Assembly: GCF_017051705.1 (NCBI RefSeq)
Contig: NZ_JAFIDJ010000001.1
Location: 496,001-560,000, forward strand
DNA: 64,000 nucleotides
Origin: Algoriphagus lutimaris
GTDB lineage: Bacteria > Bacteroidota > Bacteroidia > Cytophagales > Cyclobacteriaceae
Reading direction: 5' to 3'
Shown: positions 1-64,000 of the stretch, one piece after another
Layout of the letters: every line of letters starts with the position of its first letter
Position numbering within the stretch: position 1 is the stretch's first letter
Notes under the pieces: model-generated
Database searches by the model: none
Told to the model about the DNA's origin: nothing
What the model saw: only the letters and a program-made list of their open reading frames with translations
Program-made: the position numbers and the translations under genes

Positions 1-1
1 G

Positions 2-814
2 CTTCTGGGTACGATAGGATACAGTACCAAGGATACGAACTTATTGGTTCAAGATCATCCCAAATCCATGGTATCGGAGTCATTTCGCTCCTTACGATCT
101 GCCTTGTTTTATATTGCCAGTGAAAAGAAGTGTAAAAAGATATTGGTGACATCTTCGGTTTCAGGAGAAGGTAAAACCTTCGTCAGTATCAATCTCGCTT
201 CAGCAATAGCTTTAAGTGGTAAAAAGACCTTGCTATTAGGACTTGATTTAAGAAGACCCAAGATTTCTGAATATTTAGGGGTTTATAATCAGACAGGACT
301 TTCCAATTATTTAGTAGATAAAGCAAGTAAAGAGGAGATCATCGTAAAAACTGCATTTGAGGATCTATATGTAGTTCCTTCAGGCCCTGTTCCACCTAAT
401 CCTGCAGAATTATTGTTGAAAGATAAAATGACAGATTTACTGAATTCTTTCGATGGGGAATTTGATGTAGTGGTGATGGATACTCCCCCTATTGGTTTGG
501 TGTCTGAAACCATGGATTTGATGCGCTTTTCTGATGTGAATTTATACATCGTTAGACAGGATTATACCCACAAAAGGTACCTATTAATGATTAATGATCT
601 ATATGCCAATGATCAGGTAGATAATATTTATGCAGTTTTTAATGGTTTGAAAGCTGGGGTAGACGTCTATGATTTTGGAGGCTATAATTACGGGTATGGG
701 TATAATTATTCGTATATGAAGAAAAATGAATATTCTGGGTCTTATTATGATCAAGAGGATAAAAAACCGCAATCAGATTGGTTAAACAAATTGCTGTCTA
801 AGTTTAGAGTTTAA
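2..814 (+). CDS. Wzc-type tyrosine autokinase, C-terminal kinase domain (5' end outside window)
   Basis: The frame is open to the left edge, so this is the C-terminal part of a larger polysaccharide co-polymerase/BY-kinase that controls chain length of an exported glycan at the inner membrane. The visible part has the Walker A motif VSGEGKTF, a Walker A'-like LLLGLDLRRP and the Walker B-like VVVMDTPP. It ends in a tyrosine-rich tail (YNYGYGYNYSY and further Tyr) typical of autophosphorylated clusters. The TTG at 44 is an internal codon, not a convincing start, because family-like sequence (LLGTIGYS) precedes it. kdsB follows 12 bases later. A second, full-length kinase of this family is at 23008-25323, so the genome has at least two such systems. 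Family is confident; the pathway served lies outside the window. Confidence 0.9.
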   Translation, partial: LLGTIGYSTKDTNLLVQDHPKSMVSESFRSLRSALFYIASEKKCKKILVTSSVSGEGKTFVSINLASAIALSGKKTLLLGLDLRRPKISEYLGVYNQTGLSNYLVDKASKEEIIVKTAFEDLYVVPSGPVPPNPAELLLKDKMTDLLNSFDGEFDVVVMDTPPIGLVSETMDLMRFSDVNLYIVRQDYTHKRYLLMINDLYANDQVDNIYAVFNGLKAGVDVYDFGGYNYGYGYNYSYMKKNEYSGSYYDQEDKKPQSDWLNKLLSKFRV

Positions 815-826
815 AAAAATAATTCA

Positions 827-1552
827 TTGAAAATAGTAGCGCTTATACCAGCTAGGTATGCTTCTACCAGGTTGCCTGCCAAATTAATACAAGACTTGGG
901 AGGCAAGTCAGTCATTCAAAGAACTTACTTGAGTACTTTAGCCACTCAAATTTTTGATGAGGTTTGGGTGGTCACAGATCATGAAATCATACAAAAGCAA
1001 ATTGAGGAGCTTAATGGTCATGTTTTTTATAGTAAAACCAATCATGAAAGCGGGTCTGATAGAATAGCTGAAGCTTTGGAGAAAATTGAAGCTGAAATTG
1101 TGGTCAATGTGCAAGGAGATGAACCATTTCAAGATTCTAAATCTCTTTCCGATTTAGTTGATGTATTTGAAGATTCTTCCATTCAGGTAGCTACCTTAAT
1201 GACTCATATTTCAGAAGACGAAGCCCATAATCCTAATTTCGTAAAAGTGGTTACTGATGACAAAGGGGATGCTTTATATTTTTCGCGCTCTCCTATTCCA
1301 TACAACCGAGATAAATTAAAGGATTTAGATTATTGGAAGCACATCGGGATCTACGCCTACCGTCGAGAAATTTTATTAGATTTTACCAAGATGGGGAAAG
1401 GTAAGCTGGAAGGTATTGAAATGTTGGAGCAATTGAGGATGTTGGAAAATGGAATCAAAATCAGGATGGTGAAAACTAACCATCAACCAATCGCCATTGA
1501 TACTGCAGAAGATTTGGCAAGAGCTAGAAGTTTATTGGATTTGAACCACTAA
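827..1552 (+). CDS. kdsB: 3-deoxy-manno-octulosonate cytidylyltransferase (CMP-KDO synthetase)
   Basis: Activates KDO with CTP to CMP-KDO in the cytoplasm, for the lipopolysaccharide core or a KDO-containing capsule. The 241-residue length is normal for KdsB. Motifs include IPARYASTRLPAK at the N-terminus, the nucleotide-binding VNVQGDEPF near residue 95, and the C-terminal PIAIDTAEDL. The start is a TTG, which gives the conserved MKIVALIPARY start with no upstream alternative that keeps family length. It lies 12 bases after the kinase gene on the same strand, so co-transcription is likely, and a strong hairpin terminator follows at 1704. Nothing looks damaged. The KdsB assignment is secure; which glycan uses the KDO is not shown here. 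Confidence 0.93.
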   Translation: MKIVALIPARYASTRLPAKLIQDLGGKSVIQRTYLSTLATQIFDEVWVVTDHEIIQKQIEELNGHVFYSKTNHESGSDRIAEALEKIEAEIVVNVQGDEPFQDSKSLSDLVDVFEDSSIQVATLMTHISEDEAHNPNFVKVVTDDKGDALYFSRSPIPYNRDKLKDLDYWKHIGIYAYRREILLDFTKMGKGKLEGIEMLEQLRMLENGIKIRMVKTNHQPIAIDTAEDLARARSLLDLNH

Positions 1553-1922
1553 TAAATTCTTGTTAAGCTTCTAATCTCTCAGGGAAATTTGATTTCAAAG
1601 CCATTTTTAGGAAACTAGTTCAATGCAAAGAGTTGGTTACTAAATAAAAATTATTGGTTAGAAAGTTGCAATAAACCCCTAAATACTTAGCGTATCGAAA
1701 TTAGACCTTTGAGGAAACAGCACCCTCGAAGGTCTTTTTTATTTTTAGCGGTTACTCCAGTAAGGGAGAAAAGCGAAAAGCTTGGTTTAAGGAAGGCTTC
1801 CCATTTTTAAGGTTCCTCGATTCGTGTTTCTCCAATTTCAAGAGTTTAATCTATGTTTACCTAAAGCTTAACATTCAATCTTAGTGGCTAGATGACTACC
1901 TACTAAAAAGTATAAACCCACC
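1553..1922. other. Gene-free spacer after kdsB
   Basis: No coding frame of recognisable character on either strand. The only clear element is the terminator at 1704-1743. The remainder is AT-rich and leads into a damaged small ORF. Confidence 0.6.
1704..1743 (+). terminator. Rho-independent terminator after the kinase-kdsB unit
   Basis: An 11-bp stem (GACCTTTGAGG with CCTCGAAGGTC, one G-U pair) with a 9-base loop is followed by TTTTTTATTTTT. It lies 150 bases after the kdsB stop codon, in the right orientation to end that transcript. Confidence 0.85.
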
Positions 1923-2144
1923 ATGCAGGAAGAAAACTAGTTTGTTACTTGCGGTATGTGGCATGATGCTATTGCTGGTAACCCGAATAGAGAGGACGGT
2001 ATCTCCATGGATGAAGTGGAGCGGATTGAACGCGCACTTTTTGCGGACGATATGGAAGGGAGGAGAATTTTTACTCAGGCCTGTAAAAAAGCAGCAAAAT
2101 TTATCGCTGATGAATTTGAAATAAATGACCTGCCAAAAAATTAA
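1923..2144 (+). pseudogene. Small unknown ORF with an in-frame amber stop
   Basis: From ATG 1923 the frame reads MQEEN, then a TAG at 1938, then FVTCGMWHDAIAGN and on to a stop at 2144. The part after the stop is 62 codons if restarted at ATG 1956, or 73 codons for the whole frame without the TAG. The composition looks protein-like: an acidic helical middle (SMDEVERIERALF) and a basic-then-acidic tail. I do not recognise the family. Either a short protein starts at 1956, or the full gene is inactivated by the stop. It abuts the far end of a decayed gene on the other strand, which favours a decaying neighbourhood. An overlapping frame at 1942-2124 is judged a shadow. Confidence 0.35.
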
Positions 2145-2146
2145 AA

Positions 2147-2782
2147 TTAATCTTCTTTAGGGTCAACAATGGTTACGAAAGGAGGGAGATTGGCACTGGG
2201 AGGTTCTGCAATGTTGACCGTGAGTTACCCAGGCGAGCCTTCTGCACCTTCGGTGTGAAAGGCTATGGCATATAGGGTATAACTGTATATTTGAAGGTGT
2301 CCAGGTGATTTTATAGGGAGATATGTTTACAGTTCCTACAAGTTTATTTCCTTCGTAAATCTCTGCTCGATCTACAGTACCATCAGCATCTTGAGGAAAA
2401 GTACTGATTAAAACATCTTGTCCTAAATCGATGGATTAATTATTGGAAGTGGTAAGAGTTTCTACAGAGGGAGTGGTTTTGAATGGTTTTTCTAATATAG
2501 TATTGGGAACTATTTCAGATTGGGAAGTCCTATCCAGAATGTCATATTCAACTGCTTTTAAATTTTATTGTCCAGATGCAAGGTCAGGCCAAGTATAATG
2601 AAAGGGATGTGCTGATAAATCCTAGATAAATGAATGTCTTCTTGATAGAAAAATGACTTACTCAGAGCTTCTTTTGGGGCTGTTATTTGAGTTTTGATGA
2701 TGAATTTTTCACTATTATAGACTTGGGTGTTTGAAGAGGGGTCGGTGGTGCAAATTTCTAAAGGTGATTTTATAAGGTCAGG
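2147..2782 (-). pseudogene. Decayed 3' part of the beta-helix protein gene (Ig-like domain remnant)
   Basis: Directly after the stop of the 2783-5290 gene the same strand still encodes protein-like sequence, broken by stops and frameshifts. In order: ICTTDPSSNTQVYNSEKF in the original frame, then YTWPDLASGQ after a shift near 2600, a stop, NLKAVEYDILDRTSQSEIV, another stop, then DGTVDRAEIYEGNKLVGTV followed by SPYKITWTPSN. A further shift near 2275 gives YAIAFHTEGAEGSPG, a stop, and LTVNIAEPPSANLPPFVTI up to PKED and a stop at 2147. The AEIYEGNKLVGTV...SPYKITWT pattern is that of a bacterial Ig-like domain, as in the intact paralogue at 34895-38929. No C-terminal secretion domain remains. Confidence 0.8.
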
Positions 2783-5290
2783 TTAATCTATCTCCGATTT
2801 AACTAAAAGCACTGACTCATAAGCAGGTATAGTTACTTTTTGAAAGAAGGTTTCATTTTTAGCATTTCTATAAATTCCAGAAAGAGGAAAAGTTACTGCT
2901 TCATCAGAGTTATTGTAATTGAAATACACGTATTCTAAAATGTTCAATTCATTCGTAGTGACTTTCGAAATTTCAATGTTATCAAAAATCACTGGATCAG
3001 AGGGATCTTGGATTTTTATGACAATACTTTCGTTGGCAGCTGCTACTTCTGCACTAAAACCTATTTGAATTTTTTCTGATTCTGTGGTAGTAGCTAAAAA
3101 CCTGAGGCTTCCTACCTGATCTTGGTCAAATGTCTTTTCCAAAAATAAAATGACCTCTTTATTGTCCTTGGTACTTTTAGAATCAAATTCCATCAAAATT
3201 TGATCTCCGACTTTGACAGGCCCAATCTGCAAATAAGAGAGCACATGACCACCAGGATTAGGTTGTAAGGACAAAGAACCACCCTCTATTCCATTAGAGA
3301 TCCATTGGTCAGTTCCCCCATAGGTACCCGCTACGATATCAATATTCGAATCAAAGGTGCTGGATTTGATGAGGGATTGAGTAAGGATTTCATACCTGTC
3401 CAAGTTGAATTTTGGCTGTTTTGAGTTTAAATCGTATCCAAATGTGTTTCTCCAGTTTTTTAAATTTCTTGTTTGTCCAATTTGTCCATCGGAGGGTTCC
3501 TTGGAATAGAAAATGAAATTTTTGTGATAAGGGTCTAAAAAATAATTGCTATCAATTTGACCAAATTGGGCGATGTCAGAATCTATGGAATTGAAACTCA
3601 TAACGATTTCATGGTCATAGATTCTGGAAAGCTGGTTCTCTCTGACCACAATATTTCTGATAGGTGTACCGATTGGGTCATGGGATGCAAGAATTTGGGT
3701 AGGAATCTTGTAAAACAGATTATCTATGACCTCGATATGATTAGTATTATGAAGAAAAAGTCCATTGCCATTAATATTGCTTATTGTATTTTTTGATATG
3801 GTAATTCCAGCAGCCATATCATCAGCGTAAATGCCGTTTGCTAGAAATACGTTCTCTTCGTTTCCATCAATATTTCCTAAGCCATTCAGAATAATATTTC
3901 CGATGATTTCCCTTCCTTTATTGTTTCGGTTTTTCTGTCCATCTGCATTCGTATAAATCCCACCTCCATCTTGCTTAAAAACACAGAACGTATCAATAAA
4001 ATTGTTTTTAACAATGGTGTAGTCGCCTCCAAAATGGATACCATTATAACCGGTATTGATGATCTGGTTTTTTTCTATTAAAGAATGGTCTGAGTCTGAA
4101 GCAATGTAAAGGGCAATGCCGGTTAAGTCACTGCTTTTCCCCATGCCTTGGTAAGGCATCGAGTTTTCAAAAAGGTTATTAGTTACTTTTACGCTTGGGC
4201 TACCATGATAAACAAATAGTCCTCCATTCAAATTGTTTTTTATTGTATTATCTGAAATTGTCAGGTTTGGGACTACTTCTACATAAATTGCATGATCTCC
4301 AGCAGATTCCAAAATACTTTTTTGGATGGTGAAATTACCTGAGTATTTCAAAGAAAAAATGCTTTTGTTGCTTCCTTTGAAGTGAAGTTTCGAAAAAGTA
4401 ATGTTTTGGACAAATCTGTTATTGGTAACCAAATTGTCTTTATTTGCCACTTTGATTGTAATAGTAGAAGGTTTTTTGGAGCCCAGGAATACGGTGATCG
4501 TCTTCAAAGTGGGGTTATAAGCCCATTCCCCAAATGAATCCAAGGTGCCTACATGATTTTGGATAAAGTAACCATATCCTGATTTTACATGGTAAGCGGT
4601 ATTAATGGATTCAAAATTGATGCGGTTTCCAGAGGAAGAGGAAATTGGATGTCTATCAATAATCCAGTTGTTTTTTCTGAGTACCACTTCAGCCCCGGTT
4701 AAATCCCCAAAGCTCCCTTCTCCTGTAATGGAGTTTGTTCCGAGTACATTTTTAATTTCAAAATAAGGTGATTCGCTAAAGGAATTAGGAGTTCTTCCTA
4801 TTTCTTGAGGCATATTATCAATTTCTAAAATTTGAATGACTGAACTCTCTAGATTTGGAAGGGAAGCCTCGTACAACCCACCACCTATAGATCTCCATTC
4901 GGTAATTGATTCCAGTGAAGTAATTTGTGGGGCAGGGCCTAAGCCATAAGAAGTATAAACAATCGGTTTCCCTACCTCCCCACCTCTAACGACATTGATC
5001 GTCCCGTAAAAAACCTCACCAGCAGCAAATAGGACTCTGTCTCCACCTTTCAAAGCAGAGGATATAGCATTGAGCTTATCAATCGTCTTCCAGGGGGTTT
5101 CAGGGTTTTGAGCCTCTGAGATACTTCTATTATCATCACCTTTGATCGAGGAGAAATAATAGTCCGTCGCAAATGAAATACTGGGAATATTAGCTATAAA
5201 AAAAATAATCCAATACTTTATCAGTTTGTTGAGATATACATTTTTAGGAGGTGTTGAAAATACTTTTGTTAAAATGTTGAAAAATCTCAT
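2783..5290 (-). CDS. Right-handed beta-helix surface protein, truncated at the C-terminus
   Basis: A predicted exported protein whose middle is a right-handed parallel beta-helix with many N/D/G turns (roughly residues 320-600). This fold is used by polysaccharide lyases, epimerases and glycan-binding proteins; no catalytic assignment is possible. It starts with a long signal-like segment (KYWIIFFIANIPSISFA) followed by TDYYFSS. I chose ATG 5290 over the upstream ATG 5326 because the paralogue at 34895-38929 has the same internal MR start before a matching signal. The protein ends at VLLVKSEID, where the paralogue continues into four Ig-like repeats and a type IX sorting domain. Downstream decayed sequence (2147-2782) shows that the ending is secondary. 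Without the sorting domain, type IX secretion should fail, so this may be a non-functional allele. Confidence 0.75.
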   Translation of the reverse strand: MRFFNILTKVFSTPPKNVYLNKLIKYWIIFFIANIPSISFATDYYFSSIKGDDNRSISEAQNPETPWKTIDKLNAISSALKGGDRVLFAAGEVFYGTINVVRGGEVGKPIVYTSYGLGPAPQITSLESITEWRSIGGGLYEASLPNLESSVIQILEIDNMPQEIGRTPNSFSESPYFEIKNVLGTNSITGEGSFGDLTGAEVVLRKNNWIIDRHPISSSSGNRINFESINTAYHVKSGYGYFIQNHVGTLDSFGEWAYNPTLKTITVFLGSKKPSTITIKVANKDNLVTNNRFVQNITFSKLHFKGSNKSIFSLKYSGNFTIQKSILESAGDHAIYVEVVPNLTISDNTIKNNLNGGLFVYHGSPSVKVTNNLFENSMPYQGMGKSSDLTGIALYIASDSDHSLIEKNQIINTGYNGIHFGGDYTIVKNNFIDTFCVFKQDGGGIYTNADGQKNRNNKGREIIGNIILNGLGNIDGNEENVFLANGIYADDMAAGITISKNTISNINGNGLFLHNTNHIEVIDNLFYKIPTQILASHDPIGTPIRNIVVRENQLSRIYDHEIVMSFNSIDSDIAQFGQIDSNYFLDPYHKNFIFYSKEPSDGQIGQTRNLKNWRNTFGYDLNSKQPKFNLDRYEILTQSLIKSSTFDSNIDIVAGTYGGTDQWISNGIEGGSLSLQPNPGGHVLSYLQIGPVKVGDQILMEFDSKSTKDNKEVILFLEKTFDQDQVGSLRFLATTTESEKIQIGFSAEVAAANESIVIKIQDPSDPVIFDNIEISKVTTNELNILEYVYFNYNNSDEAVTFPLSGIYRNAKNETFFQKVTIPAYESVLLVKSEID

Positions 5291-6451
5291 ACTAGAAAAG
5301 GTTCGATGAAAATTAATTGAATTCAATTTTCTAAAATCATGAATAAAAATAATTATAGTTAACTAAAATTATTGCTGTTTAAAAAGAATTAATTTTAATA
5401 TAAAAAAACTTCTTAATTCAAAATAGAAAATAGTTAATTTTCAATCCATAATTGTTTTATTCTATCACAATCCCTTAAATGATGAGTAATATTTAAAAGT
5501 TAGTTTTTAGATTGACTTTTGAGTCATTGAATTTTTTTTGGAATCATATTGTATTAAAATAAAAGTAGTTCAATTTTCTTTTTTTTAATAAAGTAGTTAA
5601 TTCTATTTGTGTTTAATCCTGATTAATTCGGCATGTATTGAATATTTCTGTGCGGGTGATATTTTGGATTTAACGATTTTTATAACCACTGTATTTTGAT
5701 AAGATTTTGTTGTTTAGGTTACTCTGTTTCTTATGAGGTTGAAAACGAATAATTCTTGAAGTGGTTTTAAAAATAATAGGGGGTAAGCTTTGATGGGTTA
5801 GGATTCTATTGGAGGAAATGGGGAGTTGGAAACTCATGCAATTCAATGATATTCCCAATGACTTTTTGATAGCTGTCTGGAAAATTTAGATTGGGAAAAA
5901 GATGGATTCTTTTGGTAAGAATAGGTCTTGTTTTACATATCTCAGCCCATAGAAAAATCAGCATTATGGAATCGGGATTTCCTAAAAAATAGTTTGACTA
6001 TAAAATCAGGGATTTTATCTGAGGATTACATCTAAAATTGATAGATCCAAAATTTTTTAAATCACTGGATATCAGATTATTAAATATTAAATACCTAGTT
6101 TATTTAAATCATATTTTTCAGAAGAAGGTCAAAAGAGCGAACCAGAGAAAAGATTTTTAAAAAATTCTATGATTTCCATCAGTTAATTTGTGTTCAATTG
6201 AATTATATCATTATTCCAATTGTAAAAATTGCATTTTATTGATGAGTAATGAATTCTATTATTAATCATTTAAATTTCATTTGATGGTTTAAAAGTGAAG
6301 TTTGAATCTAAAAAAATGTAGAATATAATAGGAATCTAATGATTTATTTGTTTAAATTTACTGTTACGCGAATTAGTTCGAATTTAAAAATATTAATTTT
6401 TCAATTATTTATTGAACTAAAATTTTTATACAAACTCTAAAATGTTTTTTT
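5291..6451. other. Long AT-rich gene-free region
   Basis: About 1.15 kb of very AT-rich sequence with no frame that looks like protein on either strand. The longest reverse frame (5670-5858) has no family-like features. It holds the upstream region of the beta-helix gene and of the orphan gene at 6452. I could not pick out a convincing Bacteroidota promoter (TTG, then TAnnTTTG). Confidence 0.55.
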
Positions 6452-6958
6452 ATGAGCAAATCTGAATTAATGGTTTCCGAGGCCCTGGAAATAATCTATT
6501 ACGTTTTGCAAAAAAAACGAGATCAATTCCTGACTTTTTCTGAAATTATTTCTTCTGCAAAGAAGGAAATTTTAGGATTTGAAATGTGTTATAGTTCTAC
6601 TTATAATGGGATCTTACAGCAGCGTTTGAATAAGATGGGGGGAGTATACCGGTTGTTTAATTTTGACTCCTGGACTTGGATGTTCACTAATCGCCCAATC
6701 CCTCAAAATTGGGTTTGGCCAGACGAATTGGTTGAAGAGATATTGGAGTGGACTAAATCGGAAGATGCGAAGAACTTAGATTTATCTAATTTACCTAGAC
6801 CTTATATTATTCATACTGTTCAATTAGTAATGGAAGATAAAATGCCGGTCTTAAAGTTTTGTTTCCCTTTATCTATAACTATTGAACATGGAGGTGTTGT
6901 TTCTTGGTATTGGGAGATAGTCTTAAATGATAACCCTAGATTGAAAGCAATATTTTAA
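6452..6958 (+). CDS. Hypothetical protein with a possible N-terminal winged-helix region
   Basis: A 168-residue protein I do not recognise. Residues 5-65 (SEALEIIYYVLQKKRDQFLT, then FSEIISSAKKEI, then YNGILQQRLNKMGGVYRLF) alternate short helices and end in a strand-like segment, which would suit a winged-helix DNA-binding fold; this is an inference from pattern only. The C-terminal half is tryptophan-rich (SWTWMF, NWVWPDEL, SWYWEI). No signal peptide or membrane segment is visible. It stands alone between two AT-rich spacers, has its own terminator at 7004, and precedes the 27-kb polysaccharide/NRPS operon on the same strand. A regulatory role for that operon is possible but unproven. Confidence 0.6.
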   Translation: MSKSELMVSEALEIIYYVLQKKRDQFLTFSEIISSAKKEILGFEMCYSSTYNGILQQRLNKMGGVYRLFNFDSWTWMFTNRPIPQNWVWPDELVEEILEWTKSEDAKNLDLSNLPRPYIIHTVQLVMEDKMPVLKFCFPLSITIEHGGVVSWYWEIVLNDNPRLKAIF

Positions 6959-7003
6959 CATCTATATTTATTTAATGAACCGTTAAGTTCAATTGATTGG
7001 TGT

Positions 7004-7040
7004 AGTCCTTCTCTAGGAAAAGAGAAGGACTTTTCTTTTC
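7004..7040 (+). terminator. Terminator after the orphan gene
   Basis: A perfect 10-bp stem (AGTCCTTCTC with GAGAAGGACT) with an 8-base loop, followed by TTTTCTTTTC. It lies 45 bases after the stop at 6958 and separates that gene from the manC operon. Confidence 0.88.
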
Positions 7041-7728
7041 CTAGATTATTGCTTGATAATTTTAAATAAATTCTGATTTCAATCTGGCTTTTCCACCTGC
7101 TCAATTTATTAATTTTTTACTTGGACTAAGTATGAAGAATTTGTTCATTTCTAAATTGAGTTTTTCGATTTTTATTGTATTTTGCTAATATTTTGAATTT
7201 CTAAAATTTGATATTGTTAGGTTGTATGACTCTATTTTGTCTGGAAATTAATTTTTTATGTAAAAAAAATAATTTTTTTTCTAATTTTTAATTCATTGTA
7301 TATCGCCTAAATATTCCTATAAAAAAACATTTAAAATTGTATTTAAATTATAAATAAATATTTTTGATTCATTATATCTAGTTTAATGTCATTTTATTTT
7401 TATATGATCTTTCGTTTCATACTAAAATTTGGTATTATCTACTAAATAAATATTTAATTTTATGTCTGTTGTATTTTATCGGGAAACTCACTCTATAGAA
7501 TAGTATTTTGTGAATATTTTTAAAATTTTATTTGGGATATAACTGTATTTTAATGACAAAAAAACGTATTTCAAATAAATAAAAGAGCTTTTCACCATTT
7601 TTTCTTTTAAAATCTATTTCCTAATATTGACTCAACAGATGATTGTTACATAATTATTCTTGTCATTTTTCTAATAATACAGTAGCAGTAAATAATATTG
7701 TTATTTAACCTTTTAAACCTATTGTTTT
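7041..7728 (+). promoter_or_regulatory. AT-rich leader before the polysaccharide/NRPS operon
   Basis: A 690-base stretch with no credible coding frame, between a terminator and the first gene of a 27-kb operon, so it must hold the operon promoter. The base composition is extremely AT-rich. I found no exact TAnnTTTG box with a well-spaced TTG; TATTCTTG near 7655 is the closest and is weak. The length leaves room for an untranslated leader or regulator sites. Confidence 0.45.
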
Positions 7729-8739
7729 ATGAGTCCTTTAAAAGTAACTCATGTCATTTTATCTGGTGGAACAGGTAGTAGATTATGGCCGCTTTCCAGA
7801 AAGTCCTGTCCAAAACAATATTTGGAGATTTTTGATGGAAAATCATTGTTTGAATTGTGTTTGGAGCGTAACCGCTTTCTCAAGGGAAAAGGGATTGTAG
7901 TAGGTAGTTTGGGAAATTTTGAATTATCCAGAAAGACCTTTTCCAAGATGGGTATTAACCCATACAAGGAAATTGTAGAGGCTTTGCCTAAAAATACTGC
8001 TCCTGCCATTGCATTTGCGGCTTTGTCAAGTCATCCTGACGATATTTTATTAATAACCCCATCAGATCATTTGGTGCAAGATCAAGCCTCTTATGAACGG
8101 GCAGTCGAAAATGCGGTGAGACTCGCTAGCATAGATCTCCTTGTGACTTTTGGTATTACGCCAACTCGTCCTGAGACCGGATATGGTTACATTCAGGTTG
8201 AGGATGGGATAGTTAAAAGATTTAAAGAAAAGCCAAGTATTGAGTCTGCAAGGACTTATTTGGAAATGGGTGATCATTTTTGGAATAGCGGAATGTTCTG
8301 TTTTAAGGCTGGACTCTTTTTGAGAGAACTTGAATTTTTTCAGCCAGATCTTTTCCATCAAATAAAAATAGCTTTTGAAAACTCCAAAGATGGATTTATT
8401 CAAAAATTAGATAATGAATTAATTGATTCATTGAGTGTGGATTATGCTGTGATGGAGCATTCCAAAAAGTTGGTGATGGTAGAAGGAGACTTTAAATGGT
8501 CTGACCTAGGTTCATTTGAAGCACTTAGTGATTATTTGAGTGAAACCCATCAAATCGAGGAAGATGAATATGGAAATGTCTGTATAGGCAAGTCCCGGCA
8601 TGCCAGTTTTCTAGGTGTTTCTAATATGATTTTTGTGGAGACACCAGATGCATTTTTGATTTTGAATAGGTCTGACTGCCAAAAAGTGAAAAACCTATTT
8701 GAACAATTTGAAACTGAAAATCCAAGCTTAGTTAACTGA
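7729..8739 (+). CDS. manC: Mannose-1-phosphate guanylyltransferase
   Basis: Makes GDP-mannose from mannose-1-phosphate and GTP, the first committed step towards GDP-fucose in this operon. The nucleotidyltransferase signature ILSGGTGSRLWPLSRK is at residues 10-25, with TPSDHLV near 108, RFKEKPS near 166 and FWNSGMF near 186. At 336 residues it is the short form, without the C-terminal phosphomannose isomerase domain of bifunctional enzymes. It is the first gene of the operon; the start ATG follows a long AT-rich leader. fcl begins 7 bases after its stop. No phosphomannomutase is encoded nearby, so mannose-1-phosphate must come from elsewhere. Confidence 0.95.
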   Translation: MSPLKVTHVILSGGTGSRLWPLSRKSCPKQYLEIFDGKSLFELCLERNRFLKGKGIVVGSLGNFELSRKTFSKMGINPYKEIVEALPKNTAPAIAFAALSSHPDDILLITPSDHLVQDQASYERAVENAVRLASIDLLVTFGITPTRPETGYGYIQVEDGIVKRFKEKPSIESARTYLEMGDHFWNSGMFCFKAGLFLRELEFFQPDLFHQIKIAFENSKDGFIQKLDNELIDSLSVDYAVMEHSKKLVMVEGDFKWSDLGSFEALSDYLSETHQIEEDEYGNVCIGKSRHASFLGVSNMIFVETPDAFLILNRSDCQKVKNLFEQFETENPSLVN

Positions 8740-8746
8740 TCATACA

Positions 8747-9706
8747 ATGGATATTTTTAAGAAGAAAATATATGTAGCAGGGCATACAGGAATGGTTGGT
8801 TCTGCTATATGGAGACTTTTAAAAGCCAGAGGGGCAATGAACCTTATTGGAAAGAAGAGTTCGGAGCTTGATTTGAGAGATCAATATGAGGTACGTGAGT
8901 TTTTTGCTGATCAACAGCCTGAAATAGTCATCAATGCAGCAGCCAAAGTAGGAGGGATCCTGGCAAATGATTCCTATCCCTATGAGTTTTTGATGGATAA
9001 TTTAATGATTCAAAATAATATCATTGACAGCTCTTTAAAATCTGGGGTTGAAAGATTTCTATTTCTTGGCAGCTCTTGTGTATATCCAAAAAGAGCAATC
9101 CAACCCATTAAAGAAGAGTATCTATTGACTGGTCCTTTGGAACCAACAAATGAATCTTATGCGATCGCAAAAATAGCCGGAATCAAAGCTTGCGAAGCTA
9201 TTTACTCCAAAATGGGTAAGGGATATAGTTCTATCATGCCTTCCAATCTTTATGGACCCTATGATAATTTTGATCTTAACAGCTCGCATGTTTTGCCTGC
9301 GATGATCAGGAAATTTCACGATTCAAAGATCAATGGAAATCAACCAGTCATGCTTTGGGGGACCGGTAGTCCTTTACGTGAATTTTTGCATGTAGAGGAT
9401 TTGGCTGATGCGGTTATGTTTTTATTGTCAAGGGATGTGAAGTATCCAATGATCAATGTGGGTACAGGGTACGATATAGAAATAAAGAAATTGGCATTGA
9501 TGGTCCAAAGTGTGGTGGGGCATGAAGGTGATATCCTCTGGGATGAAAGTAAGCCGGATGGCACGCCCAGGAAAGTGATGGATGTCAGTAGAATAAACTC
9601 CATGGGATGGGAGCCAAGACTGAATTTACTGGAGGGCATTTCGCAGACCTATAATTGGTTTCAAAAAAATCAAAAGAGTTTAAAAATGCATTCCATTGCA
9701 TTTTAA
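8747..9706 (+). CDS. fcl: GDP-L-fucose synthase
   Basis: Epimerises and reduces GDP-4-keto-6-deoxymannose to GDP-L-fucose with NADPH. The N-terminal Rossmann motif is VAGHTGMVGSAIWRLL, the substrate region is FLFLGSSCVYPKRA, and the catalytic Tyr-Lys pair is in SYAIAKIAG. The 319-residue length fits the family. It lies between manC and gmd, so the order is manC-fcl-gmd, with the last enzyme of the pathway encoded before the dehydratase. Its product is the donor for the GT11 fucosyltransferase at 26738. All key residues are present. Confidence 0.95.
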   Translation: MDIFKKKIYVAGHTGMVGSAIWRLLKARGAMNLIGKKSSELDLRDQYEVREFFADQQPEIVINAAAKVGGILANDSYPYEFLMDNLMIQNNIIDSSLKSGVERFLFLGSSCVYPKRAIQPIKEEYLLTGPLEPTNESYAIAKIAGIKACEAIYSKMGKGYSSIMPSNLYGPYDNFDLNSSHVLPAMIRKFHDSKINGNQPVMLWGTGSPLREFLHVEDLADAVMFLLSRDVKYPMINVGTGYDIEIKKLALMVQSVVGHEGDILWDESKPDGTPRKVMDVSRINSMGWEPRLNLLEGISQTYNWFQKNQKSLKMHSIAF

Positions 9707-9751
9707 AAGTTCACTGTTTAATAATCCTATCAATTTTTAAAAATACTATTT

Positions 9752-10897
9752 ATGAAAGTCGCTTTAATAACTGGAGTAACAGGTCAAGACGGAGCTTATT
9801 TGGCTGAGTTTTTACTGAACAAAGGATATGTGGTACATGGGATTAAAAGAAGGTCCTCTTCATTTAATACTCAAAGAATTGACCATTTATACCAAGATCC
9901 ACATCAGGCGGATGCAAGATTTTTTATGCACTATGGGGATCTCACTGATTCCATGAACTTGACTAAAATCATCAAGGAAACTAATCCGGATGAGATTTAT
10001 AATCTAGGAGCTATGAGTCATGTTAAAGTAAGTTTTGACTCACCGGAATATACTGCAAATGCTGACGGTCTGGGAGTTCTTAGAATTTTAGAGGCGGTCA
10101 GATTATTAGGAATGGAGAGTAAGACCAGGGTATATCAGGCCAGTACTTCTGAACTCTATGGTTTGGTCCAAGAAATTCCACAGACAGAAAGAACTCCTTT
10201 TTATCCAAGGTCTCCCTATGCAGTGGCCAAGTTATATGGATTCTGGATCGTGAAGAATTATAGAGAGGCCTATGACATGTTTGCGTGTAATGGGATTCTT
10301 TTTAATCACGAATCTCCATTGAGAGGAGAAACATTCGTGACCAGGAAGATCACCAGAGCAGTTTCGAGGATAGGAATGGGGATGGAGAAAGTACTCTATC
10401 TGGGCAACCTGGATGCCAAAAGAGATTGGGGACATGCCAAAGATTATGTAGAAGCAATGTGGCTAATGTTACAGGCAGATAAGCCGGAGGATTATGTCGT
10501 AGCTACCGGAGTTACCACCAGTGTTCGTCAGTTTTTGAGTATGGCATTCTCCAAAATAGGATTCAAACTCGATTTTGCCGGAGTTGGTGTGGGGGAGATG
10601 GGTATTCTTTCTTCCATAGATTATGAGGTAGCCTATGAAAAGTTAAGAAAAACGAAAAAGGAGCTTCCTAAGCTTGGTGAGATTTTAGTGAAAGTGGATC
10701 CAGAGTATTTCAGACCTACCGAAGTAGAATTATTAATAGGAAATCCGGATAAAGCATTAAGGAAACTGGGGTGGAAACCTAAATACAATTTAGAAATGCT
10801 TGTAGAGGATATGATGCATGCAGATTTGCAAGAATTGAATAAAGATATCTGCTTAGTGAATGGAGGCTTTGAGGTAGTATCTCATTTGGAATATTGA
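9752..10897 (+). CDS. gmd: GDP-mannose 4,6-dehydratase
   Basis: Converts GDP-mannose to GDP-4-keto-6-deoxymannose, the substrate of Fcl. It has the NAD(P)-binding [17 protein letters not shown] at the N-terminus, QASTSELYG near residue 130, [12 protein letters not shown] with the Tyr-Lys pair, and [19 protein letters not shown]. It ends in the expected [13 protein letters not shown] and LGWKP segments. At 381 residues it is full length. It follows fcl by 45 bases and precedes the NRPS/PKS gene by 48 bases. Together with manC and fcl it gives a complete route from mannose-1-phosphate to GDP-L-fucose. Confidence 0.96.
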
Positions 10898-10945
10898 GCT
10901 TCATTCTCCAATAATAATCAGTTTTTTAACTAAACGTCTCTTGAG

Positions 10946-13900
10946 ATGGAAAACTTTTCAACTTCAACTACACCAAATATCTTTGATCTTTTAAAAAGGA
11001 GATTCGAGGAGTTTAGAAAGTACGATGCACTCGTTCATAATGACGAATTCATCACCTATGGAAAATTGGAGATCCTGGTAGATTTAGTTGCTCAAAGAAT
11101 CAGAAATGAAGCTCCGGAAGAAAAACTAATAGCCATCTCCTGTTCTAGATCTGTAAAAACGATCATTAACATGTTGGGAGTTTTGGCTGCTGGAAAGGCA
11201 TATCTGCCCTTGGATTTTGATCAGCCAACAGAAAGACTTGCTAAAATTGTTTCAGAAACCAATGTTCGTTTTGGATTGCAAGGCCTGGATTCGGAGGATT
11301 TTGCTTCACTTTCAATCAAGACCATTGAGGGGAAATATAGAGATTCTACTTTAACTCCTAATTATACCTCTGATCTTGCCTATGTCTTATTTACTTCTGG
11401 TACAACAGGGATGCCGAAGGGGATTGAGGTATGTAGTCCAAGTTTGGTCAATTTAGTGAACTGGCAGCTAGTAAACTCTCAGTCTGGACCTGGTTTTAAG
11501 ACTTTGCATTTTGCCAGGTTGACCTTTGATATTTCATTTCAGGAGATTTTTACCACCTTGGTAAGTGGTGGTACTTTGTACATTCAGGATAACGAGATTC
11601 TAAAAGACCCTTATCAATTATTACAGTTCATCCAGAATAAAGGAATAAATAGGTTGTTTGTACCTTTTATTGCCCTTCAAGGATTAGCGAATGCAGCCGT
11701 TTCTTACAAAATTTTCCCAGACTCTATTCGAGAGATAATGACCTGTGGAGAACAGCTAAAAGTAAGCAGTACTATACGGGAGTTTTTCCAAGAGTTACGA
11801 AGCTGCAGATTTTATAACCAGTATGGTCCTACTGAAACTACCATTATCGTTTCGCAGAAATATTTAGAAGACGAACCATCACAATGGGAAGATCTTCCAA
11901 GTATTGGTTGGCCAATTTCCAACGTAGAAATGTTGATTGTAAGCCCTGAAGGGAAATCCATCACCACTATGAATAAAGTTGGTGAAATCTACATCACTGG
12001 AGATTGTTTAGCTCGAGGCTATTACCAAAATGAGGAGTTGACCAATAAGTTATTTGTGGAATTGAATCTGGATGGTTCCGGAATCAAACGATACTATAAA
12101 TCAGGTGACTTGGCGGAATGGAATGTTGATGGAAGTATAAAGTTCTTGGGGCGCGTCGATGATCAGGTTAAAATTAATGGACATCGGGTAGAACTAGGTG
12201 AAATTGAAGTAAATGCCTCTAAAATTAATGGAATTGAAGAGAATGCCGTGGTGATAGGCCATTTCAAAGATGGACAAAACTATGTAGTACTTTTCTACAA
12301 GACTACCGGAGTGGATCTAAAAATAGAGGAGATCAAAAAGGAATTGAGGAAATCTATTCCTGAATACATGATTCCGTACAAATTCATCAGAATTGAAGAG
12401 TTTCCTCGAAGTGGAAGTGGGAAAATTGATAGAAAAGCGTTGAAGAATTCCTTGTCCGAAAAAAAGGACCAGAAGGTTTCCCAAACGAAGGTTGATACTA
12501 ACTACAAGGAGATAATAACCGGGATATGGAAAGATCTCCTTCAGGAAACGGAGTTTAACTTGCATAGTAATTTCTTCCAATTGGGAGGAAGCTCGATTTT
12601 AGCACAAAAACTTTCATTGGCGATTAATGATCAGCTTAAAACTGTATTTCCTGTAGCTTTAATTTATCAGAACCCTACTTTAGGCAAGCAAATTTCTTTC
12701 CTGAAAGGAGAAAAAAAAGGAGGGTTGGATAGTCCTGAAAAGCTAGCCAAAAAAGCTGCTTCCGACAATAGAGATGTGGCAGTCATAGCGATGTCCGGAA
12801 GATTTCCTGGGGCAAATGATACTGCCGGTTTTTGGGAAATGATCAAAAATAAAAAAGAGGGGATCACCCACTTTACACTGGAGGAAATAGATCCTTTAGT
12901 GAGACATGAGGCAGAAGAATCCAATTACATCAAATCAAGAGGGGTGGTAGCCGATTATGATAAGTTTGACTCTAAATTTTTTGGAATGAATCCAAAATTG
13001 GCTGAAATCATGGATCCCCAACAACGTAAGTTTTTAGAGATTTCTCATGAGGTGTTGGAAAAAGCAGGATGGATTGCTAATCGACCGGATTTTAGAATAG
13101 GTGTATTTGCTGGAACAAATAATAACACCTATTACAACAGAAATGTAGTTTTTGATCATGAGGCAACGGAAATCTTTGGGCCAAATCAGGTCATGTCCCT
13201 TAATGAAAAAGATTATGTGGCAAGTAGAGTAGCCTTCCAGCTTAACTTAACTGGACCTGCTGTCAGTGTTTATACCGCGTGTTCTACCTCGCTATTGGCA
13301 GTAGCCCATGCAGTGATGAGTATTAGGTCTGGGCAATGTACTGCAGCTATTGCTGGGGGAAGTTCCATTACATTTCCTGCAAATAGTGGACAACGGTATC
13401 AAGAGGGAGCCATTTTTAGTATAGATGGTCATTGCAAACCATTTGATTCAGAAGCTACTGGAACCATGTTTTGTGATGGAGCAGGAGCAGTTCTACTAAA
13501 AGACTATGAACAAGCTGTAAAAGATGGGGATAAGATCTATGCAGTTATTAAAGGAATAGGGATCAGTAATGATGGATTTGAAAAAGCAAGTTTCACTTCT
13601 CCAAGTGTGAGAGGAGAAGCCTCTGCCATCAGAGATGCTATTTTGGATGCCCAAATTAAGCCAGAGCAAATTGGTTATGTGGAGACGCATGGTACCGCTA
13701 CCCCTATAGGTGATCCCATTGAGGTAGAAGGATTAAAGTTGGCTTTTGGAGAAGGGGTATCAAGCACATGCGCCATTGGATCCGTAAAAAGTAATGTGGG
13801 ACATTTGACAGCCGCTGCAGGTATTGCAGGGTTCATTAAGACAGTGTATGCGCTACATGAACGAACCCTTCCCGCTTCTTTGGGTTTTGTGAAACCCAAT

Positions 13901-16900
13901 CCAGAGATAAAATTTGAAGGATCACCTTTTTATGTAAATAATGAAACCAAAAGCTGGGCTAGTGATACTAAGAGAATTGCTGGCGTAAGTTCCTTTGGCT
14001 TTGGTGGAACGAATGTTCATGTGATTCTTGAGGAAGCAGATCCAGAACAAAAAGTCATTGCCCCCAAAGAGAATGAAGAACCAAATTTGTTTGTTTTTTC
14101 AGCAAAATCTGAGTCAAGTGTAAAAGATTACGCGAAAAAAATGCACGCCTATGTGCAGGAAAATCCTGATTTGGATCTTCAAAACCTTCATGCAAATCTT
14201 GCCAATAGGTATTTGAATTATGGGGTGAACCTTCATTTCTCTGCCTCTAAAAGAGCCGAATTGATTAAGAATCTGGAGGAGATAGAAAAAGGAATGATCC
14301 CGGTTTTATATAAAAAAGGAGAATTTAAAACTCCAGTATTTCTGATTCCTGGTCAAGGCTCACAATATGTGGGGATGGGAAAGGATTTTTATGGGTCCAA
14401 TCAAGTTTTCAAAGATGCTTTTGATCAATGTTGTAAGCTATTTGATTCTTATTTGGACAGTTCTTTAAAAGAAGAAATATTCAATGGGGCTCAAGAGAAC
14501 TTATCAAAAACCTATTTAACTCAACCAGCCATCTTTACAGTTTCCTTTGCCTTGGCTAAGATGCTTGTCAGTAAAGGGTTTGATCCTGTTGCGCTTTGTG
14601 GGCATAGTATAGGAGAATACGTTGCGGCACATTTAGCTGGTATATTCAGTTTGGAAGATGCCGTTAAAGTCGTTGCCTACAGAGGAAAGCTGATTTACGA
14701 TTTGCCAACAGGTCAAATGTTATCGGTTCGATCACAGTTGGATATTGTTAAAGAAATTCTTCCTGACGAGTTGTCCATCGCAGCTCATAATGCACCTAAT
14801 TTATGTGTTGTCTCTGGAGAGCATCAAGTAATTGAAGAGTTTCAAAAAGTACTGGAAGAGTATGGGATTGCCAATCAGGTATTAAAAACAAGTCATGCAT
14901 TCCATTCTAAAATGATGGATGGGGCTTTGGATGATTTTTCAAAAGTTTTGGAAAGTGTTCGTCTGAACATTCCTCAAATTCCAATAAAATCCACTCAAAC
15001 TGGAGCCTGGTTAACAGATGCTCAAGCCACTTCCATCGAATACTGGGTAGATCATATCCGAAATGCAGTATTGTTTAATGACAGTGCTAAAGCTTTACTT
15101 GAAGAATTAGAGGATTCTTATTTTATCGAAGTAGGACCTGGAAATGTACTATCAAGCCTAATGCAGCAACAGCCTGAAGCAAAGGATAGGGCAATTGTTC
15201 ATACACTTTCCAGAAAAAATGAAGAGGATGAATTTACCTATTTGATGAATCAAATCGGAAGGTTGATTTCTTTCGGAGCTACAATAGATCAGTTTAAACT
15301 CAATGGGATAGGGGAATTTTCATTTTTGGATATCCCTACCTATTCTTTTGAACCGAAGCTTTGCTGGACTCAAAAAGGAGCTTTATTAAATCCGGCATTT
15401 TCGAAGAGCTTGGCTAACGCGACTCGTTTGAATAGTCTTCAGGAAAACAAACAATTGGAAGAAGCCATTCTTGAAGAGGAGGAAGTAGAGCAAGATAATT
15501 TTGAGAAAATCAAAGAAATGCTGGAGTCAGCTTCCGGCGTTAAGATCCAGCGTAAGGATATTGGTTCCTCATTTTTTGAATTGGGACTTGATTCTTTAGT
15601 GCTTACTCAATTTACTTTTTCTATCAAAAAGGAGTTTGGAGTAACAATTACGTTTAGGCAAATCAATGATGATTTAAATACACCAGGTGCATTATTATCT
15701 TTTATCCAATCCAAATCTCCAAAGCCAGTTAATAAACCTAAGCAAGAAGAGGTTAAAAAGAAGGAGCCTGTGGCTGAGCATAAGGAAGAATTGGTAGGGG
15801 TTGATGTGATTCAAATGATTCAACAACAATTGAATGCTATTCAAACACAAATTTCCCAACTACAGACCAATGGTGGAGGTGTAAAAAATAGTATCAGTAA
15901 GTATGAAAAACCGAAAGTAATAAGTAAAACCGTACCCGCTGAAGGAAGCTCCTCGCAAATGGAGGAAGAAATTGATCCTTCAAACCTTAGCAAAGAGGCT
16001 CAGGAGTTTTTTGGTGAATTGAAAGAGAAGTATCAAAAGAGAACCTCGAAAAGTAAAGATTATCACGATTCTCACAATGGACGAGAGGGTTTGGAAGTGG
16101 AAAAAGAACAGGTATGGAGTACTAAGCGATTGAATTATCCAATTATTTCAAAGTTTTCAGACGGGTCAAAATTGATTGATTTAGATGGGAATGAATATTT
16201 GGATTGGCATTTCAGCTATGGGTCAAAATTGTTTGGATACAATGCTGATTTTATCAAAAAAGCATTGAAAACTCAGATAAGTGATGGCTTGGAGTTTGGA
16301 ACCCATTTAGATCAGGAGAAAGAGGTAATCAGGAAATTTAAAAGGTTAACCCAAGTGAAGGAAGCCTATTTATTCGATCACTTCTCTGAAGCTTTGTTAA
16401 AAGCCATTACAGGCTGTCAATCCATTAATACTAAAAAACTAATTGCAGTTATCTCAAGAAAATGTAAAACACAAGGTAGTGACTCTCATTTGCCTTGTGG
16501 TTCATTAGGTAATACTGAATGCCTGGACTTCCTTAAAGAACATTTTCATAATGACTTACTCGTCTTGACCGGAAGTTGGGATGAATCTTTGGAAATCCTT
16601 CAAGATCGATCTTCTGAAATCGGGACTGTGTTATATGATGTACGTTGTGATGATTTGAATACTGAAGAACTGGGAGTTTTCTTAAATAACTTAAGAAAGC
16701 AAACTCTTGAGGAGGGTATGTTTTTGGTATTGAATGAGGTGTTGTCGGGTTTTAATACCTATTCCAATGGCGTAAGTCACTTCATGACTTCAAAACCAGA
16801 TGTAGTGGTTTTTGGAAACTTAATTGGAGAAGGTTTGCATTTGGGGATTTTAGGAGATTATTCAGGAATAACCTCCTCCCATACAAAAAGCCAGTTTGGA

Positions 16901-17413
16901 ATGCTTCAAGACTTGGGAGAATATACAGGCGATGCATTTGTCTTAGCTGCTACCGTAGCATTGCTGAAGGAGATTGAGGAAAGAGGCCCAGTTTTTCAAG
17001 ATGAATTATCTAAAAAGACAGATGATTTTGTGGCTCGGGTAAATGAGCTTTTTGAAAAATATAATAGCCCCTATGAGGCAGCTAATTTTCGCTCTATCTG
17101 GAGAATTAAGGAGAAAGAACACACTCCTTTGACCCCATTGCTTTTCGTTTTGTTGAGGTATGAAGGGGTTCACATGATGAGGGGAATTCCTTGTTATTTT
17201 ACTGAAAAGCATACTCGAATAGACATCGAACAAACTTTAGTGAAGCTTGAAAAAGCTTTGGCACTGATGATTGAAAATGATTTGGTGAGAGGAGATCTTC
17301 CTGATTTAGAAGAGCTGGTGATGGATACTCATTATCCTCCATTTCCAGGCGCAAAAATCGGGTTAGACAGTGAAGGGAACCCAATGTGGGTTTCACCAAA
17401 AGAGAATAATTAA
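10946..17413 (+). CDS. Hybrid NRPS/PKS: A-PCP-KS-AT-ACP-(degenerate) aminotransferase
   Basis: A 2155-residue starter and elongation megasynthase. The adenylation domain (about 1-500) has FTSGTTGMPKG, NQYGPTETT and GSGKIDRK. PCP carries LGGSS with the carrier Ser at 550. The ketosynthase has Cys779 (TACSTS), His915 and His953. The acyltransferase has GHSIGEY (Ser1221) and HAFH at 1317-1320, the malonyl-CoA signature. ACP carries LGLDSL (Ser1550). A Gln-rich linker precedes a class III aminotransferase-like domain (about 1720-2120) ending in the usual FPGAKIG...GNPMW tail. In that domain the PLP lysine is Asn1958 (FGNLIGEG) and the usual DEV is NEV (Asn1930), so it should be inactive. No condensation, reductase or dehydratase domain is present. 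It probably loads an amino acid and adds one unreduced malonyl unit, passing it to the protein at 17436. Confidence 0.93.
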   Translation: MENFSTSTTPNIFDLLKRRFEEFRKYDALVHNDEFITYGKLEILVDLVAQRIRNEAPEEKLIAISCSRSVKTIINMLGVLAAGKAYLPLDFDQPTERLAKIVSETNVRFGLQGLDSEDFASLSIKTIEGKYRDSTLTPNYTSDLAYVLFTSGTTGMPKGIEVCSPSLVNLVNWQLVNSQSGPGFKTLHFARLTFDISFQEIFTTLVSGGTLYIQDNEILKDPYQLLQFIQNKGINRLFVPFIALQGLANAAVSYKIFPDSIREIMTCGEQLKVSSTIREFFQELRSCRFYNQYGPTETTIIVSQKYLEDEPSQWEDLPSIGWPISNVEMLIVSPEGKSITTMNKVGEIYITGDCLARGYYQNEELTNKLFVELNLDGSGIKRYYKSGDLAEWNVDGSIKFLGRVDDQVKINGHRVELGEIEVNASKINGIEENAVVIGHFKDGQNYVVLFYKTTGVDLKIEEIKKELRKSIPEYMIPYKFIRIEEFPRSGSGKIDRKALKNSLSEKKDQKVSQTKVDTNYKEIITGIWKDLLQETEFNLHSNFFQLGGSSILAQKLSLAINDQLKTVFPVALIYQNPTLGKQISFLKGEKKGGLDSPEKLAKKAASDNRDVAVIAMSGRFPGANDTAGFWEMIKNKKEGITHFTLEEIDPLVRHEAEESNYIKSRGVVADYDKFDSKFFGMNPKLAEIMDPQQRKFLEISHEVLEKAGWIANRPDFRIGVFAGTNNNTYYNRNVVFDHEATEIFGPNQVMSLNEKDYVASRVAFQLNLTGPAVSVYTACSTSLLAVAHAVMSIRSGQCTAAIAGGSSITFPANSGQRYQEGAIFSIDGHCKPFDSEATGTMFCDGAGAVLLKDYEQAVKDGDKIYAVIKGIGISNDGFEKASFTSPSVRGEASAIRDAILDAQIKPEQIGYVETHGTATPIGDPIEVEGLKLAFGEGVSSTCAIGSVKSNVGHLTAAAGIAGFIKTVYALHERTLPASLGFVKPNPEIKFEGSPFYVNNETKSWASDTKRIAGVSSFGFGGTNVHVILEEADPEQKVIAPKENEEPNLFVFSAKSESSVKDYAKKMHAYVQENPDLDLQNLHANLANRYLNYGVNLHFSASKRAELIKNLEEIEKGMIPVLYKKGEFKTPVFLIPGQGSQYVGMGKDFYGSNQVFKDAFDQCCKLFDSYLDSSLKEEIFNGAQENLSKTYLTQPAIFTVSFALAKMLVSKGFDPVALCGHSIGEYVAAHLAGIFSLEDAVKVVAYRGKLIYDLPTGQMLSVRSQLDIVKEILPDELSIAAHNAPNLCVVSGEHQVIEEFQKVLEEYGIANQVLKTSHAFHSKMMDGALDDFSKVLESVRLNIPQIPIKSTQTGAWLTDAQATSIEYWVDHIRNAVLFNDSAKALLEELEDSYFIEVGPGNVLSSLMQQQPEAKDRAIVHTLSRKNEEDEFTYLMNQIGRLISFGATIDQFKLNGIGEFSFLDIPTYSFEPKLCWTQKGALLNPAFSKSLANATRLNSLQENKQLEEAILEEEEVEQDNFEKIKEMLESASGVKIQRKDIGSSFFELGLDSLVLTQFTFSIKKEFGVTITFRQINDDLNTPGALLSFIQSKSPKPVNKPKQEEVKKKEPVAEHKEELVGVDVIQMIQQQLNAIQTQISQLQTNGGGVKNSISKYEKPKVISKTVPAEGSSSQMEEEIDPSNLSKEAQEFFGELKEKYQKRTSKSKDYHDSHNGREGLEVEKEQVWSTKRLNYPIISKFSDGSKLIDLDGNEYLDWHFSYGSKLFGYNADFIKKALKTQISDGLEFGTHLDQEKEVIRKFKRLTQVKEAYLFDHFSEALLKAITGCQSINTKKLIAVISRKCKTQGSDSHLPCGSLGNTECLDFLKEHFHNDLLVLTGSWDESLEILQDRSSEIGTVLYDVRCDDLNTEELGVFLNNLRKQTLEEGMFLVLNEVLSGFNTYSNGVSHFMTSKPDVVVFGNLIGEGLHLGILGDYSGITSSHTKSQFGMLQDLGEYTGDAFVLAATVALLKEIEERGPVFQDELSKKTDDFVARVNELFEKYNSPYEAANFRSIWRIKEKEHTPLTPLLFVLLRYEGVHMMRGIPCYFTEKHTRIDIEQTLVKLEKALALMIENDLVRGDLPDLEELVMDTHYPPFPGAKIGLDSEGNPMWVSPKENN

Positions 17414-17435
17414 TTTTTATTGATCTGATTTTTTT

Positions 17436-20400
17436 ATGAATAACTTATTAGAACAGACATTGAATCAATCCATGCTAACCAAAGCAACTATGGAAATTGA
17501 GAAGGTGATTAAGACGACACCCTCTCAAACAGAAATTTGGTTGGCTTGTAAAATGGGAGGAAAGGAAGCCAATATGGCCTACAATGAATCTGTCTCTCTT
17601 CAATTGAAAGGAAACCTTTCTGTTGATAGTTTGAAGGAAGCATTTTTAGAGCTGATTCGTAGACATGATGGGATGAGGACAATCATAAGTCCTAATGGGA
17701 AGAATCTGTTAGTTTTTTCTTCCTACGAATTGCCTATTAGGTTCCGGGATATCAGTCATTTATCTGAGGAAGAGCAGCAGTGTTTTTTTAGAAAGCATAC
17801 AAAAGAGATCGGTAATTACCATTTTAATTTGAGCCAGGGACCATTGTATGTGATGGAGCTGATTAAAATTAATGAGTTGCTCCATGAAATTTCTTTTACA
17901 GGTCATCACATCATATTCGATGGCTGGTCTATTGGATTGATGTTGGAGGAATTAAGTGAATTATATTCTAAAAGTGTTCAAAGTCTGGAATTGGATCTCC
18001 CTGATCCAGATTTATTGGGAGAATACTCAGCAGAACTTATAAATAGAAGTAGAAAGTTCGAACATAAGGAAACCAAAAAGTATTGGAAAAATTACCTGTC
18101 AAATCCTTTACCTGATTTTTCATTACCTATTTCGAAGGATAGACCTATTCATCGAACCTATGACTCAGATGTTATCGGATTTCCTTTACCAAAAGAAGTT
18201 GTAAAGCAAATAAAGAAGGCTTCCTCGGAGGAGAAAGTTAGTTTGAACTTAGTAATACTCTCCATATTTGAGATCTTTTTAAGCAGATGGTCAGGTGAAG
18301 AGGAAGTAGTAGTAGGGATGCCTGTATCCGGACAGCTTGGTCTAAACAGACCTCGTCTGATTGGACATTGTGTCCATTTATTGCCACTGAGAAGTGAGGT
18401 AAATATGGCCTTGCCTTTTTCAGAGTATTTGCAACAAAGGAAGGCGAATTATAATCAAGCATTGGATCATCAATTCTTGAGTTTTGGGAATATGATCCAG
18501 GATCTTCCGATCAAAAGAGATTCGTCAAAAGTCCCTTTAATTCCGATTACTTTTAATATTGATCTGGACTTGGATGCCAAAGTGGATTTTGTTGGATTGG
18601 ACCATAAACTTTCCTTTAATCCGAAAGCCTATGCAAATTTTGAAATTATACTAAACCTCTATGGGAATTCGGATGAATTCATTTTCGAGTGGACCTATAA
18701 TAAAAGTTTGTTTGACCGAGATTACATCAATCATGCAGGAAATGATTTTGTCAGTTACCTTAAGGCTTTTACTAAAGATAGAAAACTTCTAATTCAGGAG
18801 ATTATCGATGAGATAGAAGTCAACTCTCCAAAAGAAAAAGAGCCTTCTATTGACTTGCAGGTTTCTGAATTGGAATTCATTCCTTTTGGAAAGTACTTTT
18901 TTGATTCGGTAAGTCAATATCAAAATAAAGTGGCATTGACGGTGAATCGCAAACAATTCACTTACCAGGAATTGGGGATAAAGGTGAAACATTTGGCAGG
19001 GTACCTCCATAACAAAGGAGTAAAACCTGGAGATATTATTGGTATTCATTTAGAAAGAGATGAAAATTTAATTGCTACTGTTTTAGCAGTAATCAGTGTT
19101 GGAGCGGGGATTCTTCCAATTGATACTGATTTCCCTGAGGAACGGGTAAAATTCATGCTCGATGATGCCGATGTGAAGTATTTCATTTCGAGTAATGATT
19201 CAGTGAATTGGGGTGACTTGAAACCCAAAAAACTACAAATTCCAATAAGTCAGATCCTTGATCAATACGAGCTTTTTACGGTTCAAAACTTTAATCCTGT
19301 AAATCCAGCTCTGATTATTTATACTTCAGGTTCTACGGGTAAACCCAAAGGAGTAGAATTATCTCATCAAAATTTATTTTACTTCACCCAGCAGGTAATT
19401 GAACAGCCAGGACTTAGTAGTGAAGATAGAGTGTTGGGGTTGACGTCGATTAGTTTTGACATGGCATGGCTTGAAGTGGTCCTTCCTCTTACATTTGGGG
19501 CTAGTCTGTATTTACTCGGAAAGTATGAAAGAAAGGATCAGCGAGAAATTTTTAATGCGCTGAAAGATTATCGTATTACCAAATTGTACATCACCCCTTC
19601 CCATTTAAAGTCCCTTATTCAATACATGGGTGAGCCAAAATTGGAAGGACTTACCATCATTTCTGCTGGAGAACCACTATCAAGGATGTTGGCTGATTCT
19701 TTACTCAAAGTTGCTGACTCGGTTTATAATATTTATGGTCCCTCAGAAACTACCGTATATGCCACCATTAAGAAAATTAATTCTTCTGAAGAGGAAATTA
19801 CAATTGGGAAACCCGTCAAAAATTCCTGTGTCATCTTGGTGGATGAGCAAGGTAAATTGATCACTTTCCCCGGTAAAATGGGAGAGATTTGGATTGGAGG
19901 AACTTGCGTTGGAAACGGATATTTGAATCGCCCAGAATTAACCAAAGAACGGTTTGTTCCTAGCCCATTTAAAGGATACGAGGGGAAATTTTATAAATCT
20001 GGTGATTTAGGTCTTTGGAATGAAGAAGGGGATTTGTTATGCAAAGGAAGGATAGATCACCAAGTGAAGATAAGAGGTCAAAGATTGGAATTGGGTGAGA
20101 TCGAGAGTGAACTTACCAAGGATCCTTTGATCAAAAATGCAGTGGTTATTAAAGTACTCGATGGCAATGGAGAAGGAATGCTGCGAGCTCATGTTTCTTT
20201 TGTAGATGGCCAAATGCCTGATTCTAAATTCTCCAATTGGGTAGACATCACGAAAGGTCAGCTTTCCAAAAAACTTGCTTCTTATATGATTCCGAGTGAA
20301 TTCGTTCAACAGGAAAGTTTTGAGTTGAATTCGAATGGTAAAATCGATCGTAAGTTATTGGAAAGATATAGGCCAACTTTAGTATTTAACGAGGCCACTG

Positions 20401-21464
20401 ATCAAGAAAAAGAGATCAAGGGTTCTTCCTCATCAATTCTAGCAGTTAAAAAAGCCTGGGAACAAGTTTTAAAAAGGGAATTGGAACAAACAAATGAGGA
20501 TTTTTTCCAAATAGGAGGGCATTCTCTTCTAGCGGTAGATTTATTATCCAAGCTTGAAAACCACTTTGAAATAAACCTTCCACTTTCCACGCTATTTGAG
20601 TTTCCTACGATTGAGATGCTTGCATCTCATATTGAACATTGTAAAAAAGAAGAGAACAAAGGACAGTCCAAATGTTTGGTAAAAATTAAGGAAGGCGATC
20701 CTAATAAAGTTTTACTATTTATTCATGGGGTGGGTTTGAATCCTTTGGAAATCAATACGTTGGTGGAAAATATGGAGGAGGATCAGACGATTTGGGGACT
20801 ACAATCGCCGTCAATTTTAGATGCTTCCTTAGCACCGCTTAGCACCATTGAACAGATCGCTCAAGTGTATATTGAACAGATCAGAATAGCAGGTCTTAAA
20901 GGTCCTTATCATTTAATGGGAAATTCTTTGGGAGGCTTAATTGCTTTTGAAATGGCCAAGCAATTTATAAAGATGGGAGATAAGGTGCAGTTTTTAGGAA
21001 TGATTGATACGATTGCTTTTGATACTGATAATACCCCAAAAGGATTTTTCAGCAAGGTGTCCAAACTTTTAAAAAGGTTATGGTATGAAATCAAATTCAT
21101 AATCAGAGATCCAGGTTTTTACCTGAGTTATAGAAAGAAATATCTATTGGAAAAACGGGACAATTGGAGAGCGAAATTTCAGAAGAACACCAATTTATTT
21201 AATAGGATCAAGGAGATTGAACATGTCAACAAGGAAGCTTGGAAAAATTATGTTCATGAGCCGGTTGACGTAAACATTACATTATTTCTTGCAAACCGAA
21301 GGACATTTTATGTGGAGGATTTCAAAACCTTTGGTTGGACTCCATTTGCAAAAGAGATAGAGGTAATCAGGATGCCAGGTGAGCATGCAAATATGCTAAA
21401 ACCACCTCACGGTGCAGAATTTACAAAGACATTACAGAATATTTTGAACTCCTATACTAAGTAA
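17436..21464 (+). CDS. NRPS termination module: C-A-PCP-TE
   Basis: A 1342-residue NRPS that condenses the product of the preceding hybrid protein with a second amino acid and releases it. The condensation domain (about 30-460) has HHIIFDG at 157-163. The adenylation domain (about 480-980) has YTSGSTGKPKG near 627, IYGPSETT near 764 and NGKIDRK near 967; FDMAWLE keeps the Asp expected for alpha-amino acids. PCP has IGGHSL with Ser1030. The C-terminal type I thioesterase (about 1080-1342) has GNSLGG (Ser1164) and a late His in GEHANML. All essential residues are intact. It begins 22 bases after the hybrid gene and is followed 3 bases later by the PPTase gene. I could not assign the amino acid substrate from sequence by eye. 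Confidence 0.94.
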   Translation: MNNLLEQTLNQSMLTKATMEIEKVIKTTPSQTEIWLACKMGGKEANMAYNESVSLQLKGNLSVDSLKEAFLELIRRHDGMRTIISPNGKNLLVFSSYELPIRFRDISHLSEEEQQCFFRKHTKEIGNYHFNLSQGPLYVMELIKINELLHEISFTGHHIIFDGWSIGLMLEELSELYSKSVQSLELDLPDPDLLGEYSAELINRSRKFEHKETKKYWKNYLSNPLPDFSLPISKDRPIHRTYDSDVIGFPLPKEVVKQIKKASSEEKVSLNLVILSIFEIFLSRWSGEEEVVVGMPVSGQLGLNRPRLIGHCVHLLPLRSEVNMALPFSEYLQQRKANYNQALDHQFLSFGNMIQDLPIKRDSSKVPLIPITFNIDLDLDAKVDFVGLDHKLSFNPKAYANFEIILNLYGNSDEFIFEWTYNKSLFDRDYINHAGNDFVSYLKAFTKDRKLLIQEIIDEIEVNSPKEKEPSIDLQVSELEFIPFGKYFFDSVSQYQNKVALTVNRKQFTYQELGIKVKHLAGYLHNKGVKPGDIIGIHLERDENLIATVLAVISVGAGILPIDTDFPEERVKFMLDDADVKYFISSNDSVNWGDLKPKKLQIPISQILDQYELFTVQNFNPVNPALIIYTSGSTGKPKGVELSHQNLFYFTQQVIEQPGLSSEDRVLGLTSISFDMAWLEVVLPLTFGASLYLLGKYERKDQREIFNALKDYRITKLYITPSHLKSLIQYMGEPKLEGLTIISAGEPLSRMLADSLLKVADSVYNIYGPSETTVYATIKKINSSEEEITIGKPVKNSCVILVDEQGKLITFPGKMGEIWIGGTCVGNGYLNRPELTKERFVPSPFKGYEGKFYKSGDLGLWNEEGDLLCKGRIDHQVKIRGQRLELGEIESELTKDPLIKNAVVIKVLDGNGEGMLRAHVSFVDGQMPDSKFSNWVDITKGQLSKKLASYMIPSEFVQQESFELNSNGKIDRKLLERYRPTLVFNEATDQEKEIKGSSSSILAVKKAWEQVLKRELEQTNEDFFQIGGHSLLAVDLLSKLENHFEINLPLSTLFEFPTIEMLASHIEHCKKEENKGQSKCLVKIKEGDPNKVLLFIHGVGLNPLEINTLVENMEEDQTIWGLQSPSILDASLAPLSTIEQIAQVYIEQIRIAGLKGPYHLMGNSLGGLIAFEMAKQFIKMGDKVQFLGMIDTIAFDTDNTPKGFFSKVSKLLKRLWYEIKFIIRDPGFYLSYRKKYLLEKRDNWRAKFQKNTNLFNRIKEIEHVNKEAWKNYVHEPVDVNITLFLANRRTFYVEDFKTFGWTPFAKEIEVIRMPGEHANMLKPPHGAEFTKTLQNILNSYTK

Positions 21465-21467
21465 GCT

Positions 21468-22196
21468 ATGATTATGGGTAAAGTTTTCTGTGATCAAATT
21501 AGGGTGATTGAATGGAGAAAATCATGTGATTTTAACTTGGATAATCATTTTGATATATGGAGAATATATATTCCCGATCATTTAGATATGTTAGAGGAAT
21601 TAAGTGATACGCTATCAGAGGAAGAGTTAAATAGATTTAATAATTATAAGGATACTGAGGATAGAAACAGACATTTATTGGCTCGTTATTTTGTTAGAAA
21701 AATAAGTTCTGATTATTTAAAAGTTGATCCTAATTCATTTGAGATCGATTATTTAGAAAATAATAAACCATACTTTAAATACTATCCTCATTTCAATTTT
21801 AATATCTCTCATTCGGGAGATTACATTGTTATTGGTTTTGCGAATAGGTGGTCTGTAGGTGTAGATATTGAGTTTATGAATTCACAATTAGACTTATACG
21901 ATTTGATTATTAATTGTATGTCTAATTATGAAATAAGCATGATTTTAAACTCTGAGGCACCCAGAGCTGTGTTTTTTAAACACTGGACTAGAAAAGAGTC
22001 TTTGTTGAAAGGAGTTGGTTTAGGACTGACTGATAGAATTAAAGATGTAGCCTGTGTAGATGGGTTAAATTTAATTCCATCTGACCTTTCAAGTTTTGCC
22101 TCTGCCTGGAAGATATGGAGTTTTGAAATGGGAGAGTATTGTGTAAGCATAGCCCATGATTCTGCGGTAAGAATCATTAGATTCTATCAATTATAA
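21468..22196 (+). CDS. 4'-phosphopantetheinyl transferase (Sfp type)
   Basis: Transfers phosphopantetheine from CoA to the carrier-protein serines, here most likely the three carrier domains encoded just upstream. Motifs: the N-terminal RHLLARYFVRKI, FNISHSGDYIVIGF, VGVDIE with the Mg-binding acidic residues, and HWTRKESLLKGVGLGL, the W-KE-K signature of Sfp-like enzymes. At 242 residues it is the long Sfp type rather than AcpS. Its start is 3 bases after the NRPS stop, so it is translated as part of the same unit. A second ATG two codons later (21474) is an equally possible start. The dedicated PPTase supports a functional assembly line. Confidence 0.93.
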   Translation: MIMGKVFCDQIRVIEWRKSCDFNLDNHFDIWRIYIPDHLDMLEELSDTLSEEELNRFNNYKDTEDRNRHLLARYFVRKISSDYLKVDPNSFEIDYLENNKPYFKYYPHFNFNISHSGDYIVIGFANRWSVGVDIEFMNSQLDLYDLIINCMSNYEISMILNSEAPRAVFFKHWTRKESLLKGVGLGLTDRIKDVACVDGLNLIPSDLSSFASAWKIWSFEMGEYCVSIAHDSAVRIIRFYQL

Positions 22197-22217
22197 TAGA
22201 TATATAACTATAATTTT

Positions 22218-22997
22218 ATGAAATATTTTTTTAAATACATGCTTGTGTTATTTCTTTTAGCATCTTGTTCTAAAAGAAATATCACCTACTTCTCCAACTT
22301 AGAATTACAAAAGGGTGAATTATACACCACTACCAATGCAATAGATCCTATTAGGATTCAAAAAGGAGATGAATTAGAAATTAAGGTAACCACCTTGGAT
22401 CCCGAATCTAATCTTCTTTTTAATTATGGTGTGATTTCAAATGGAGATGAAGTACTAGGTTCAAGAACTACTTATACCCAGAGTAGATATAAAGTATCTG
22501 AAAATGGAGAAATTGATTTTCCCATTGTCGGAAAAATAGAACTGCTGGGTTTGACTAGAGATGAGGCTAGAGAAAAAATAGCTAGTTCTTTAGAAAAGTT
22601 GGTCACTAACCCGCGTGTAGAATTGACCATTACCAACTTTAAAATTACGGTCTTAGGAGAGGTTAATCAACCTAATACATTTACCATCACTACTGATAAC
22701 ATCACTGTCATTGAAGCTTTGGGCTTGGCAGGAGATATGACAGTATATGGTAAAAGAGAGAATGTTTTAGTGATCAGAGAACGTGGTGGAGAGAAAATGC
22801 TTTATCGGATTGATATGAATGATAAAGAGTTGTTGGGATCTGCCAACTTCTTTCTAAAACAAAACGATGTGCTTTACATAGAAGCAGATAAAAAGAAGCT
22901 GATTCAAGCGGAAATGAACCCAACTACCATTGCGGTCATGACCATATTATCTTCTGTTGCTGTGGCACTAATATTTAACTATCAAAATATTTTTTAA
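22218..22997 (+). CDS. Polysaccharide export lipoprotein (Wza/BexD-like)
   Basis: Outer-membrane-linked component of the Wzx/Wzy export route. A lipoprotein signal ends in LFLLASCSKRN with the acylated Cys near residue 17. The poly-export domain (about 40-120) contains RIQKGDELEIKV, and a SLBB-like part contains VRTV-type strand patterns (FKITVLGEVNQPNTFTI). A hydrophobic C-terminal stretch (TTIAVMTILSSVAVALIF) could cross the membrane. At 259 residues it is shorter than E. coli Wza but normal for Bacteroidota. It starts 21 bases after the PPTase gene and lies 10 bases before the matching Wzc-type kinase, the usual gene pair. Confidence 0.9.
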   Translation: MKYFFKYMLVLFLLASCSKRNITYFSNLELQKGELYTTTNAIDPIRIQKGDELEIKVTTLDPESNLLFNYGVISNGDEVLGSRTTYTQSRYKVSENGEIDFPIVGKIELLGLTRDEAREKIASSLEKLVTNPRVELTITNFKITVLGEVNQPNTFTITTDNITVIEALGLAGDMTVYGKRENVLVIRERGGEKMLYRIDMNDKELLGSANFFLKQNDVLYIEADKKKLIQAEMNPTTIAVMTILSSVAVALIFNYQNIF

Positions 22998-23007
22998 ATA
23001 ACTGTTT

Positions 23008-25323
23008 ATGAAAGCTTCAGATGTTTTATTGGATGGAATTGTTGACACAGAGGTATTTGAGTCATCACATATCAAGAAAAGCTTGCTATACTATTTAAGG
23101 TATTGGAAACTCTTTTTGATCTCCTTTGTGGTGGTTTTTTCCTTGGTGTTTGCCTATATCTATTTTGCTATCCCTTTGTTTCAGGTGAATAGCGTGATTA
23201 TGCTTAAAGACGAATCTAAGGGTTCTGTGTTTATGGAAAATCCAGTGTTAAGTGAATTAAGCGACTTTAAGTCGTATCAAATTACTGATAACGAGATTGA
23301 TGTTCTTCAATCCTCGGATTTAATGAGACAGGCGATTAAAGATTTGAATTTTAATTATTTAACCTACCATAAAAATTTCCTTGGTAAGCTAAATACAGTA
23401 TCAAACAATGAGCTTCCATTCATTATCGAAGTGATCAATATTGATGAGGAATATTTATTGGATAAGGAATTTGAGGTCTTGGGGATTGAGAATAATTACG
23501 TCATCTATTCCAATGGCGACACGGTCAATGAAATTAAGTTTGGGGAAACATTTCAAAATGAATTTGCCATCCTGAAAATTCACAGGAATGAAGAAGTAAA
23601 GGAGTTTAATGGCTATCCACTAATTGTGAATTTGTTTAATAACGCACAATTGGCAAGTATGATGTCAAGCAGTCTTAAGGTGGAGCCAAAGGATAAAAAC
23701 AGTAGTATTCTATATGTTTCCTTGAAAACGGAGTTTCCCGACTTGGGAGTACAGGTGGTCAATGAGTTAGTTAATACTTATAATGAAAATGCGGTAGCTG
23801 AGAAAAAGGAAGTTGCTTTAAATTCCTTGGAGTTTTTGGACAATCAATTATCGATTCTGTCGGCGGAATTGAGTGGGATGCAATCCAATATTGAAACCTT
23901 CAAGTACAGCAAAGATGTCGTTGATGTAGAAAATGATTCTAAGTTTTATCAACAAAATGCGCTTGATAATTCAAAGCAATTATCGATCAACCGAAGTCAG
24001 TTAGAAATACTTAGAAATCTTAAAAGTGAGGTATTATCGGGTACACAACAAAGTATTACCCTTGGCCCTTTGTCGAATGATGACCCTGCCTTATTGACAA
24101 TGATTCAGGATTTTAACACTGAAGTAGATAAGCTTGAACGCTTGAAAGGGGCTATTCTACCGGAAAATCCAGTATATGTAAATACCATGGAGCGCATTTC
24201 TAGTTTTAGAAATAAGATTGTTGCGCATTTGGAGGATAGAATAGATGCGCTTGAAATTTCTACCAGAAACCTGGAAACGGCATCTGCAACCTACAATGAT
24301 AAATACCATTCAGGTCCTATGATTCAAAGGCAATATGAAGCCCTTACAAGGGATTTGGACTTTAAGAAAGCTCATTATATCAATTTAATAGAGAAGCGGG
24401 AAGAGACTTCTCTTTACTTGGCCTCTGTCTCTTCAACGCATTCCAAAACTATAGAAAAGGCATATTTCAGTCCTATTCCGGTAAGTCCAAATAAGCCGAT
24501 TTTAGGCTTGATTGGGTTGTTTATCGCATTTGCAGCACCTTTTTCATTTTTATATGTGAAAAGGACTTTTCAGGGGAAATTGGAAGATAGAAGTCAGATT
24601 ATTGTTCCTTCTTCTAGTAGCGTTTTGGGAGAGTTGTCACTGGTTGACGCAAAACCAAATGGGCCAATAATTGATCATAATTCCAAAACACCAATTGCTG
24701 AACAATTGAGGTACGTTAGGACAAGTTATTGTCTAAATGATTTTGGTAAAGAGTCTAAGGTAACTCTAGTTACCAGTACTGTATCAGGTGAAGGGAAGAC
24801 ATTTTTTGCCTTGAACTTTGCCAAGTCTATGAGCATGATTGGGAAGAAGACTGCCGTATTGTTTTATGACTTGAGAAAGCCTTTGGAGTATGCCAATTTG
24901 TTTGATAAGGGATCAATTGGAATCTCAGAATTCATCAATGACAAGAATATTTCATTTAAGAAGTTTTTGGACTCTGGACTGGATTACCAAGGAGTCACCT
25001 TGTTTCAAACAGGCAAATTACCAAATAACCCTGCTGAAATCCTGCTCAGCCCTAGGAATCAAGAGCTGATCAATGAAATGAGAAAGCATTTTGAATTCAT
25101 TGTGCTCGATAGTGCTCCGGTGGGCCAGGTTTCCGATTCCTTCTCATTAATTCCTTTGGTAGACGCTACTATTTATATGATGAGATACAATTGGACTACC
25201 AAAAATGATATCGAATTCTTCCACCAACTAAAAGCAGAAGCGAAAATTAATAATCCAATGTTGGTGCTTAATGGAAGTAGAGCAGGACAAGGGTATTCTT
25301 ATGGTAATTACGAATACAATTAA
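23008..25323 (+). CDS. Polysaccharide co-polymerase with tyrosine autokinase (Wzc-like)
   Basis: Inner-membrane regulator of polymer length and export. The 771 residues contain an N-terminal Wzz-like region with a membrane helix (FLISFVVVFSLVFAYIYF), a long periplasmic coiled-coil part (about 260-470), a second helix (PILGLIGLFIAFAAPFSFLY), and a C-terminal BY-kinase with VSGEGKTF and FIVLDSAPVG. The Walker A' region reads LFYDLRKP, so the first Asp of the usual DxD is replaced. The tail has only a small tyrosine cluster (GYSYGNYEYN), poorer than the kinase at the left edge. It follows the Wza-like gene and slightly precedes the flippase gene. Confidence 0.93.
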   Translation: MKASDVLLDGIVDTEVFESSHIKKSLLYYLRYWKLFLISFVVVFSLVFAYIYFAIPLFQVNSVIMLKDESKGSVFMENPVLSELSDFKSYQITDNEIDVLQSSDLMRQAIKDLNFNYLTYHKNFLGKLNTVSNNELPFIIEVINIDEEYLLDKEFEVLGIENNYVIYSNGDTVNEIKFGETFQNEFAILKIHRNEEVKEFNGYPLIVNLFNNAQLASMMSSSLKVEPKDKNSSILYVSLKTEFPDLGVQVVNELVNTYNENAVAEKKEVALNSLEFLDNQLSILSAELSGMQSNIETFKYSKDVVDVENDSKFYQQNALDNSKQLSINRSQLEILRNLKSEVLSGTQQSITLGPLSNDDPALLTMIQDFNTEVDKLERLKGAILPENPVYVNTMERISSFRNKIVAHLEDRIDALEISTRNLETASATYNDKYHSGPMIQRQYEALTRDLDFKKAHYINLIEKREETSLYLASVSSTHSKTIEKAYFSPIPVSPNKPILGLIGLFIAFAAPFSFLYVKRTFQGKLEDRSQIIVPSSSSVLGELSLVDAKPNGPIIDHNSKTPIAEQLRYVRTSYCLNDFGKESKVTLVTSTVSGEGKTFFALNFAKSMSMIGKKTAVLFYDLRKPLEYANLFDKGSIGISEFINDKNISFKKFLDSGLDYQGVTLFQTGKLPNNPAEILLSPRNQELINEMRKHFEFIVLDSAPVGQVSDSFSLIPLVDATIYMMRYNWTTKNDIEFFHQLKAEAKINNPMLVLNGSRAGQGYSYGNYEYN

Positions 25324-25333
25324 ATTTTTAATA

Positions 25334-26728
25334 ATGTGGCTTATTAGTATACGTAGGGAATTTGATCTGAAGATTGATTGGGTTAAGAATTTGATTCAAC
25401 GAGGCGAAAAGCGCTCAGTTGTAGCTAAAAAAAATATCATCGGCTCATTTTTAATTAAGGCGATGAATATGTTAATCTCTTTCGTCTTAGTTCCAATAAC
25501 CATTAATTACATCAATCCAAGTCAATATGGAGTATGGCTTACTTTGACTTCTATGGTGGCTTGGGTTGCCTTATTTGATGTAGGCTTGACCCAAGGGTTG
25601 AGGAATAAGTTTGCTGAAGCAAAAGCCACCGGTAATAAGCAGCTTGCAAGAACATTTGTGAGTACAACTTATTACTATGTAGCGATCATATTTTTGTTGG
25701 CAGGCGTGGTGATGTTTTTCGCAAGTAGGTTTATCGATTGGTATAGTTTTATAAATATTCCAAAAGAGGGGAATGAGGAGATTGTAGGCTTGATTGCCAT
25801 CATTATATCGTATTTCTGCCTTCAGTTTATTTTTCAGATAGTCAAAACAGTCATTACTTCTGATCAGAAACCTGCCTTAGCTTCTTTGATTGATTTAGTA
25901 GGGCAAGTATTGGTGTTGGTTGCTGTATTCCTGTTGACCAAATTCACACAGGGATCTTTAATCTATTTAGGGTTAGCCATGGGTTGTATCCCTGTTCTGA
26001 TTTTAATCATTGCGAACATTTATTTCTTCAGTAATGATTATTATGATTATAGACCTTCCCTGTCTTTTGTAGACAAGAGGCATTCGAAAGAGTTAATGTC
26101 AATGGGAGGGAAGTTTTTTGTACTTCAGTTGGCTGCGATGATCCAGTATAGCACTTCATTGTTTTTAATTGCGCATTTCTTTAACCCAGAATCAGTTACG
26201 TCCTATAATATCGCTTTTAGATATTTTGTGGCATTACAGACCATCTTTATGATTTTTATTTCTCCCTTGTGGAGTAGTACAACGGAGGCTTATTTTATGA
26301 AGGAGTTTGATTGGATTATCCGTGTGATTAAAAAATATTTATTATTGATTATTCCCTTTTTTATTCTGGGACTTTTGATGCTTTTATTCTCAGATGTTTT
26401 TTACAAATTTTGGTTGGGAGCTTCCTATTTTAAGATTGATTTTAATATTTCATTTTTCTGTTTTTTATCAGTTGTTATTTCTATGTTTTCTAGTGTTTTT
26501 GTAAATGTGGTAAATGGGATGGGGACCTTGAAGGTTCAGTTTATCTCTTCTATTATTACTTCTATTTTATTTTTAGTGTTGTCGTTTTTATTTATTAAAA
26601 TGTTCGAATTTGGAGTATGGTCCATCATATTTGCTTCTATTTTAAGTAATGTGTATGGTTATTTTATAGCACCAATTCAGGTATATAAGGTTTTGATTGA
26701 AAAATCAAAAAATCCAATTTGGTATTAA
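25334..26728 (+). CDS. Lipid-linked oligosaccharide flippase (Wzx-like)
   Basis: A multi-spanning membrane protein of about 464 residues that would flip undecaprenyl-linked repeat units across the inner membrane. The N-terminal part, KKNIIGSFLIKAMNMLISF then LVPITINYINPSQYGVW, is the standard start of the polysaccharide-synthesis flippase family; about 12 hydrophobic segments follow. The frame is open further upstream to an ATG at 25271, inside the kinase gene, but ATG 25334 falls just after the kinase stop and keeps the family N-terminus, so I prefer it. It is the only multi-spanning transporter in the operon and so the main candidate for carrying the glycan, and possibly anything attached to it. 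Confidence 0.88.
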   Translation: MWLISIRREFDLKIDWVKNLIQRGEKRSVVAKKNIIGSFLIKAMNMLISFVLVPITINYINPSQYGVWLTLTSMVAWVALFDVGLTQGLRNKFAEAKATGNKQLARTFVSTTYYYVAIIFLLAGVVMFFASRFIDWYSFINIPKEGNEEIVGLIAIIISYFCLQFIFQIVKTVITSDQKPALASLIDLVGQVLVLVAVFLLTKFTQGSLIYLGLAMGCIPVLILIIANIYFFSNDYYDYRPSLSFVDKRHSKELMSMGGKFFVLQLAAMIQYSTSLFLIAHFFNPESVTSYNIAFRYFVALQTIFMIFISPLWSSTTEAYFMKEFDWIIRVIKKYLLLIIPFFILGLLMLLFSDVFYKFWLGASYFKIDFNISFFCFLSVVISMFSSVFVNVVNGMGTLKVQFISSIITSILFLVLSFLFIKMFEFGVWSIIFASILSNVYGYFIAPIQVYKVLIEKSKNPIWY

Positions 26729-26737
26729 TTTATAGCT

Positions 26738-27655
26738 ATGAATAAAGTTGTTATTTTTGGGGGATTAGGAAATCAAATGTTTCAGTTTGCATTAGCAATT
26801 GTTATGGATTCAATTGGTAAGCCAACTAAAATATCTGTTAATGACTATATATTGCATGAGCATTACCAGGGGTTTGAGTTGATTAAAGCATTTGATATTC
26901 CTATTTGTTTTGATGATCGATTTAGAGTTATTTATGTATCTAAATTTTTAAGACCTTTATTAGTTCATTCTAAATTAAATTGGTTTAAAAAGATTGCTAA
27001 AAAAATATTTCGTTTTAGCGATAATATATATTATGAGAAAGATGAATTTTGTTTTGATGAACAAGTGTATCAATTAGATAATTATTATTTAATAGGAGGT
27101 TGGAAATCAACTTTATATTTTGATTCACATAAAAGTTTGATACAAGAGGTCTTTAACTTTAAAAAGCCTACAGATGATGTTAATTTATCTGTGTCAAGAA
27201 AAATTCAGTCTTGTAATTCTGTAGCAGTACATATTAGAAGAGGTAATTATTCTGATCCGAGTCAAAACCAGAACAGGGTGCTTTTAGATGCAACGGATTA
27301 TTATAAACATGCATTTCAATATATAAATGAACATGTTTCTAATCCAGTTTTTTATATTTTCTCTGATGACCCGGAATGGGTCAGAGCCAATATAAAAGGA
27401 GATAATGTATTTTATATCTCTCATAATACTGGGGCGAATAGTTATTTGGATATGTATTTAATGAGTATTTGTAAGCATTTTATTATTGCGAACAGTTCGT
27501 TCAGCTGGTGGCCAGCTTGGTTATCTAAAAATGAGGATAAGATTGTGATTTCTCCAGATACTTGGGAGTCCAAGTGTCCTAATCGAACAGTTTATCCAGA
27601 GGAATGGAAAGTATTACCTGTAAGCTCTCAAGACGTTGAATTTATAGAGGTATGA
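26738..27655 (+). CDS. Alpha-1,2-fucosyltransferase-like glycosyltransferase (GT11)
   Basis: Transfers fucose from GDP-L-fucose, made by manC-gmd-fcl of the same operon, to a growing repeat unit. GT11 hallmarks are the N-terminal FGGLGNQMFQFALA, the donor motif VHIRRGNYSD near residue 165 (usually HxRRGDY, so Asp is Asn here), FYIFSDDPEWV, and FIIANSSFSWWPAWL near the C-terminus. The 305-residue length is typical. It starts 9 bases after the flippase gene and its end overlaps the next gene by 4 bases (ATGA). The codons are more AT-rich than in neighbouring genes, which may reflect separate acquisition. The linkage is inferred from the family, not shown. Confidence 0.9.
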   Translation: MNKVVIFGGLGNQMFQFALAIVMDSIGKPTKISVNDYILHEHYQGFELIKAFDIPICFDDRFRVIYVSKFLRPLLVHSKLNWFKKIAKKIFRFSDNIYYEKDEFCFDEQVYQLDNYYLIGGWKSTLYFDSHKSLIQEVFNFKKPTDDVNLSVSRKIQSCNSVAVHIRRGNYSDPSQNQNRVLLDATDYYKHAFQYINEHVSNPVFYIFSDDPEWVRANIKGDNVFYISHNTGANSYLDMYLMSICKHFIIANSSFSWWPAWLSKNEDKIVISPDTWESKCPNRTVYPEEWKVLPVSSQDVEFIEV

Positions 27656-28860
27656 ATAATATATTGCAAATACAGTTTTCAACTAAATCCGCTGGTTCTT
27701 CTGCTTGGAGGTTACATAATGCGTTCAAGAAAATACCTGGCTATTCCAGTGAGGTGATATCATTGATAAGAGATGATGATCAGAGGGATGGGGTTTATTA
27801 TATGCCAAGTTTTTCTAAATTTTTGGCTAAAATCAACAATAAGATAGAGGGCTTTTTATTTAAGTATAGCAAAGAAAAATACGGTCTTTTTTCTAGTCCT
27901 GTCATTGGTAGTAGGTTGACAAACCATCCAAGTTTTAAAAGGGCAGATGTAGTATATATTCATTGGGTTCAGATGGGTTTTTTGACACTCAATGAAATAG
28001 AGAATATCGTCAATACTGGTAAGAAGGTGATTTTTGTACTTCACGATATGTGGGGAATCACCGGGGGATGTCACCATTCCGGAAATTGTGAGCAGTATAA
28101 AAATGGATGCACCAAATGTCCTATCCTTTTGGGTAGGAAAAACATCACTCAGGATCAGGCTGAACAAAAAAAGAGAATCTATTCCCGAAGCAATGTGTCA
28201 ATCATATCGCCAAGTAAGTGGCTGGCGGAATGCGCGATGAATTCTTATGCTGCGAACGGATGTAAGGTGATCAATATTCCCAATTATTTTGATACAAAAA
28301 CATTTAAGCCGGATCCTGAAAAGCTTAACAAAAGAGTAGCCAAAGGAAATCAACATACCAAGATAATTTCTTTTGCGGCAGTAGACATTACAAGTGTTTA
28401 TAAAGGGTTTACCTACTTAAAAAAAGCATTGGAATATTTACCCACTATCTATCCAGATGAGTCCATCGAAATACAAATGATTGGAGCAGGAGATTTGGGA
28501 GATCTATCCAGCATTCCTTATAAAGTAAATTGCTTGGGCTATTTGTCTGATGAAGAAGAAATGGCAAATGCCTTGTCGATTTCAGACCTATATGTGATTC
28601 CTTCTATTATGGAGAATCAGCCTACGATTATCATAGAAAGTCTCTCTTGTGGAGTTCCCGTGGTTGGTTTTAAAATAGGAGGGATCCCAGATATGATCGA
28701 TCACCTTAAAAATGGGTATCTGGCGGAACCTTTAGATTATAAGAGTTTGGCAGAAGGAATAAAATATTGTTTGGAGAATAATTTGAAAGGGTTCAAGCTA
28801 GAGAATTTCCAGCCTGAATATGTGTTAGACAAGCATTTAACTTTCTTAAATGAAGTATGA
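27652..28860 (+). CDS. Glycosyltransferase, GT4 type (WcaC-like)
   Basis: A 402-residue GT-B enzyme for exopolysaccharide repeat-unit assembly. The N-terminal half has the Cys-rich block FVLHDMWGITGGCHHSGNC followed by CTKCP, seen in the colanic-acid WcaC-like subgroup. The C-terminal half has the donor-binding region PSIMENQPTIIIESLSCGVP followed by GGIPDMI. The start ATG overlaps the fucosyltransferase stop (ATGA), and its own stop overlaps the next start in the same way, indicating translational coupling. The sugar donor cannot be told from sequence. Confidence 0.88.
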   Translation: MNNILQIQFSTKSAGSSAWRLHNAFKKIPGYSSEVISLIRDDDQRDGVYYMPSFSKFLAKINNKIEGFLFKYSKEKYGLFSSPVIGSRLTNHPSFKRADVVYIHWVQMGFLTLNEIENIVNTGKKVIFVLHDMWGITGGCHHSGNCEQYKNGCTKCPILLGRKNITQDQAEQKKRIYSRSNVSIISPSKWLAECAMNSYAANGCKVINIPNYFDTKTFKPDPEKLNKRVAKGNQHTKIISFAAVDITSVYKGFTYLKKALEYLPTIYPDESIEIQMIGAGDLGDLSSIPYKVNCLGYLSDEEEMANALSISDLYVIPSIMENQPTIIIESLSCGVPVVGFKIGGIPDMIDHLKNGYLAEPLDYKSLAEGIKYCLENNLKGFKLENFQPEYVLDKHLTFLNEV

Positions 28861-30173
28861 GCGAAATAACTTTTCCATATAGAAAAAGACTAGAGTTCAA
28901 CATAGGAACGATTAGCACCTCATATATTAAGATGATTAATATATTTTGGATAAGCATACTATTGTTTTCTATTTGCTATGTATTGTCTTCTAGCTTATAC
29001 TCCTTTGCTGCGATTTTTCAAGGAATTCAGATCATTTCGATTTTAGCATTCTTTTTCTCATTGGTCCACCTAATTAATCTAAAAAATACTAATAGATATT
29101 TTCTGTTTTTTGTGGGCCTGCTTTCAATTTGGCAAGTGCTGTTGCTCATCAGAGGTGATTATGCCTTTATGGATTATGAGGATACAAAATCCATGTTTTT
29201 TGATGCTAACTATGGCATATTTTGTTTGTTTGTTCCCTTAATTTCTTTGATAAAACCGAATCTAATCCATTTAAAAAAGTTCATGAAAGTACTTGTTATT
29301 TGTTCTTTCATGTACCTTGGATATACCGTTTTTTTCCTTCCTCAAATGATTCAGGGGGATTTGTTGGATACTTTTTCTAGAGAACTCGTTGAATCATCTT
29401 TCAAGTTTTTGGCATTTCCTACCATGTTTTTCCTGCTGACTTCGCCTTATCAATCAACACGGAATAAGGTATTGTCTTTAATCATATTCGTGCTGTTTAT
29501 GACCTTGGGTGCTATCAAAGCAAGAAGGGGGATTTTGTTAATGGGGGGCTTTGTTTTAGGAATCTCTATCATCTTGAATTTATGGAAAAGTTCAAATAAA
29601 ATCCCATGGATTTTGGTAGGAGTTTACCTCTTGGTATTTGTCTATCAATTATTTCTCATTGAATTTTCTGTCACTGATTTCCAATTGTTTTCCAGCTTGT
29701 TTGACAAAGGTTTGGTGAACACCAGAACCTATGTTGAAAATTGTTTTTTTAATAGCATGTCTACCATGGACTGGGTGATAGGGAAAGGGTATAATGCCGG
29801 ATATTTTTGCCCAGGTATAGATGAATCAATATTTAAACAAGGAGTAAGGAGAGTAATAGAAACGGATTACTTACAATTTATATTGACTGGAGGGATCTTG
29901 AATTTAGCCATGATTCTGTTTCTTATGATTCCTGCTGCCGTCCTAGGTCTTTTTTATTCAAAAAATCTGTTTTGTAAATCTGCAGCTTGCTGGATTTTAA
30001 TCTGGTTGGTGTTTCTATATCCATCCAATGGATTTACTTTTTCTGTGTTCCATGTTAGCATTTGGCTCATGGTTTCAATTTGTTATAATGGTTCATTCAG
30101 AAACTTGGATGATAAAGTCTTGAAAAAATATTTAAAAATGGAATTAAAGTTTAATCATCGTGAAGAAGCCTAA
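28857..30173 (+). CDS. O-antigen/capsule polymerase-like membrane protein (Wzy-like)
   Basis: A 438-residue protein with about ten to twelve hydrophobic segments and a larger extracytoplasmic loop near residues 275-325 (LVNTRTYVENCFFNS and on), the layout of Wzy polymerases. It would polymerise the flipped repeat units on the periplasmic face. Wzy proteins share little sequence, so the call rests on topology and its place between glycosyltransferase genes downstream of Wzx and Wzc. It begins in an ATGA overlap with the gene before and overlaps the next gene by 14 bases. No other polymerase candidate is present in the operon. Confidence 0.8.
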   Translation: MSEITFPYRKRLEFNIGTISTSYIKMINIFWISILLFSICYVLSSSLYSFAAIFQGIQIISILAFFFSLVHLINLKNTNRYFLFFVGLLSIWQVLLLIRGDYAFMDYEDTKSMFFDANYGIFCLFVPLISLIKPNLIHLKKFMKVLVICSFMYLGYTVFFLPQMIQGDLLDTFSRELVESSFKFLAFPTMFFLLTSPYQSTRNKVLSLIIFVLFMTLGAIKARRGILLMGGFVLGISIILNLWKSSNKIPWILVGVYLLVFVYQLFLIEFSVTDFQLFSSLFDKGLVNTRTYVENCFFNSMSTMDWVIGKGYNAGYFCPGIDESIFKQGVRRVIETDYLQFILTGGILNLAMILFLMIPAAVLGLFYSKNLFCKSAACWILIWLVFLYPSNGFTFSVFHVSIWLMVSICYNGSFRNLDDKVLKKYLKMELKFNHREEA

Positions 30174-31515
30174 GGTTTTGATTTTTGGCCAGTCCTTCAA
30201 CTCTAATACCGGAGGAGGAGTTACATTGTCTAATTTATTTCACGATTGGGATAAAGAGGATTTGGCTGTCATAGTAACTAGCCATGCTATCAATAATATT
30301 AATTTTTCGTATTGTGATAATTACTTTTTTATAGGGAATAAAGAAAATAGCTGGATTTTTCCATTTAATTTCTTCCAGAGGAATATTCCTTCAGGGAGAA
30401 TCGATGTTCATCAATTTTCCAAAAAACAGGAGGTAATTTCTCAAAAGCCAAATATCAGATCAAGAATCATCAATAAACTATTTTATCCATTCCTTATGTG
30501 GACCGGGTTGTTTCACGTGCTTTCAAGAATACACCTGACAGACAATTTGATGGAATGGATTAAGGAGTTTAATCCTGACATCGTATACATTCAAGTTTCA
30601 ACTCGTGACTCTTTGTTATTTGGGAAAGCACTTGCAAAGAAATTAGATATCCCAGTGGTGTTGCACCAAATGGATGATTGGCTTCATTCTATCAGTTTTG
30701 GTGGCTTATTTAGTAATTATTGGAAAAAGACCATCAGGAATGAATTTCAAGAGCTTGTAGATTTATCCACGCTTTGTTTGAGTATTTCTGACTTAATGGG
30801 CATAGAATACTACAAGAGGTTTGGGAAAAAATTTGTGACCTATCATAATCCAGTTGATTTATCTTTTTGGAACGCAAATCAAGATGAAATATCTCTAAAT
30901 GATCATGCCATTACCGTTTTATACGCAGGAAGGACAGGCTTCGGGATTGGAACCTCATTAAAGAGTTTTGCACAAGCAATTGAGGAATTAAATAAAGAAG
31001 AGGGAATAGCGATTGAATTTTACATTCAGACAGTGGAGCCTTTATCTTGGATAGATGATTTTGAATTCACTCATTATAGAGGATTAGTAGCTTATTCTAA
31101 ATTACCCAAATTGTTTAGAGGAGCTGACTTTCTTTTGCTCCCTTGTGATTTTTCTCAGAAGTCTATCGAGTTTTTAAGGTATTCCATGCCTACCAAAGCG
31201 CCAGAATACATGATTTCAGGAACTCCTACCATTCTTTTAGCTCCAAAAGAAACGGCTGTTTATCAATATGGTAGTAGTCAAAAATGGGCTTTCTCCATTG
31301 ACAATGATGTTGTTTCTAACATCAAGGAAAAATTAAAAGAATTCTTGTTCAATCAAGAACTGCAATATGAATATTCCAGTAAGGCGCTCAAGTTAGCGAT
31401 GATGAACCATGATAGTCAACTGATTAGAAATCGGTTCCTAAAAGATTTTATAAAATTGTTGGATATCAGTGATTTACCGAATGATAAATTAGTAGTGCAA
31501 AAAATAGATTTTTAA
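30160..31515 (+). CDS. Glycosyltransferase, GT4-like
   Basis: A 451-residue predicted GT-B glycosyltransferase. The N-terminus KPKVLIFGQSFNSNTGGGVT matches the acceptor-domain start with the glycine-rich loop. The C-terminal part includes VLYAGRTGFGIGTS, YRGLVAYSKLPKLFRGADF and SMPTKAPEYMISGTPTILL, consistent with the donor site. The start is a GTG inside the end of the Wzy-like gene, the most upstream start that keeps the glycine-rich motif. It is divergent from standard GT4 members, so the acceptor and donor are unknown. It lies tightly within the operon, 10 bases before the next glycosyltransferase gene. Confidence 0.82.
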   Translation: MKKPKVLIFGQSFNSNTGGGVTLSNLFHDWDKEDLAVIVTSHAINNINFSYCDNYFFIGNKENSWIFPFNFFQRNIPSGRIDVHQFSKKQEVISQKPNIRSRIINKLFYPFLMWTGLFHVLSRIHLTDNLMEWIKEFNPDIVYIQVSTRDSLLFGKALAKKLDIPVVLHQMDDWLHSISFGGLFSNYWKKTIRNEFQELVDLSTLCLSISDLMGIEYYKRFGKKFVTYHNPVDLSFWNANQDEISLNDHAITVLYAGRTGFGIGTSLKSFAQAIEELNKEEGIAIEFYIQTVEPLSWIDDFEFTHYRGLVAYSKLPKLFRGADFLLLPCDFSQKSIEFLRYSMPTKAPEYMISGTPTILLAPKETAVYQYGSSQKWAFSIDNDVVSNIKEKLKEFLFNQELQYEYSSKALKLAMMNHDSQLIRNRFLKDFIKLLDISDLPNDKLVVQKIDF

Positions 31516-31525
31516 ACTTTTTGTT

Positions 31526-32680
31526 ATGCATGTTTTACTTTTAGGTGTGCCTTTATTTGAGGGAATGGCTGGTTCTGTCCGGGTTAGGAACCTGCTGGAT
31601 CCTTTGATTCAGGAGGATAAGATTGAATGGAGTAATTTATATTTTTCAAAACAAGCAGGAAATTATAAAAACAAGGGAGAAGCTCATGTGATGGAAGTTG
31701 AGATGAGCATGAAAAGCATTCCTTCCATTGTTAGGTTTCTTAGAGATTCATTTAGATTTATCAACAGCAGAAAGGTACCAAGAGGCAAAAATCTATTTTA
31801 TGCATATGATACTCCAGATCTTAAAACTATTTTTTTAATACTTTATGCCAAGTCGAAGGGATACAAAGTAATTTTAGACATAGTGGAGGACAACAGTGTG
31901 GCTTCTAGTATAGATGGACTTTGGAATTGGGTGCGAATAAAAAGTGGTCAATACTTTGTCAGTTTGGCCCCTTACTATGCAGATCTGTTGATTGGAATTT
32001 CTCATCATTTATATAAAAAATTAAGTGGGATCGTCAAAGATATTTCAAAGGTGATTTATATACCGGTAACTGTGGATCTGCAAAAAATCAAAGTCTTTGA
32101 GGCTGGAAAGAAAGAAACGGTCAAGATATTTTATGGCGGATCCTTTGGTAAGAAAGATGGTTTAGAATATTTAATAGGAGCCTTTAACAAACTGAACAAG
32201 GTTTATCCTTCTACTGAGTTAATATTGACTGGGAAAGGAGAAAGCAAAAAGGACTTTGACCAGATTTTTAGCCTAATTCAGCAAAGTGAAGCTTCTAGAA
32301 ACATTAACTATTTGGGCTTTTTAAATTCAGAAGATTACCTAGCGGTTCTTAGTGATTGCGATATCTTTTGCGTAACAAGGAATAATTCTCTAGCGGCAAA
32401 TACTGGATTTCCTTCCAAACTGGCGGAATTTTTAGCATCAGGCAAAGCGGTAGTTGCTTCAGATGTAGGGGATGTTGGAAAGTTACTGGTTGGGGATAGA
32501 GATTTGATTTTGGTTCCCCCGGAAAATGAAGATGCTTTATTTGATGCTTTTTCAAGAGTTTTGGAAGATAAATCCTTGATTGAAAAATTTGGAAAAGCAG
32601 GTCGGATTGCTGCCAAGGAAATTTTTGATAATAGAAAATATAGCTCCTTGCTTTTTGAAAGGATGAACTGTTTAACCTGA
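31526..32680 (+). CDS. Glycosyltransferase, GT4 family
   Basis: A 384-residue GT-B enzyme. The acceptor domain begins HVLLLGVPLFEGMAGSVRVR. The donor domain has VKIFYGGSFGKKDGLEYLI, ILTGKGESKKDF and NTGFPSKLAEFLASGKAVV followed by ASDVGDV, the standard E-x7-E-like region of GT4 enzymes. It sits in a run of four adjacent glycosyltransferase genes, 10 bases after the previous gene and 6 before the next. Likely role: adding one sugar of the capsule repeat unit at the cytoplasmic face. Donor unknown. Confidence 0.88.
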   Translation: MHVLLLGVPLFEGMAGSVRVRNLLDPLIQEDKIEWSNLYFSKQAGNYKNKGEAHVMEVEMSMKSIPSIVRFLRDSFRFINSRKVPRGKNLFYAYDTPDLKTIFLILYAKSKGYKVILDIVEDNSVASSIDGLWNWVRIKSGQYFVSLAPYYADLLIGISHHLYKKLSGIVKDISKVIYIPVTVDLQKIKVFEAGKKETVKIFYGGSFGKKDGLEYLIGAFNKLNKVYPSTELILTGKGESKKDFDQIFSLIQQSEASRNINYLGFLNSEDYLAVLSDCDIFCVTRNNSLAANTGFPSKLAEFLASGKAVVASDVGDVGKLLVGDRDLILVPPENEDALFDAFSRVLEDKSLIEKFGKAGRIAAKEIFDNRKYSSLLFERMNCLT

Positions 32681-32686
32681 AAAGAA

Positions 32687-33730
32687 ATGAAAATAGCCAA
32701 AAAGAATGCAGCCGTATTATTGACTAACTCATATTTGACTAGTTATGGTGGGATTGGGCCTTTTGTAAGAAACTTGGATAAGGATTTAAATTCATATTTT
32801 AATCTGACTTACTTTTTTCTTCCTGCCGGTTTCGAAAAAATCAGATGGGTGCCTCATCGGTTGATGTATGTTGTATTTTTAATGTTGAGCTTTTTTAAAC
32901 TGAAGAAATACGACTTTATTATTTCCCATAGCCCAGAGGGTTCCTATGTGGCAAGTTTTACCCATAAGCCTTTGATCCATATTTTTCATGGAAATACCAA
33001 TCCTATGACGATTTCAAGATTCAAATTTGGGAAGTATTTGAATTTTGTGTTCGACCATATTCATGCAGTGATTACAAAAAAAGCGTGCTTGTTATTTTCA
33101 GTGGGGGAAAAAAGAGAAGGGGTTTTTAAGTTTGTCAACCCAATATCACATGAAATCGGGGTACAGGCTGAGGATAAAAGAAAAGGGTTCATTTTTGCGG
33201 GCCGCTTGGAAAAGCCTAAAGGAGTAGACCAATTAATTAAGGTGTATTATTTATTGCCCAAGTATGTTCAAGAACAAAACCCATTGGAAATTGCCGGGAC
33301 TGGATCCGAACTTCAACGATTGAAAAACTTGGTTTTGAAATTGGGGTTGGAGGGTAATATTACTTTTTTGGGGAATTTGGAAAATCGAGATTTGATAAAA
33401 GTTATTTCTGAGAAGAAAATACTTTTAATGGCATCAAGCTTCGAAGGTTTTCCAATGGTTATCGCAGAGGCATTTTCTGTTGGTGTTCCTGTCATAAGTA
33501 CATCGGTAGGAGATATTCCAGAATTTGTTAAGCATGATGAAAATGGATTGCTATTTCCTGTGGGCTTTAATTTTGAGGATTATGCCACCGGTATTATCAA
33601 AATACTGTCCAGATATAAGCATTATGCGGGGAATGCATTTTTGTCCAGCGAACCATTTGACGCTTCTGTAGTAGCAAAGGGTTTTGTGGATAAAGTAGAG
33701 GAGACGTTGGGTCAAGTTCAAAGTAAATAA
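32687..33730 (+). CDS. Glycosyltransferase, GT4 family
   Basis: A 347-residue GT-B enzyme. It has SYLTSYGGIGPFVRNLDKDL with the N-terminal glycine loop, RKGFIFAGRLEKPKGVDQLI at the start of the donor domain, EIAGTGSELQRLKNL, and FEGFPMVIAEAFSVGVPVIS with the EGFPxxxxEA donor motif, then GDIPEFV. All expected segments are present. It lies 6 bases after the preceding glycosyltransferase gene and 4 before the next, so it is firmly within the operon. Sugar specificity is not readable. Confidence 0.9.
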   Translation: MKIAKKNAAVLLTNSYLTSYGGIGPFVRNLDKDLNSYFNLTYFFLPAGFEKIRWVPHRLMYVVFLMLSFFKLKKYDFIISHSPEGSYVASFTHKPLIHIFHGNTNPMTISRFKFGKYLNFVFDHIHAVITKKACLLFSVGEKREGVFKFVNPISHEIGVQAEDKRKGFIFAGRLEKPKGVDQLIKVYYLLPKYVQEQNPLEIAGTGSELQRLKNLVLKLGLEGNITFLGNLENRDLIKVISEKKILLMASSFEGFPMVIAEAFSVGVPVISTSVGDIPEFVKHDENGLLFPVGFNFEDYATGIIKILSRYKHYAGNAFLSSEPFDASVVAKGFVDKVEETLGQVQSK

Positions 33731-33734
33731 CAGG

Positions 33735-34898
33735 ATGACTAGAATTTGCATCGATGTGACCAATATTGTTCCTGGTTTGGGTGGAGCAGGGGGAGGGATT
33801 TCTACCTATTCCAAAAACTTGATTTCAGGGATTGACCAACTGTTGGATTCCACAGAGGAAGGAGTGGAGATGATGGTCATTGGGCATCCTGATTTTTTAA
33901 AGAAAATTGAAATCAAGAATATGACCGTTGAGTATAAGGTGGTCAATAATCAGTCTTTTTTCTCAAGGTTTTACTGGTTGAATTTTTCCTTGCCCAGGTT
34001 TTTGAAAGAACGCCAGGTGGATATTTTACATCGAGTGATTCCGGAATTACCGATCTTTCCAAACACTAAGTCCATGTTTACTTTGCATGACTTTATGTTT
34101 GATTTTTATCTGAGCAATGAACGGTTGGGGAAGTATCTTGGATTTAAGGAGAAGTTAAAATTCAGGGTATTACGTTGGTTGATGCAAAGTGGACTTAAAA
34201 AGGGAAATATGGTCCTTGTCCCCTCTGGATCAATCGCTAATGAACTGAAAAGGAGGTTTCCCAAGAAGGATCTAACCATTAAAGTCACTAAACTTGCTAC
34301 TGCCTTTGAGGGATTGGATAAAAAGGATTCACTCAATTTAGAGGAGAATTCAGAGATAAAAATTGGCTATATCGCAGGTTTTTATCCTCATAAAGGCCAT
34401 AAAAAGGCGATCAGTTTAATGAAAATGTTGGTAAATCAACAAAGAGGGAAGTCATTTAAACTTTTTTTCAGGGGAAGTGTGGTTTACCCAGAATACTATG
34501 AGGAGATCAAAGATTTAGTAGTAAAGGAAAATTTGCAAGAGGTTATATTTTTTGAGGAGTTTGAACCTTCAATTACCATTAAAGAAATATATGAAAAGTA
34601 TGATGTGACATTGCTTCTTTCTGAATATGAAGGATTCGGACTTCCAGTTTTGGAGTCTCAAGCTTTTTTAAAACCTGTTTTATGTTCAGATATTCCTGTC
34701 TTCCGTGAAAATTTAAATGGATCTGCTTTTTTTATTCAAGAAGAAATCAAAGAATCTGAGGTAGAAAGAGTGTTGAATGCCTTGTCTGACACCGCATTCC
34801 TCCAGTCCCTTTCCCAAGAAGGAATGAAAAATAGCTCGCAATATCGCTGGGAGAATACCTGCAGAAAGACATTAGCGAGCTATTTAAACTTTGCTTAG
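33735..34898 (+). CDS. Glycosyltransferase, GT4 family (last gene of the operon)
   Basis: A 387-residue GT-B enzyme with RICIDVTNIVPGLGGAGGGI at the N-terminus, LHDFMFDFYLS, the donor-domain start IGYIAGFYPHKGHKKAISLM, and LLLSEYEGFGLPVLESQAF with the EGFGLPxLE motif common in mannosyl- and rhamnosyltransferases of this family. It is the last gene of the manC operon. Its stop TAG at 34896 overlaps the stop of the convergent beta-helix gene by a few bases, so there is no space for an independent terminator between them. Donor specificity is a guess from the family and is not claimed. Confidence 0.9.
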   Translation: MTRICIDVTNIVPGLGGAGGGISTYSKNLISGIDQLLDSTEEGVEMMVIGHPDFLKKIEIKNMTVEYKVVNNQSFFSRFYWLNFSLPRFLKERQVDILHRVIPELPIFPNTKSMFTLHDFMFDFYLSNERLGKYLGFKEKLKFRVLRWLMQSGLKKGNMVLVPSGSIANELKRRFPKKDLTIKVTKLATAFEGLDKKDSLNLEENSEIKIGYIAGFYPHKGHKKAISLMKMLVNQQRGKSFKLFFRGSVVYPEYYEEIKDLVVKENLQEVIFFEEFEPSITIKEIYEKYDVTLLLSEYEGFGLPVLESQAFLKPVLCSDIPVFRENLNGSAFFIQEEIKESEVERVLNALSDTAFLQSLSQEGMKNSSQYRWENTCRKTLASYLNFA

Positions 34899-37800
34899 TT
34901 TTTGATCAGCTTTTTCGTTTGAACCCCTTTGTTTCCAAAATCGACTCTGATGATGTAAACTCCTTCAGGGAAGGATGATACATTGAACACCACATTTCCA
35001 TCATTTGTGGAAAATTTCTGCGACTGAAGCTCTACACCTCTAGTATCAATTAGTTTTATTTCACCATCCAAGTTTCTAGGATAATCATCGAAGAATAAGG
35101 TGACCTCATCTCTCGTAGGGTTTGGTCCCATTTTAATTCCATAAATTGAAGATTGATCAAAGATCTGAACCTCATTGATCGTATTATCCACCGAGCTTTG
35201 AATTTCTGTTGAGGAATTCGAACTGACGGATAGTTGGTTTTCGGAATCTGAAGTTCTGGCAGAGGATGAATTTACCCTAAACCTAACGGCTTCAGAATCA
35301 TAGGTAACCCCATTTTTGTCCGTAATTCTTACGAATACCAAGTATTCACCTACTTCAATTCTTGTCCAATCAAACTGCTTAGTGGATACCGGGGCAGTGG
35401 TTAAAGGGAATCCCCAGTTAAAGAACTCTACTCTTGTAGCATCAATATTCGTATTGGCTTTAAGGGAAACAAGATCATTTCCAATGACAAATTGTTGTCC
35501 ATTATATGGTTGGGCCATGGTCACGGTAGGGGTGGTATCGCCAGATCCTGCGATGACCTTGAATGAAACAGGGTCTGATTTGATCAAGTTTCCATTGATA
35601 TCCACCATTTCAGCATGTACTTTATAATTTCCCTCCTCAATTCTAGCCCAATCGAACTGATAAGGGTAGGCATTTGCTGCTACTAAGGGGAATCCCCAAT
35701 TATAAAATTGAAGTGACTTTACTTGAGTTGGATCAGAAACCAAAGCTTTCAAAGTAACTAAGTCAGTCCCCAATGTAAAGGTTTGTCCATTAAATGGAGT
35801 GTCCATTTTGATGGTAACTGGAGGATTTCCCCCTTCAGACCCTTCTGTAACTTTGAATGTTACTTCATTCGTAGTATAAACTTTACCAGACTGATCTGTA
35901 ATCTGTGCAAATACTTTGTAATTATCTGGCTCAATTGTACTCCAAGCAAATTCAAAAGGAGCGGACGTTACAGTAAGTATTGGGAATCCCCAATTGAAAT
36001 ACTCTACTTTTTGAATAGCCAATCCTGAAGAGGTTGCATTAGTTTTTAATACTACCGGATTGACTCCTTTTTCATAGACCGAATTATTGCTTGGGCTTAC
36101 CATTTGGGCATTGAAGCCAGGTCCTTCATCAGATTGGTTTTTAACAGTGAAATCAATGGTTTGAGATACCGCAGTCTGGTTTGCATTGTCGGTAACTTTC
36201 GCATAAACCTGATAATTTCCAATTTCTGCATTTGTCCAGTTAAATACATAAGGCGGACTCGTAACAGTGGTGACTAAATTCCCCCAATTATAAAATTCAA
36301 CGCTTTTAATTTGACCTTCTGGATCAGATGCATTTGCAGCTAACTGAACCGTATTTACACCCATAATAAATTCTTGATTTTGGGTAGGGCTCGTTAAAGT
36401 TACTGTTGGTAATTGGTTTTCAGGACTACCACCTTCATTGGAGATTTTTGCCAAAACCACTGAACCATAAGCGGGGATCGTGACCGAACCGCTAAATTGT
36501 TGGTTTTTCCCGTTCTTATAGGTTCCGTCCAAAGGTACCGAAACAGGAGAGGAGCTGGCGTTGTAATCAAAGAACACGAAATTTTCTTTGGGTATTTCTT
36601 CGGTTTGAACCTTGGATATTTCAATGTTGTCTAGATACACCTCTTGTGCTGAGCTAGGAATTCTCATTACAATACTTTCAGTGGATTTTGTGGCTTTGGC
36701 ATCTAAGAAGACTTTATAATGGGTTGTTCCTGATTTTGTCGCAATGATTTTGTTTCCTTTTCCTTTATCCACATTAAAAGTAGCCTCTAGAAATAATTCA
36801 ATAGCCTTATTTTCTGGAGATCCCTTCATGTCAAATTCCATCAATATTTTATCACCGGAATTTACAGCGCCTATTTGTATATAGGCTGTTGCACTGCTGG
36901 AGCTGTTGGGGTAAATCACCAAGGTGTTTCCTGAAATACCACTGGAAAGTACTTTAGAGCTGGCATTATATAAACCGGAAATAATTCCGCTTCCTGAATT
37001 AAAATTGCTTTGCTTGATTAAGCTAGACGAAAGAACTTTGGTAGTGGATAAATCAAAAGAAGGCTTGGTGCTATTGGTGTCATACCCAAAACTACTGGCC
37101 CAGTTTCCTAAATTCCGATTGATCCCTACCGCTGGATCAGAGGACGATCTAGTATGAATAAAGAAATCTTGATTGAATGGATCCAAAAAATAATTGGAAT
37201 TGATCGAGCCGACTAGACCGATATCGTCAATCACGGAATAGGCAGAATAAATTTCTTCCAATTCATCCACATGGGAATATTGGTTTCCGGTGATTCTAAT
37301 ATTTCTATTTGGATCCCCGTAATAGTCATGGGTTAATTGTAATTGGACTTTAGAGCGGTAAAATAGGTTGTTTAGGACCTCGATATTATTGGCATTATGC
37401 AGGTAAATTCCCTTTCCAGTCATAAATGCGATGGTGTTGTTCTCAATTTTTATACCTGCACTATTGTCATCAAGGTAAATACCTTCAGCCATATCGACTT
37501 CTTCAATGGTTCCATTTTTTGTTCCTTTTCCATTCAAAATGATATTTCCCGAAATTTCTCTTCCGGTATTATTTCTTCCGATTAGACCATCTGAATTATT
37601 ATAAATTCCTCCGCCGTCTTGCTTGAAAAGGCAAAAATTGTCGATATAGTTATTTAATATTTTGGTGTAGTTCCCCCCAAAGTGAATAGCATTGAAACCG
37701 ATGTTCGTAATTCTATTTTTTTGAACGATTGAGTTGTCACTATCACTCGCAATGAAAATACCGATGCCAGCTAAATCACTACTTTTTGCCATCCCTTGAA

Positions 37801-38929
37801 AAAGCATGGCTTTGTCAATTACGTTATTACTTACTATTGCACCTGGAGCACCGTATTTAATATTGATACCATTATTGAAGGGGGAAAGTATTTGATTGTT
37901 TTGAATTACTAAGCCTCGGACATCAGCCGCATTGATTCCATTTTCACCTGCAAATTCCAATATGCTGTTTTCGACGGTGAAATTTTGACTTATAGAAATT
38001 TCAAAAATACTTCCATTTGAACCTTTAAAATGAAGGTTGGAGAATTTTAAATTATTGATGTATGGGCTATGTGTAACTAGGTTTTCAAGTGAGGAAACAG
38101 ATATGTTAACATTGGAAACATTGTATCCCGAAAGATTGATCGTGAATTTTTTGCTGTCTGGGTCATAAGCCCATTCACCAGCCTGATCCAATAAGCTGGG
38201 ATGGTTTTGAAGGAAATATCCATAGCCAGCTTGTGGTGCATAATGACTTTCATTTCCCTGAAAAGAAATAAAGTTACCTGAGATATAGTTTATTCTGTGC
38301 CTATCTATAATCCAATTATTTTTTCTTACCAAGACTTCACCTCCAGATCCATTATAAGGGATTCCTGTAGTGGAGGTAAACCCTGTTTGGCTTTGGACGG
38401 ATCCAATTTTTAAATATCCACCATTGCTTGCATTTGAATTAGGGTGCCTTCCTATTTCTTTGATTTGATTGTTTACCAAGACAACTTGTATTCTAGGCAT
38501 ATTGTAATTGCTTAGATCTGCTTGATAAAGCCCGTTTCCAATGGAAGTGAAATTGGAAATTGTAATCATGGAGGTAATAATTGGCTTAGCTCCAGTTCCA
38601 TAAGACGTGAAAACGATTGGGCTACCTGAGCCACCTGAATTCGCAACTTTTATAGTGCCGTAAAAGACTTCTCCGGACCTAAAAAGGATTCTATCTCCAC
38701 TTTTTAGTGTGGAAGAAATGGAATTGAGTTTGTCAATGGTTTTCCAAGGAGTCGAAGGACTTTGTGCTTGGGTTACCGACCGACCATCATCCCCGGAAGA
38801 GGTGGAGAAATAATAATCAGTAGCATAACTAATTTGAAGTTGAGAATAGAATAAAGTAACTAGAAATAATAATTTTAATAAAGTGCTCTTTTGAAAGAGA
38901 AAGGTTGGCGTAAAGGTTATTTTTCTCAT
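34895..38929 (-). CDS. Type IX-secreted right-handed beta-helix protein with four Ig-like repeats
   Basis: A very large surface protein. After a signal segment (LLFLVTLFYSQLQISYA) and TDYYFST comes a right-handed parallel beta-helix (about 320-620) rich in NN.I/F turns, then a jelly-roll-like part. Four tandem Ig-like repeats follow (about 848-1235), each with an F/Y-x-NWG signature. The C-terminal sorting domain (about 1272-1355) begins MGPNPTRDEVTLFF and ends GVYIIRVDFGNKGVQTKKLI, so export and anchoring go through the type IX system. Start chosen at ATG 38929, which matches its paralogue; ATG 38962 lies 11 codons upstream. It is convergent with the glycosyltransferase operon and paralogous to the damaged gene at 2783-5290. 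A glycan-binding or lyase role is plausible; no active site is identified. Confidence 0.88.
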   Translation of the reverse strand: MRKITFTPTFLFQKSTLLKLLFLVTLFYSQLQISYATDYYFSTSSGDDGRSVTQAQSPSTPWKTIDKLNSISSTLKSGDRILFRSGEVFYGTIKVANSGGSGSPIVFTSYGTGAKPIITSMITISNFTSIGNGLYQADLSNYNMPRIQVVLVNNQIKEIGRHPNSNASNGGYLKIGSVQSQTGFTSTTGIPYNGSGGEVLVRKNNWIIDRHRINYISGNFISFQGNESHYAPQAGYGYFLQNHPSLLDQAGEWAYDPDSKKFTINLSGYNVSNVNISVSSLENLVTHSPYINNLKFSNLHFKGSNGSIFEISISQNFTVENSILEFAGENGINAADVRGLVIQNNQILSPFNNGINIKYGAPGAIVSNNVIDKAMLFQGMAKSSDLAGIGIFIASDSDNSIVQKNRITNIGFNAIHFGGNYTKILNNYIDNFCLFKQDGGGIYNNSDGLIGRNNTGREISGNIILNGKGTKNGTIEEVDMAEGIYLDDNSAGIKIENNTIAFMTGKGIYLHNANNIEVLNNLFYRSKVQLQLTHDYYGDPNRNIRITGNQYSHVDELEEIYSAYSVIDDIGLVGSINSNYFLDPFNQDFFIHTRSSSDPAVGINRNLGNWASSFGYDTNSTKPSFDLSTTKVLSSSLIKQSNFNSGSGIISGLYNASSKVLSSGISGNTLVIYPNSSSSATAYIQIGAVNSGDKILMEFDMKGSPENKAIELFLEATFNVDKGKGNKIIATKSGTTHYKVFLDAKATKSTESIVMRIPSSAQEVYLDNIEISKVQTEEIPKENFVFFDYNASSSPVSVPLDGTYKNGKNQQFSGSVTIPAYGSVVLAKISNEGGSPENQLPTVTLTSPTQNQEFIMGVNTVQLAANASDPEGQIKSVEFYNWGNLVTTVTSPPYVFNWTNAEIGNYQVYAKVTDNANQTAVSQTIDFTVKNQSDEGPGFNAQMVSPSNNSVYEKGVNPVVLKTNATSSGLAIQKVEYFNWGFPILTVTSAPFEFAWSTIEPDNYKVFAQITDQSGKVYTTNEVTFKVTEGSEGGNPPVTIKMDTPFNGQTFTLGTDLVTLKALVSDPTQVKSLQFYNWGFPLVAANAYPYQFDWARIEEGNYKVHAEMVDINGNLIKSDPVSFKVIAGSGDTTPTVTMAQPYNGQQFVIGNDLVSLKANTNIDATRVEFFNWGFPLTTAPVSTKQFDWTRIEVGEYLVFVRITDKNGVTYDSEAVRFRVNSSSARTSDSENQLSVSSNSSTEIQSSVDNTINEVQIFDQSSIYGIKMGPNPTRDEVTLFFDDYPRNLDGEIKLIDTRGVELQSQKFSTNDGNVVFNVSSFPEGVYIIRVDFGNKGVQTKKLIKN
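35258..36421 (-). repeat. Four tandem Ig-like repeat modules
   Basis: Four units of about 90-95 residues within the beta-helix protein. Each holds, in order, a PxNGQ-like strand, a V-x-F/Y-x-NWG strand (FYNWGNL, YFNWGFP, FYNWGFP, FFNWGFP), a W-x-x-I/A-E segment (FNWTNAE, FAWSTIE, FDWARIE, FDWTRIE), and a YxVxxxxxD strand. They resemble Ig-like domains of bacterial surface proteins, with an unusually constant NWG core. Tandem duplication is the simplest origin. Confidence 0.85.
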
Positions 38930-38962
38930 ATTAGGCTGATTAGATTTTGTTTTTATCGTCAA

Positions 38963-39716
38963 AGTTTATTCCATAAGACAATAATTTTTTATGATTAAAA
39001 ATTTCCTAAAACATCCTCCCAACGATTTAATTATATTATTTATAATTCGAATATTAAGTTTGGTTTATTTCTAATTTTAGATTGTATTTTTCCGCTATGA
39101 TGACAATAGATAATCCTATTATTTTATTTATTTAGTTGGTTCGAAATTTTCTTATTGGTTTTATACAATGACTACTTGGAATTTTTCTTATTTAAATAGT
39201 TTAATTGTTTGTTTTATTAAAAATTAGAAATGTCAATAAAGAATAATTAATTAAAAAGCATTTATTTTAATTATTATGAGATTGTTATGAATTAATTCTA
39301 TATATCGGGTGTTATTATAACTGTTTATTTAGTGATTATTTGATCTTGATTTCAATAGAGGGGATCTTTGTGACTAAATATTCCACTTCATTTTTCGTTT
39401 TATTTCATTAGAAAGCGTCGTTTTTGAAGTCCATATCCTAAAGATTAATCAGTGGGTATATCTATAGGTATTATTTAGTTTTAAGGAAATGTAAAATATT
39501 TTTAGGTAAGCATTAAAAAAGTGCAGTTCGGTTGATATTTTATTTTGTAAAAATGATAAAATCAAAATAAAATAACTGGACTAGTAATAGCGTGAAATAA
39601 AATCTTATTTTTTTTATATACATGATTAAAAATGGTTTTTAAACCTAAAAAAATGTATATTGCATTACCTTTTAATGAGTTTAAAATAAATTTTTCTAAT
39701 TTTTAATAGAATAGAT
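38963..39716. promoter_or_regulatory. AT-rich divergent intergenic region
   Basis: About 750 bases between the divergent beta-helix gene and the WecG-type gene, with no credible coding frame. It should hold both promoters. The clearest structure is a perfect 12-bp inverted repeat at 39536-39574 (TATTTTATTTTG with CAAAATAAAATA, 15-base spacer). No convincing TAnnTTTG box was found by eye. Confidence 0.5.
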
Positions 39717-40484
39717 ATGGAAACGGTCAATTCCGAATTTTTAGGGTATTCCATGTATAATGGTAAGTTGATGGATATTTTGCTTAAAGGTAAAACCATA
39801 GTAAATACCCTGAATCAATACTCTTTTTGTTTGGCGGAAGAGGATAAAAACTTCAAAAATGCGCTCTTACAATCAGATGTGCTTTTGCCCGATGGAATCT
39901 CCATTGTCTTATCCGCTAAGTTTTTGAGCGGTAGTGAAATTCATAAAATTGCAGGGGCGGATTTGCATGAATTTATTTTAAAATATTTGAATAGTGTTTA
40001 TGGGAGCTGCTTTTATTTAGGTTCCAAGAATGAGACACTAGAGGTCATTAAGAGTAAAATTGTGGAGAAATTCCCCAATGTAAATTGTGGAAGTTATTCT
40101 CCTCCATTTAAAGATTCTTTTACTGAGGAAGACAATGATTTGATGGTTCAAAAAATCAATGAATTCAGTCCTGATGTACTTTTCGTGGGAATGACTGCTC
40201 CTAAACAAGAGAAGTGGGTTCATCAGAATAAAGATAGAATTCAGGCAACTTATATTTGTTCTATTGGAGCTGTCTTCGATTATTTTTCTGGTACAATTGA
40301 GAGACCAAATGATATTTGGGTAAAATATGGGTTAGAATGGCTGGGTCGATTCATGAAGGAGCCAAAAAGACTTTGGAAAAGATACTTTTTATATGGATTG
40401 ATCTATGTGAAATATATTTCACTAAATAAGTTTGTTAGATCTTTTAAACTTTTTAAACCGAATACAAATGTCGCTAACACTTGA
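39717..40484 (+). CDS. WecG/TagA/CpsF family glycosyltransferase (GT26)
   Basis: A 255-residue GT26 enzyme; family members transfer N-acetylmannosamine or a related sugar to a lipid-linked acceptor early in glycan assembly. Signatures are LLPDGISIV with the catalytic Asp, ALxSGSxIxKIAGADL-like sequence, FYLGSKNETLEVI, PDVLFVGMTAPKQEKW, and CSIGAVFDYFSGTIERP followed by the YGLEWLGRFMKEPKRLWKRY tail. It begins an apparent two-gene unit with the sugar-phosphate transferase at 40468, separated from the main operon by the antisense beta-helix gene. The two together probably start synthesis of a repeat unit, likely that of the main operon. Confidence 0.92.
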   Translation: METVNSEFLGYSMYNGKLMDILLKGKTIVNTLNQYSFCLAEEDKNFKNALLQSDVLLPDGISIVLSAKFLSGSEIHKIAGADLHEFILKYLNSVYGSCFYLGSKNETLEVIKSKIVEKFPNVNCGSYSPPFKDSFTEEDNDLMVQKINEFSPDVLFVGMTAPKQEKWVHQNKDRIQATYICSIGAVFDYFSGTIERPNDIWVKYGLEWLGRFMKEPKRLWKRYFLYGLIYVKYISLNKFVRSFKLFKPNTNVANT

Positions 40485-41157
40485 AAAATTCATTGCAATA
40501 GAAGATTTAAATAGAGATCGTGAGTTTATTTTAAACTCTTATTCTATTAATTATCTTGATTCTTCTCAAATTGCAGTTAAGAGATTGTTTGACCTAACAA
40601 TTTGCTTTTTATTTATTACCATTATTGGATGGTGGTTATTTATAATCATTTCTTTGCTTATCGTAATAGACTCTAAAGGTCCAGTGATATTTAAACAATT
40701 GAGGCATGGTAAAAACAATAGGCCATTCTATTGTTATAAATTTAGAACCATGAAATATAATCCTTCCAAGGAGTTTGCTCAGGCAAAGAAAAATGATGAC
40801 CGGATTACTAGGGTGGGGAGGTTTTTAAGAAGAACCAGCATGGACGAACTCCCTCAAGTATTCAATATTTTATTAGGAGAAATGTCTGTTGTGGGTCCTA
40901 GGCCCCATGCTTTAACCATGAATAGAGAATATTCTGTTCAAATTTCGAGGTTTATGTGTAGGCATTACGTAAAACCCGGAATCACAGGACTCGCACAATG
41001 TAAAGGGTATAGAGGTGAAATTAAAGATGATAAAGACATTAGATTTAGGCTGAGATATGATTTGTTTTACATTAAAAAATGGAGTGTGATGTTTGATTTG
41101 TATATCTCACTATTGACCTTTAAATGTGTTTTTTTTAATAATGAAAATGCTTATTGA
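40468..41157 (+). CDS. Initiating sugar-phosphate transferase (WcaJ/ExoY family)
   Basis: A polyprenyl-phosphate sugar-1-phosphate transferase of about 229 residues that would place the first sugar on undecaprenyl phosphate. One N-terminal membrane region (LTICFLFITIIGWWLFIII) is followed by the catalytic block: FKQLRHGKNNRPF, CYKFRTMK, RTSMDELPQVFNILLGEMS, VVGPRPH and VKPGITGLAQCKGYRG. This short form lacks the extra N-terminal helices of WcaJ. ATG 40468 is preferred; the frame is open to 40432 but that start lies deeper in the upstream gene. Either way the genes overlap (17 bases with 40468). A terminator follows at 41188. Confidence 0.93.
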   Translation: MSLTLEKFIAIEDLNRDREFILNSYSINYLDSSQIAVKRLFDLTICFLFITIIGWWLFIIISLLIVIDSKGPVIFKQLRHGKNNRPFYCYKFRTMKYNPSKEFAQAKKNDDRITRVGRFLRRTSMDELPQVFNILLGEMSVVGPRPHALTMNREYSVQISRFMCRHYVKPGITGLAQCKGYRGEIKDDKDIRFRLRYDLFYIKKWSVMFDLYISLLTFKCVFFNNENAY

Positions 41158-41187
41158 ATCTATTGTTTATAGTAACTTTTTGAATTG

Positions 41188-41222
41188 AGAGATGGTTAGT
41201 GTTTAACCATCTCTTTTTTTAT
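41188..41222 (+). terminator. Terminator after the initiating transferase
   Basis: A perfect 11-bp stem (AGAGATGGTTA with TAACCATCTCT), a 5-base loop and a run of TTTTTTT. It lies 30 bases after the stop at 41157. Confidence 0.9.
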
Positions 41223-41675
41223 AAACCAATAATTTTAAGTTTCAATTTTTAGGAATTTAATCCGAACCGATTTGAACCGTTAAATCCTGAGTTAAGTACC
41301 TCTCACTTCCATTTTGGAGTACAAAATAGTTTCCTACCGCTCAAATAATAGAAAAACAAATAATTAGGTGATTTGCAGTTTGCTTTTTATCTTAAACAGG
41401 TAATTTATTCATGTATTTTTATTTGAGGATTTATTCTTTGGAAAGGATTTGATGATGTATTTTTCAATTGATTCTAGATCCTTCCAAGATTGGTAGAAAT
41501 AGCAGAAATCTTATCGGAAATACATGCTTTTAATCGTTTGCATCTTGATCATTTATACTGAAACCACCCAAAATAGCCTCTTTGCTTGAAATGGTCCTCT
41601 TAATAGTATCGGTGGCCTATTTTAAGAAATCAAGGAGGCGTCCATAAAGACACTTATCCTTAAAAATTAACAATA
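41223..41675. other. Gene-free spacer
   Basis: About 450 bases with no recognisable gene. It leads into the oxidoreductase gene at 41676 and must hold its promoter, which I could not place. A short open stretch on the minus strand (about 41415-41520) looked faintly protein-like but is too short to call. Confidence 0.5.
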
Positions 41676-43019
41676 ATGAAGAAAGACTCATCTAGAAGAA
41701 CATTTATCAAGAAAACGGCAATTGCAAGTTCCGCGGCATTGATAGCTCCTACCATCATTCCCGCCTCGGCATTTGGTGCAAATGATAGAATTAATGCTGC
41801 TGTCTTAGGAATCAATGGGAGAGGCAACTCGCATATTCAAGGTTTTATGGCTCAAAAAGACGTTCAGGTAACGACTTTATGTGATCCTGATATGAATTTG
41901 CTTGTGGCTCGTCAAAAAACTTTTAAAGAGAAATATAACCTTGATGTAGCTGTTGAACAGGATCTAAGAAAGGTTTTTGATAATAAAGATATTGATGTAG
42001 TAAGTCTTGCGACCCCTAATCATTGGCATGCATTGGCAACTATTTGGGCTTGTCAGGCAGGAAAGGATGTGTACGTTGAAAAACCAGGTTCTCATAATAT
42101 CTGGGAAGGTAGGAAAATGATTGAGGCTGCCAATAAATACGATCGGATCGTACAGCATGGTGTTCAATTGAGAAGTTCTCCAGCTGTTCAGCAAGCAATC
42201 AAGTTAATGAGAGAAGGGTACATCGGTCGTGTTTACATGGCGAGGGGCCTAGTCTTTAGAATGAGAGGAGATATTGGAGATAAAGGTTTTGAACCGGTTC
42301 CGGAGGGTTTAGATTATGATTTATGGACTGGGCCAGCTCCAAAAAGGCCTTTTACTCGGAATTTGGTGCATTACAATTGGCATTGGAACTGGGATTACGG
42401 AAATGGAGATGTTGGGAATCAGGGAATACATGAAACAGACCTTTGCATGTGGGGATTGGATGTAGGTTTCCCTACCGAAATTACCTCTATGGGTGGGAAA
42501 TACCTTTGGGATGATAGTAAGGAAGTACCTGAAGTGTTAACTTCTATTTATAATTATCCTGAGGAAGGTAAAATTATCCAATTTGAGGTGAGACCTTGGT
42601 ACACCAATACTGAAGGGGGAGCTACTGTAGGAAATATTTTTTATGGTGATAAAGGATATATTGTAGTGGATGGTTATGATAAATTCAAATCCTTCTTGGG
42701 GCCAGATAGAACTCCTGGGATATCTGGAGATGATGGAGGAGAAGCTGCAACTGGAATGGACCGGGGAGCTGGAGGTACAGATGGACACATTGCCAACTTC
42801 ATAGAAGCAGTTCGGAAGCATGATCGATCTATATTAAATGGACCTGTGGAAACAGCACATTTATCATCTGGATTGGCCCATTTGGGAAATATCGCGTATC
42901 GATTGGGAAGAGTTTTACATTTTGATCCTCAATCGGAGAAATTTGTCAATGATCCAGAGGCAGATAAAATGCTGACAAGAAATTATAGACCGGGCTTTGA
43001 GGTTCCGGATATGGTTTGA
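41676..43019 (+). CDS. Gfo/Idh/MocA-family oxidoreductase with Tat signal
   Basis: A 447-residue NAD(P)-dependent sugar oxidoreductase-like protein, predicted to be exported folded. The N-terminus has the twin-arginine signal SRRTFIKKTAIASSAALIA followed by ASAFGAND. Then come the Rossmann segment INAAVLGINGRGNSHI, VSLATPNHWHA, and DVYVEKPGSHNIWEGRKMI with the EKP signature. Many such exported members occur in carbohydrate-use clusters of Bacteroidota; the substrate is unknown. It is a single transcript bounded by the spacer upstream and a strong terminator at 43055. It could belong to the GH109-like branch, but I see no basis to claim that. Confidence 0.88.
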   Translation: MKKDSSRRTFIKKTAIASSAALIAPTIIPASAFGANDRINAAVLGINGRGNSHIQGFMAQKDVQVTTLCDPDMNLLVARQKTFKEKYNLDVAVEQDLRKVFDNKDIDVVSLATPNHWHALATIWACQAGKDVYVEKPGSHNIWEGRKMIEAANKYDRIVQHGVQLRSSPAVQQAIKLMREGYIGRVYMARGLVFRMRGDIGDKGFEPVPEGLDYDLWTGPAPKRPFTRNLVHYNWHWNWDYGNGDVGNQGIHETDLCMWGLDVGFPTEITSMGGKYLWDDSKEVPEVLTSIYNYPEEGKIIQFEVRPWYTNTEGGATVGNIFYGDKGYIVVDGYDKFKSFLGPDRTPGISGDDGGEAATGMDRGAGGTDGHIANFIEAVRKHDRSILNGPVETAHLSSGLAHLGNIAYRLGRVLHFDPQSEKFVNDPEADKMLTRNYRPGFEVPDMV

Positions 43020-43054
43020 TAACCGCTTTACTTACTGTAGGTAAATACAAACTT

Positions 43055-43092
43055 CAGCCGTCAAGGCAATACCTTGACGGCTGTTTTATTTA
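43055..43092 (+). terminator. Terminator after the oxidoreductase gene
   Basis: A perfect 12-bp stem (CAGCCGTCAAGG with CCTTGACGGCTG) with a 5-base loop and TTTTATTTAT, 36 bases after the stop codon. Confidence 0.92.
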
Positions 43093-43190
43093 TATCAATG
43101 TTTATAAGAATAGGTAAAGGTGTATGTGATCGAATTGATGAAATGTCTTAAATATTTTTTAGAACTCCCTTTGATCTACTGTTTTGCCTT

Positions 43191-43613
43191 ATGAGATATC
43201 CATTATCTGTCTTGATACTTTTGACCTTCTTTGGATTCGGAAACCTGCTGTTTTTTTTCCAAGAAAGAACTTTAATTGATAATGATCAAAGTATTGATTT
43301 TTAAATTGTTAAATATAATAATCTAGAAACAACTTCCTTTTTAGGAGTGGGGCTGTGGGCCTGGGCTTTGCCTATGGATTATGACGGAGATGGGGATATG
43401 GACTTATTGGTGAATTGTGTAAATGTGTCTCTTTTTGAAAAAATCAGCCAAAAATCTGATAAGGTGATTTTTAAACATGGAGGGCCATTGTCAGATAAAA
43501 TGCTGGTAGTTCATACCACTAGTCCTACTTTTATCGATTGGAACAAAGAGGGTATCTGGGGAATTCTAGTAGGTGCTCAAGATGTGCATTTTACTACTTC
43601 GAGAGATAGTTAA
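43191..43613 (+). pseudogene. Remnant of an FG-GAP/VCBS repeat surface protein
   Basis: From ATG 43191 the frame gives a signal-like MRYPLSVLILLTFFGFGN, then a TAA at 43302, and continues in the same frame with GVGLWAWALPMDYDGDGDMD followed by LLVN, an FG-GAP calcium-binding repeat. It soon jumps to a piece resembling the far end of such proteins (HTTSPTFIDWNKEGIWGILV), and stops at 43613. Full-length relatives are several hundred residues, so both an in-frame stop and a large internal deletion have occurred. It sits directly before the DUF3748 gene. Translation from 43347 is possible but would give a fragment without a complete fold. Confidence 0.8.
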
Positions 43614-43615
43614 AA

Positions 43616-45094
43616 ATGAAAACTGGCTTTCTCCAAAATAGCTACAGGTTCACATTGATAGTTAAAGATCTTTCCAAGCTTTTGTGGCTTCTTTTAATTT
43701 ATACCCTTGTACTTTTGTGTGCTAGTTGGAATTCAAAAAAACAAAATGTGGACTTAAATCACGTATTCACCAACCCCATGGTGCTCCATGAAATTCAAAT
43801 GACTGAAGGACCACAAGGTCATTTTTTAAATCAAAGACAGGCGTTTTCTCCTTATGATCAATTTTTGGCTTTCGATAATAGAAACGAGGATTCCAAAATA
43901 GGGGAGAATGCTTCTATTCAATTTATAAACCTATTCACGAAAAAAGTGAGTACGGTTTATAAACTTGAAAATCAACAAAATTATGGTCCTGGAGTTGGTG
44001 CAGTGAGCTTTCACCCAAAAGAGAATAAGATCGTATTTATTCATGGATTAAGGAATGCTTCAGAAAAAAGGCCGTATTACATCACAAGACGTTTTGCCAT
44101 GCAACTTGATTTGGATGATGATTTGAATACTTTTCCATTGGATGCACGTGATGTTCAAGAGCCTTTTACTTTAGGGGCATTAAGAGGTGGATCTCATGCG
44201 TACTCTTATAGCTCTGATGGCCAGATGGTCAGCTTTACCTATAACGATGAAGTTTTAGAACAAGAAGCTCAAGTGAATCCAGAAGTAGTCGATTTAAGAA
44301 CTGTTGGGGCAATTTTGACTAATGAGCCTGTTTCAATTAATGGAAACGTAAATCATGAAAATTTCAATGGAAGTGGTTTTGCAATTTTATTGGCTGAGGT
44401 TACTGCTAACCCTGAAAAAGGTTCAGATCAAATAAGTAAAGCATACGAGGAGTGCTGGGTAGGAAAATCTGGTTACAAAAGGCAAGATGGAACCGTCCAA
44501 GCAAGAGCTTTGGCCTATTTGGGAAATGTGGTTTTAGAAAATGGTGAAAAAGCAACCGAAATCTTTATTTCTGATATTCCTGACGATCTTGAATTATTGA
44601 AGATTGGGGTTACAAGTGGGGCTAGGACGATTCTGCCCACAGTTCCTGAAGGTGTGAAGCAAAGAAGGCTGACCCATACTTCTACGCATACCTATCCGGG
44701 GATTCAAGGACCAAGGCAATGGCTCAGGAGCTCCCCTGATGGAAGCAAAATCTATTTTTACAAAAAGGATGAAAAGGGCATTGTTCAAATCTATTCGGTT
44801 TCACCTGCTGATGGCACGATCAATCAGGTCTCTTATAATGACTTTTCCGCTGACACCTCATTTGATTTAAGTTTTGATGGGAAGTATTTTGCTTATGGGT
44901 CAAAGGAATCTCTTTATCTTACAAAAGAAGAAGATGGGGAAACTATCCAAGTTTTGGCTGCTCCAAAAGATTTATCCCATGGACTCAGTAATATCAATTG
45001 GGCAAATACTACTTATCAATTGGCTTATAATCGAAAAGTGAATAGCCCAGAAGGTCCTTATTTTCAAATTTTCACATTATCTTTTTCTAATTAG
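43616..45094 (+). CDS. DUF3748 protein (YidR-like beta-propeller), probable lipoprotein
   Basis: A 492-residue protein similar to E. coli YidR in recurring segments: PGVGAVSFHPKENKIVFIHG, TLGALRGGSHAYSYSSDG followed by FTYND, AYEECWVGKSGY, FISDIPDD, and PEGVKQRRLTHTSTHTYPGI. Such proteins are WD40/TolB-like propellers of unknown function, often near sugar-catabolic genes. The N-terminus is hydrophobic and ends in LVLLCASWNS, which could be a lipoprotein signal, though the segment before it is unusually long. The start ATG lies 2 bases after the FG-GAP remnant. A carbohydrate-linked, extracytoplasmic role is inferred from context only. Confidence 0.85.
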   Translation: MKTGFLQNSYRFTLIVKDLSKLLWLLLIYTLVLLCASWNSKKQNVDLNHVFTNPMVLHEIQMTEGPQGHFLNQRQAFSPYDQFLAFDNRNEDSKIGENASIQFINLFTKKVSTVYKLENQQNYGPGVGAVSFHPKENKIVFIHGLRNASEKRPYYITRRFAMQLDLDDDLNTFPLDARDVQEPFTLGALRGGSHAYSYSSDGQMVSFTYNDEVLEQEAQVNPEVVDLRTVGAILTNEPVSINGNVNHENFNGSGFAILLAEVTANPEKGSDQISKAYEECWVGKSGYKRQDGTVQARALAYLGNVVLENGEKATEIFISDIPDDLELLKIGVTSGARTILPTVPEGVKQRRLTHTSTHTYPGIQGPRQWLRSSPDGSKIYFYKKDEKGIVQIYSVSPADGTINQVSYNDFSADTSFDLSFDGKYFAYGSKESLYLTKEEDGETIQVLAAPKDLSHGLSNINWANTTYQLAYNRKVNSPEGPYFQIFTLSFSN

Positions 45095-45391
45095 CCTCAA
45101 GGCCCATGGCGAATCTACATTAAAATTAAAGGATACGATTGCTTTCATTTTTTGTCTTGGAGGATTAAGTCTGGATTACTTGTCAGAAAGAAAGAAAATA
45201 GTAGAGGTGAATTTGAAAATTTTCAATTGACTTTTTGAATACACTAAAGTTGCGATTTTGAACCACATAGCCACTTAGCTTGATGGGGTAACTGCTCGTT
45301 GAGCTAGACTATTTGAAAAGAGGTTTTTGAAGGAAGGGATTTATTTTTATTTCCCCTATTATCTTTGGCGTTTCACATTAGAATATTCGTT

Positions 45392-47650
45392 TTGAAACAC
45401 GTATTATACTTCGTTGGGATTTGTCTTCTTTTTTCTTGTTCTCAACCCGCTACGGAACAAATTTCAATTATACCTGCCCCTGCACATCTGAACGTTTCTG
45501 GAGGAGAGTTTGTGTTGGATTCTAAAACTCAGTTGATCTTTTCGGAAGCTGATGGGTTTCAAAATGAAATTGATTTTTTTCAACTGTACATCTCCGAAAA
45601 ATTAGGGAAGGAGCTTTCCATAATAGATGGAAGAAATAGCCTGGAAATTTTAAAGTCAAATGAAATTGAAGGGGAGGAATCCTATTCCCTGATCATCCAA
45701 GAACATAAAATAACTTTAAAAGCCAGCCATGGCAAAGGAATCTTTTATGGTTTGATGTCGCTGAAACAGTTAATCCCACCTTCCAATTCTTTAGAGGAAA
45801 TCAGGCTTCCTGTTTTGGAGATCAGTGATCAACCTACCTATGAATGGAGAGGGATGCATTTGGATGTGTCCAGACACTTCTTTTCAATGGATTATCTAAA
45901 AAGGTATGTGGATTTATTGGCCTTGTATAAACTCAATAAACTTCACTTGCATCTGACCGATGATCAAGGATGGAGAATTGAAATCAAGAAATATCCTCAA
46001 TTGACGGAACAAGGAGCTTGGAGAACATTTAATGATCAAGATTCAATTTGTATAGATAAATCCATTGAAGACCCAAGGTTTGCTTTGGATCCTAAACATA
46101 TCAAAGTAATCGATGATCGACTTCATTATGGTGGATATTATACCCAAGAGGAATTGAAAGACTTGGTTGCCTTTGCAGGTACCAGGCATGTGGAAATTAT
46201 TCCTGAAATCGATATGCCGGGGCATATGATGGCAGCAATTTCAGTTTTTCCTGAGTTGGCTTGTAATGGGGAAGCTGCATGGGGCGAGGTGTTTTCCACG
46301 CCGCTTTGTCCTGTAAATGAAGAGGTCTATACGTTTGTAGAAAATGTATTGACGGAAGTAAGTGAAATTTTTCCATCCAAGTATATTCATATCGGAGCAG
46401 ACGAAGTGGAGAAATCCACTTGGGAAGAATCTTCTGAATGCAATGAATTTATGCGGGAAAATGGAATAGAAGATGTTGACCTGCTCCAAAGCTATTTTGT
46501 AGAGCGAGTTACCACTTTTCTACAAGATAAAGGAAAAGAAGTGGTTGTTTGGGATGATGCGTTGGCAGGGGGAATTGATGCTAGCTTGAATGTCATGTAT
46601 TGGAGAAATTGGGTGGCTGAAGTCCCTGATAAAGTGGTAAAGAATGGGAATGATTTGATTTTAACCCCAGGAGATCCTTTTTACTTTTCAAGTCCCAATT
46701 CCAAACTATTTGATATCTACAATAAGAAGCTGTTAGGAGCCAAATTTCCAGAAGAGCTTTCTTATAAGATTAAAGGTTTACAAGCTTGTCTATGGACAGA
46801 AACCATTCCTTCCGAGGAGTTGGCTGATGCGATGTTATTCCCCAATGTATTGGCTCTTGCCGAAAGAGCTTGGTCTCCCTCTTCAATCCAGGATTGGGAT
46901 GCCTTTAAAAGAAGACTGCCATCACAACTGGATATATTGGAGTCTATGGGTGTAAAATACGAGTACAAGCAAAGTAATGCGTTGATTCCATTTATGAATG
47001 TGGATCTAGAAAACAAGAGGATTGGTGTTTCATTTGAAACAGACCTGAATGACCCAATCATCTATTATACCACTGATGGTACTATTCCAACTTCTGCTGC
47101 GAACCTGTATCAAGGGGAGTTTTTTGTAAATGGAAGTGCCTCCATTGTGGCAGCAGTTTTTGAAGACGGAGAAGCCAAGGAACCGATTTTGAAAAAACAA
47201 GTAGATTATCACCTTGCCATAGGTAAACCTGTAGTTTATAATAAGGCCTGGAATCCTTCTTATCCGGCAGGTGATGCAGGAAGTCTCACAAACGGATTAA
47301 GAGGTGGAGATTCTTACAATGATGGGTTTTGGCAAGGATTTACCAATGATTTGGATGTTATCGTAGATCTTGAAGAAGTCAATGATTTGTCTTATTTCTC
47401 AGCGAATTTCATGCAATTGATTGGCCCCGGGGTGTTTTTGCCAGGTTCGCTAGAAGTTTCCATATCCGAGGATGGGAAAACATTTGAGAAAGTGTTGACT
47501 TTGAATCATACCATTTCTTCTGAAGAGGAGGGGTTGATCTTCCACAATTTTGAAGGTTCATTAGAAGGTAAAAGTGCCAGATTTGTTCAGGTCAATGCAA
47601 AAAATACTCAATCCGGGTTTATGTTTGTCGATGAGTTAGTCATCAAATAA
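45392..47650 (+). CDS. Beta-N-acetylhexosaminidase (GH20) lipoprotein
   Basis: Removes terminal GlcNAc or GalNAc from glycans outside the cytoplasm. After a lipoprotein signal (VGICLLFSCSQPA) come the GH20b domain (about 30-140), the catalytic TIM barrel with WRGMHLDVSRHFF, the LHLHLTDDQGWRIEIK strand and the catalytic Asp-Glu in HIGADEVEKSTW, a small beta domain (IIYYTTDGTIPTSA), and a C-terminal F5/8-type sugar-binding domain (LRGGDSYNDGFWQGF). The frame is open to a TTG at 45365; I chose the TTG at 45392, which places a shorter positive N-terminus before the signal, but this is uncertain because no ATG is available. A terminator follows at 47675. Confidence 0.92.
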   Translation: MKHVLYFVGICLLFSCSQPATEQISIIPAPAHLNVSGGEFVLDSKTQLIFSEADGFQNEIDFFQLYISEKLGKELSIIDGRNSLEILKSNEIEGEESYSLIIQEHKITLKASHGKGIFYGLMSLKQLIPPSNSLEEIRLPVLEISDQPTYEWRGMHLDVSRHFFSMDYLKRYVDLLALYKLNKLHLHLTDDQGWRIEIKKYPQLTEQGAWRTFNDQDSICIDKSIEDPRFALDPKHIKVIDDRLHYGGYYTQEELKDLVAFAGTRHVEIIPEIDMPGHMMAAISVFPELACNGEAAWGEVFSTPLCPVNEEVYTFVENVLTEVSEIFPSKYIHIGADEVEKSTWEESSECNEFMRENGIEDVDLLQSYFVERVTTFLQDKGKEVVVWDDALAGGIDASLNVMYWRNWVAEVPDKVVKNGNDLILTPGDPFYFSSPNSKLFDIYNKKLLGAKFPEELSYKIKGLQACLWTETIPSEELADAMLFPNVLALAERAWSPSSIQDWDAFKRRLPSQLDILESMGVKYEYKQSNALIPFMNVDLENKRIGVSFETDLNDPIIYYTTDGTIPTSAANLYQGEFFVNGSASIVAAVFEDGEAKEPILKKQVDYHLAIGKPVVYNKAWNPSYPAGDAGSLTNGLRGGDSYNDGFWQGFTNDLDVIVDLEEVNDLSYFSANFMQLIGPGVFLPGSLEVSISEDGKTFEKVLTLNHTISSEEEGLIFHNFEGSLEGKSARFVQVNAKNTQSGFMFVDELVIK

Positions 47651-47674
47651 TCTATTCCATTATGATTATTAAAT

Positions 47675-47700
47675 AAGGGACTATCTAGGTCCCTTTTTTC
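47675..47700 (+). terminator. Terminator after GH20
   Basis: A 7-bp stem (AAGGGAC with GTCCCTT) with a 7-base loop and TTTTTT tail, 24 bases after the GH20 stop. The region from here to the GH9 gene holds nothing else that I can identify. Confidence 0.75.
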
Positions 47701-47949
47701 TTGAATCAGTTCGATAAAACAATGCTATTGAGACTCCAGGCAAACAATCAAACTTACTCGTGAGATGAAATTGATCTTGGTATCAATCAGCAATAGGATA
47801 GTTTGGATGGAATAGGTTATAGCAAAAATTAAATGATGTTAATACTAAAGGAGTTTTAGTTAGAATCTCTTTTTTATGAATAATTAATGAAGTATTTTCT
47901 CATCTAGATCTATTTTTCAAATTCCCTTGATTCACTTCATTTGTTCCAT

Positions 47950-49737
47950 ATGAATTTCAAAAATCTCTCTTTTATTCTTTTTGTCCTTGTTTTTATAGTA
48001 CGTTCCACCGATCTGTTGGCAGCCTCGGATGTAGAATTCCGAGTCAACTTACAGGGATATCTAAAGGATATGCCAAAAACGGCCTTAATCCTGAGTAAAG
48101 TGGATTTAGAGACGACAGAGGTTTATTTAAAAACCTCTATTGGTCAGACAAAAGAACGATTAGTGCTTCAAAGAAAGGGAAATCCTTGGAGTCCTTTTTC
48201 CTATTATTATGAACTCGATTTTTCTGGATTTACTGAGGAAGGAGAGTTCTATTTGGAACTGCAGGGGTCTACTATCAAAAGTGAGAATTTTTGGATTGGA
48301 GCTTATCCTGCCTGGCAAGAGGATGTAGTTTCATTTATAAGAACTCAAAGGTGCGGGTTTAATCCCTTTATTGAAGAATATTGTCATCAGGAAGATGGAT
48401 TGAGTTTTTTTGGGATTTGGTCTGATTCCACCAGAATGGATGCGACGGGAGGTTGGCATGATGCGGGGGATCAACTGAAATATTTGATCACCAGCAGTAA
48501 TACTACCGCCAGACTTTTAATGACTTACCAAATGAGGCCTGAGCGATTTAAAGATGAAGTAAATGAGCAAGGTCTTCCGATGAAAAATGAACTTCCTGAT
48601 ATTTTGGATGAAGCCAAGTGGGGATTGGAATGGATCCTTAAGTTACATCCTGGACCCAATGAATTATACCATCAAGTGGCTGATGATCGAGATCATAGAG
48701 GCTTTAAACTTCCCCATGAAGACAATGCTGATTATGGATGGGGAGCCAATCGTTTTAGGCCTGTCTATTTTGCTACAGGTAAGCCACAAGGTCTTTCTAA
48801 ATACAAAAGTGAAGCTACTGGCATAGGAAATCTTGCTGGCAGATCAGCTGCCACTCTTGCATTGGGATACCAAGTATTCATAAGTTTTCCTGAATACCAT
48901 GCATTTGCCGAGAAATGTTTGAATGCCGCTGTGGAAATTTACCAAATGGGGAAGAAAAAAGAAGGCTTTCAGCAAGGGAATAGTTTTAGTGCTCCCTATC
49001 GATATGAGGAAAATACCTGGGCGGATGATATGGAGTGGGCTGCTGCGGAATTGTTTAAAATTTCTAAGGAAAAAGATTATTTGGAAGATGCTAGAAGATA
49101 CGCTTCCATTATTAAAGAGTGGTCCTGGATGGAACGTGACTCTGCTAGCCATTATGAAATGTATCCATTTTTAAACATGGGGCATTACGCTCTTTGGCAA
49201 ATTGGGAAAGAAGAGGATAAGAAGCAGATGGTAGCATACTTTGAACATAACCTGGAGAATGTAAAAAACCGAGCGGACCAAAATCCATATGGAGTTGGCC
49301 ATTTATTTATTTGGTGTTCTAATAACCTAGCAGCAGCAGTAGCTACCCAAGCCATGCTTTATGAAGAAATGACCGGTTCAAAGAAATACCGCCCTCTTTT
49401 GGTAAATCATGTCAACTGGCTACTGGGGTTAAACCCATGGGGGTCCAGTATGATCACTGGACTTCCTGAACATGCAGACTATCCTATGGATGTGCATATG
49501 CCATTTTGGAGATTGCTGAATACCACCATAGCAGGCAGTTTGGTAGATGGTCCCATCTGGTCAAGTATTCATGAAAATATGTTGGGGATTGAACTTTCAG
49601 AGCCGGATGAATATGCTCATTTGCAACCAGATCATATTAAATACATGGATGATTGGATGGATTATAGCACCAATGAACCTACCTTGGATGGATCTGCAGA
49701 GCTCTTAATGATTCTTACTTATTTGAATCATGACTAA
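47950..49737 (+). CDS. Glycoside hydrolase family 9 protein with N-terminal Ig-like domain
   Basis: An exported inverting beta-glucanase-type enzyme (endoglucanase or related). After a signal peptide (ILFVLVFIVRSTDLLA) comes a CelD-type N-terminal Ig-like domain (about 30-110), then an (alpha/alpha)6 barrel with DATGGWHDAGDQLKY holding the catalytic base Asp and YSTNEPTLDGSAELLMIL near the end holding the acid Glu. HxWLLGLNPWG-like sequence (VNWLLGLNPWGSSM) is also a GH9 hallmark. The frame is open to TTG 47941, but ATG 47950 fits the signal better. It overlaps the deacetylase-like gene by 8 bases, so the two are probably co-translated. The true substrate may be a non-cellulosic glycan. Confidence 0.92.
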   Translation: MNFKNLSFILFVLVFIVRSTDLLAASDVEFRVNLQGYLKDMPKTALILSKVDLETTEVYLKTSIGQTKERLVLQRKGNPWSPFSYYYELDFSGFTEEGEFYLELQGSTIKSENFWIGAYPAWQEDVVSFIRTQRCGFNPFIEEYCHQEDGLSFFGIWSDSTRMDATGGWHDAGDQLKYLITSSNTTARLLMTYQMRPERFKDEVNEQGLPMKNELPDILDEAKWGLEWILKLHPGPNELYHQVADDRDHRGFKLPHEDNADYGWGANRFRPVYFATGKPQGLSKYKSEATGIGNLAGRSAATLALGYQVFISFPEYHAFAEKCLNAAVEIYQMGKKKEGFQQGNSFSAPYRYEENTWADDMEWAAAELFKISKEKDYLEDARRYASIIKEWSWMERDSASHYEMYPFLNMGHYALWQIGKEEDKKQMVAYFEHNLENVKNRADQNPYGVGHLFIWCSNNLAAAVATQAMLYEEMTGSKKYRPLLVNHVNWLLGLNPWGSSMITGLPEHADYPMDVHMPFWRLLNTTIAGSLVDGPIWSSIHENMLGIELSEPDEYAHLQPDHIKYMDDWMDYSTNEPTLDGSAELLMILTYLNHD

Positions 49738-50464
49738 ACTCTGGGTCTTCTTACTTGGATTTTTTTGTAGTGTTTCCTTTGTTCAGGGACAAGTGATTTA
49801 TGATGCCTATGGAGCTTTGATAAGGTCAGATCAAAAGGAGAAAAACATTTACTTGATTTTCTCCGGACATGATTACAATGAGGGCTTTGATCATGTTTTA
49901 AAAGTTTTAAAAAATCATGGGATAAAAGCATCCTTCTTTTTTACAGGAGAATTTGTAAGGTCTAATCAAGAACTAGTGAAAAGGATTGCGAATGAGGATC
50001 ATTACATAGGAGCCCATTCTGATCAACACTTATTGTACTGTGATTGGGGAAACCGGGATAGTTTATTAGTTGATGAACAGGTGATCCAACAAGATATAAT
50101 TGATAATTTGAAGGAATTGGAAAATTTAGGAGTCCATCCTGATATTTTCTTGCCACCTTACGAATGGTACAATAAAAAAGTTGTGGAAATAGCGGAAGGT
50201 TTGGAACAGCTTACCATTAATTTCAGTTCTGGGACTAGATCAAATGCAGATTATACCAGTCCTGACATGGAAAATTATGTCGACTCATCTACGATTCTTG
50301 AAAGTATTTATAATTATGAAATCTCGTATGGATTAAATGGTTTTCATTTGTTAATTCACCCTGGTACGACTCCCCAGCGACAGGATAAATTTTATATGAA
50401 ATTGAAAGAATTAATTATAGAACTTCGAAGTAGAGGGTACAATTTTGTGAAGCTATCGAGGTAA
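49730..50464 (+). CDS. Polysaccharide deacetylase-like protein (CE4 fold)
   Basis: A 244-residue exported protein with a signal peptide (FLLGFFCSVSFVQG) and a NodB-like fold: HGIKASFFFTGEF, the metal-binding GAHSDQH, and PPYEW. The usual TFDDG motif is replaced by FSGHDYNEG, so the normal catalytic-base Asp is changed to His while one metal-binding Asp may remain. I believe this variant occurs in Bacteroidota proteins encoded beside or fused to GH9 domains, so it may be a subgroup with altered chemistry rather than a dead enzyme. It overlaps the GH9 gene by 8 bases, which ties the two functionally. Deacetylase activity is uncertain. Confidence 0.85.
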   Translation: MTKLWVFLLGFFCSVSFVQGQVIYDAYGALIRSDQKEKNIYLIFSGHDYNEGFDHVLKVLKNHGIKASFFFTGEFVRSNQELVKRIANEDHYIGAHSDQHLLYCDWGNRDSLLVDEQVIQQDIIDNLKELENLGVHPDIFLPPYEWYNKKVVEIAEGLEQLTINFSSGTRSNADYTSPDMENYVDSSTILESIYNYEISYGLNGFHLLIHPGTTPQRQDKFYMKLKELIIELRSRGYNFVKLSR

Positions 50465-50522
50465 AAGAAATGGGTATAGAAAAACTACCGTATAGAATAA
50501 CTTCCTTTGAAAAACTTTTACT

Positions 50523-51029
50523 ATGAAATTTAAAGCATCTTTAGATACTCTTGCCAAAGTCATCACTGGCTTTATTGTTTTACTTTTCATTTATTTAGGT
50601 CAGCGAAGTGTCCACATAATTTTGGAATCAGAAACTGAGCCCACAAGCTTTTATCTTCATGTTTTTATTTTGGTGTTTTTAGTTTTCGTACTAATAGGGA
50701 CTTGGGTTTTTTCACCGCAGGATTATGAGATTGGTGATGGAAAGCTAACTATCAAAAGAATTATTGGAGATTTTAAAATAGGCCTTCATGAAATCACCGA
50801 AGTTAAGGGACTTACAAAGGAAGAGACTAAAGGGACTATTAGGACTTTCGGAGTAGGGGGGCTTTTTGGCTATTTCGGAAGGTTTTATATCCCAAAAATT
50901 GGAAGGGTAATCTTATTTGCTACCCAAAGAAAGAATAAAGTACTCATTAAAAAGAATGAGGAAAAGCAATTTATTCTAACGCCAGATGACCTTCAATTTA
51001 TCCAATATTTAAGGAATAAAATCTCCTGA
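50523..51029 (+). CDS. Small membrane protein with bacterial PH-like domain
   Basis: A 168-residue protein with two N-terminal membrane helices (ITGFIVLLFIYLG and FILVFLVFVLIGTWVF) and a C-terminal beta-rich part (YEIGDGKLTIKRIIGDFKIG followed by HEITEVKG) that resembles bacterial PH-like domains. No enzymatic motif is seen. It follows the deacetylase-like gene by 58 bases on the same strand but need not be related. It is convergent with the PAS protein gene, 12 bases away. Function unknown. Confidence 0.7.
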   Translation: MKFKASLDTLAKVITGFIVLLFIYLGQRSVHIILESETEPTSFYLHVFILVFLVFVLIGTWVFSPQDYEIGDGKLTIKRIIGDFKIGLHEITEVKGLTKEETKGTIRTFGVGGLFGYFGRFYIPKIGRVILFATQRKNKVLIKKNEEKQFILTPDDLQFIQYLRNKIS

Positions 51030-51041
51030 TTAGGTTGGAAA

Positions 51042-51857
51042 TCAAACTTCTTTCATTTTTAGGTTGATCTCTTTTAATGCTTGGTCCAACTCTTCACTTG
51101 ATGATTTTAAATTGGAGAGCAATTGTTTTTTCTCATCTAAATCCAGTTCATGGCTTTGAACCAAATCAGTTATCCCCATAATTCTTGCTAAAGGAGCCCG
51201 GACTACATGGGAGTGTTCAAATGCAATATCTTTAAGTTTCTTATTTTGAGATTCAAGCCTGTTTAAAAATTTGACTTGGTCGGTGATGTTTTGGAAGGTG
51301 GTAATATAACTGACAGAATTAATCCGTTCATTGACCACTTTCATTCCATAAGCTCTGAGGATTATAGTTTCTCCATTCTTACATAAAATTCTCTTGGTAA
51401 AAGTGAAACCTTCATTTCCTTTCGACATGGAAATTAATTTCAGCTCTTCTAAGTCTACTTCCTTCCATTCCTCAGGAGTAAATTGGATAATATGTTTTCC
51501 TTCTATTTCAGCGGCTTTGTATCCTGTGATTTTGCGGATATTCTCACTGATATAGGTGATATATCCCATTTCATCCAACTTTAAAATTCCAAGATTTGGA
51601 TTGGTAAAAAGTAATTCAAGTTCCTGTTTTCTTTTGTTTACTTGACTATAAAGGCGATAAATCAGGATAAATAACAAAAGACTTGTTACAAGGACAAAGA
51701 AAATTCCCTTCGCCAGTTGATACCTGGACATTTCTCTAATATCATTGCTTACTAAATATTCTGCAGCCTTGTCGCTAAAAAAAATCCAGCTCACACCTAT
51801 TATCAAATAGATAACTGAAATAGTCCAAGGCTTATTAATATTTGATGATTTTGACAT
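51042..51857 (-). CDS. Membrane PAS-domain protein with HisKA-like end, no ATPase domain
   Basis: A 271-residue protein with two membrane helices (TISVIYLIIGVSWIFF and IFFVLVTSLLLFILIY), a PAS domain (about 80-200, with GILKLDEMGYITYISENI), and a helical region HSHVVRAPLARIMGITDLVQ that resembles a histidine-kinase dimerisation/phosphoacceptor segment. It then ends at about the point where an HATPase domain should start. Such short forms occur in Bacteroidota and may be phosphotransfer or signalling partners rather than kinases. The stop is clean, and I saw no kinase remnant after it, because the convergent gene begins 12 bases away. A half iron-box-like sequence lies upstream (51929-51942). 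Confidence 0.8.
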   Translation of the reverse strand: MSKSSNINKPWTISVIYLIIGVSWIFFSDKAAEYLVSNDIREMSRYQLAKGIFFVLVTSLLLFILIYRLYSQVNKRKQELELLFTNPNLGILKLDEMGYITYISENIRKITGYKAAEIEGKHIIQFTPEEWKEVDLEELKLISMSKGNEGFTFTKRILCKNGETIILRAYGMKVVNERINSVSYITTFQNITDQVKFLNRLESQNKKLKDIAFEHSHVVRAPLARIMGITDLVQSHELDLDEKKQLLSNLKSSSEELDQALKEINLKMKEV

Positions 51858-52026
51858 ATACCTAATCTGGCAAGGAAGTAATTTTCGCTTAAAGATATTT
51901 GAATATTTGTTTGGTTGAGCCTTATTCAGGATTAAATCTAAAGTTTGTTTAGGCTGCTGGTTTCTAATTTTTTGAAAAACTGGTATTCTATGTTCTATAG
52001 TGAAGAAGCGATTTTAAGTTTATTAC

Positions 52027-52910
52027 CTAATACTCACCTATTGACACTTTTCCCTCAGTCCCTGAAGGCATGGTATTCCAATTGCTTGCATCAAAGGGAT
52101 TGTAATCAATGTTTACAAAATTGATTTTACGGTAATTCCTCCTTTGAATTCCATTCCTATTTAAATATCGGATACTATTAGCCATCAAATTTGCTACTTC
52201 TATCTTGATGGTGTTTGGACCGTTTTTTAAGGTGCTCAGTTATATTCAGCTGAAAAGGAATACTTCACATGGCTCAGTCTTACTCGTCATTGATCCAAAT
52301 CTTGGCACTTTCATACATTTGATTTATCTGTAATAGATATCGTTTTCCCACATTTTTTTCCAATTCAAAATTGGAAGTGTAGTTTGCTTGTCCAGAAAAA
52401 TCATCCGAAGAACTATCTCCCTGAGTGATCCATGGATGAATGGCCTCCATTTGTAGGGAGGAAGGAAGGCGGGGTTGCCCCTTTGTAAATGCTAATGTCC
52501 AAAATAGGAAGAGAGGTCTTGATTCCTTCCTAAGCGGCTATAATCTAGCCAATTCGAAAGCCTTGTTTCGTTCGATTCTTCCAAGGCCTTGACGAAAATG
52601 GACTCAGCCGGTTTTAAGGAGATTGACGCACTGGTTTTGCTGCCATTTGAATTAGATTCCAATATTCCTCTTCTTCAAGTCAATGGATCCATCACCACCA
52701 ACTGTTTAGCTGTTAAAATAAAAGAGATTGTTTGGTGGATGTCAGTAGGACTATGGTTTACAAGAAAGTAATACCTGCCATTTTGAGTTTTTCTACGTAT
52801 AAAATCCACCTCGGATTCTGACCAGAAGTTTGAATTCTTCCCTGACCATCTTGTCCAAGCCTTGGATGTTTGCGTGATTTCGAACCAATCAGCAGTTGCT
52901 ACTGCTCTTT
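52027..52910 (-). pseudogene. Remnant of a large glycoside hydrolase C-terminus (GH2/GH106-like)
   Basis: The minus strand encodes, in pieces, the C-terminal part of a rhamnosidase-type or GH2-type glycoside hydrolase. It starts with FWSESEVDFIRRKTQNGRYY followed by FLVNHSPTDI, up to a stop after VVMDPLT. It then shifts frame to LKPAESIFVKALEESN, a stop, and a jelly-roll-like part with ANLMANSIRYLN and INFVNIDYNPFDASNWNTM followed by PSGTEGKV and a stop at 52027. Several stops and frameshifts are visible and the N-terminal catalytic domain is absent. It lies just downstream of rhaM and the rhamnogalacturonan acetylesterase gene on the same strand, which fits a rhamnose-releasing enzyme; GH106 is my best guess. 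Confidence 0.75.
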
Positions 52911-52969
52911 TTTATCGGGAACAAGACAAAAAGAGGGAGGAGAATACCTAAAATGTAAGAAGTAAAATT

Positions 52970-53305
52970 CTATTTATTAGGTTGAACTTCTTTTAAGTTG
53001 AACACCGGTAAAAGCGGAATAGAAATAGGGGAGTTGTCTGGATTGGTTTCCATAATGTCTGCCATGTATTTCCACCAGCGTTGAACAATTTCAGTGTTTC
53101 CAAGATCTTGTGAATTTGCATTCCCTTCGGTGACTTGAAAAGCGAATAAAAGAGAGGTTTCCTTATCTAGGAATATATGGTAATCTACGATTCCTGTATC
53201 TTTTAATAAACTAACCAATTCAGGCCAGATTTCTTGATGACGCCTTTCGTATTCTTCCTCAAATCCTGGAATCAATTTCATTCGGAAAGCTAATTTTTTC
53301 AACAT
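52970..53305 (-). CDS. rhaM: L-rhamnose mutarotase
   Basis: A 111-residue protein that interconverts anomers of L-rhamnose. Family features: LAFRMKLIPGFEEEYERRHQ with the active-site His, EIWPELVSLLKDTGIVDYHI followed by FLD, and QRWWKYMADIM. The length is typical. It lies 47 bases after the acetylesterase gene on the same strand. The genes for rhamnose isomerase and kinase are not in the window, so the mutarotase presumably works with enzymes encoded elsewhere. It is the clearest sign of rhamnose use in this part of the window. Confidence 0.93.
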   Translation of the reverse strand: MLKKLAFRMKLIPGFEEEYERRHQEIWPELVSLLKDTGIVDYHIFLDKETSLLFAFQVTEGNANSQDLGNTEIVQRWWKYMADIMETNPDNSPISIPLLPVFNLKEVQPNK

Positions 53306-53352
53306 AGGTAATTTTTGATTTCAGATTTTAGTTATGAGAATTCATTTTGTTT

Positions 53353-54186
53353 TCAAACCTTAGACAGGTTTTCCAATAATTTGTACTTCATTATATATTC
53401 TTTTAAACCAATTTCCGCCAGATTATCAATTGCTTTTGCCACTATATTGGCGTTCAATTCAGCTCCTTCAAGAATGGTAGGTGTATGATCTGTTTCATCA
53501 AAATAATGAACTCTGACATAATCTTCACCTAAGCCATCGTATTGGTTTGCCATTTTTGTGTTTAAATCTATAAAAGTAGTGAAGGTGTCTTGAGCTATTT
53601 GTTTAGCCCAAAGCCCGTATCCTTTGTCCGCTCGAATTACTTTTCCATTCTTCCAATTATTTCTTGGTATTAGGGAGCAGACGAGGGGAGTTACCTCTTT
53701 GGTTTTAGCTGCAAAGATCATTTGTCTTAAATATTGGCTATAGGAATAAACTGGTTCTTGTTGCTTGGTGATAGGGATGTAAATATTCTCGACTTCTTGC
53801 CCTGCACTTTGGACGACCCCTTCAGCTTTTAATGTGTCATCTATTGGGCTAGAGTCATTATGTCCAGATTGCATGATCACATAATCTCCTGGCTGGAGAG
53901 TGCTCAACTCCTTATTCCATCTTCTTTCTTTGATAGATGCTCTGGTACTTCTACCTGCCATGGCCTGATTGCTGACTTTCAACCTGGTGCTATCGAAGAA
54001 CTCTTGAAGAAAGTTGCTCCATCCTATTTGAAGGTTACTTTCTCCACCCATACGAATTGATGAGTCTCCAATAAAATGGAGCGTTTTAGGGTAGGAATTT
54101 TCTTTTTGTTGAATAGTAAATGATAGAATTAAAATTAAAAGAGGGGAGAAGGAGAAAAATTTGAAAAAGGGTCTTTTCTTAAGCAT
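53353..54186 (-). CDS. Rhamnogalacturonan acetylesterase-like SGNH hydrolase (CE12)
   Basis: Predicted to remove acetyl groups from rhamnogalacturonan outside the cytoplasm. SGNH blocks: HFIGDSSIRMGGES with the nucleophile Ser, NQAMAGRSTRASI, MQSGHND, and DETDHTPTILEGAELNA with the Asp-His pair. The N-terminus from ATG 54186 has a membrane segment (FFSFSPLLILILSFTI) that may act as a signal or anchor; the frame is open to ATG 54273 but the first 29 residues add nothing family-like. It begins a small set with rhaM and a decayed glycoside hydrolase, all on the minus strand, pointing to pectin side-chain use. Confidence 0.88.
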   Translation of the reverse strand: MLKKRPFFKFFSFSPLLILILSFTIQQKENSYPKTLHFIGDSSIRMGGESNLQIGWSNFLQEFFDSTRLKVSNQAMAGRSTRASIKERRWNKELSTLQPGDYVIMQSGHNDSSPIDDTLKAEGVVQSAGQEVENIYIPITKQQEPVYSYSQYLRQMIFAAKTKEVTPLVCSLIPRNNWKNGKVIRADKGYGLWAKQIAQDTFTTFIDLNTKMANQYDGLGEDYVRVHYFDETDHTPTILEGAELNANIVAKAIDNLAEIGLKEYIMKYKLLENLSKV

Positions 54187-54270
54187 GCTTAGAACTTTCA
54201 AAAAAGGGTTGGAATTTTCAGTTTCTAAGGTAGGAAAAGATTCTTTTTTTAAAAGTGTGAAGAGGAGTGA

Positions 54271-54307
54271 CAAAAAATAATCAAAGGCTGCTTTTGCAGC
54301 CTTTGAT
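54271..54307 (-). terminator. Terminator after the heme operon
   Basis: A perfect 12-bp stem (ATCAAAGGCTGC with GCAGCCTTTGAT) with a 4-base loop. Read on the minus strand it is followed by TATTTTTTG. It lies 22 bases after the HmuY-like gene stop and ends the heme operon. Confidence 0.92.
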
Positions 54308-54328
54308 TGAACATTAAAATAGCCATTA

Positions 54329-55390
54329 TTATAAACCTGAGTTTATAAGCTCGTACTCAAAAGAAGGTCTTCCTCTTTCTCCATCTTTCGTCAATGAGAG
54401 GAATCGTAACTTGTAATAATTATCCTCTGAATCTTTGACAATGTAATAACGGTCTTCAAGAACTGCTGGAGTTGAGTTTGGGCCACCACCTCCTCTCCAG
54501 GAAGAACCAATAGTTAATCTGTTGTCTGAATTAAAAGTTAAGGAAGCGATATCCGAGAAGAGAAAGTTTTCATAAGGGATATCTTCTTCCAGCACTTCCA
54601 CTGCGGTTGTTCCACCGTAGATGTTATGGTAAACTAAATCTTGGAAAAAATAGGCCAAAATCCCATTGGACGCCTGAGGAAAGGGAGTGGAGGAGGTACC
54701 TGCTGTCCATGCAATGTCCCAATCTTCTTTGGCGGGTTCTACTTCTACAATTCCATTTTCGAAGGAAACGTATACAAAATTGTCTGAATCATTTTTGGAA
54801 ATTTCAAGGGTGGAAGAGCTGCTGCCATCTGCATCCGCATGTTCCAAAAGGTATCCGGAACCATTCCTTGTGATTTTGATTTTTTTCCAAGTTCTTTCAG
54901 AGGCTCCACTGCTTCCTCTATTTAAGAGATATACTTCATTTTCATCATCGGATGCACTGATTGGAGCAATAATGGGCTTGTTTAATGGATTAGCAGGATC
55001 ATCAACATGTAGAATACTCTCCAAATTAGTAAATGAGAGCACTAGTTTACCAGTTGATTCAGCCGCTGAAACTTCTTCAGTTCCAACTTCGTCCAAAGAG
55101 GTTTTTCCAGTGGCAGAGGCCATTGCTCCTGTCGTTCCATTGATCAAAACTTTGAAATCTGATCCTGAATAAAATGCCAGGTCCCAATCATCTCTTTTTA
55201 CGGCAGTTTGTTCGCTAGACCTAAGTTTGATAAATGCTGTATTGGGAAAGGTTGCTCCACCTCCATTTACCTCAATCAATCCAGTTTCATCCGGTGGAAT
55301 TACAATTGGAGCTGAATCATCATTGCAAGATGTAAATAGACCTGCTCCTATGAATAATAAGCAAATAGGGAGTAATCGATCGTGTTTCAT
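54329..55390 (-). CDS. hmuY: HmuY-family heme-binding lipoprotein
   Basis: A 353-residue lipoprotein with a signal ending in LFIGAGLFTSCNDDS. The HmuY-fold marks are the paired strands VKRDDWDLAFYSG and AKEDWDIAWTAG, each preceded by a beta stretch. HmuY proteins capture heme at the cell surface and pass it to the TonB-dependent receptor. It is the last gene of the operon, 22 bases after the receptor gene, and is followed by a strong terminator. The sequence is longer than classic Porphyromonas HmuY (about 216 residues), so it may carry two related domains. The heme ligands cannot be identified by eye. Confidence 0.85.
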   Translation of the reverse strand: MKHDRLLPICLLFIGAGLFTSCNDDSAPIVIPPDETGLIEVNGGGATFPNTAFIKLRSSEQTAVKRDDWDLAFYSGSDFKVLINGTTGAMASATGKTSLDEVGTEEVSAAESTGKLVLSFTNLESILHVDDPANPLNKPIIAPISASDDENEVYLLNRGSSGASERTWKKIKITRNGSGYLLEHADADGSSSSTLEISKNDSDNFVYVSFENGIVEVEPAKEDWDIAWTAGTSSTPFPQASNGILAYFFQDLVYHNIYGGTTAVEVLEEDIPYENFLFSDIASLTFNSDNRLTIGSSWRGGGGPNSTPAVLEDRYYIVKDSEDNYYKLRFLSLTKDGERGRPSFEYELINSGL

Positions 55391-55412
55391 AGTTTAGATT
55401 ATTGATAATTGG

Positions 55413-57668
55413 TTAGTTTTTTAATTGATAAGTAAGTCCTAGGAAATAGGATCTTCCATAGCCTATAGGCCTTTGAGACCCCGTACTATGTGCAGCCCCG
55501 GATTCCGAACTGCTGTTGATTTGGGTAATATTGAATAGGTTTTTTATGCCGAGATGGACGTTCAGGTTTGTTCCTATCTCTTTTTTGAAGGTTAGATCCA
55601 TCCATTGGTATCCGTCCAATTCAATTTCTTTCGGTTTGGTGTTCTCATTTTCATCAATGGAGATTTCATACCCTGGCAGGCTTCCAGTCCATTTGTAAAA
55701 AAGACTAGCTGTAGTTTTCCATGGCCTGATCTGGTAAGAAATGTCAGAGGTGATTTCTGGAGTCCAAACAAAAATGGGAAGGTCTGATTCCTCCTGAGAT
55801 AGTTGATTATACCTACCTATGTATGAAAAGCCTAAGTTGAAATTCCAGTTTTTCATGGAAAGGTTTTCTCCTATAGTAATCCCGGTCGTTTTGTATTTAT
55901 CTACATTGATCAATGTAGTGACTTGTATATTTTCTGGATCTTGAGCATAGGCTATTCTATTGGAGATATCATTGTAGAATCCTCCGACTATCGTTTTCAA
56001 TTGAACGCCTTCAAAAACTTGCTTCTTCCAATCCAAGGAACCATTGATGCTATTGGAGGTTTCTGCTTCTAGGTTTGGGTTGCCGGTGATACTATGACTG
56101 GCATCGAAGAAATTAAAATATAATTCTCTGGTGGAAGGGGCTCTAAACCCATTTGCATAAGCAAATCGAATAGCCAACTGATCTGAGAGATTCCATTTCG
56201 TGTTGATCGAAGGAATAATTGGAGGTGCATCATAAGCAGAATTCCAGGTTTTTCTAAGGCCAGGTTTGACACTAACATTCGGACTAGGCGTCCAATCTGC
56301 AGAAAGGAAAACTGCATAATCCTGGATTCCATCATTTGAATCAATTCGTTCTCCTGCACCTTTTTCAAGATTAATGTCTATGCCTGGATTAAGGCGTAAG
56401 TTGTTCCCTGATTTCCAATCAGCCATCATTCTCCATGTGAACCCTTGGTAGTGGATGGTGGCATTAACCCCTTCTGCTTGAGATAGATATCTTTCTCCAC
56501 TGTAGACGTTGGTTACCCAGGTCTCTGAATCACGGGAATAATTTGTATAGGCACCTTGCCAGGTAAGACCAAAGCTATTTGATGATTCCCACCTTCCGCT
56601 TAACCTATGCATCCATCTCGAGGTGATGAAATTTTGATCTAAAATTTCAAACCGTGCATCTGCACCATAAGAAAATACTGTTTCATCCAAATAATCCAGT
56701 TGATAATCGGTGTAGATAGATTTACCTGTCCAAGACGCGCTCAGATTCATGAAAAACTGTTCTTTTGGAAGCCATTCATAGTCCCGACCTGTTTTTTCGC
56801 CTTTCCACCCTCCAAAATTGTTTTGTGAAAAAGATGCTCCAAAATTCCATTTTTCAATTCCGAGATTTCCGGAAATACTGCGGATATGGTTGCCTTTGCT
56901 AGTAAATGGCTGGTATTCTACTCCAACTGTTTCCTCTTGGATTCTGGCCATAACACTCCACTTGTTTCCAAGGTCTTTCTTGGTGATGATGTTGATTACT
57001 CCGGCTAGCGCATCCGCTCCATACACTACAGACATGGGGCCTTCTACAATTTCGATTCGTTCAATTCGGTTAATATCAATTTGATTGATATTGATTTCAT
57101 TGGAAGTGCCTTGTCTGCCCACCATTGGCACTCCATCGATAAGGATTTTTACATTTTGCCCGGACAATCCAAGAAGTTCCAAATTCGATGATCCCAATGC
57201 ATTATCCTGACTAAATCTAATTCCCAGTTGGGTGTTTAAAGCTTCTTGAATGGAAGTAGAAGCTCTGTTTTGAATGGTTTTTTTTTCAATCGATCGAACT
57301 TGATAAACCGAATTTCTTGCAGATTGAGGCTCGTAATTTCCTGTTACTACAACTGGATCTAAATCGTTGATTTCTTCTTTTAACCTAAATTCTTTAATAG
57401 TATCATTTTCAGATAAATAATACCAATTGGATTGGTAGCCTAATGCCGAAATTTGAAACCGTTTATTTCTCATTGCTATATCCAAGTCAAACTTCCCATC
57501 GATGTCAGTTTTAATGATTTTTCCATTTTCTAACTGAATAGTGGCGTAGGGAATTTCCTCTCCAGAACTGCTGGTTATTCGGGCCTTTTGTTGTGCAAGA
57601 GTAAAAGAGGAACAAAAGAGGATGAATAGTATCGAAGCGGTTATTTTATTTAGACTAAATCTAAACAT
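55413..57668 (-). CDS. hmuR: TonB-dependent heme receptor (HmuR-like)
   Basis: A 751-residue outer-membrane receptor. After a signal peptide (ILFILFCSSFTLA) come a carboxypeptidase-regulatory-like domain (about 28-105), the plug with VKILIDGVPMVGRQG and RIEIVEGPMSVVYGADALAG then VINIITKK, and a 22-strand-type barrel ending in SYFLGLTYQLKN. The heme-receptor signature FRAP (ANGFRAPSTREL) and NPNL (ITGNPNLEAE) is present with a His between them (DASHSI), which supports heme rather than siderophore transport. It lies 42 bases after hmuS. The start codon abuts a perfect inverted repeat (57649-57665), and a hairpin lies upstream. Confidence 0.93.
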   Translation of the reverse strand: MFRFSLNKITASILFILFCSSFTLAQQKARITSSSGEEIPYATIQLENGKIIKTDIDGKFDLDIAMRNKRFQISALGYQSNWYYLSENDTIKEFRLKEEINDLDPVVVTGNYEPQSARNSVYQVRSIEKKTIQNRASTSIQEALNTQLGIRFSQDNALGSSNLELLGLSGQNVKILIDGVPMVGRQGTSNEININQIDINRIERIEIVEGPMSVVYGADALAGVINIITKKDLGNKWSVMARIQEETVGVEYQPFTSKGNHIRSISGNLGIEKWNFGASFSQNNFGGWKGEKTGRDYEWLPKEQFFMNLSASWTGKSIYTDYQLDYLDETVFSYGADARFEILDQNFITSRWMHRLSGRWESSNSFGLTWQGAYTNYSRDSETWVTNVYSGERYLSQAEGVNATIHYQGFTWRMMADWKSGNNLRLNPGIDINLEKGAGERIDSNDGIQDYAVFLSADWTPSPNVSVKPGLRKTWNSAYDAPPIIPSINTKWNLSDQLAIRFAYANGFRAPSTRELYFNFFDASHSITGNPNLEAETSNSINGSLDWKKQVFEGVQLKTIVGGFYNDISNRIAYAQDPENIQVTTLINVDKYKTTGITIGENLSMKNWNFNLGFSYIGRYNQLSQEESDLPIFVWTPEITSDISYQIRPWKTTASLFYKWTGSLPGYEISIDENENTKPKEIELDGYQWMDLTFKKEIGTNLNVHLGIKNLFNITQINSSSESGAAHSTGSQRPIGYGRSYFLGLTYQLKN
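57649..57665. promoter_or_regulatory. Candidate iron-regulator box abutting the hmuR start codon
   Basis: The 17-base sequence TTTAGACTAAATCTAAA is a perfect inverted repeat (TTTAGA, 5-base spacer, TCTAAA). It also encodes codons just after the hmuR ATG. The same arms and spacing occur upstream of hmuT at 61532-61548. Iron regulation is inferred from the gene context. Confidence 0.55.
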
Positions 57669-57685
57669 AGAGCTAAATTTTTTTT

Positions 57686-57703
57686 GGGGAGTATTACCTC
57701 CCC
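57686..57703 (-). other. Hairpin between hmuS and hmuR
   Basis: A 6-bp GC-rich stem (GGGGAG with CTCCCC) with a 6-base loop, in the 42-base gap. On the minus strand it is followed by a run of A, not T, so it is not a standard terminator. It could be an RNA processing or stability element. Confidence 0.5.
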
Positions 57704-57710
57704 ATCAGTA

Positions 57711-58760
57711 TTATGTCAATTGATCCAATAATTCTTTCCATGCGGGTTTTTGAGGCAATCCTGGTTTTCTAAGACCAAAGAATTGAGCTACCATTTCTCC
57801 GTTTTTGTCAAATAGTTCAAGTGCGGATACATATCCATCTGTTGTATTTTTATGAACCACATATGCAGAATCTACTTCTGATTCATTAAGGTGCATATTG
57901 AAATCAGGATCTAGAACATTAATCCAATCTCCCATTTGTCTGATGGTTCTTACTTTTCCCTGATGAATTTGAATGTTTCCTTTATTGCCCGCAAAAATCA
58001 TGATTGGTAATTGCGTTTCAGAGGCAACAGAAAGTACTTTCCTCACAGAAGACTTGCTTACTTCGTAGGCCCATCTATCCCCAATCCATTTTACAGCATC
58101 CAATCGGTTCAGTTTATGCTTTCTAAGCATACCGAAAAAGTCATGAGTATCTTTCATATTCGCCCAATCGGATTGAAACTCTTCCATATCCAGTTCATCC
58201 AATGAGGAGTAAATGGGCTTTTCAGGCATTTCAATGGATAGTGGGATATGTTGGTTTTCCGATGCGTATTTTTCAACCATTAATTCATACGCCTCTGGGT
58301 TAGACTTCTCTTGTAAATAAACTTTTAAAATAGCCTCTCCAGTCTGGTCAAAATATTGAAGGCTTTTTAATATTCCTCTTGGAGATTGGGTAGTCACAGC
58401 AAAACCGAATTTCCAGCTTTTGAAAAACACACGCTGTTCTATTGGTCCAATCACGGTAGCGATGGTTGAAGGACCGGCAGCATGTAGTTCAATTTTTTGA
58501 AAAGGGCCTTTATGCTCCAAGACACATGCTTCATTTCTAGTCAAAGACATGACTTTCCCAAGCTTAGGGAAATCAAGTACCTGTGATTTAAAATTGTCTT
58601 GTAGTCTTATTACATTCTCACCGATACCTGTTGCCAATAACTCGGCTTCAGAAACTCCTAGTCTTTTTGCTGCATCTCGGATTCTTAATTGAGGAAAGTC
58701 GCTTTTTAATTCTTCCCAGTTTTGCTTTAGTGTGTCGGTAGATTCATTAAAGATTTCCAT
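57711..58760 (-). CDS. hmuS: Cytoplasmic heme-handling protein (HemS/HmuS-like)
   Basis: A 349-residue protein of the HemS/ChuS family, which binds incoming heme in the cytoplasm and releases its iron or delivers it. It has two related halves: SLTRNEACVLEHKGPFQKIE in the first, and GKVRTIRQMGDWINVLDPDF followed by NMHLNESEVDSAYVV in the second, where the family heme-binding pocket lies. The RIRDAAKRLGVSEAELLATG segment near the N-terminus is typical. It overlaps the hmuV gene by 14 bases and lies 42 bases before hmuR. Whether it degrades heme or acts as a carrier cannot be decided here. Confidence 0.92.
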   Translation of the reverse strand: MEIFNESTDTLKQNWEELKSDFPQLRIRDAAKRLGVSEAELLATGIGENVIRLQDNFKSQVLDFPKLGKVMSLTRNEACVLEHKGPFQKIELHAAGPSTIATVIGPIEQRVFFKSWKFGFAVTTQSPRGILKSLQYFDQTGEAILKVYLQEKSNPEAYELMVEKYASENQHIPLSIEMPEKPIYSSLDELDMEEFQSDWANMKDTHDFFGMLRKHKLNRLDAVKWIGDRWAYEVSKSSVRKVLSVASETQLPIMIFAGNKGNIQIHQGKVRTIRQMGDWINVLDPDFNMHLNESEVDSAYVVHKNTTDGYVSALELFDKNGEMVAQFFGLRKPGLPQKPAWKELLDQLT

Positions 58761-59565
58761 AATAAGCTAGTTTTGAAGAGGATAAATTCGAGATTATTTC
58801 AGGGGAGGACGATACAATCAGTCCTCCGGTATAAGGGTTTTTAATAAGCTGGATAGGATGCTCAAACACATGGTCTAATGTTTCTTTTTCCATGACAGCA
58901 TTCACTTCTCCGGTTTTTACAATTGTTCCATTTTTTAGTAGTGCTATTTTATCCGCGTATTGAATAGCCAAATTCAATTCATGTAAAATCAGCAAAATGC
59001 CTATGTTTCTGGATTTTAATTTGTCTAGTATTTTTAGAACAGCATGTTGCTGTGAAATATCAAGACTAGAGGTAGGTTCATCCAACAGCAGAAATCTTGG
59101 AAAGGGTTTGTTTTCCCAGATTTGAACCAGCACTCTTGCCAAATGGACTCTTTGCTTTTCTCCTCCAGAGAGATAGTTGAAGGCTTTCTCTCTTAGATGA
59201 CCAGTATTGGTCACTTCCATTATTTCAGAAATCAAGTTTTCCGGTTCTGTTGAACTGGAACTAATCAATCCCAGTCGAACTACTTCTTCAGCAGAGAAAG
59301 GGAAATTCAATTGGGAATGCTGTGGCATAACCGCTCTGATTTCTGCCAATTGTTTTGGCTTGAGTTGATGAACCAGATTTCCATTGTAGTGAACAGTGCC
59401 CTGCTTGCAAGCTATTTCTCCTGATAAAACTTTGAAAAAAGTGGATTTTCCTGCTCCATTAGGTCCTAAAATTGCCATAATTTCACCTGGGTTCAATTCC
59501 AGATTCATCTGATCAATGATCGCTCTGTTTTTGATGCAATAATGAATATTTGAAGCTCTAAGCAT
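58747..59565 (-). CDS. hmuV: Heme ABC transporter ATP-binding protein
   Basis: A 272-residue ATPase that powers heme import with HmuU and HmuT. Walker A is ILGPNGAGKST, the signature LSGGEKQRVHLARVL and Walker B RFLLLDEPTSSLD; the switch His is in ILHELNLA. It overlaps hmuU by 8 bases at its start and hmuS by 14 bases at its end, indicating tight translational coupling. All motifs are intact. The heme substrate is inferred from the neighbouring hmuS, hmuR and hmuY genes rather than from this protein. Confidence 0.95.
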   Translation of the reverse strand: MLRASNIHYCIKNRAIIDQMNLELNPGEIMAILGPNGAGKSTFFKVLSGEIACKQGTVHYNGNLVHQLKPKQLAEIRAVMPQHSQLNFPFSAEEVVRLGLISSSSTEPENLISEIMEVTNTGHLREKAFNYLSGGEKQRVHLARVLVQIWENKPFPRFLLLDEPTSSLDISQQHAVLKILDKLKSRNIGILLILHELNLAIQYADKIALLKNGTIVKTGEVNAVMEKETLDHVFEHPIQLIKNPYTGGLIVSSSPEIISNLSSSKLAYYGNL

Positions 59566-60628
59566 AAGTTTTGGAATGATTTAGGTTGAAAATCAGCCAG
59601 ATAAAGAAAGGTGCTCCTACTAATGCGGTAATGACCCCAATTGGCATTTCTGCAGGAATTACTATAATTCTGGCTACCAGATCTGCAAAATTCATCAAGA
59701 TAGCACCCAGCAAAAAGGATCCCGGCAAGACGAGTCTATGGTCTGCTCCGAATAGTATTCGTATCAGGTGAGGTACCACTAATCCGACAAACCCTACCAT
59801 TCCTACCATCGATACCCCAGTTCCAACAATTAATGCACAGTAGATTAAAAGCTTTAGCTTAACTCTCTGAACATTGACTCCCATATGGAAGGCTTCTTGC
59901 TCTCCTAGTGCTAATGCATTTAAGGCTTGATGTTGAAAGAGAAGAAGGAGGGAGGGGACTCCAATCAATACTAAACTGATTGGAATTTTATTCCAGACTG
60001 AACCTCCCAGATCACCCAAGCTCCAAAAAGTAAAACTTCTTAAAGCAGTATCATCTGCAAAGAATAAGACCAATCCGATCAGTGCTCCTGCTAATGCATT
60101 AATGGCTACCCCGGCCAATATCAACGTCCCCGATTCAGTTTTTCCTTGGCTTTTGGAAAGTTTATAGACACCGATGACATGTATTAAACCACCGAAGAAT
60201 GCGAAAAAGGGGAGTCCTATTAATTGCAAAGGTTCGAAAAGGGTGGAAGTGACAGGAATTAACACCATAAAGATGACCGCGAAAAGTGCGCTTCCGCTAC
60301 TAACTCCGATTAAACCAGGTTCTACCAGTGGGTTTCTGAACATTCCCTGAAGGGAGGCTCCGGCAATTCCCAATCCTCCTCCTACCATGGTAGCCATAAT
60401 GATTCTGGGTAATCTTATCTGAAGCAGCACATTTTCTTGCTGTATGCTATGTAATCCTATATGAATACCCAACTGTTCCATCAAAATGGAAAAGCTTTGT
60501 GATATGGAAATGGTATATGCTCCTAGAGAGAGGGAAAGAAATATTAGTAAGGTCAAGGAAATCGCAAAAACTAGTAGAATTAGGTTTTGCGATTTTGACT
60601 TATCGGTATGTAAAGTTGAAATCAGCAT
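59558..60628 (-). CDS. hmuU: Heme ABC transporter permease (FecCD family)
   Basis: A 356-residue permease with about ten membrane segments. Family blocks: RLPRIIMATMVGGGLGIAGA then SLQGMFRNPLVEPGLIGVSS, VILAGVAINALAGALIGL-like sequence, WSLGDLGGSVWNKI, and GFVGLVVPHLIRILFGADHR, the contact region for the ATPase. The start ATG shares one base with the stop of hmuT (TAATG). It belongs to the vitamin B12/siderophore/heme permease family; heme is assigned from the operon. Confidence 0.95.
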   Translation of the reverse strand: MLISTLHTDKSKSQNLILLVFAISLTLLIFLSLSLGAYTISISQSFSILMEQLGIHIGLHSIQQENVLLQIRLPRIIMATMVGGGLGIAGASLQGMFRNPLVEPGLIGVSSGSALFAVIFMVLIPVTSTLFEPLQLIGLPFFAFFGGLIHVIGVYKLSKSQGKTESGTLILAGVAINALAGALIGLVLFFADDTALRSFTFWSLGDLGGSVWNKIPISLVLIGVPSLLLLFQHQALNALALGEQEAFHMGVNVQRVKLKLLIYCALIVGTGVSMVGMVGFVGLVVPHLIRILFGADHRLVLPGSFLLGAILMNFADLVARIIVIPAEMPIGVITALVGAPFFIWLIFNLNHSKTYA

Positions 60629-61491
60629 TAGGGTCTAGCGGCTTTTGCAAGTTCCAAGGCAGCTTTTCCTACGCGAGGTCCAAAGCTTGATAGATAATGA
60701 CCATCCATAGTAATAATTTGGTTTTTCTGGAAGGCGGTAGTTTGATCAATCCCTTGAATTTTTGATAATCCTTCCAACCCGCCCAAACTTTGGACACTTG
60801 AAGCGAAAAGTATAATGAAGTCTGGGTTTAAATTAGGTAAGGACTCAGGGCTCAATGGAGCGAACTCATCGAAACCAGTAGCAGTATTTTCTAGCTGAGC
60901 TATTTTAAAAATCTCTGAAGCAAAGGTCTTTTCTCCTGCAATAAATAGGGTTTCCGGCCCCCTTGCCATAACGAATAAGGCTTTGGGCTTGCTTTCATGG
61001 GTTGCTATAAACTGATTTAACTTCTCTAAATCAGCATCTATTTCTGAAATAAGATGCACCCCCTTTTCTTTCTCTTGAAAAAGTTCAGAAAGTTCTGCAA
61101 TTATTGTTTTGGTTTCTGCGATCGATTTAGGTTTTGTAAATAATTCCAATTCAACCTGGGCAGCTTTTAATTGAGTGATGACATCTGCATTTAAATATCC
61201 CTCTTCTATCAGGACCAAATCAGGTCCAAAAGCTAAAATTCCTTCTGCTTTTATTTGATTTCTATACCCAATGGAAGGCAATTCTTTCATAGCTTCCGGA
61301 TAGGTCGAAGTTAAGTCTGTGGCAATTATTTCATCCCCATGCCCTAATGCGTTTACAATCTCTGTGATCGTGCCTCCGGCAGTAATTATTTTTTTGGATG
61401 TTTGATCCGTTGTCGTCTCTTCAGATTTTTCGTGCGATCCGCATGCTACAAGAGAAAATGCTATGAATACCAGAACTAATTTTCTTATCAT
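60628..61491 (-). CDS. hmuT: Heme-binding periplasmic lipoprotein
   Basis: A 287-residue substrate-binding protein of the cluster A-III type, first gene of the heme operon. The lipoprotein signal ends in FIAFSLVACGSHEK. The mature part has IITAGGTITEIVNALGHGDE, which contains the Gly-Thr-Ile-Thr-Glu segment found near the heme ligand in HmuT proteins, and ILAFGPDLVLIEEG. Ends with its stop overlapping the hmuU start by one base. A candidate iron-regulator inverted repeat lies 41-57 bases upstream of its start codon, where it could overlap the promoter. Confidence 0.93.
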   Translation of the reverse strand: MIRKLVLVFIAFSLVACGSHEKSEETTTDQTSKKIITAGGTITEIVNALGHGDEIIATDLTSTYPEAMKELPSIGYRNQIKAEGILAFGPDLVLIEEGYLNADVITQLKAAQVELELFTKPKSIAETKTIIAELSELFQEKEKGVHLISEIDADLEKLNQFIATHESKPKALFVMARGPETLFIAGEKTFASEIFKIAQLENTATGFDEFAPLSPESLPNLNPDFIILFASSVQSLGGLEGLSKIQGIDQTTAFQKNQIITMDGHYLSSFGPRVGKAALELAKAARP

Positions 61492-61531
61492 TATTTAGAT
61501 CAATTATAAATACATGACAAATGTAAATTTA

Positions 61532-61548
61532 TTTAGATTTAATCCAAA
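61532..61548. promoter_or_regulatory. Candidate iron-regulator box upstream of hmuT
   Basis: TTTAGATTTAATCCAAA is an inverted repeat (TTTAGA, 5-base spacer, TCCAAA, one mismatched pair) and is symmetrical for two more bases on each side. It matches the box at 57649-57665 in arms and spacing. It is placed to overlap the heme operon promoter. Confidence 0.6.
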
Positions 61549-61572
61549 TAGGTATAAGACTATTTTTTATAA

Positions 61573-61899
61573 AAAAGTGCTGAATGGAATTTGCTAAGGA
61601 TTAATGTTTTTACTGATGTGCGAAAGGATGTTCGTTTTGTTGATAATGGAAAGTGGATCACCACCTGCGGAATCTCTGCTGGAATAGATGGAGCAATCTT
61701 GGAATTTGTTTTAGTTGATCGACCTTCTGATCTACATGCGTTAATTAATGGTGAGAAATTTCCGCTTTTCTTTGAATCAGTGAATGTCTTTTCTGATGGA
61801 GATTTGGTCTATTTTGAACGAGATAGCAAGGGAAAAGTCATCGGTTATAGAATCCAAAAGGAGGGAACCCTTTATCTGAAAATCTCCGTGGATTGTTGA
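61573..61899 (+). pseudogene. Chimeric remnant: DJ-1/PfpI fragment joined to a serine-hydrolase tail
   Basis: An open frame with no ATG start. Its first third (FTDVRKDVRFVDNGKWITTC followed by GISAGIDGAI) is the late segment of DJ-1/PfpI-family proteins. Its last part (GDLVYFERDSKGKVIGYRIQ followed by KEGTLYLKI) looks like the small beta domain at the end of beta-lactamase-type serine hydrolases (DUF3471-like). No intact domain is present. The likeliest origin is a deletion that fused the ends of two lost genes in frame. A TTG at 61591 could allow translation of 102 residues, but function is unlikely. Confidence 0.6.
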
Positions 61900-62035
61900 A
61901 TTAACGGGTTGAAGTCTGGAATTTTTATACAGGATTGCCAAAAAGCTATTCATTCCCACCATTTACATAATTGATTTCATGGGGTTTTGTGGTCCTTGCT
62001 TTTTACCTTAATTTAACTGACACAACCTTAATTCT

Positions 62036-64000
62036 ATGATCAAACAATCTACAAAAAAATTAAAGAGTGTTTTGGCAATGGGACTGTTGATTTCAGCGGT
62101 TTCTCTTCCAAATGCTCATGCACAGAAAATCCCTGACCAAGTCGTTGAGGCTATTAAATTCAGGGAAATTGGTCCTACCAGACAAGGAGGTCGATATGTT
62201 GAATTTGCAGTTGTAGCAAATTCAACGAAAGTAATCTATGCTGCTACTGCTTCCGGAGGACTTTGGAAATCTGTAAACAACGGACAGTCCTGGACTCCTA
62301 TTTTTGACAATGAATCGGTCATTTCTATAGGTTCTGTCGCAGTGGACCAAAAAAATCCCGATGTGGTTTGGGTTGGTTCTGGGGAAGCGAATAACTCCAG
62401 AAGCTCCTATTGGGGAGATGGTATCTATAAATCTACGGATGCCGGAAAGACTTGGACAAATATGGGACTTCCAGAGTCTCATCATATTGGTAGAATCGTC
62501 ATTGATCCTACAGACTCAGATATAGTTTACGTGGCTGCTTTAGGTCATTTGTATTCCGAGAATGAAGAACGAGGACTATACAAAACTACCAATGGAGGTA
62601 AAACTTGGAAAAAGGTGTTGGACATTCAGAGAGAAGACGGGAAATATATTGGAGTCGTGGATGTAATCATGAGTCCTGAAGATCCTAATACCCTGATTGC
62701 TGCAGCCTATGATAAAATCAGAAGACCTTGGACGTTCAATGAAGGAGGAGAAGGAAGTGCAGTGTACAAATCCACGGATGGAGGGAAGTCCTGGAATAAA
62801 CTAAGTAACGGGTTTCCTGGTGGGTTTTTAGGTAGAATAGGTCTTGCCTATGCGCCTAACAATGCGGAGGTAGTCTATGCCAATGTTGAAAATGTCAATG
62901 TGGAAGGGATTTCTGAGGAAGAAAGAAAAAGAATGCTCGAGATTGGACTTCCTCTGGGCAACGACCAAAAAACAGCTGGAACTGAAATGTATCGATCTGA
63001 TGATGGAGGCGAAAGTTGGAGAAAAATAAGTCCAGAAGGGGAGGATATAGGAGGTTACCCGTCTTATTACTATCAACAGGTAATAGTAGATCCAAACGAC
63101 GAAGACCATGTGTATGTCTTGGGGATTCGGGTTTGGGAAACTAAAGACGGTGGTAAAACCTGGGGAATGCCTTTCAGATTCGGTGGGGACAACCATGCGA
63201 TGTGGATTGATCCAGCAGATTCTGAGCATATGTTGCTTGGTTATGATCATGGAATGGGCATTACGTATGATGCAGGTGCGACCTGGTATCACCCGGATGA
63301 ATTGCCCTTGGCTCAGTTCTATGCGGTAGATGTGGACATGGCTTATCCTTATAATGTATATGGTGGATTACAGGACAATGGTTCTGTAAGAGGCCCAAGT
63401 TCCATGAAAGACGGAAGCTCTATTCCTTTTGAAGCTTGGCAAAGAGTAGGTGGAGGAGATGGAATGTATAACGTGATTGATCGATCTAATAATCGATACC
63501 TGTACAACGAGTCTCAATTCGGACCTATTCAACGCTTGGATCTAGAAACTGGTGAATCGAAGAGCATCCGTTATTCTGGAGCAAGAGAGATGCGTTGGAA
63601 TTGGAATTCACCTATCGTAGTTTCACAACATGATACAGATGTGATTTATCATGCAGGCAATAAGGTCCTAAGATCAAGTTTCAGAGGTGAGAATTGGACC
63701 GAAATCAGTCCTGACTTATCCAAAAACGATTCCATCAAGGCATTAGGAACCGGAAATATTCAGTATGGAACGATTACCACTTTGGAGGAATCTCCTTTGG
63801 ATCCTAATGAACTTTGGGCCGGAACAGATGATGGAAATGTTCAAGTCACCAGAGATGGTGGTAAAACATGGACTTTATTAAATGAAAACATTCCAAACAA
63901 TCCGGAATATTGGGTAACTAGAATTGAGGCTTCTGCTCATTATCCAGGTACAGCTTACCTTTCGTTCAATGGAATGAGAAGAGATGACTTTACTTCATTT
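62036..64000 (+). CDS. Sortilin/VPS10-like beta-propeller exported protein (3' end outside window)
   Basis: The frame runs from ATG 62036 to the right edge, giving 655 codons. A signal peptide (VLAMGLLISAVSLPNAHA) is followed by repeated Asp-box/BNR propeller motifs: ATASGGLWKSVNNGQSWT, STDAGKTWTNM, TTNGGKTWKKV, STDGGKSWNKL, TKDGGKTWGM and TRDGGKTWTLL. Full-length Bacteroidota relatives reach about 900-1100 residues and are annotated as VPS10-domain or glycosyl-hydrolase-like. No catalytic residues can be assigned. The gene stands after a small spacer and the chimeric remnant, not in an operon visible here. Confidence 0.88.
   Translation, partial: MIKQSTKKLKSVLAMGLLISAVSLPNAHAQKIPDQVVEAIKFREIGPTRQGGRYVEFAVVANSTKVIYAATASGGLWKSVNNGQSWTPIFDNESVISIGSVAVDQKNPDVVWVGSGEANNSRSSYWGDGIYKSTDAGKTWTNMGLPESHHIGRIVIDPTDSDIVYVAALGHLYSENEERGLYKTTNGGKTWKKVLDIQREDGKYIGVVDVIMSPEDPNTLIAAAYDKIRRPWTFNEGGEGSAVYKSTDGGKSWNKLSNGFPGGFLGRIGLAYAPNNAEVVYANVENVNVEGISEEERKRMLEIGLPLGNDQKTAGTEMYRSDDGGESWRKISPEGEDIGGYPSYYYQQVIVDPNDEDHVYVLGIRVWETKDGGKTWGMPFRFGGDNHAMWIDPADSEHMLLGYDHGMGITYDAGATWYHPDELPLAQFYAVDVDMAYPYNVYGGLQDNGSVRGPSSMKDGSSIPFEAWQRVGGGDGMYNVIDRSNNRYLYNESQFGPIQRLDLETGESKSIRYSGAREMRWNWNSPIVVSQHDTDVIYHAGNKVLRSSFRGENWTEISPDLSKNDSIKALGTGNIQYGTITTLEESPLDPNELWAGTDDGNVQVTRDGGKTWTLLNENIPNNPEYWVTRIEASAHYPGTAYLSFNGMRRDDFTSF

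Follow-up and report, generated by a model that had tools for sequence, protein, structure and literature searches.

The chemistry of biosynthetic assembly lines is usually investigated separately from polysaccharide export. A locus of Algoriphagus lutimaris, in which nonribosomal peptide synthetase (NRPS) and polyketide synthase (PKS) genes lie in line with those of a fucose capsule operon, raises the question of whether the two form a single system. The window analyzed here is the whole stretch of 64,000 nucleotides, taken from a genome of 4.7 Mb. The original prediction proposed that the peptide-polyketide is attached to the glycan, exported with it, or made under the same control.

Results

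Organization of the gene run

The genes form a run on the plus strand from position 7729 to position 34898. It opens with a ManC-like mannose-1-phosphate guanylyltransferase of the GDP-fucose pathway (7729-8739; PF00483, 144 bits), an NAD-dependent epimerase named as an Fcl-like GDP-fucose synthase from its neighbours (8747-9706; PF01370, 208 bits) and Gmd, the GDP-mannose 4,6-dehydratase (9752-10897; TIGR01472, 582 bits with a cut-off of 415). The assembly line follows, comprising a hybrid NRPS-PKS of 2155 residues assigned by Pfam and motifs (10946-17413), an NRPS of 1342 residues (17436-21464) and an Sfp-type 4'-phosphopantetheinyl transferase (PPTase; 21468-22196). The latter scores above the cut-offs of PF01648 and PF22624 (ACPS superfamily) and below that of its top NCBIfam model, HetI.

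Next comes a Wza-like polysaccharide export protein (22218-22997; PF02563, Poly_export/SLBB, 61 bits, cut-off 28), beyond which the operon extends up to 34898. The Wzc-like chain-length determinant/tyrosine kinase (23008-25323), with three transmembrane-like segments, matches the Wzc-type kinase model of NCBIfam (E 5e-39) and a chain-length model (E 7e-20) without reaching the full-length cut-off of either. It is followed by a Wzx-like flippase with 11 transmembrane-like segments (25271-26728; PF01943, 53 bits, cut-off 28.2), whose start, judging by the related genome G018, probably lies at about 25334. The rest of the run consists of a GT11 glycosyltransferase of the fucosyltransferase family (26738-27655; PF01531, 99 bits), the GT4-type glycosyltransferase GTa (27652-28860; PF00534/PF13692), a Wzy-like membrane protein and putative polymerase with 10 transmembrane-like segments and no Pfam family (28857-30173), the GT4-like GTb, which served as operon marker (30160-31515; PF13439, below cut-off), and the GT4-type GTc (31526-32680), GTd (32687-33730) and GTe (33735-34898), each identified by PF00534. 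Wzc anchors aside, the Wzx-like and Wzy-like proteins are the only multi-spanning membrane proteins encoded between 7729 and 34898.

On the minus strand, a secreted β-helix/Ig-repeat protein with a T9SS sorting tail (34895-38962; PF13229, PF17957, PF18962) is a constant neighbour, with a homologue in the operon region of all nine genomes that carry the line. Past it, genes for a WecG/TagA/CpsF glycosyltransferase (39717-40484; PF03808, 166 bits) and an initiating undecaprenyl-phosphate sugar transferase (40432-41157; PF02397, 209 bits) return to the plus strand. The locus thus contains the Wza, the Wzc with its kinase domain, the Wzx and, beyond the minus-strand gene, the initiating transferase of a Wzx/Wzy-dependent system.

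The close spacing described in the original prediction was found again: the open reading frames from gmd through the hybrid, NRPS and PPTase genes to the Wza-like gene all lie on the plus strand, separated by 48, 22, 3 and 21 bases. None of the 19 terminator-like sites between 9000 and 26000 falls into these four gaps, as had also been claimed. A scan for sigma-70-type promoters returned 49 sites, with 52 expected by chance; a weak one (10886-10915, 9 of 12 positions) overlaps the gap between gmd and the hybrid gene and belongs to a type of site no commoner than chance. With what we take to be the Bacteroidota promoter consensus, two matches were obtained over 6900-41000, one at 7336, upstream of manC, and one at 33547, inside a glycosyltransferase gene; none precedes the hybrid gene. 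The same gene order recurs in G018, G024 and G014, with gaps of 48/22/3/21, 46/43/1/11 and 47/33/7/18, respectively, and therefore reflects neither chance nor an assembly artefact.

Domains of the assembly line

The Pfam domains of the hybrid are AMP-binding, PP-binding, ketoacyl-synthase, acyltransferase, PP-binding and aminotransferase class III. By profile, they correspond to an adenylation domain (A, about 10994-12445), a peptidyl carrier (PCP, 12497-12700), a ketosynthase (KS, 12770-14197), an acyltransferase (AT, 14336-15256), an acyl carrier (ACP, 15503-15706) and an aminotransferase-like (AMT-like) domain (16043-17290). The AT contains a HAFH motif, which we take to indicate the malonyl type. 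The second protein comprises the Pfam domains Condensation (C, 17499-18800), AMP-binding (A, 18897-20363), PP-binding (PCP, 20445-20633) and Thioesterase (TE, 20703-21461), with the motifs HHIIFD, FFQIGGHSL and GNSLG. Active-site motifs are present throughout the window proteins, including the cysteine and both histidines of the KS, the serines of the AT, carrier and TE domains and the HHxxxD of the C domain, so that, together with the PPTase, the full set of a hybrid NRPS-PKS line is found. No reductive domain was detected in the line, and the chain expected from the layout would therefore consist of a first amino acid, one malonyl unit and a second amino acid. The specificity code of the first A domain is conserved, reading DIQIMCQII in the window and DVQVMAQV in many relatives. 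The second reads DMLSIAIVY and does not look glycine-like; many second A domains outside the genus do.

Comparison with G018 revealed strong purifying selection, similar to that on the glycan genes, with dN/dS values of 0.036 for the KS, 0.053 for the A, 0.059 for the C and 0.072 for the TE domain. An apparent decay of the KS in G059, G108 and one G116 copy (G116a), where a strict motif search had missed it, was rejected after alignment, which showed the cysteine and both histidines. That search also overlooked the A-domain motif in the G059 second protein and the carrier motif in G108 and G001; G108 reads FFLSGGHSL.

Distribution within Algoriphagus

Carriers among 73 genomes of the genus were defined by a full-length match to a profile of the aminotransferase-containing line. 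At 1e-50, 35 genomes matched, 26 of them only through a stand-alone enzyme of 430-456 residues, which appears by length and similarity to be of the HemL type and was left out of the carriers. The same nine genomes (G000, G001, G014, G018, G024, G059, G108, G116 and G117) carry the NRPS-PKS line, GTb and the Wzy-like gene, and the other 64 lack all three; if drawn independently, one such identical pair would have a chance of about 1e-11. Gene order could be read in all nine, and in all of them the cassette lies in the operon, interrupted by contig breaks in G001 and G117. Individual carriers vary: G108 has no PPTase between the NRPS and Wza genes, G059 has its fcl-gmd part elsewhere, together with a 194-residue NRPS remnant, and G116 possesses an extra orphan hybrid away from its operon.

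On a HemL tree (a single gene, a quick method and 36 genomes of the genus, five of the nine carriers and 31 others), the carriers are scattered rather than grouped, requiring four changes, at least three of which are forced by well-supported branches. The HemL identity was checked on one of the 40 tree sequences, that of the window genome, which passes TIGR00713. We conclude from this scatter that the NRPS-PKS line and the glycan genes were gained or lost together. The divergence of the hybrid follows that of seven operon genes (r 0.91-0.98 over seven to eight genomes), a correlation that vertical descent alone could also yield. GTa looks swapped, being 67% identical to its G018 counterpart, versus 92-98% for the other operon proteins. 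No close plasmid relative was found: 564 plasmid records match at E 1e-100, all at less than 60% identity judging by the eight listed.

The cassette in other bacteria

The two-gene cassette of hybrid and NRPS is common in Bacteroidota, and its linkage to polysaccharide genes recurs outside the genus. In Larkinella terrae and L. punicea it closes a one-strand run of Wza, Wzc, transferase, Wzx and glycosyltransferase genes, and in Mucilaginibacter it heads a one-strand run of polysaccharide genes, as labelled with profiles built from the window's proteins. The search for the same gene order that had been suggested at the outset was thus successful in three Algoriphagus genomes, with a comparable embedding in the two Larkinella species and in Mucilaginibacter. 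In Pedobacter a polysaccharide locus lies about 15-30 kb away on the other strand, which says little.

Of 30 genomes with the cassette, 13 have an initiating transferase gene (Bac_transf) within 30 kb of it, where 1.36 would be expected; without Algoriphagus, the figures are 11 of 26 and 1.17. Within 15 kb, the count for Bacteroidota outside the genus drops to two of 23 (0.57 expected), so that much of the 30-kb signal reflects neighbourhood, not contact. These tests, like the one on the Luteibacter family below, treat genomes as independent, and with five Pedobacter and many Luteibacter relatives included, their P values are too small. Independent movement of the cassette had been named as evidence against a combined system. 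Within Algoriphagus the cassette was not found apart from the operon, the extra orphan hybrid of G116 aside. In other Bacteroidota it does occur with no polysaccharide genes beside it: in nine of the 30 genomes the contig with the cassette lacks a Bac_transf gene, and G045, from another family of the same order, carries the cassette alone, with no Wza or Bac_transf gene on its contig and, in the 60 kb compared, nothing homologous to the capsule genes of the window.

A second lineage is provided by the Luteibacter family, where 55 of 117 genomes match at 1e-80. Forty of these do so at 72-100% identity; the remaining 15, at 46-58%, were left out as other lines. Line and Bac_transf share a contig in 35 genomes, and in 34 of these Bac_transf lies within 25 kb, in 33 cases on the strand of the line, where 0.59 of 40 would be expected; in the other five it is on another contig. 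The exceptions are G144, where it is 198 kb away, and G217, where the strand differs. Genes for GT2, polysaccharide deacetylase, Wzy_C and GT4 come after the Luteibacter line on its strand, and Bac_transf lies upstream; around the line, the order in Dyella is the same. In Luteibacter the second protein reads C-A-PCP-C-PCP, in Dyella C-A-PCP-C-A-PCP; both end in a carrier domain and lack a thioesterase, which requires that the chain be passed on to some acceptor in a transfer step. In Lysobacter, a TE-like stretch (by motif and BLAST comparison only) precedes the last carrier domain.

Fate of the assembly-line product

Co-occurrence in nine of 73 genomes, the scatter on the HemL tree, correlated divergence and embedding elsewhere all speak for the predicted combined system, which is well supported as an evolutionary unit. 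This co-inheritance suggests a polymer that bears a custom chemical group or is released together with one. The genes by themselves suit attachment, co-export and shared control alike, and that part of the original prediction stays as broad as it was.

We give an even chance to the reading in which the NRPS-PKS genes function within the polysaccharide system and their product is glycan-bound with its β-ketone kept. The first A domain would load an amino acid, to which KS-AT-ACP would add one malonyl unit; the β-ketone would be left in place by an AMT-like domain no longer able to hold pyridoxal phosphate (PLP) as an aldimine, and the second module would add another amino acid, resulting in an amino acid-malonyl-amino acid unit. 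This short acyl-peptide would be transferred at the cytoplasmic face to the lipid-linked glycan, ahead of its flipping by Wzx, and the fucose-containing polymer would then bear a peptide-polyketide decoration, presumably attached covalently. The weakest step is the hand-over. Because no dedicated acyltransferase was seen in the operon, it would fall to the TE domain or to an enzyme encoded elsewhere.

The glycan-bound reading owes its roughly equal odds to evidence on both sides. For it count the strict linkage, an operon in which no exporter other than Wzx and Wza was seen, the missing thioesterase in Luteibacter and Dyella and the acyl-making precedent in Flavobacterium psychrophilum discussed below. 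Against it count the TE with its intact motif, the lack of an acyltransferase or amino-sugar gene among those seen in the operon and the free-standing cassettes elsewhere, and further the weak promoter-like site at the gmd-hybrid gap, the orphan hybrid of G116 and a HemL tree of one gene with five of the nine carriers.

The same TE domain leads to the main alternative, a free peptide-polyketide made under shared control (a metal binder, signal or defence compound) and retained, for instance, in the slime layer, to which we assign a sizeable minority chance. Terminal thioesterases usually release a free acid or a ring, and the serine motif of the one in the window looks intact, although the Luteibacter and Dyella lines do without this domain altogether. 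The alternative would also accommodate the stand-alone cassettes of relatives and the G116 orphan, but the linkage of the line to one particular glycan gene set in all nine carriers, across a patchy distribution, speaks against it. In addition, with the Wzx-like and Wzy-like proteins as the only multi-spanning products of 7729-34898, a free metabolite would have no separate exporter in the operon. A line of Pedobacter heparinus (C6XWU5) with the layout A-CP-KS-AT-CP-PLP1 is listed simply as NRPS-PKS, the part of the source available to us making no mention of a polysaccharide context (PMC3870968); it shares the domain layout of the window line and, compared by layout alone, likely belongs to the same cassette family. 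The co-occurrence in nine of 73 genomes, the HemL-tree scatter and the linkage in the Luteibacter family are the reasons for not ranking the free metabolite first.

Repeated loss of the aminotransferase lysine

The AMT-like domain bears on whether the glycan-bound product would keep its β-ketone. In the window, the PLP lysine is replaced by asparagine at residue 1958 (codon 16817), as is the aspartate that contacts the pyridine nitrogen, at residue 1930 (codon 16733), and the class III aminotransferase fold adjoining the ACP is retained. Neither the missing lysine nor the continuation of the operon past the Wza-like gene figures in the original prediction. The Schiff-base lysine is lost in seven of the nine Algoriphagus operon copies and intact in G024 and G059, and the loss occurred at least three independent times according to quick trees; the trees behind the loss count and the HemL tree were all built by a quick method. 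Among related loci, 77 of 80 keep the lysine. In the Luteibacter family it is kept in the six of 10 loci readable by motif pattern (three gave no match and one a spurious match) and in L069, L071 and L073. Since the linked cassettes read outside the genus keep it, polysaccharide linkage does not in general go with lysine loss.

It is improbable that the domain is still active in some unusual way, for instance with pyridoxamine phosphate and no aldimine, giving a β-amine as in MycA-type lines. Besides the lysine, the window and G018 have lost both the aspartate and the SGSEA-type loop, and the replacements differ by lineage (N, A/T, E/N), a pattern that fits loss of function better than new chemistry.

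Discussion

That the cassette merely ended up in a variable stretch of polysaccharide genes and was carried along is very improbable: polysaccharide loci are recombination-prone and GTa looks swapped, but about 11 kb have been kept open under strong purifying selection, the cassette lies in the operon of all nine carriers (with the two contig breaks noted) and the same pairing exceeds expectation in other lineages.

The locus resembles several known systems in part. MycA-type lines (mycosubtilin; 6kfm/6kfu) also have, after an ACP in a hybrid PKS/NRPS, an aminotransferase domain with this fold, whereas the window line starts with an amino acid-loading A domain and its aminotransferase lacks the PLP lysine. 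Acyl-making genes in polysaccharide loci are already known (PMC3908369, PMC6519341), so the premise of the original prediction, that capsule loci normally contain nothing but sugar, transferase and export genes, has to be qualified. WcbR/RkpA, compared by description, is a type I PKS encoded within a cluster for capsular polysaccharide biosynthesis and export; unlike the window line, it is proteobacterial, and the available portion of the report does not speak of NRPS modules (PMC3908369). Closer in taxonomy, the wfp genes of the F. psychrophilum O-polysaccharide locus are predicted, in the sections accessible to us, to make that locus its own acyl group, 3,5-dihydroxyhexanoyl, carried on an amino sugar (PMC6519341). 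They do so with type II fatty acid-like enzymes and a PglD-type acyltransferase, whereas the window has an NRPS-PKS line and no such acyltransferase was seen in its operon. A literature search by titles and abstract beginnings (capsule, exopolysaccharide, O-antigen, Algoriphagus NRPS), with most subscription papers outside its coverage, showed no NRPS-PKS fixed in a Wzx/Wzy locus among the papers listed, which is weak evidence of absence.

We propose only tentatively, as something that may well prove otherwise, a new class of surface polymer in Bacteroidota and the Luteibacter family, whose Wzx/Wzy repeat unit bears a peptide-polyketide made by an NRPS-PKS of the same locus, and whose product in Algoriphagus was repeatedly switched from β-amine to β-ketone while the AMT domain was kept as a structural element. 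If true, slime and capsule polymers can bear peptide-polyketide groups that glycan chemistry does not yet know, and some NRPS-PKS clusters filed under orphan metabolites are glycan-tailoring genes. Within the matrix, the β-ketone could then be reactive towards amines or serve to bind metal. The repeated death of a catalytic domain that is nonetheless kept and selected, intact in G024 and G059 and lost in seven copies, offers a natural series on the role of a silent domain.

Variants of the hybrid gene and related NRPS loci

One of the nine carrier genomes of the genus, G116, contains an orphan copy of the hybrid NRPS-PKS gene (contig C1, loci L158-L159), which lacks the NRPS partner. Across the 40 kb read at this locus, none of the window's polysaccharide genes has a homologue. 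The aminotransferase-like domain of this orphan retains its PLP lysine, while that of the operon copy in the same genome has lost it. Tandem duplication of the ACP, visible as two LGLDSL motifs in each protein, was found in the hybrids of the carriers G014 and G117 and in the operon copy of G116, all three of which are lysine-less.

The window's own genome also holds a second NRPS region (contig C1, ~1.097-1.116 Mb, L166-L167), where C-A-PCP-TE and C-A-PCP genes are accompanied by genes for an ornithine cyclodeaminase-like protein, an acyl-CoA dehydrogenase and an AMP-ligase. Outside the genus, the polysaccharide locus of Mucilaginibacter (L155-L157) carries, besides the cassette of hybrid and partner NRPS gene, an additional NRPS-type gene, which BLAST resolved as A-PCP-TE (886 aa). 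In the Luteibacter locus L140, a PaaK-like CoA ligase (3101-4456, minus strand), scoring below the cut-offs of the models, shares the polysaccharide cluster with the NRPS-PKS line.

Genes around and within the operon

Two large secreted β-helix proteins are encoded on the minus strand on either side of the operon, at 2783-5326 and at 34895-38962, the latter also bearing Ig repeats and a T9SS sorting tail. All nine carriers have a homologue in their operon region. Of the 73 genus genomes, 11 contain a member of the family at 1e-60, namely the carriers plus G062 and G066. These proteins possibly act on the polymer. The gene at 2783-5326 looks shortened, encoding 847 aa versus 2188 aa in the carrier G018, with one stop inside its whole-genome match.

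Upstream of the operon, a very AT-rich stretch contains a 168-aa ORF (6452-6958, plus strand), perhaps a regulator, whose sole family match, DUF3364, is sub-threshold. Its counterpart in G018 is 98.8% identical, and none was found in the other operon regions fetched. Elsewhere in the window, a haem uptake cluster (54329-61491, minus strand) encodes HmuY, a TonB receptor, HemS, an ABC ATPase, a FecCD permease and a periplasmic binding protein.

Within the operon, the glycosyltransferase at 27652-28860 (plus strand) shares 67% identity with its G018 counterpart, against 92-98% for the remaining operon proteins, a pattern that would be expected after an allele swap. Such a swap, if true, might change the sugar structure.
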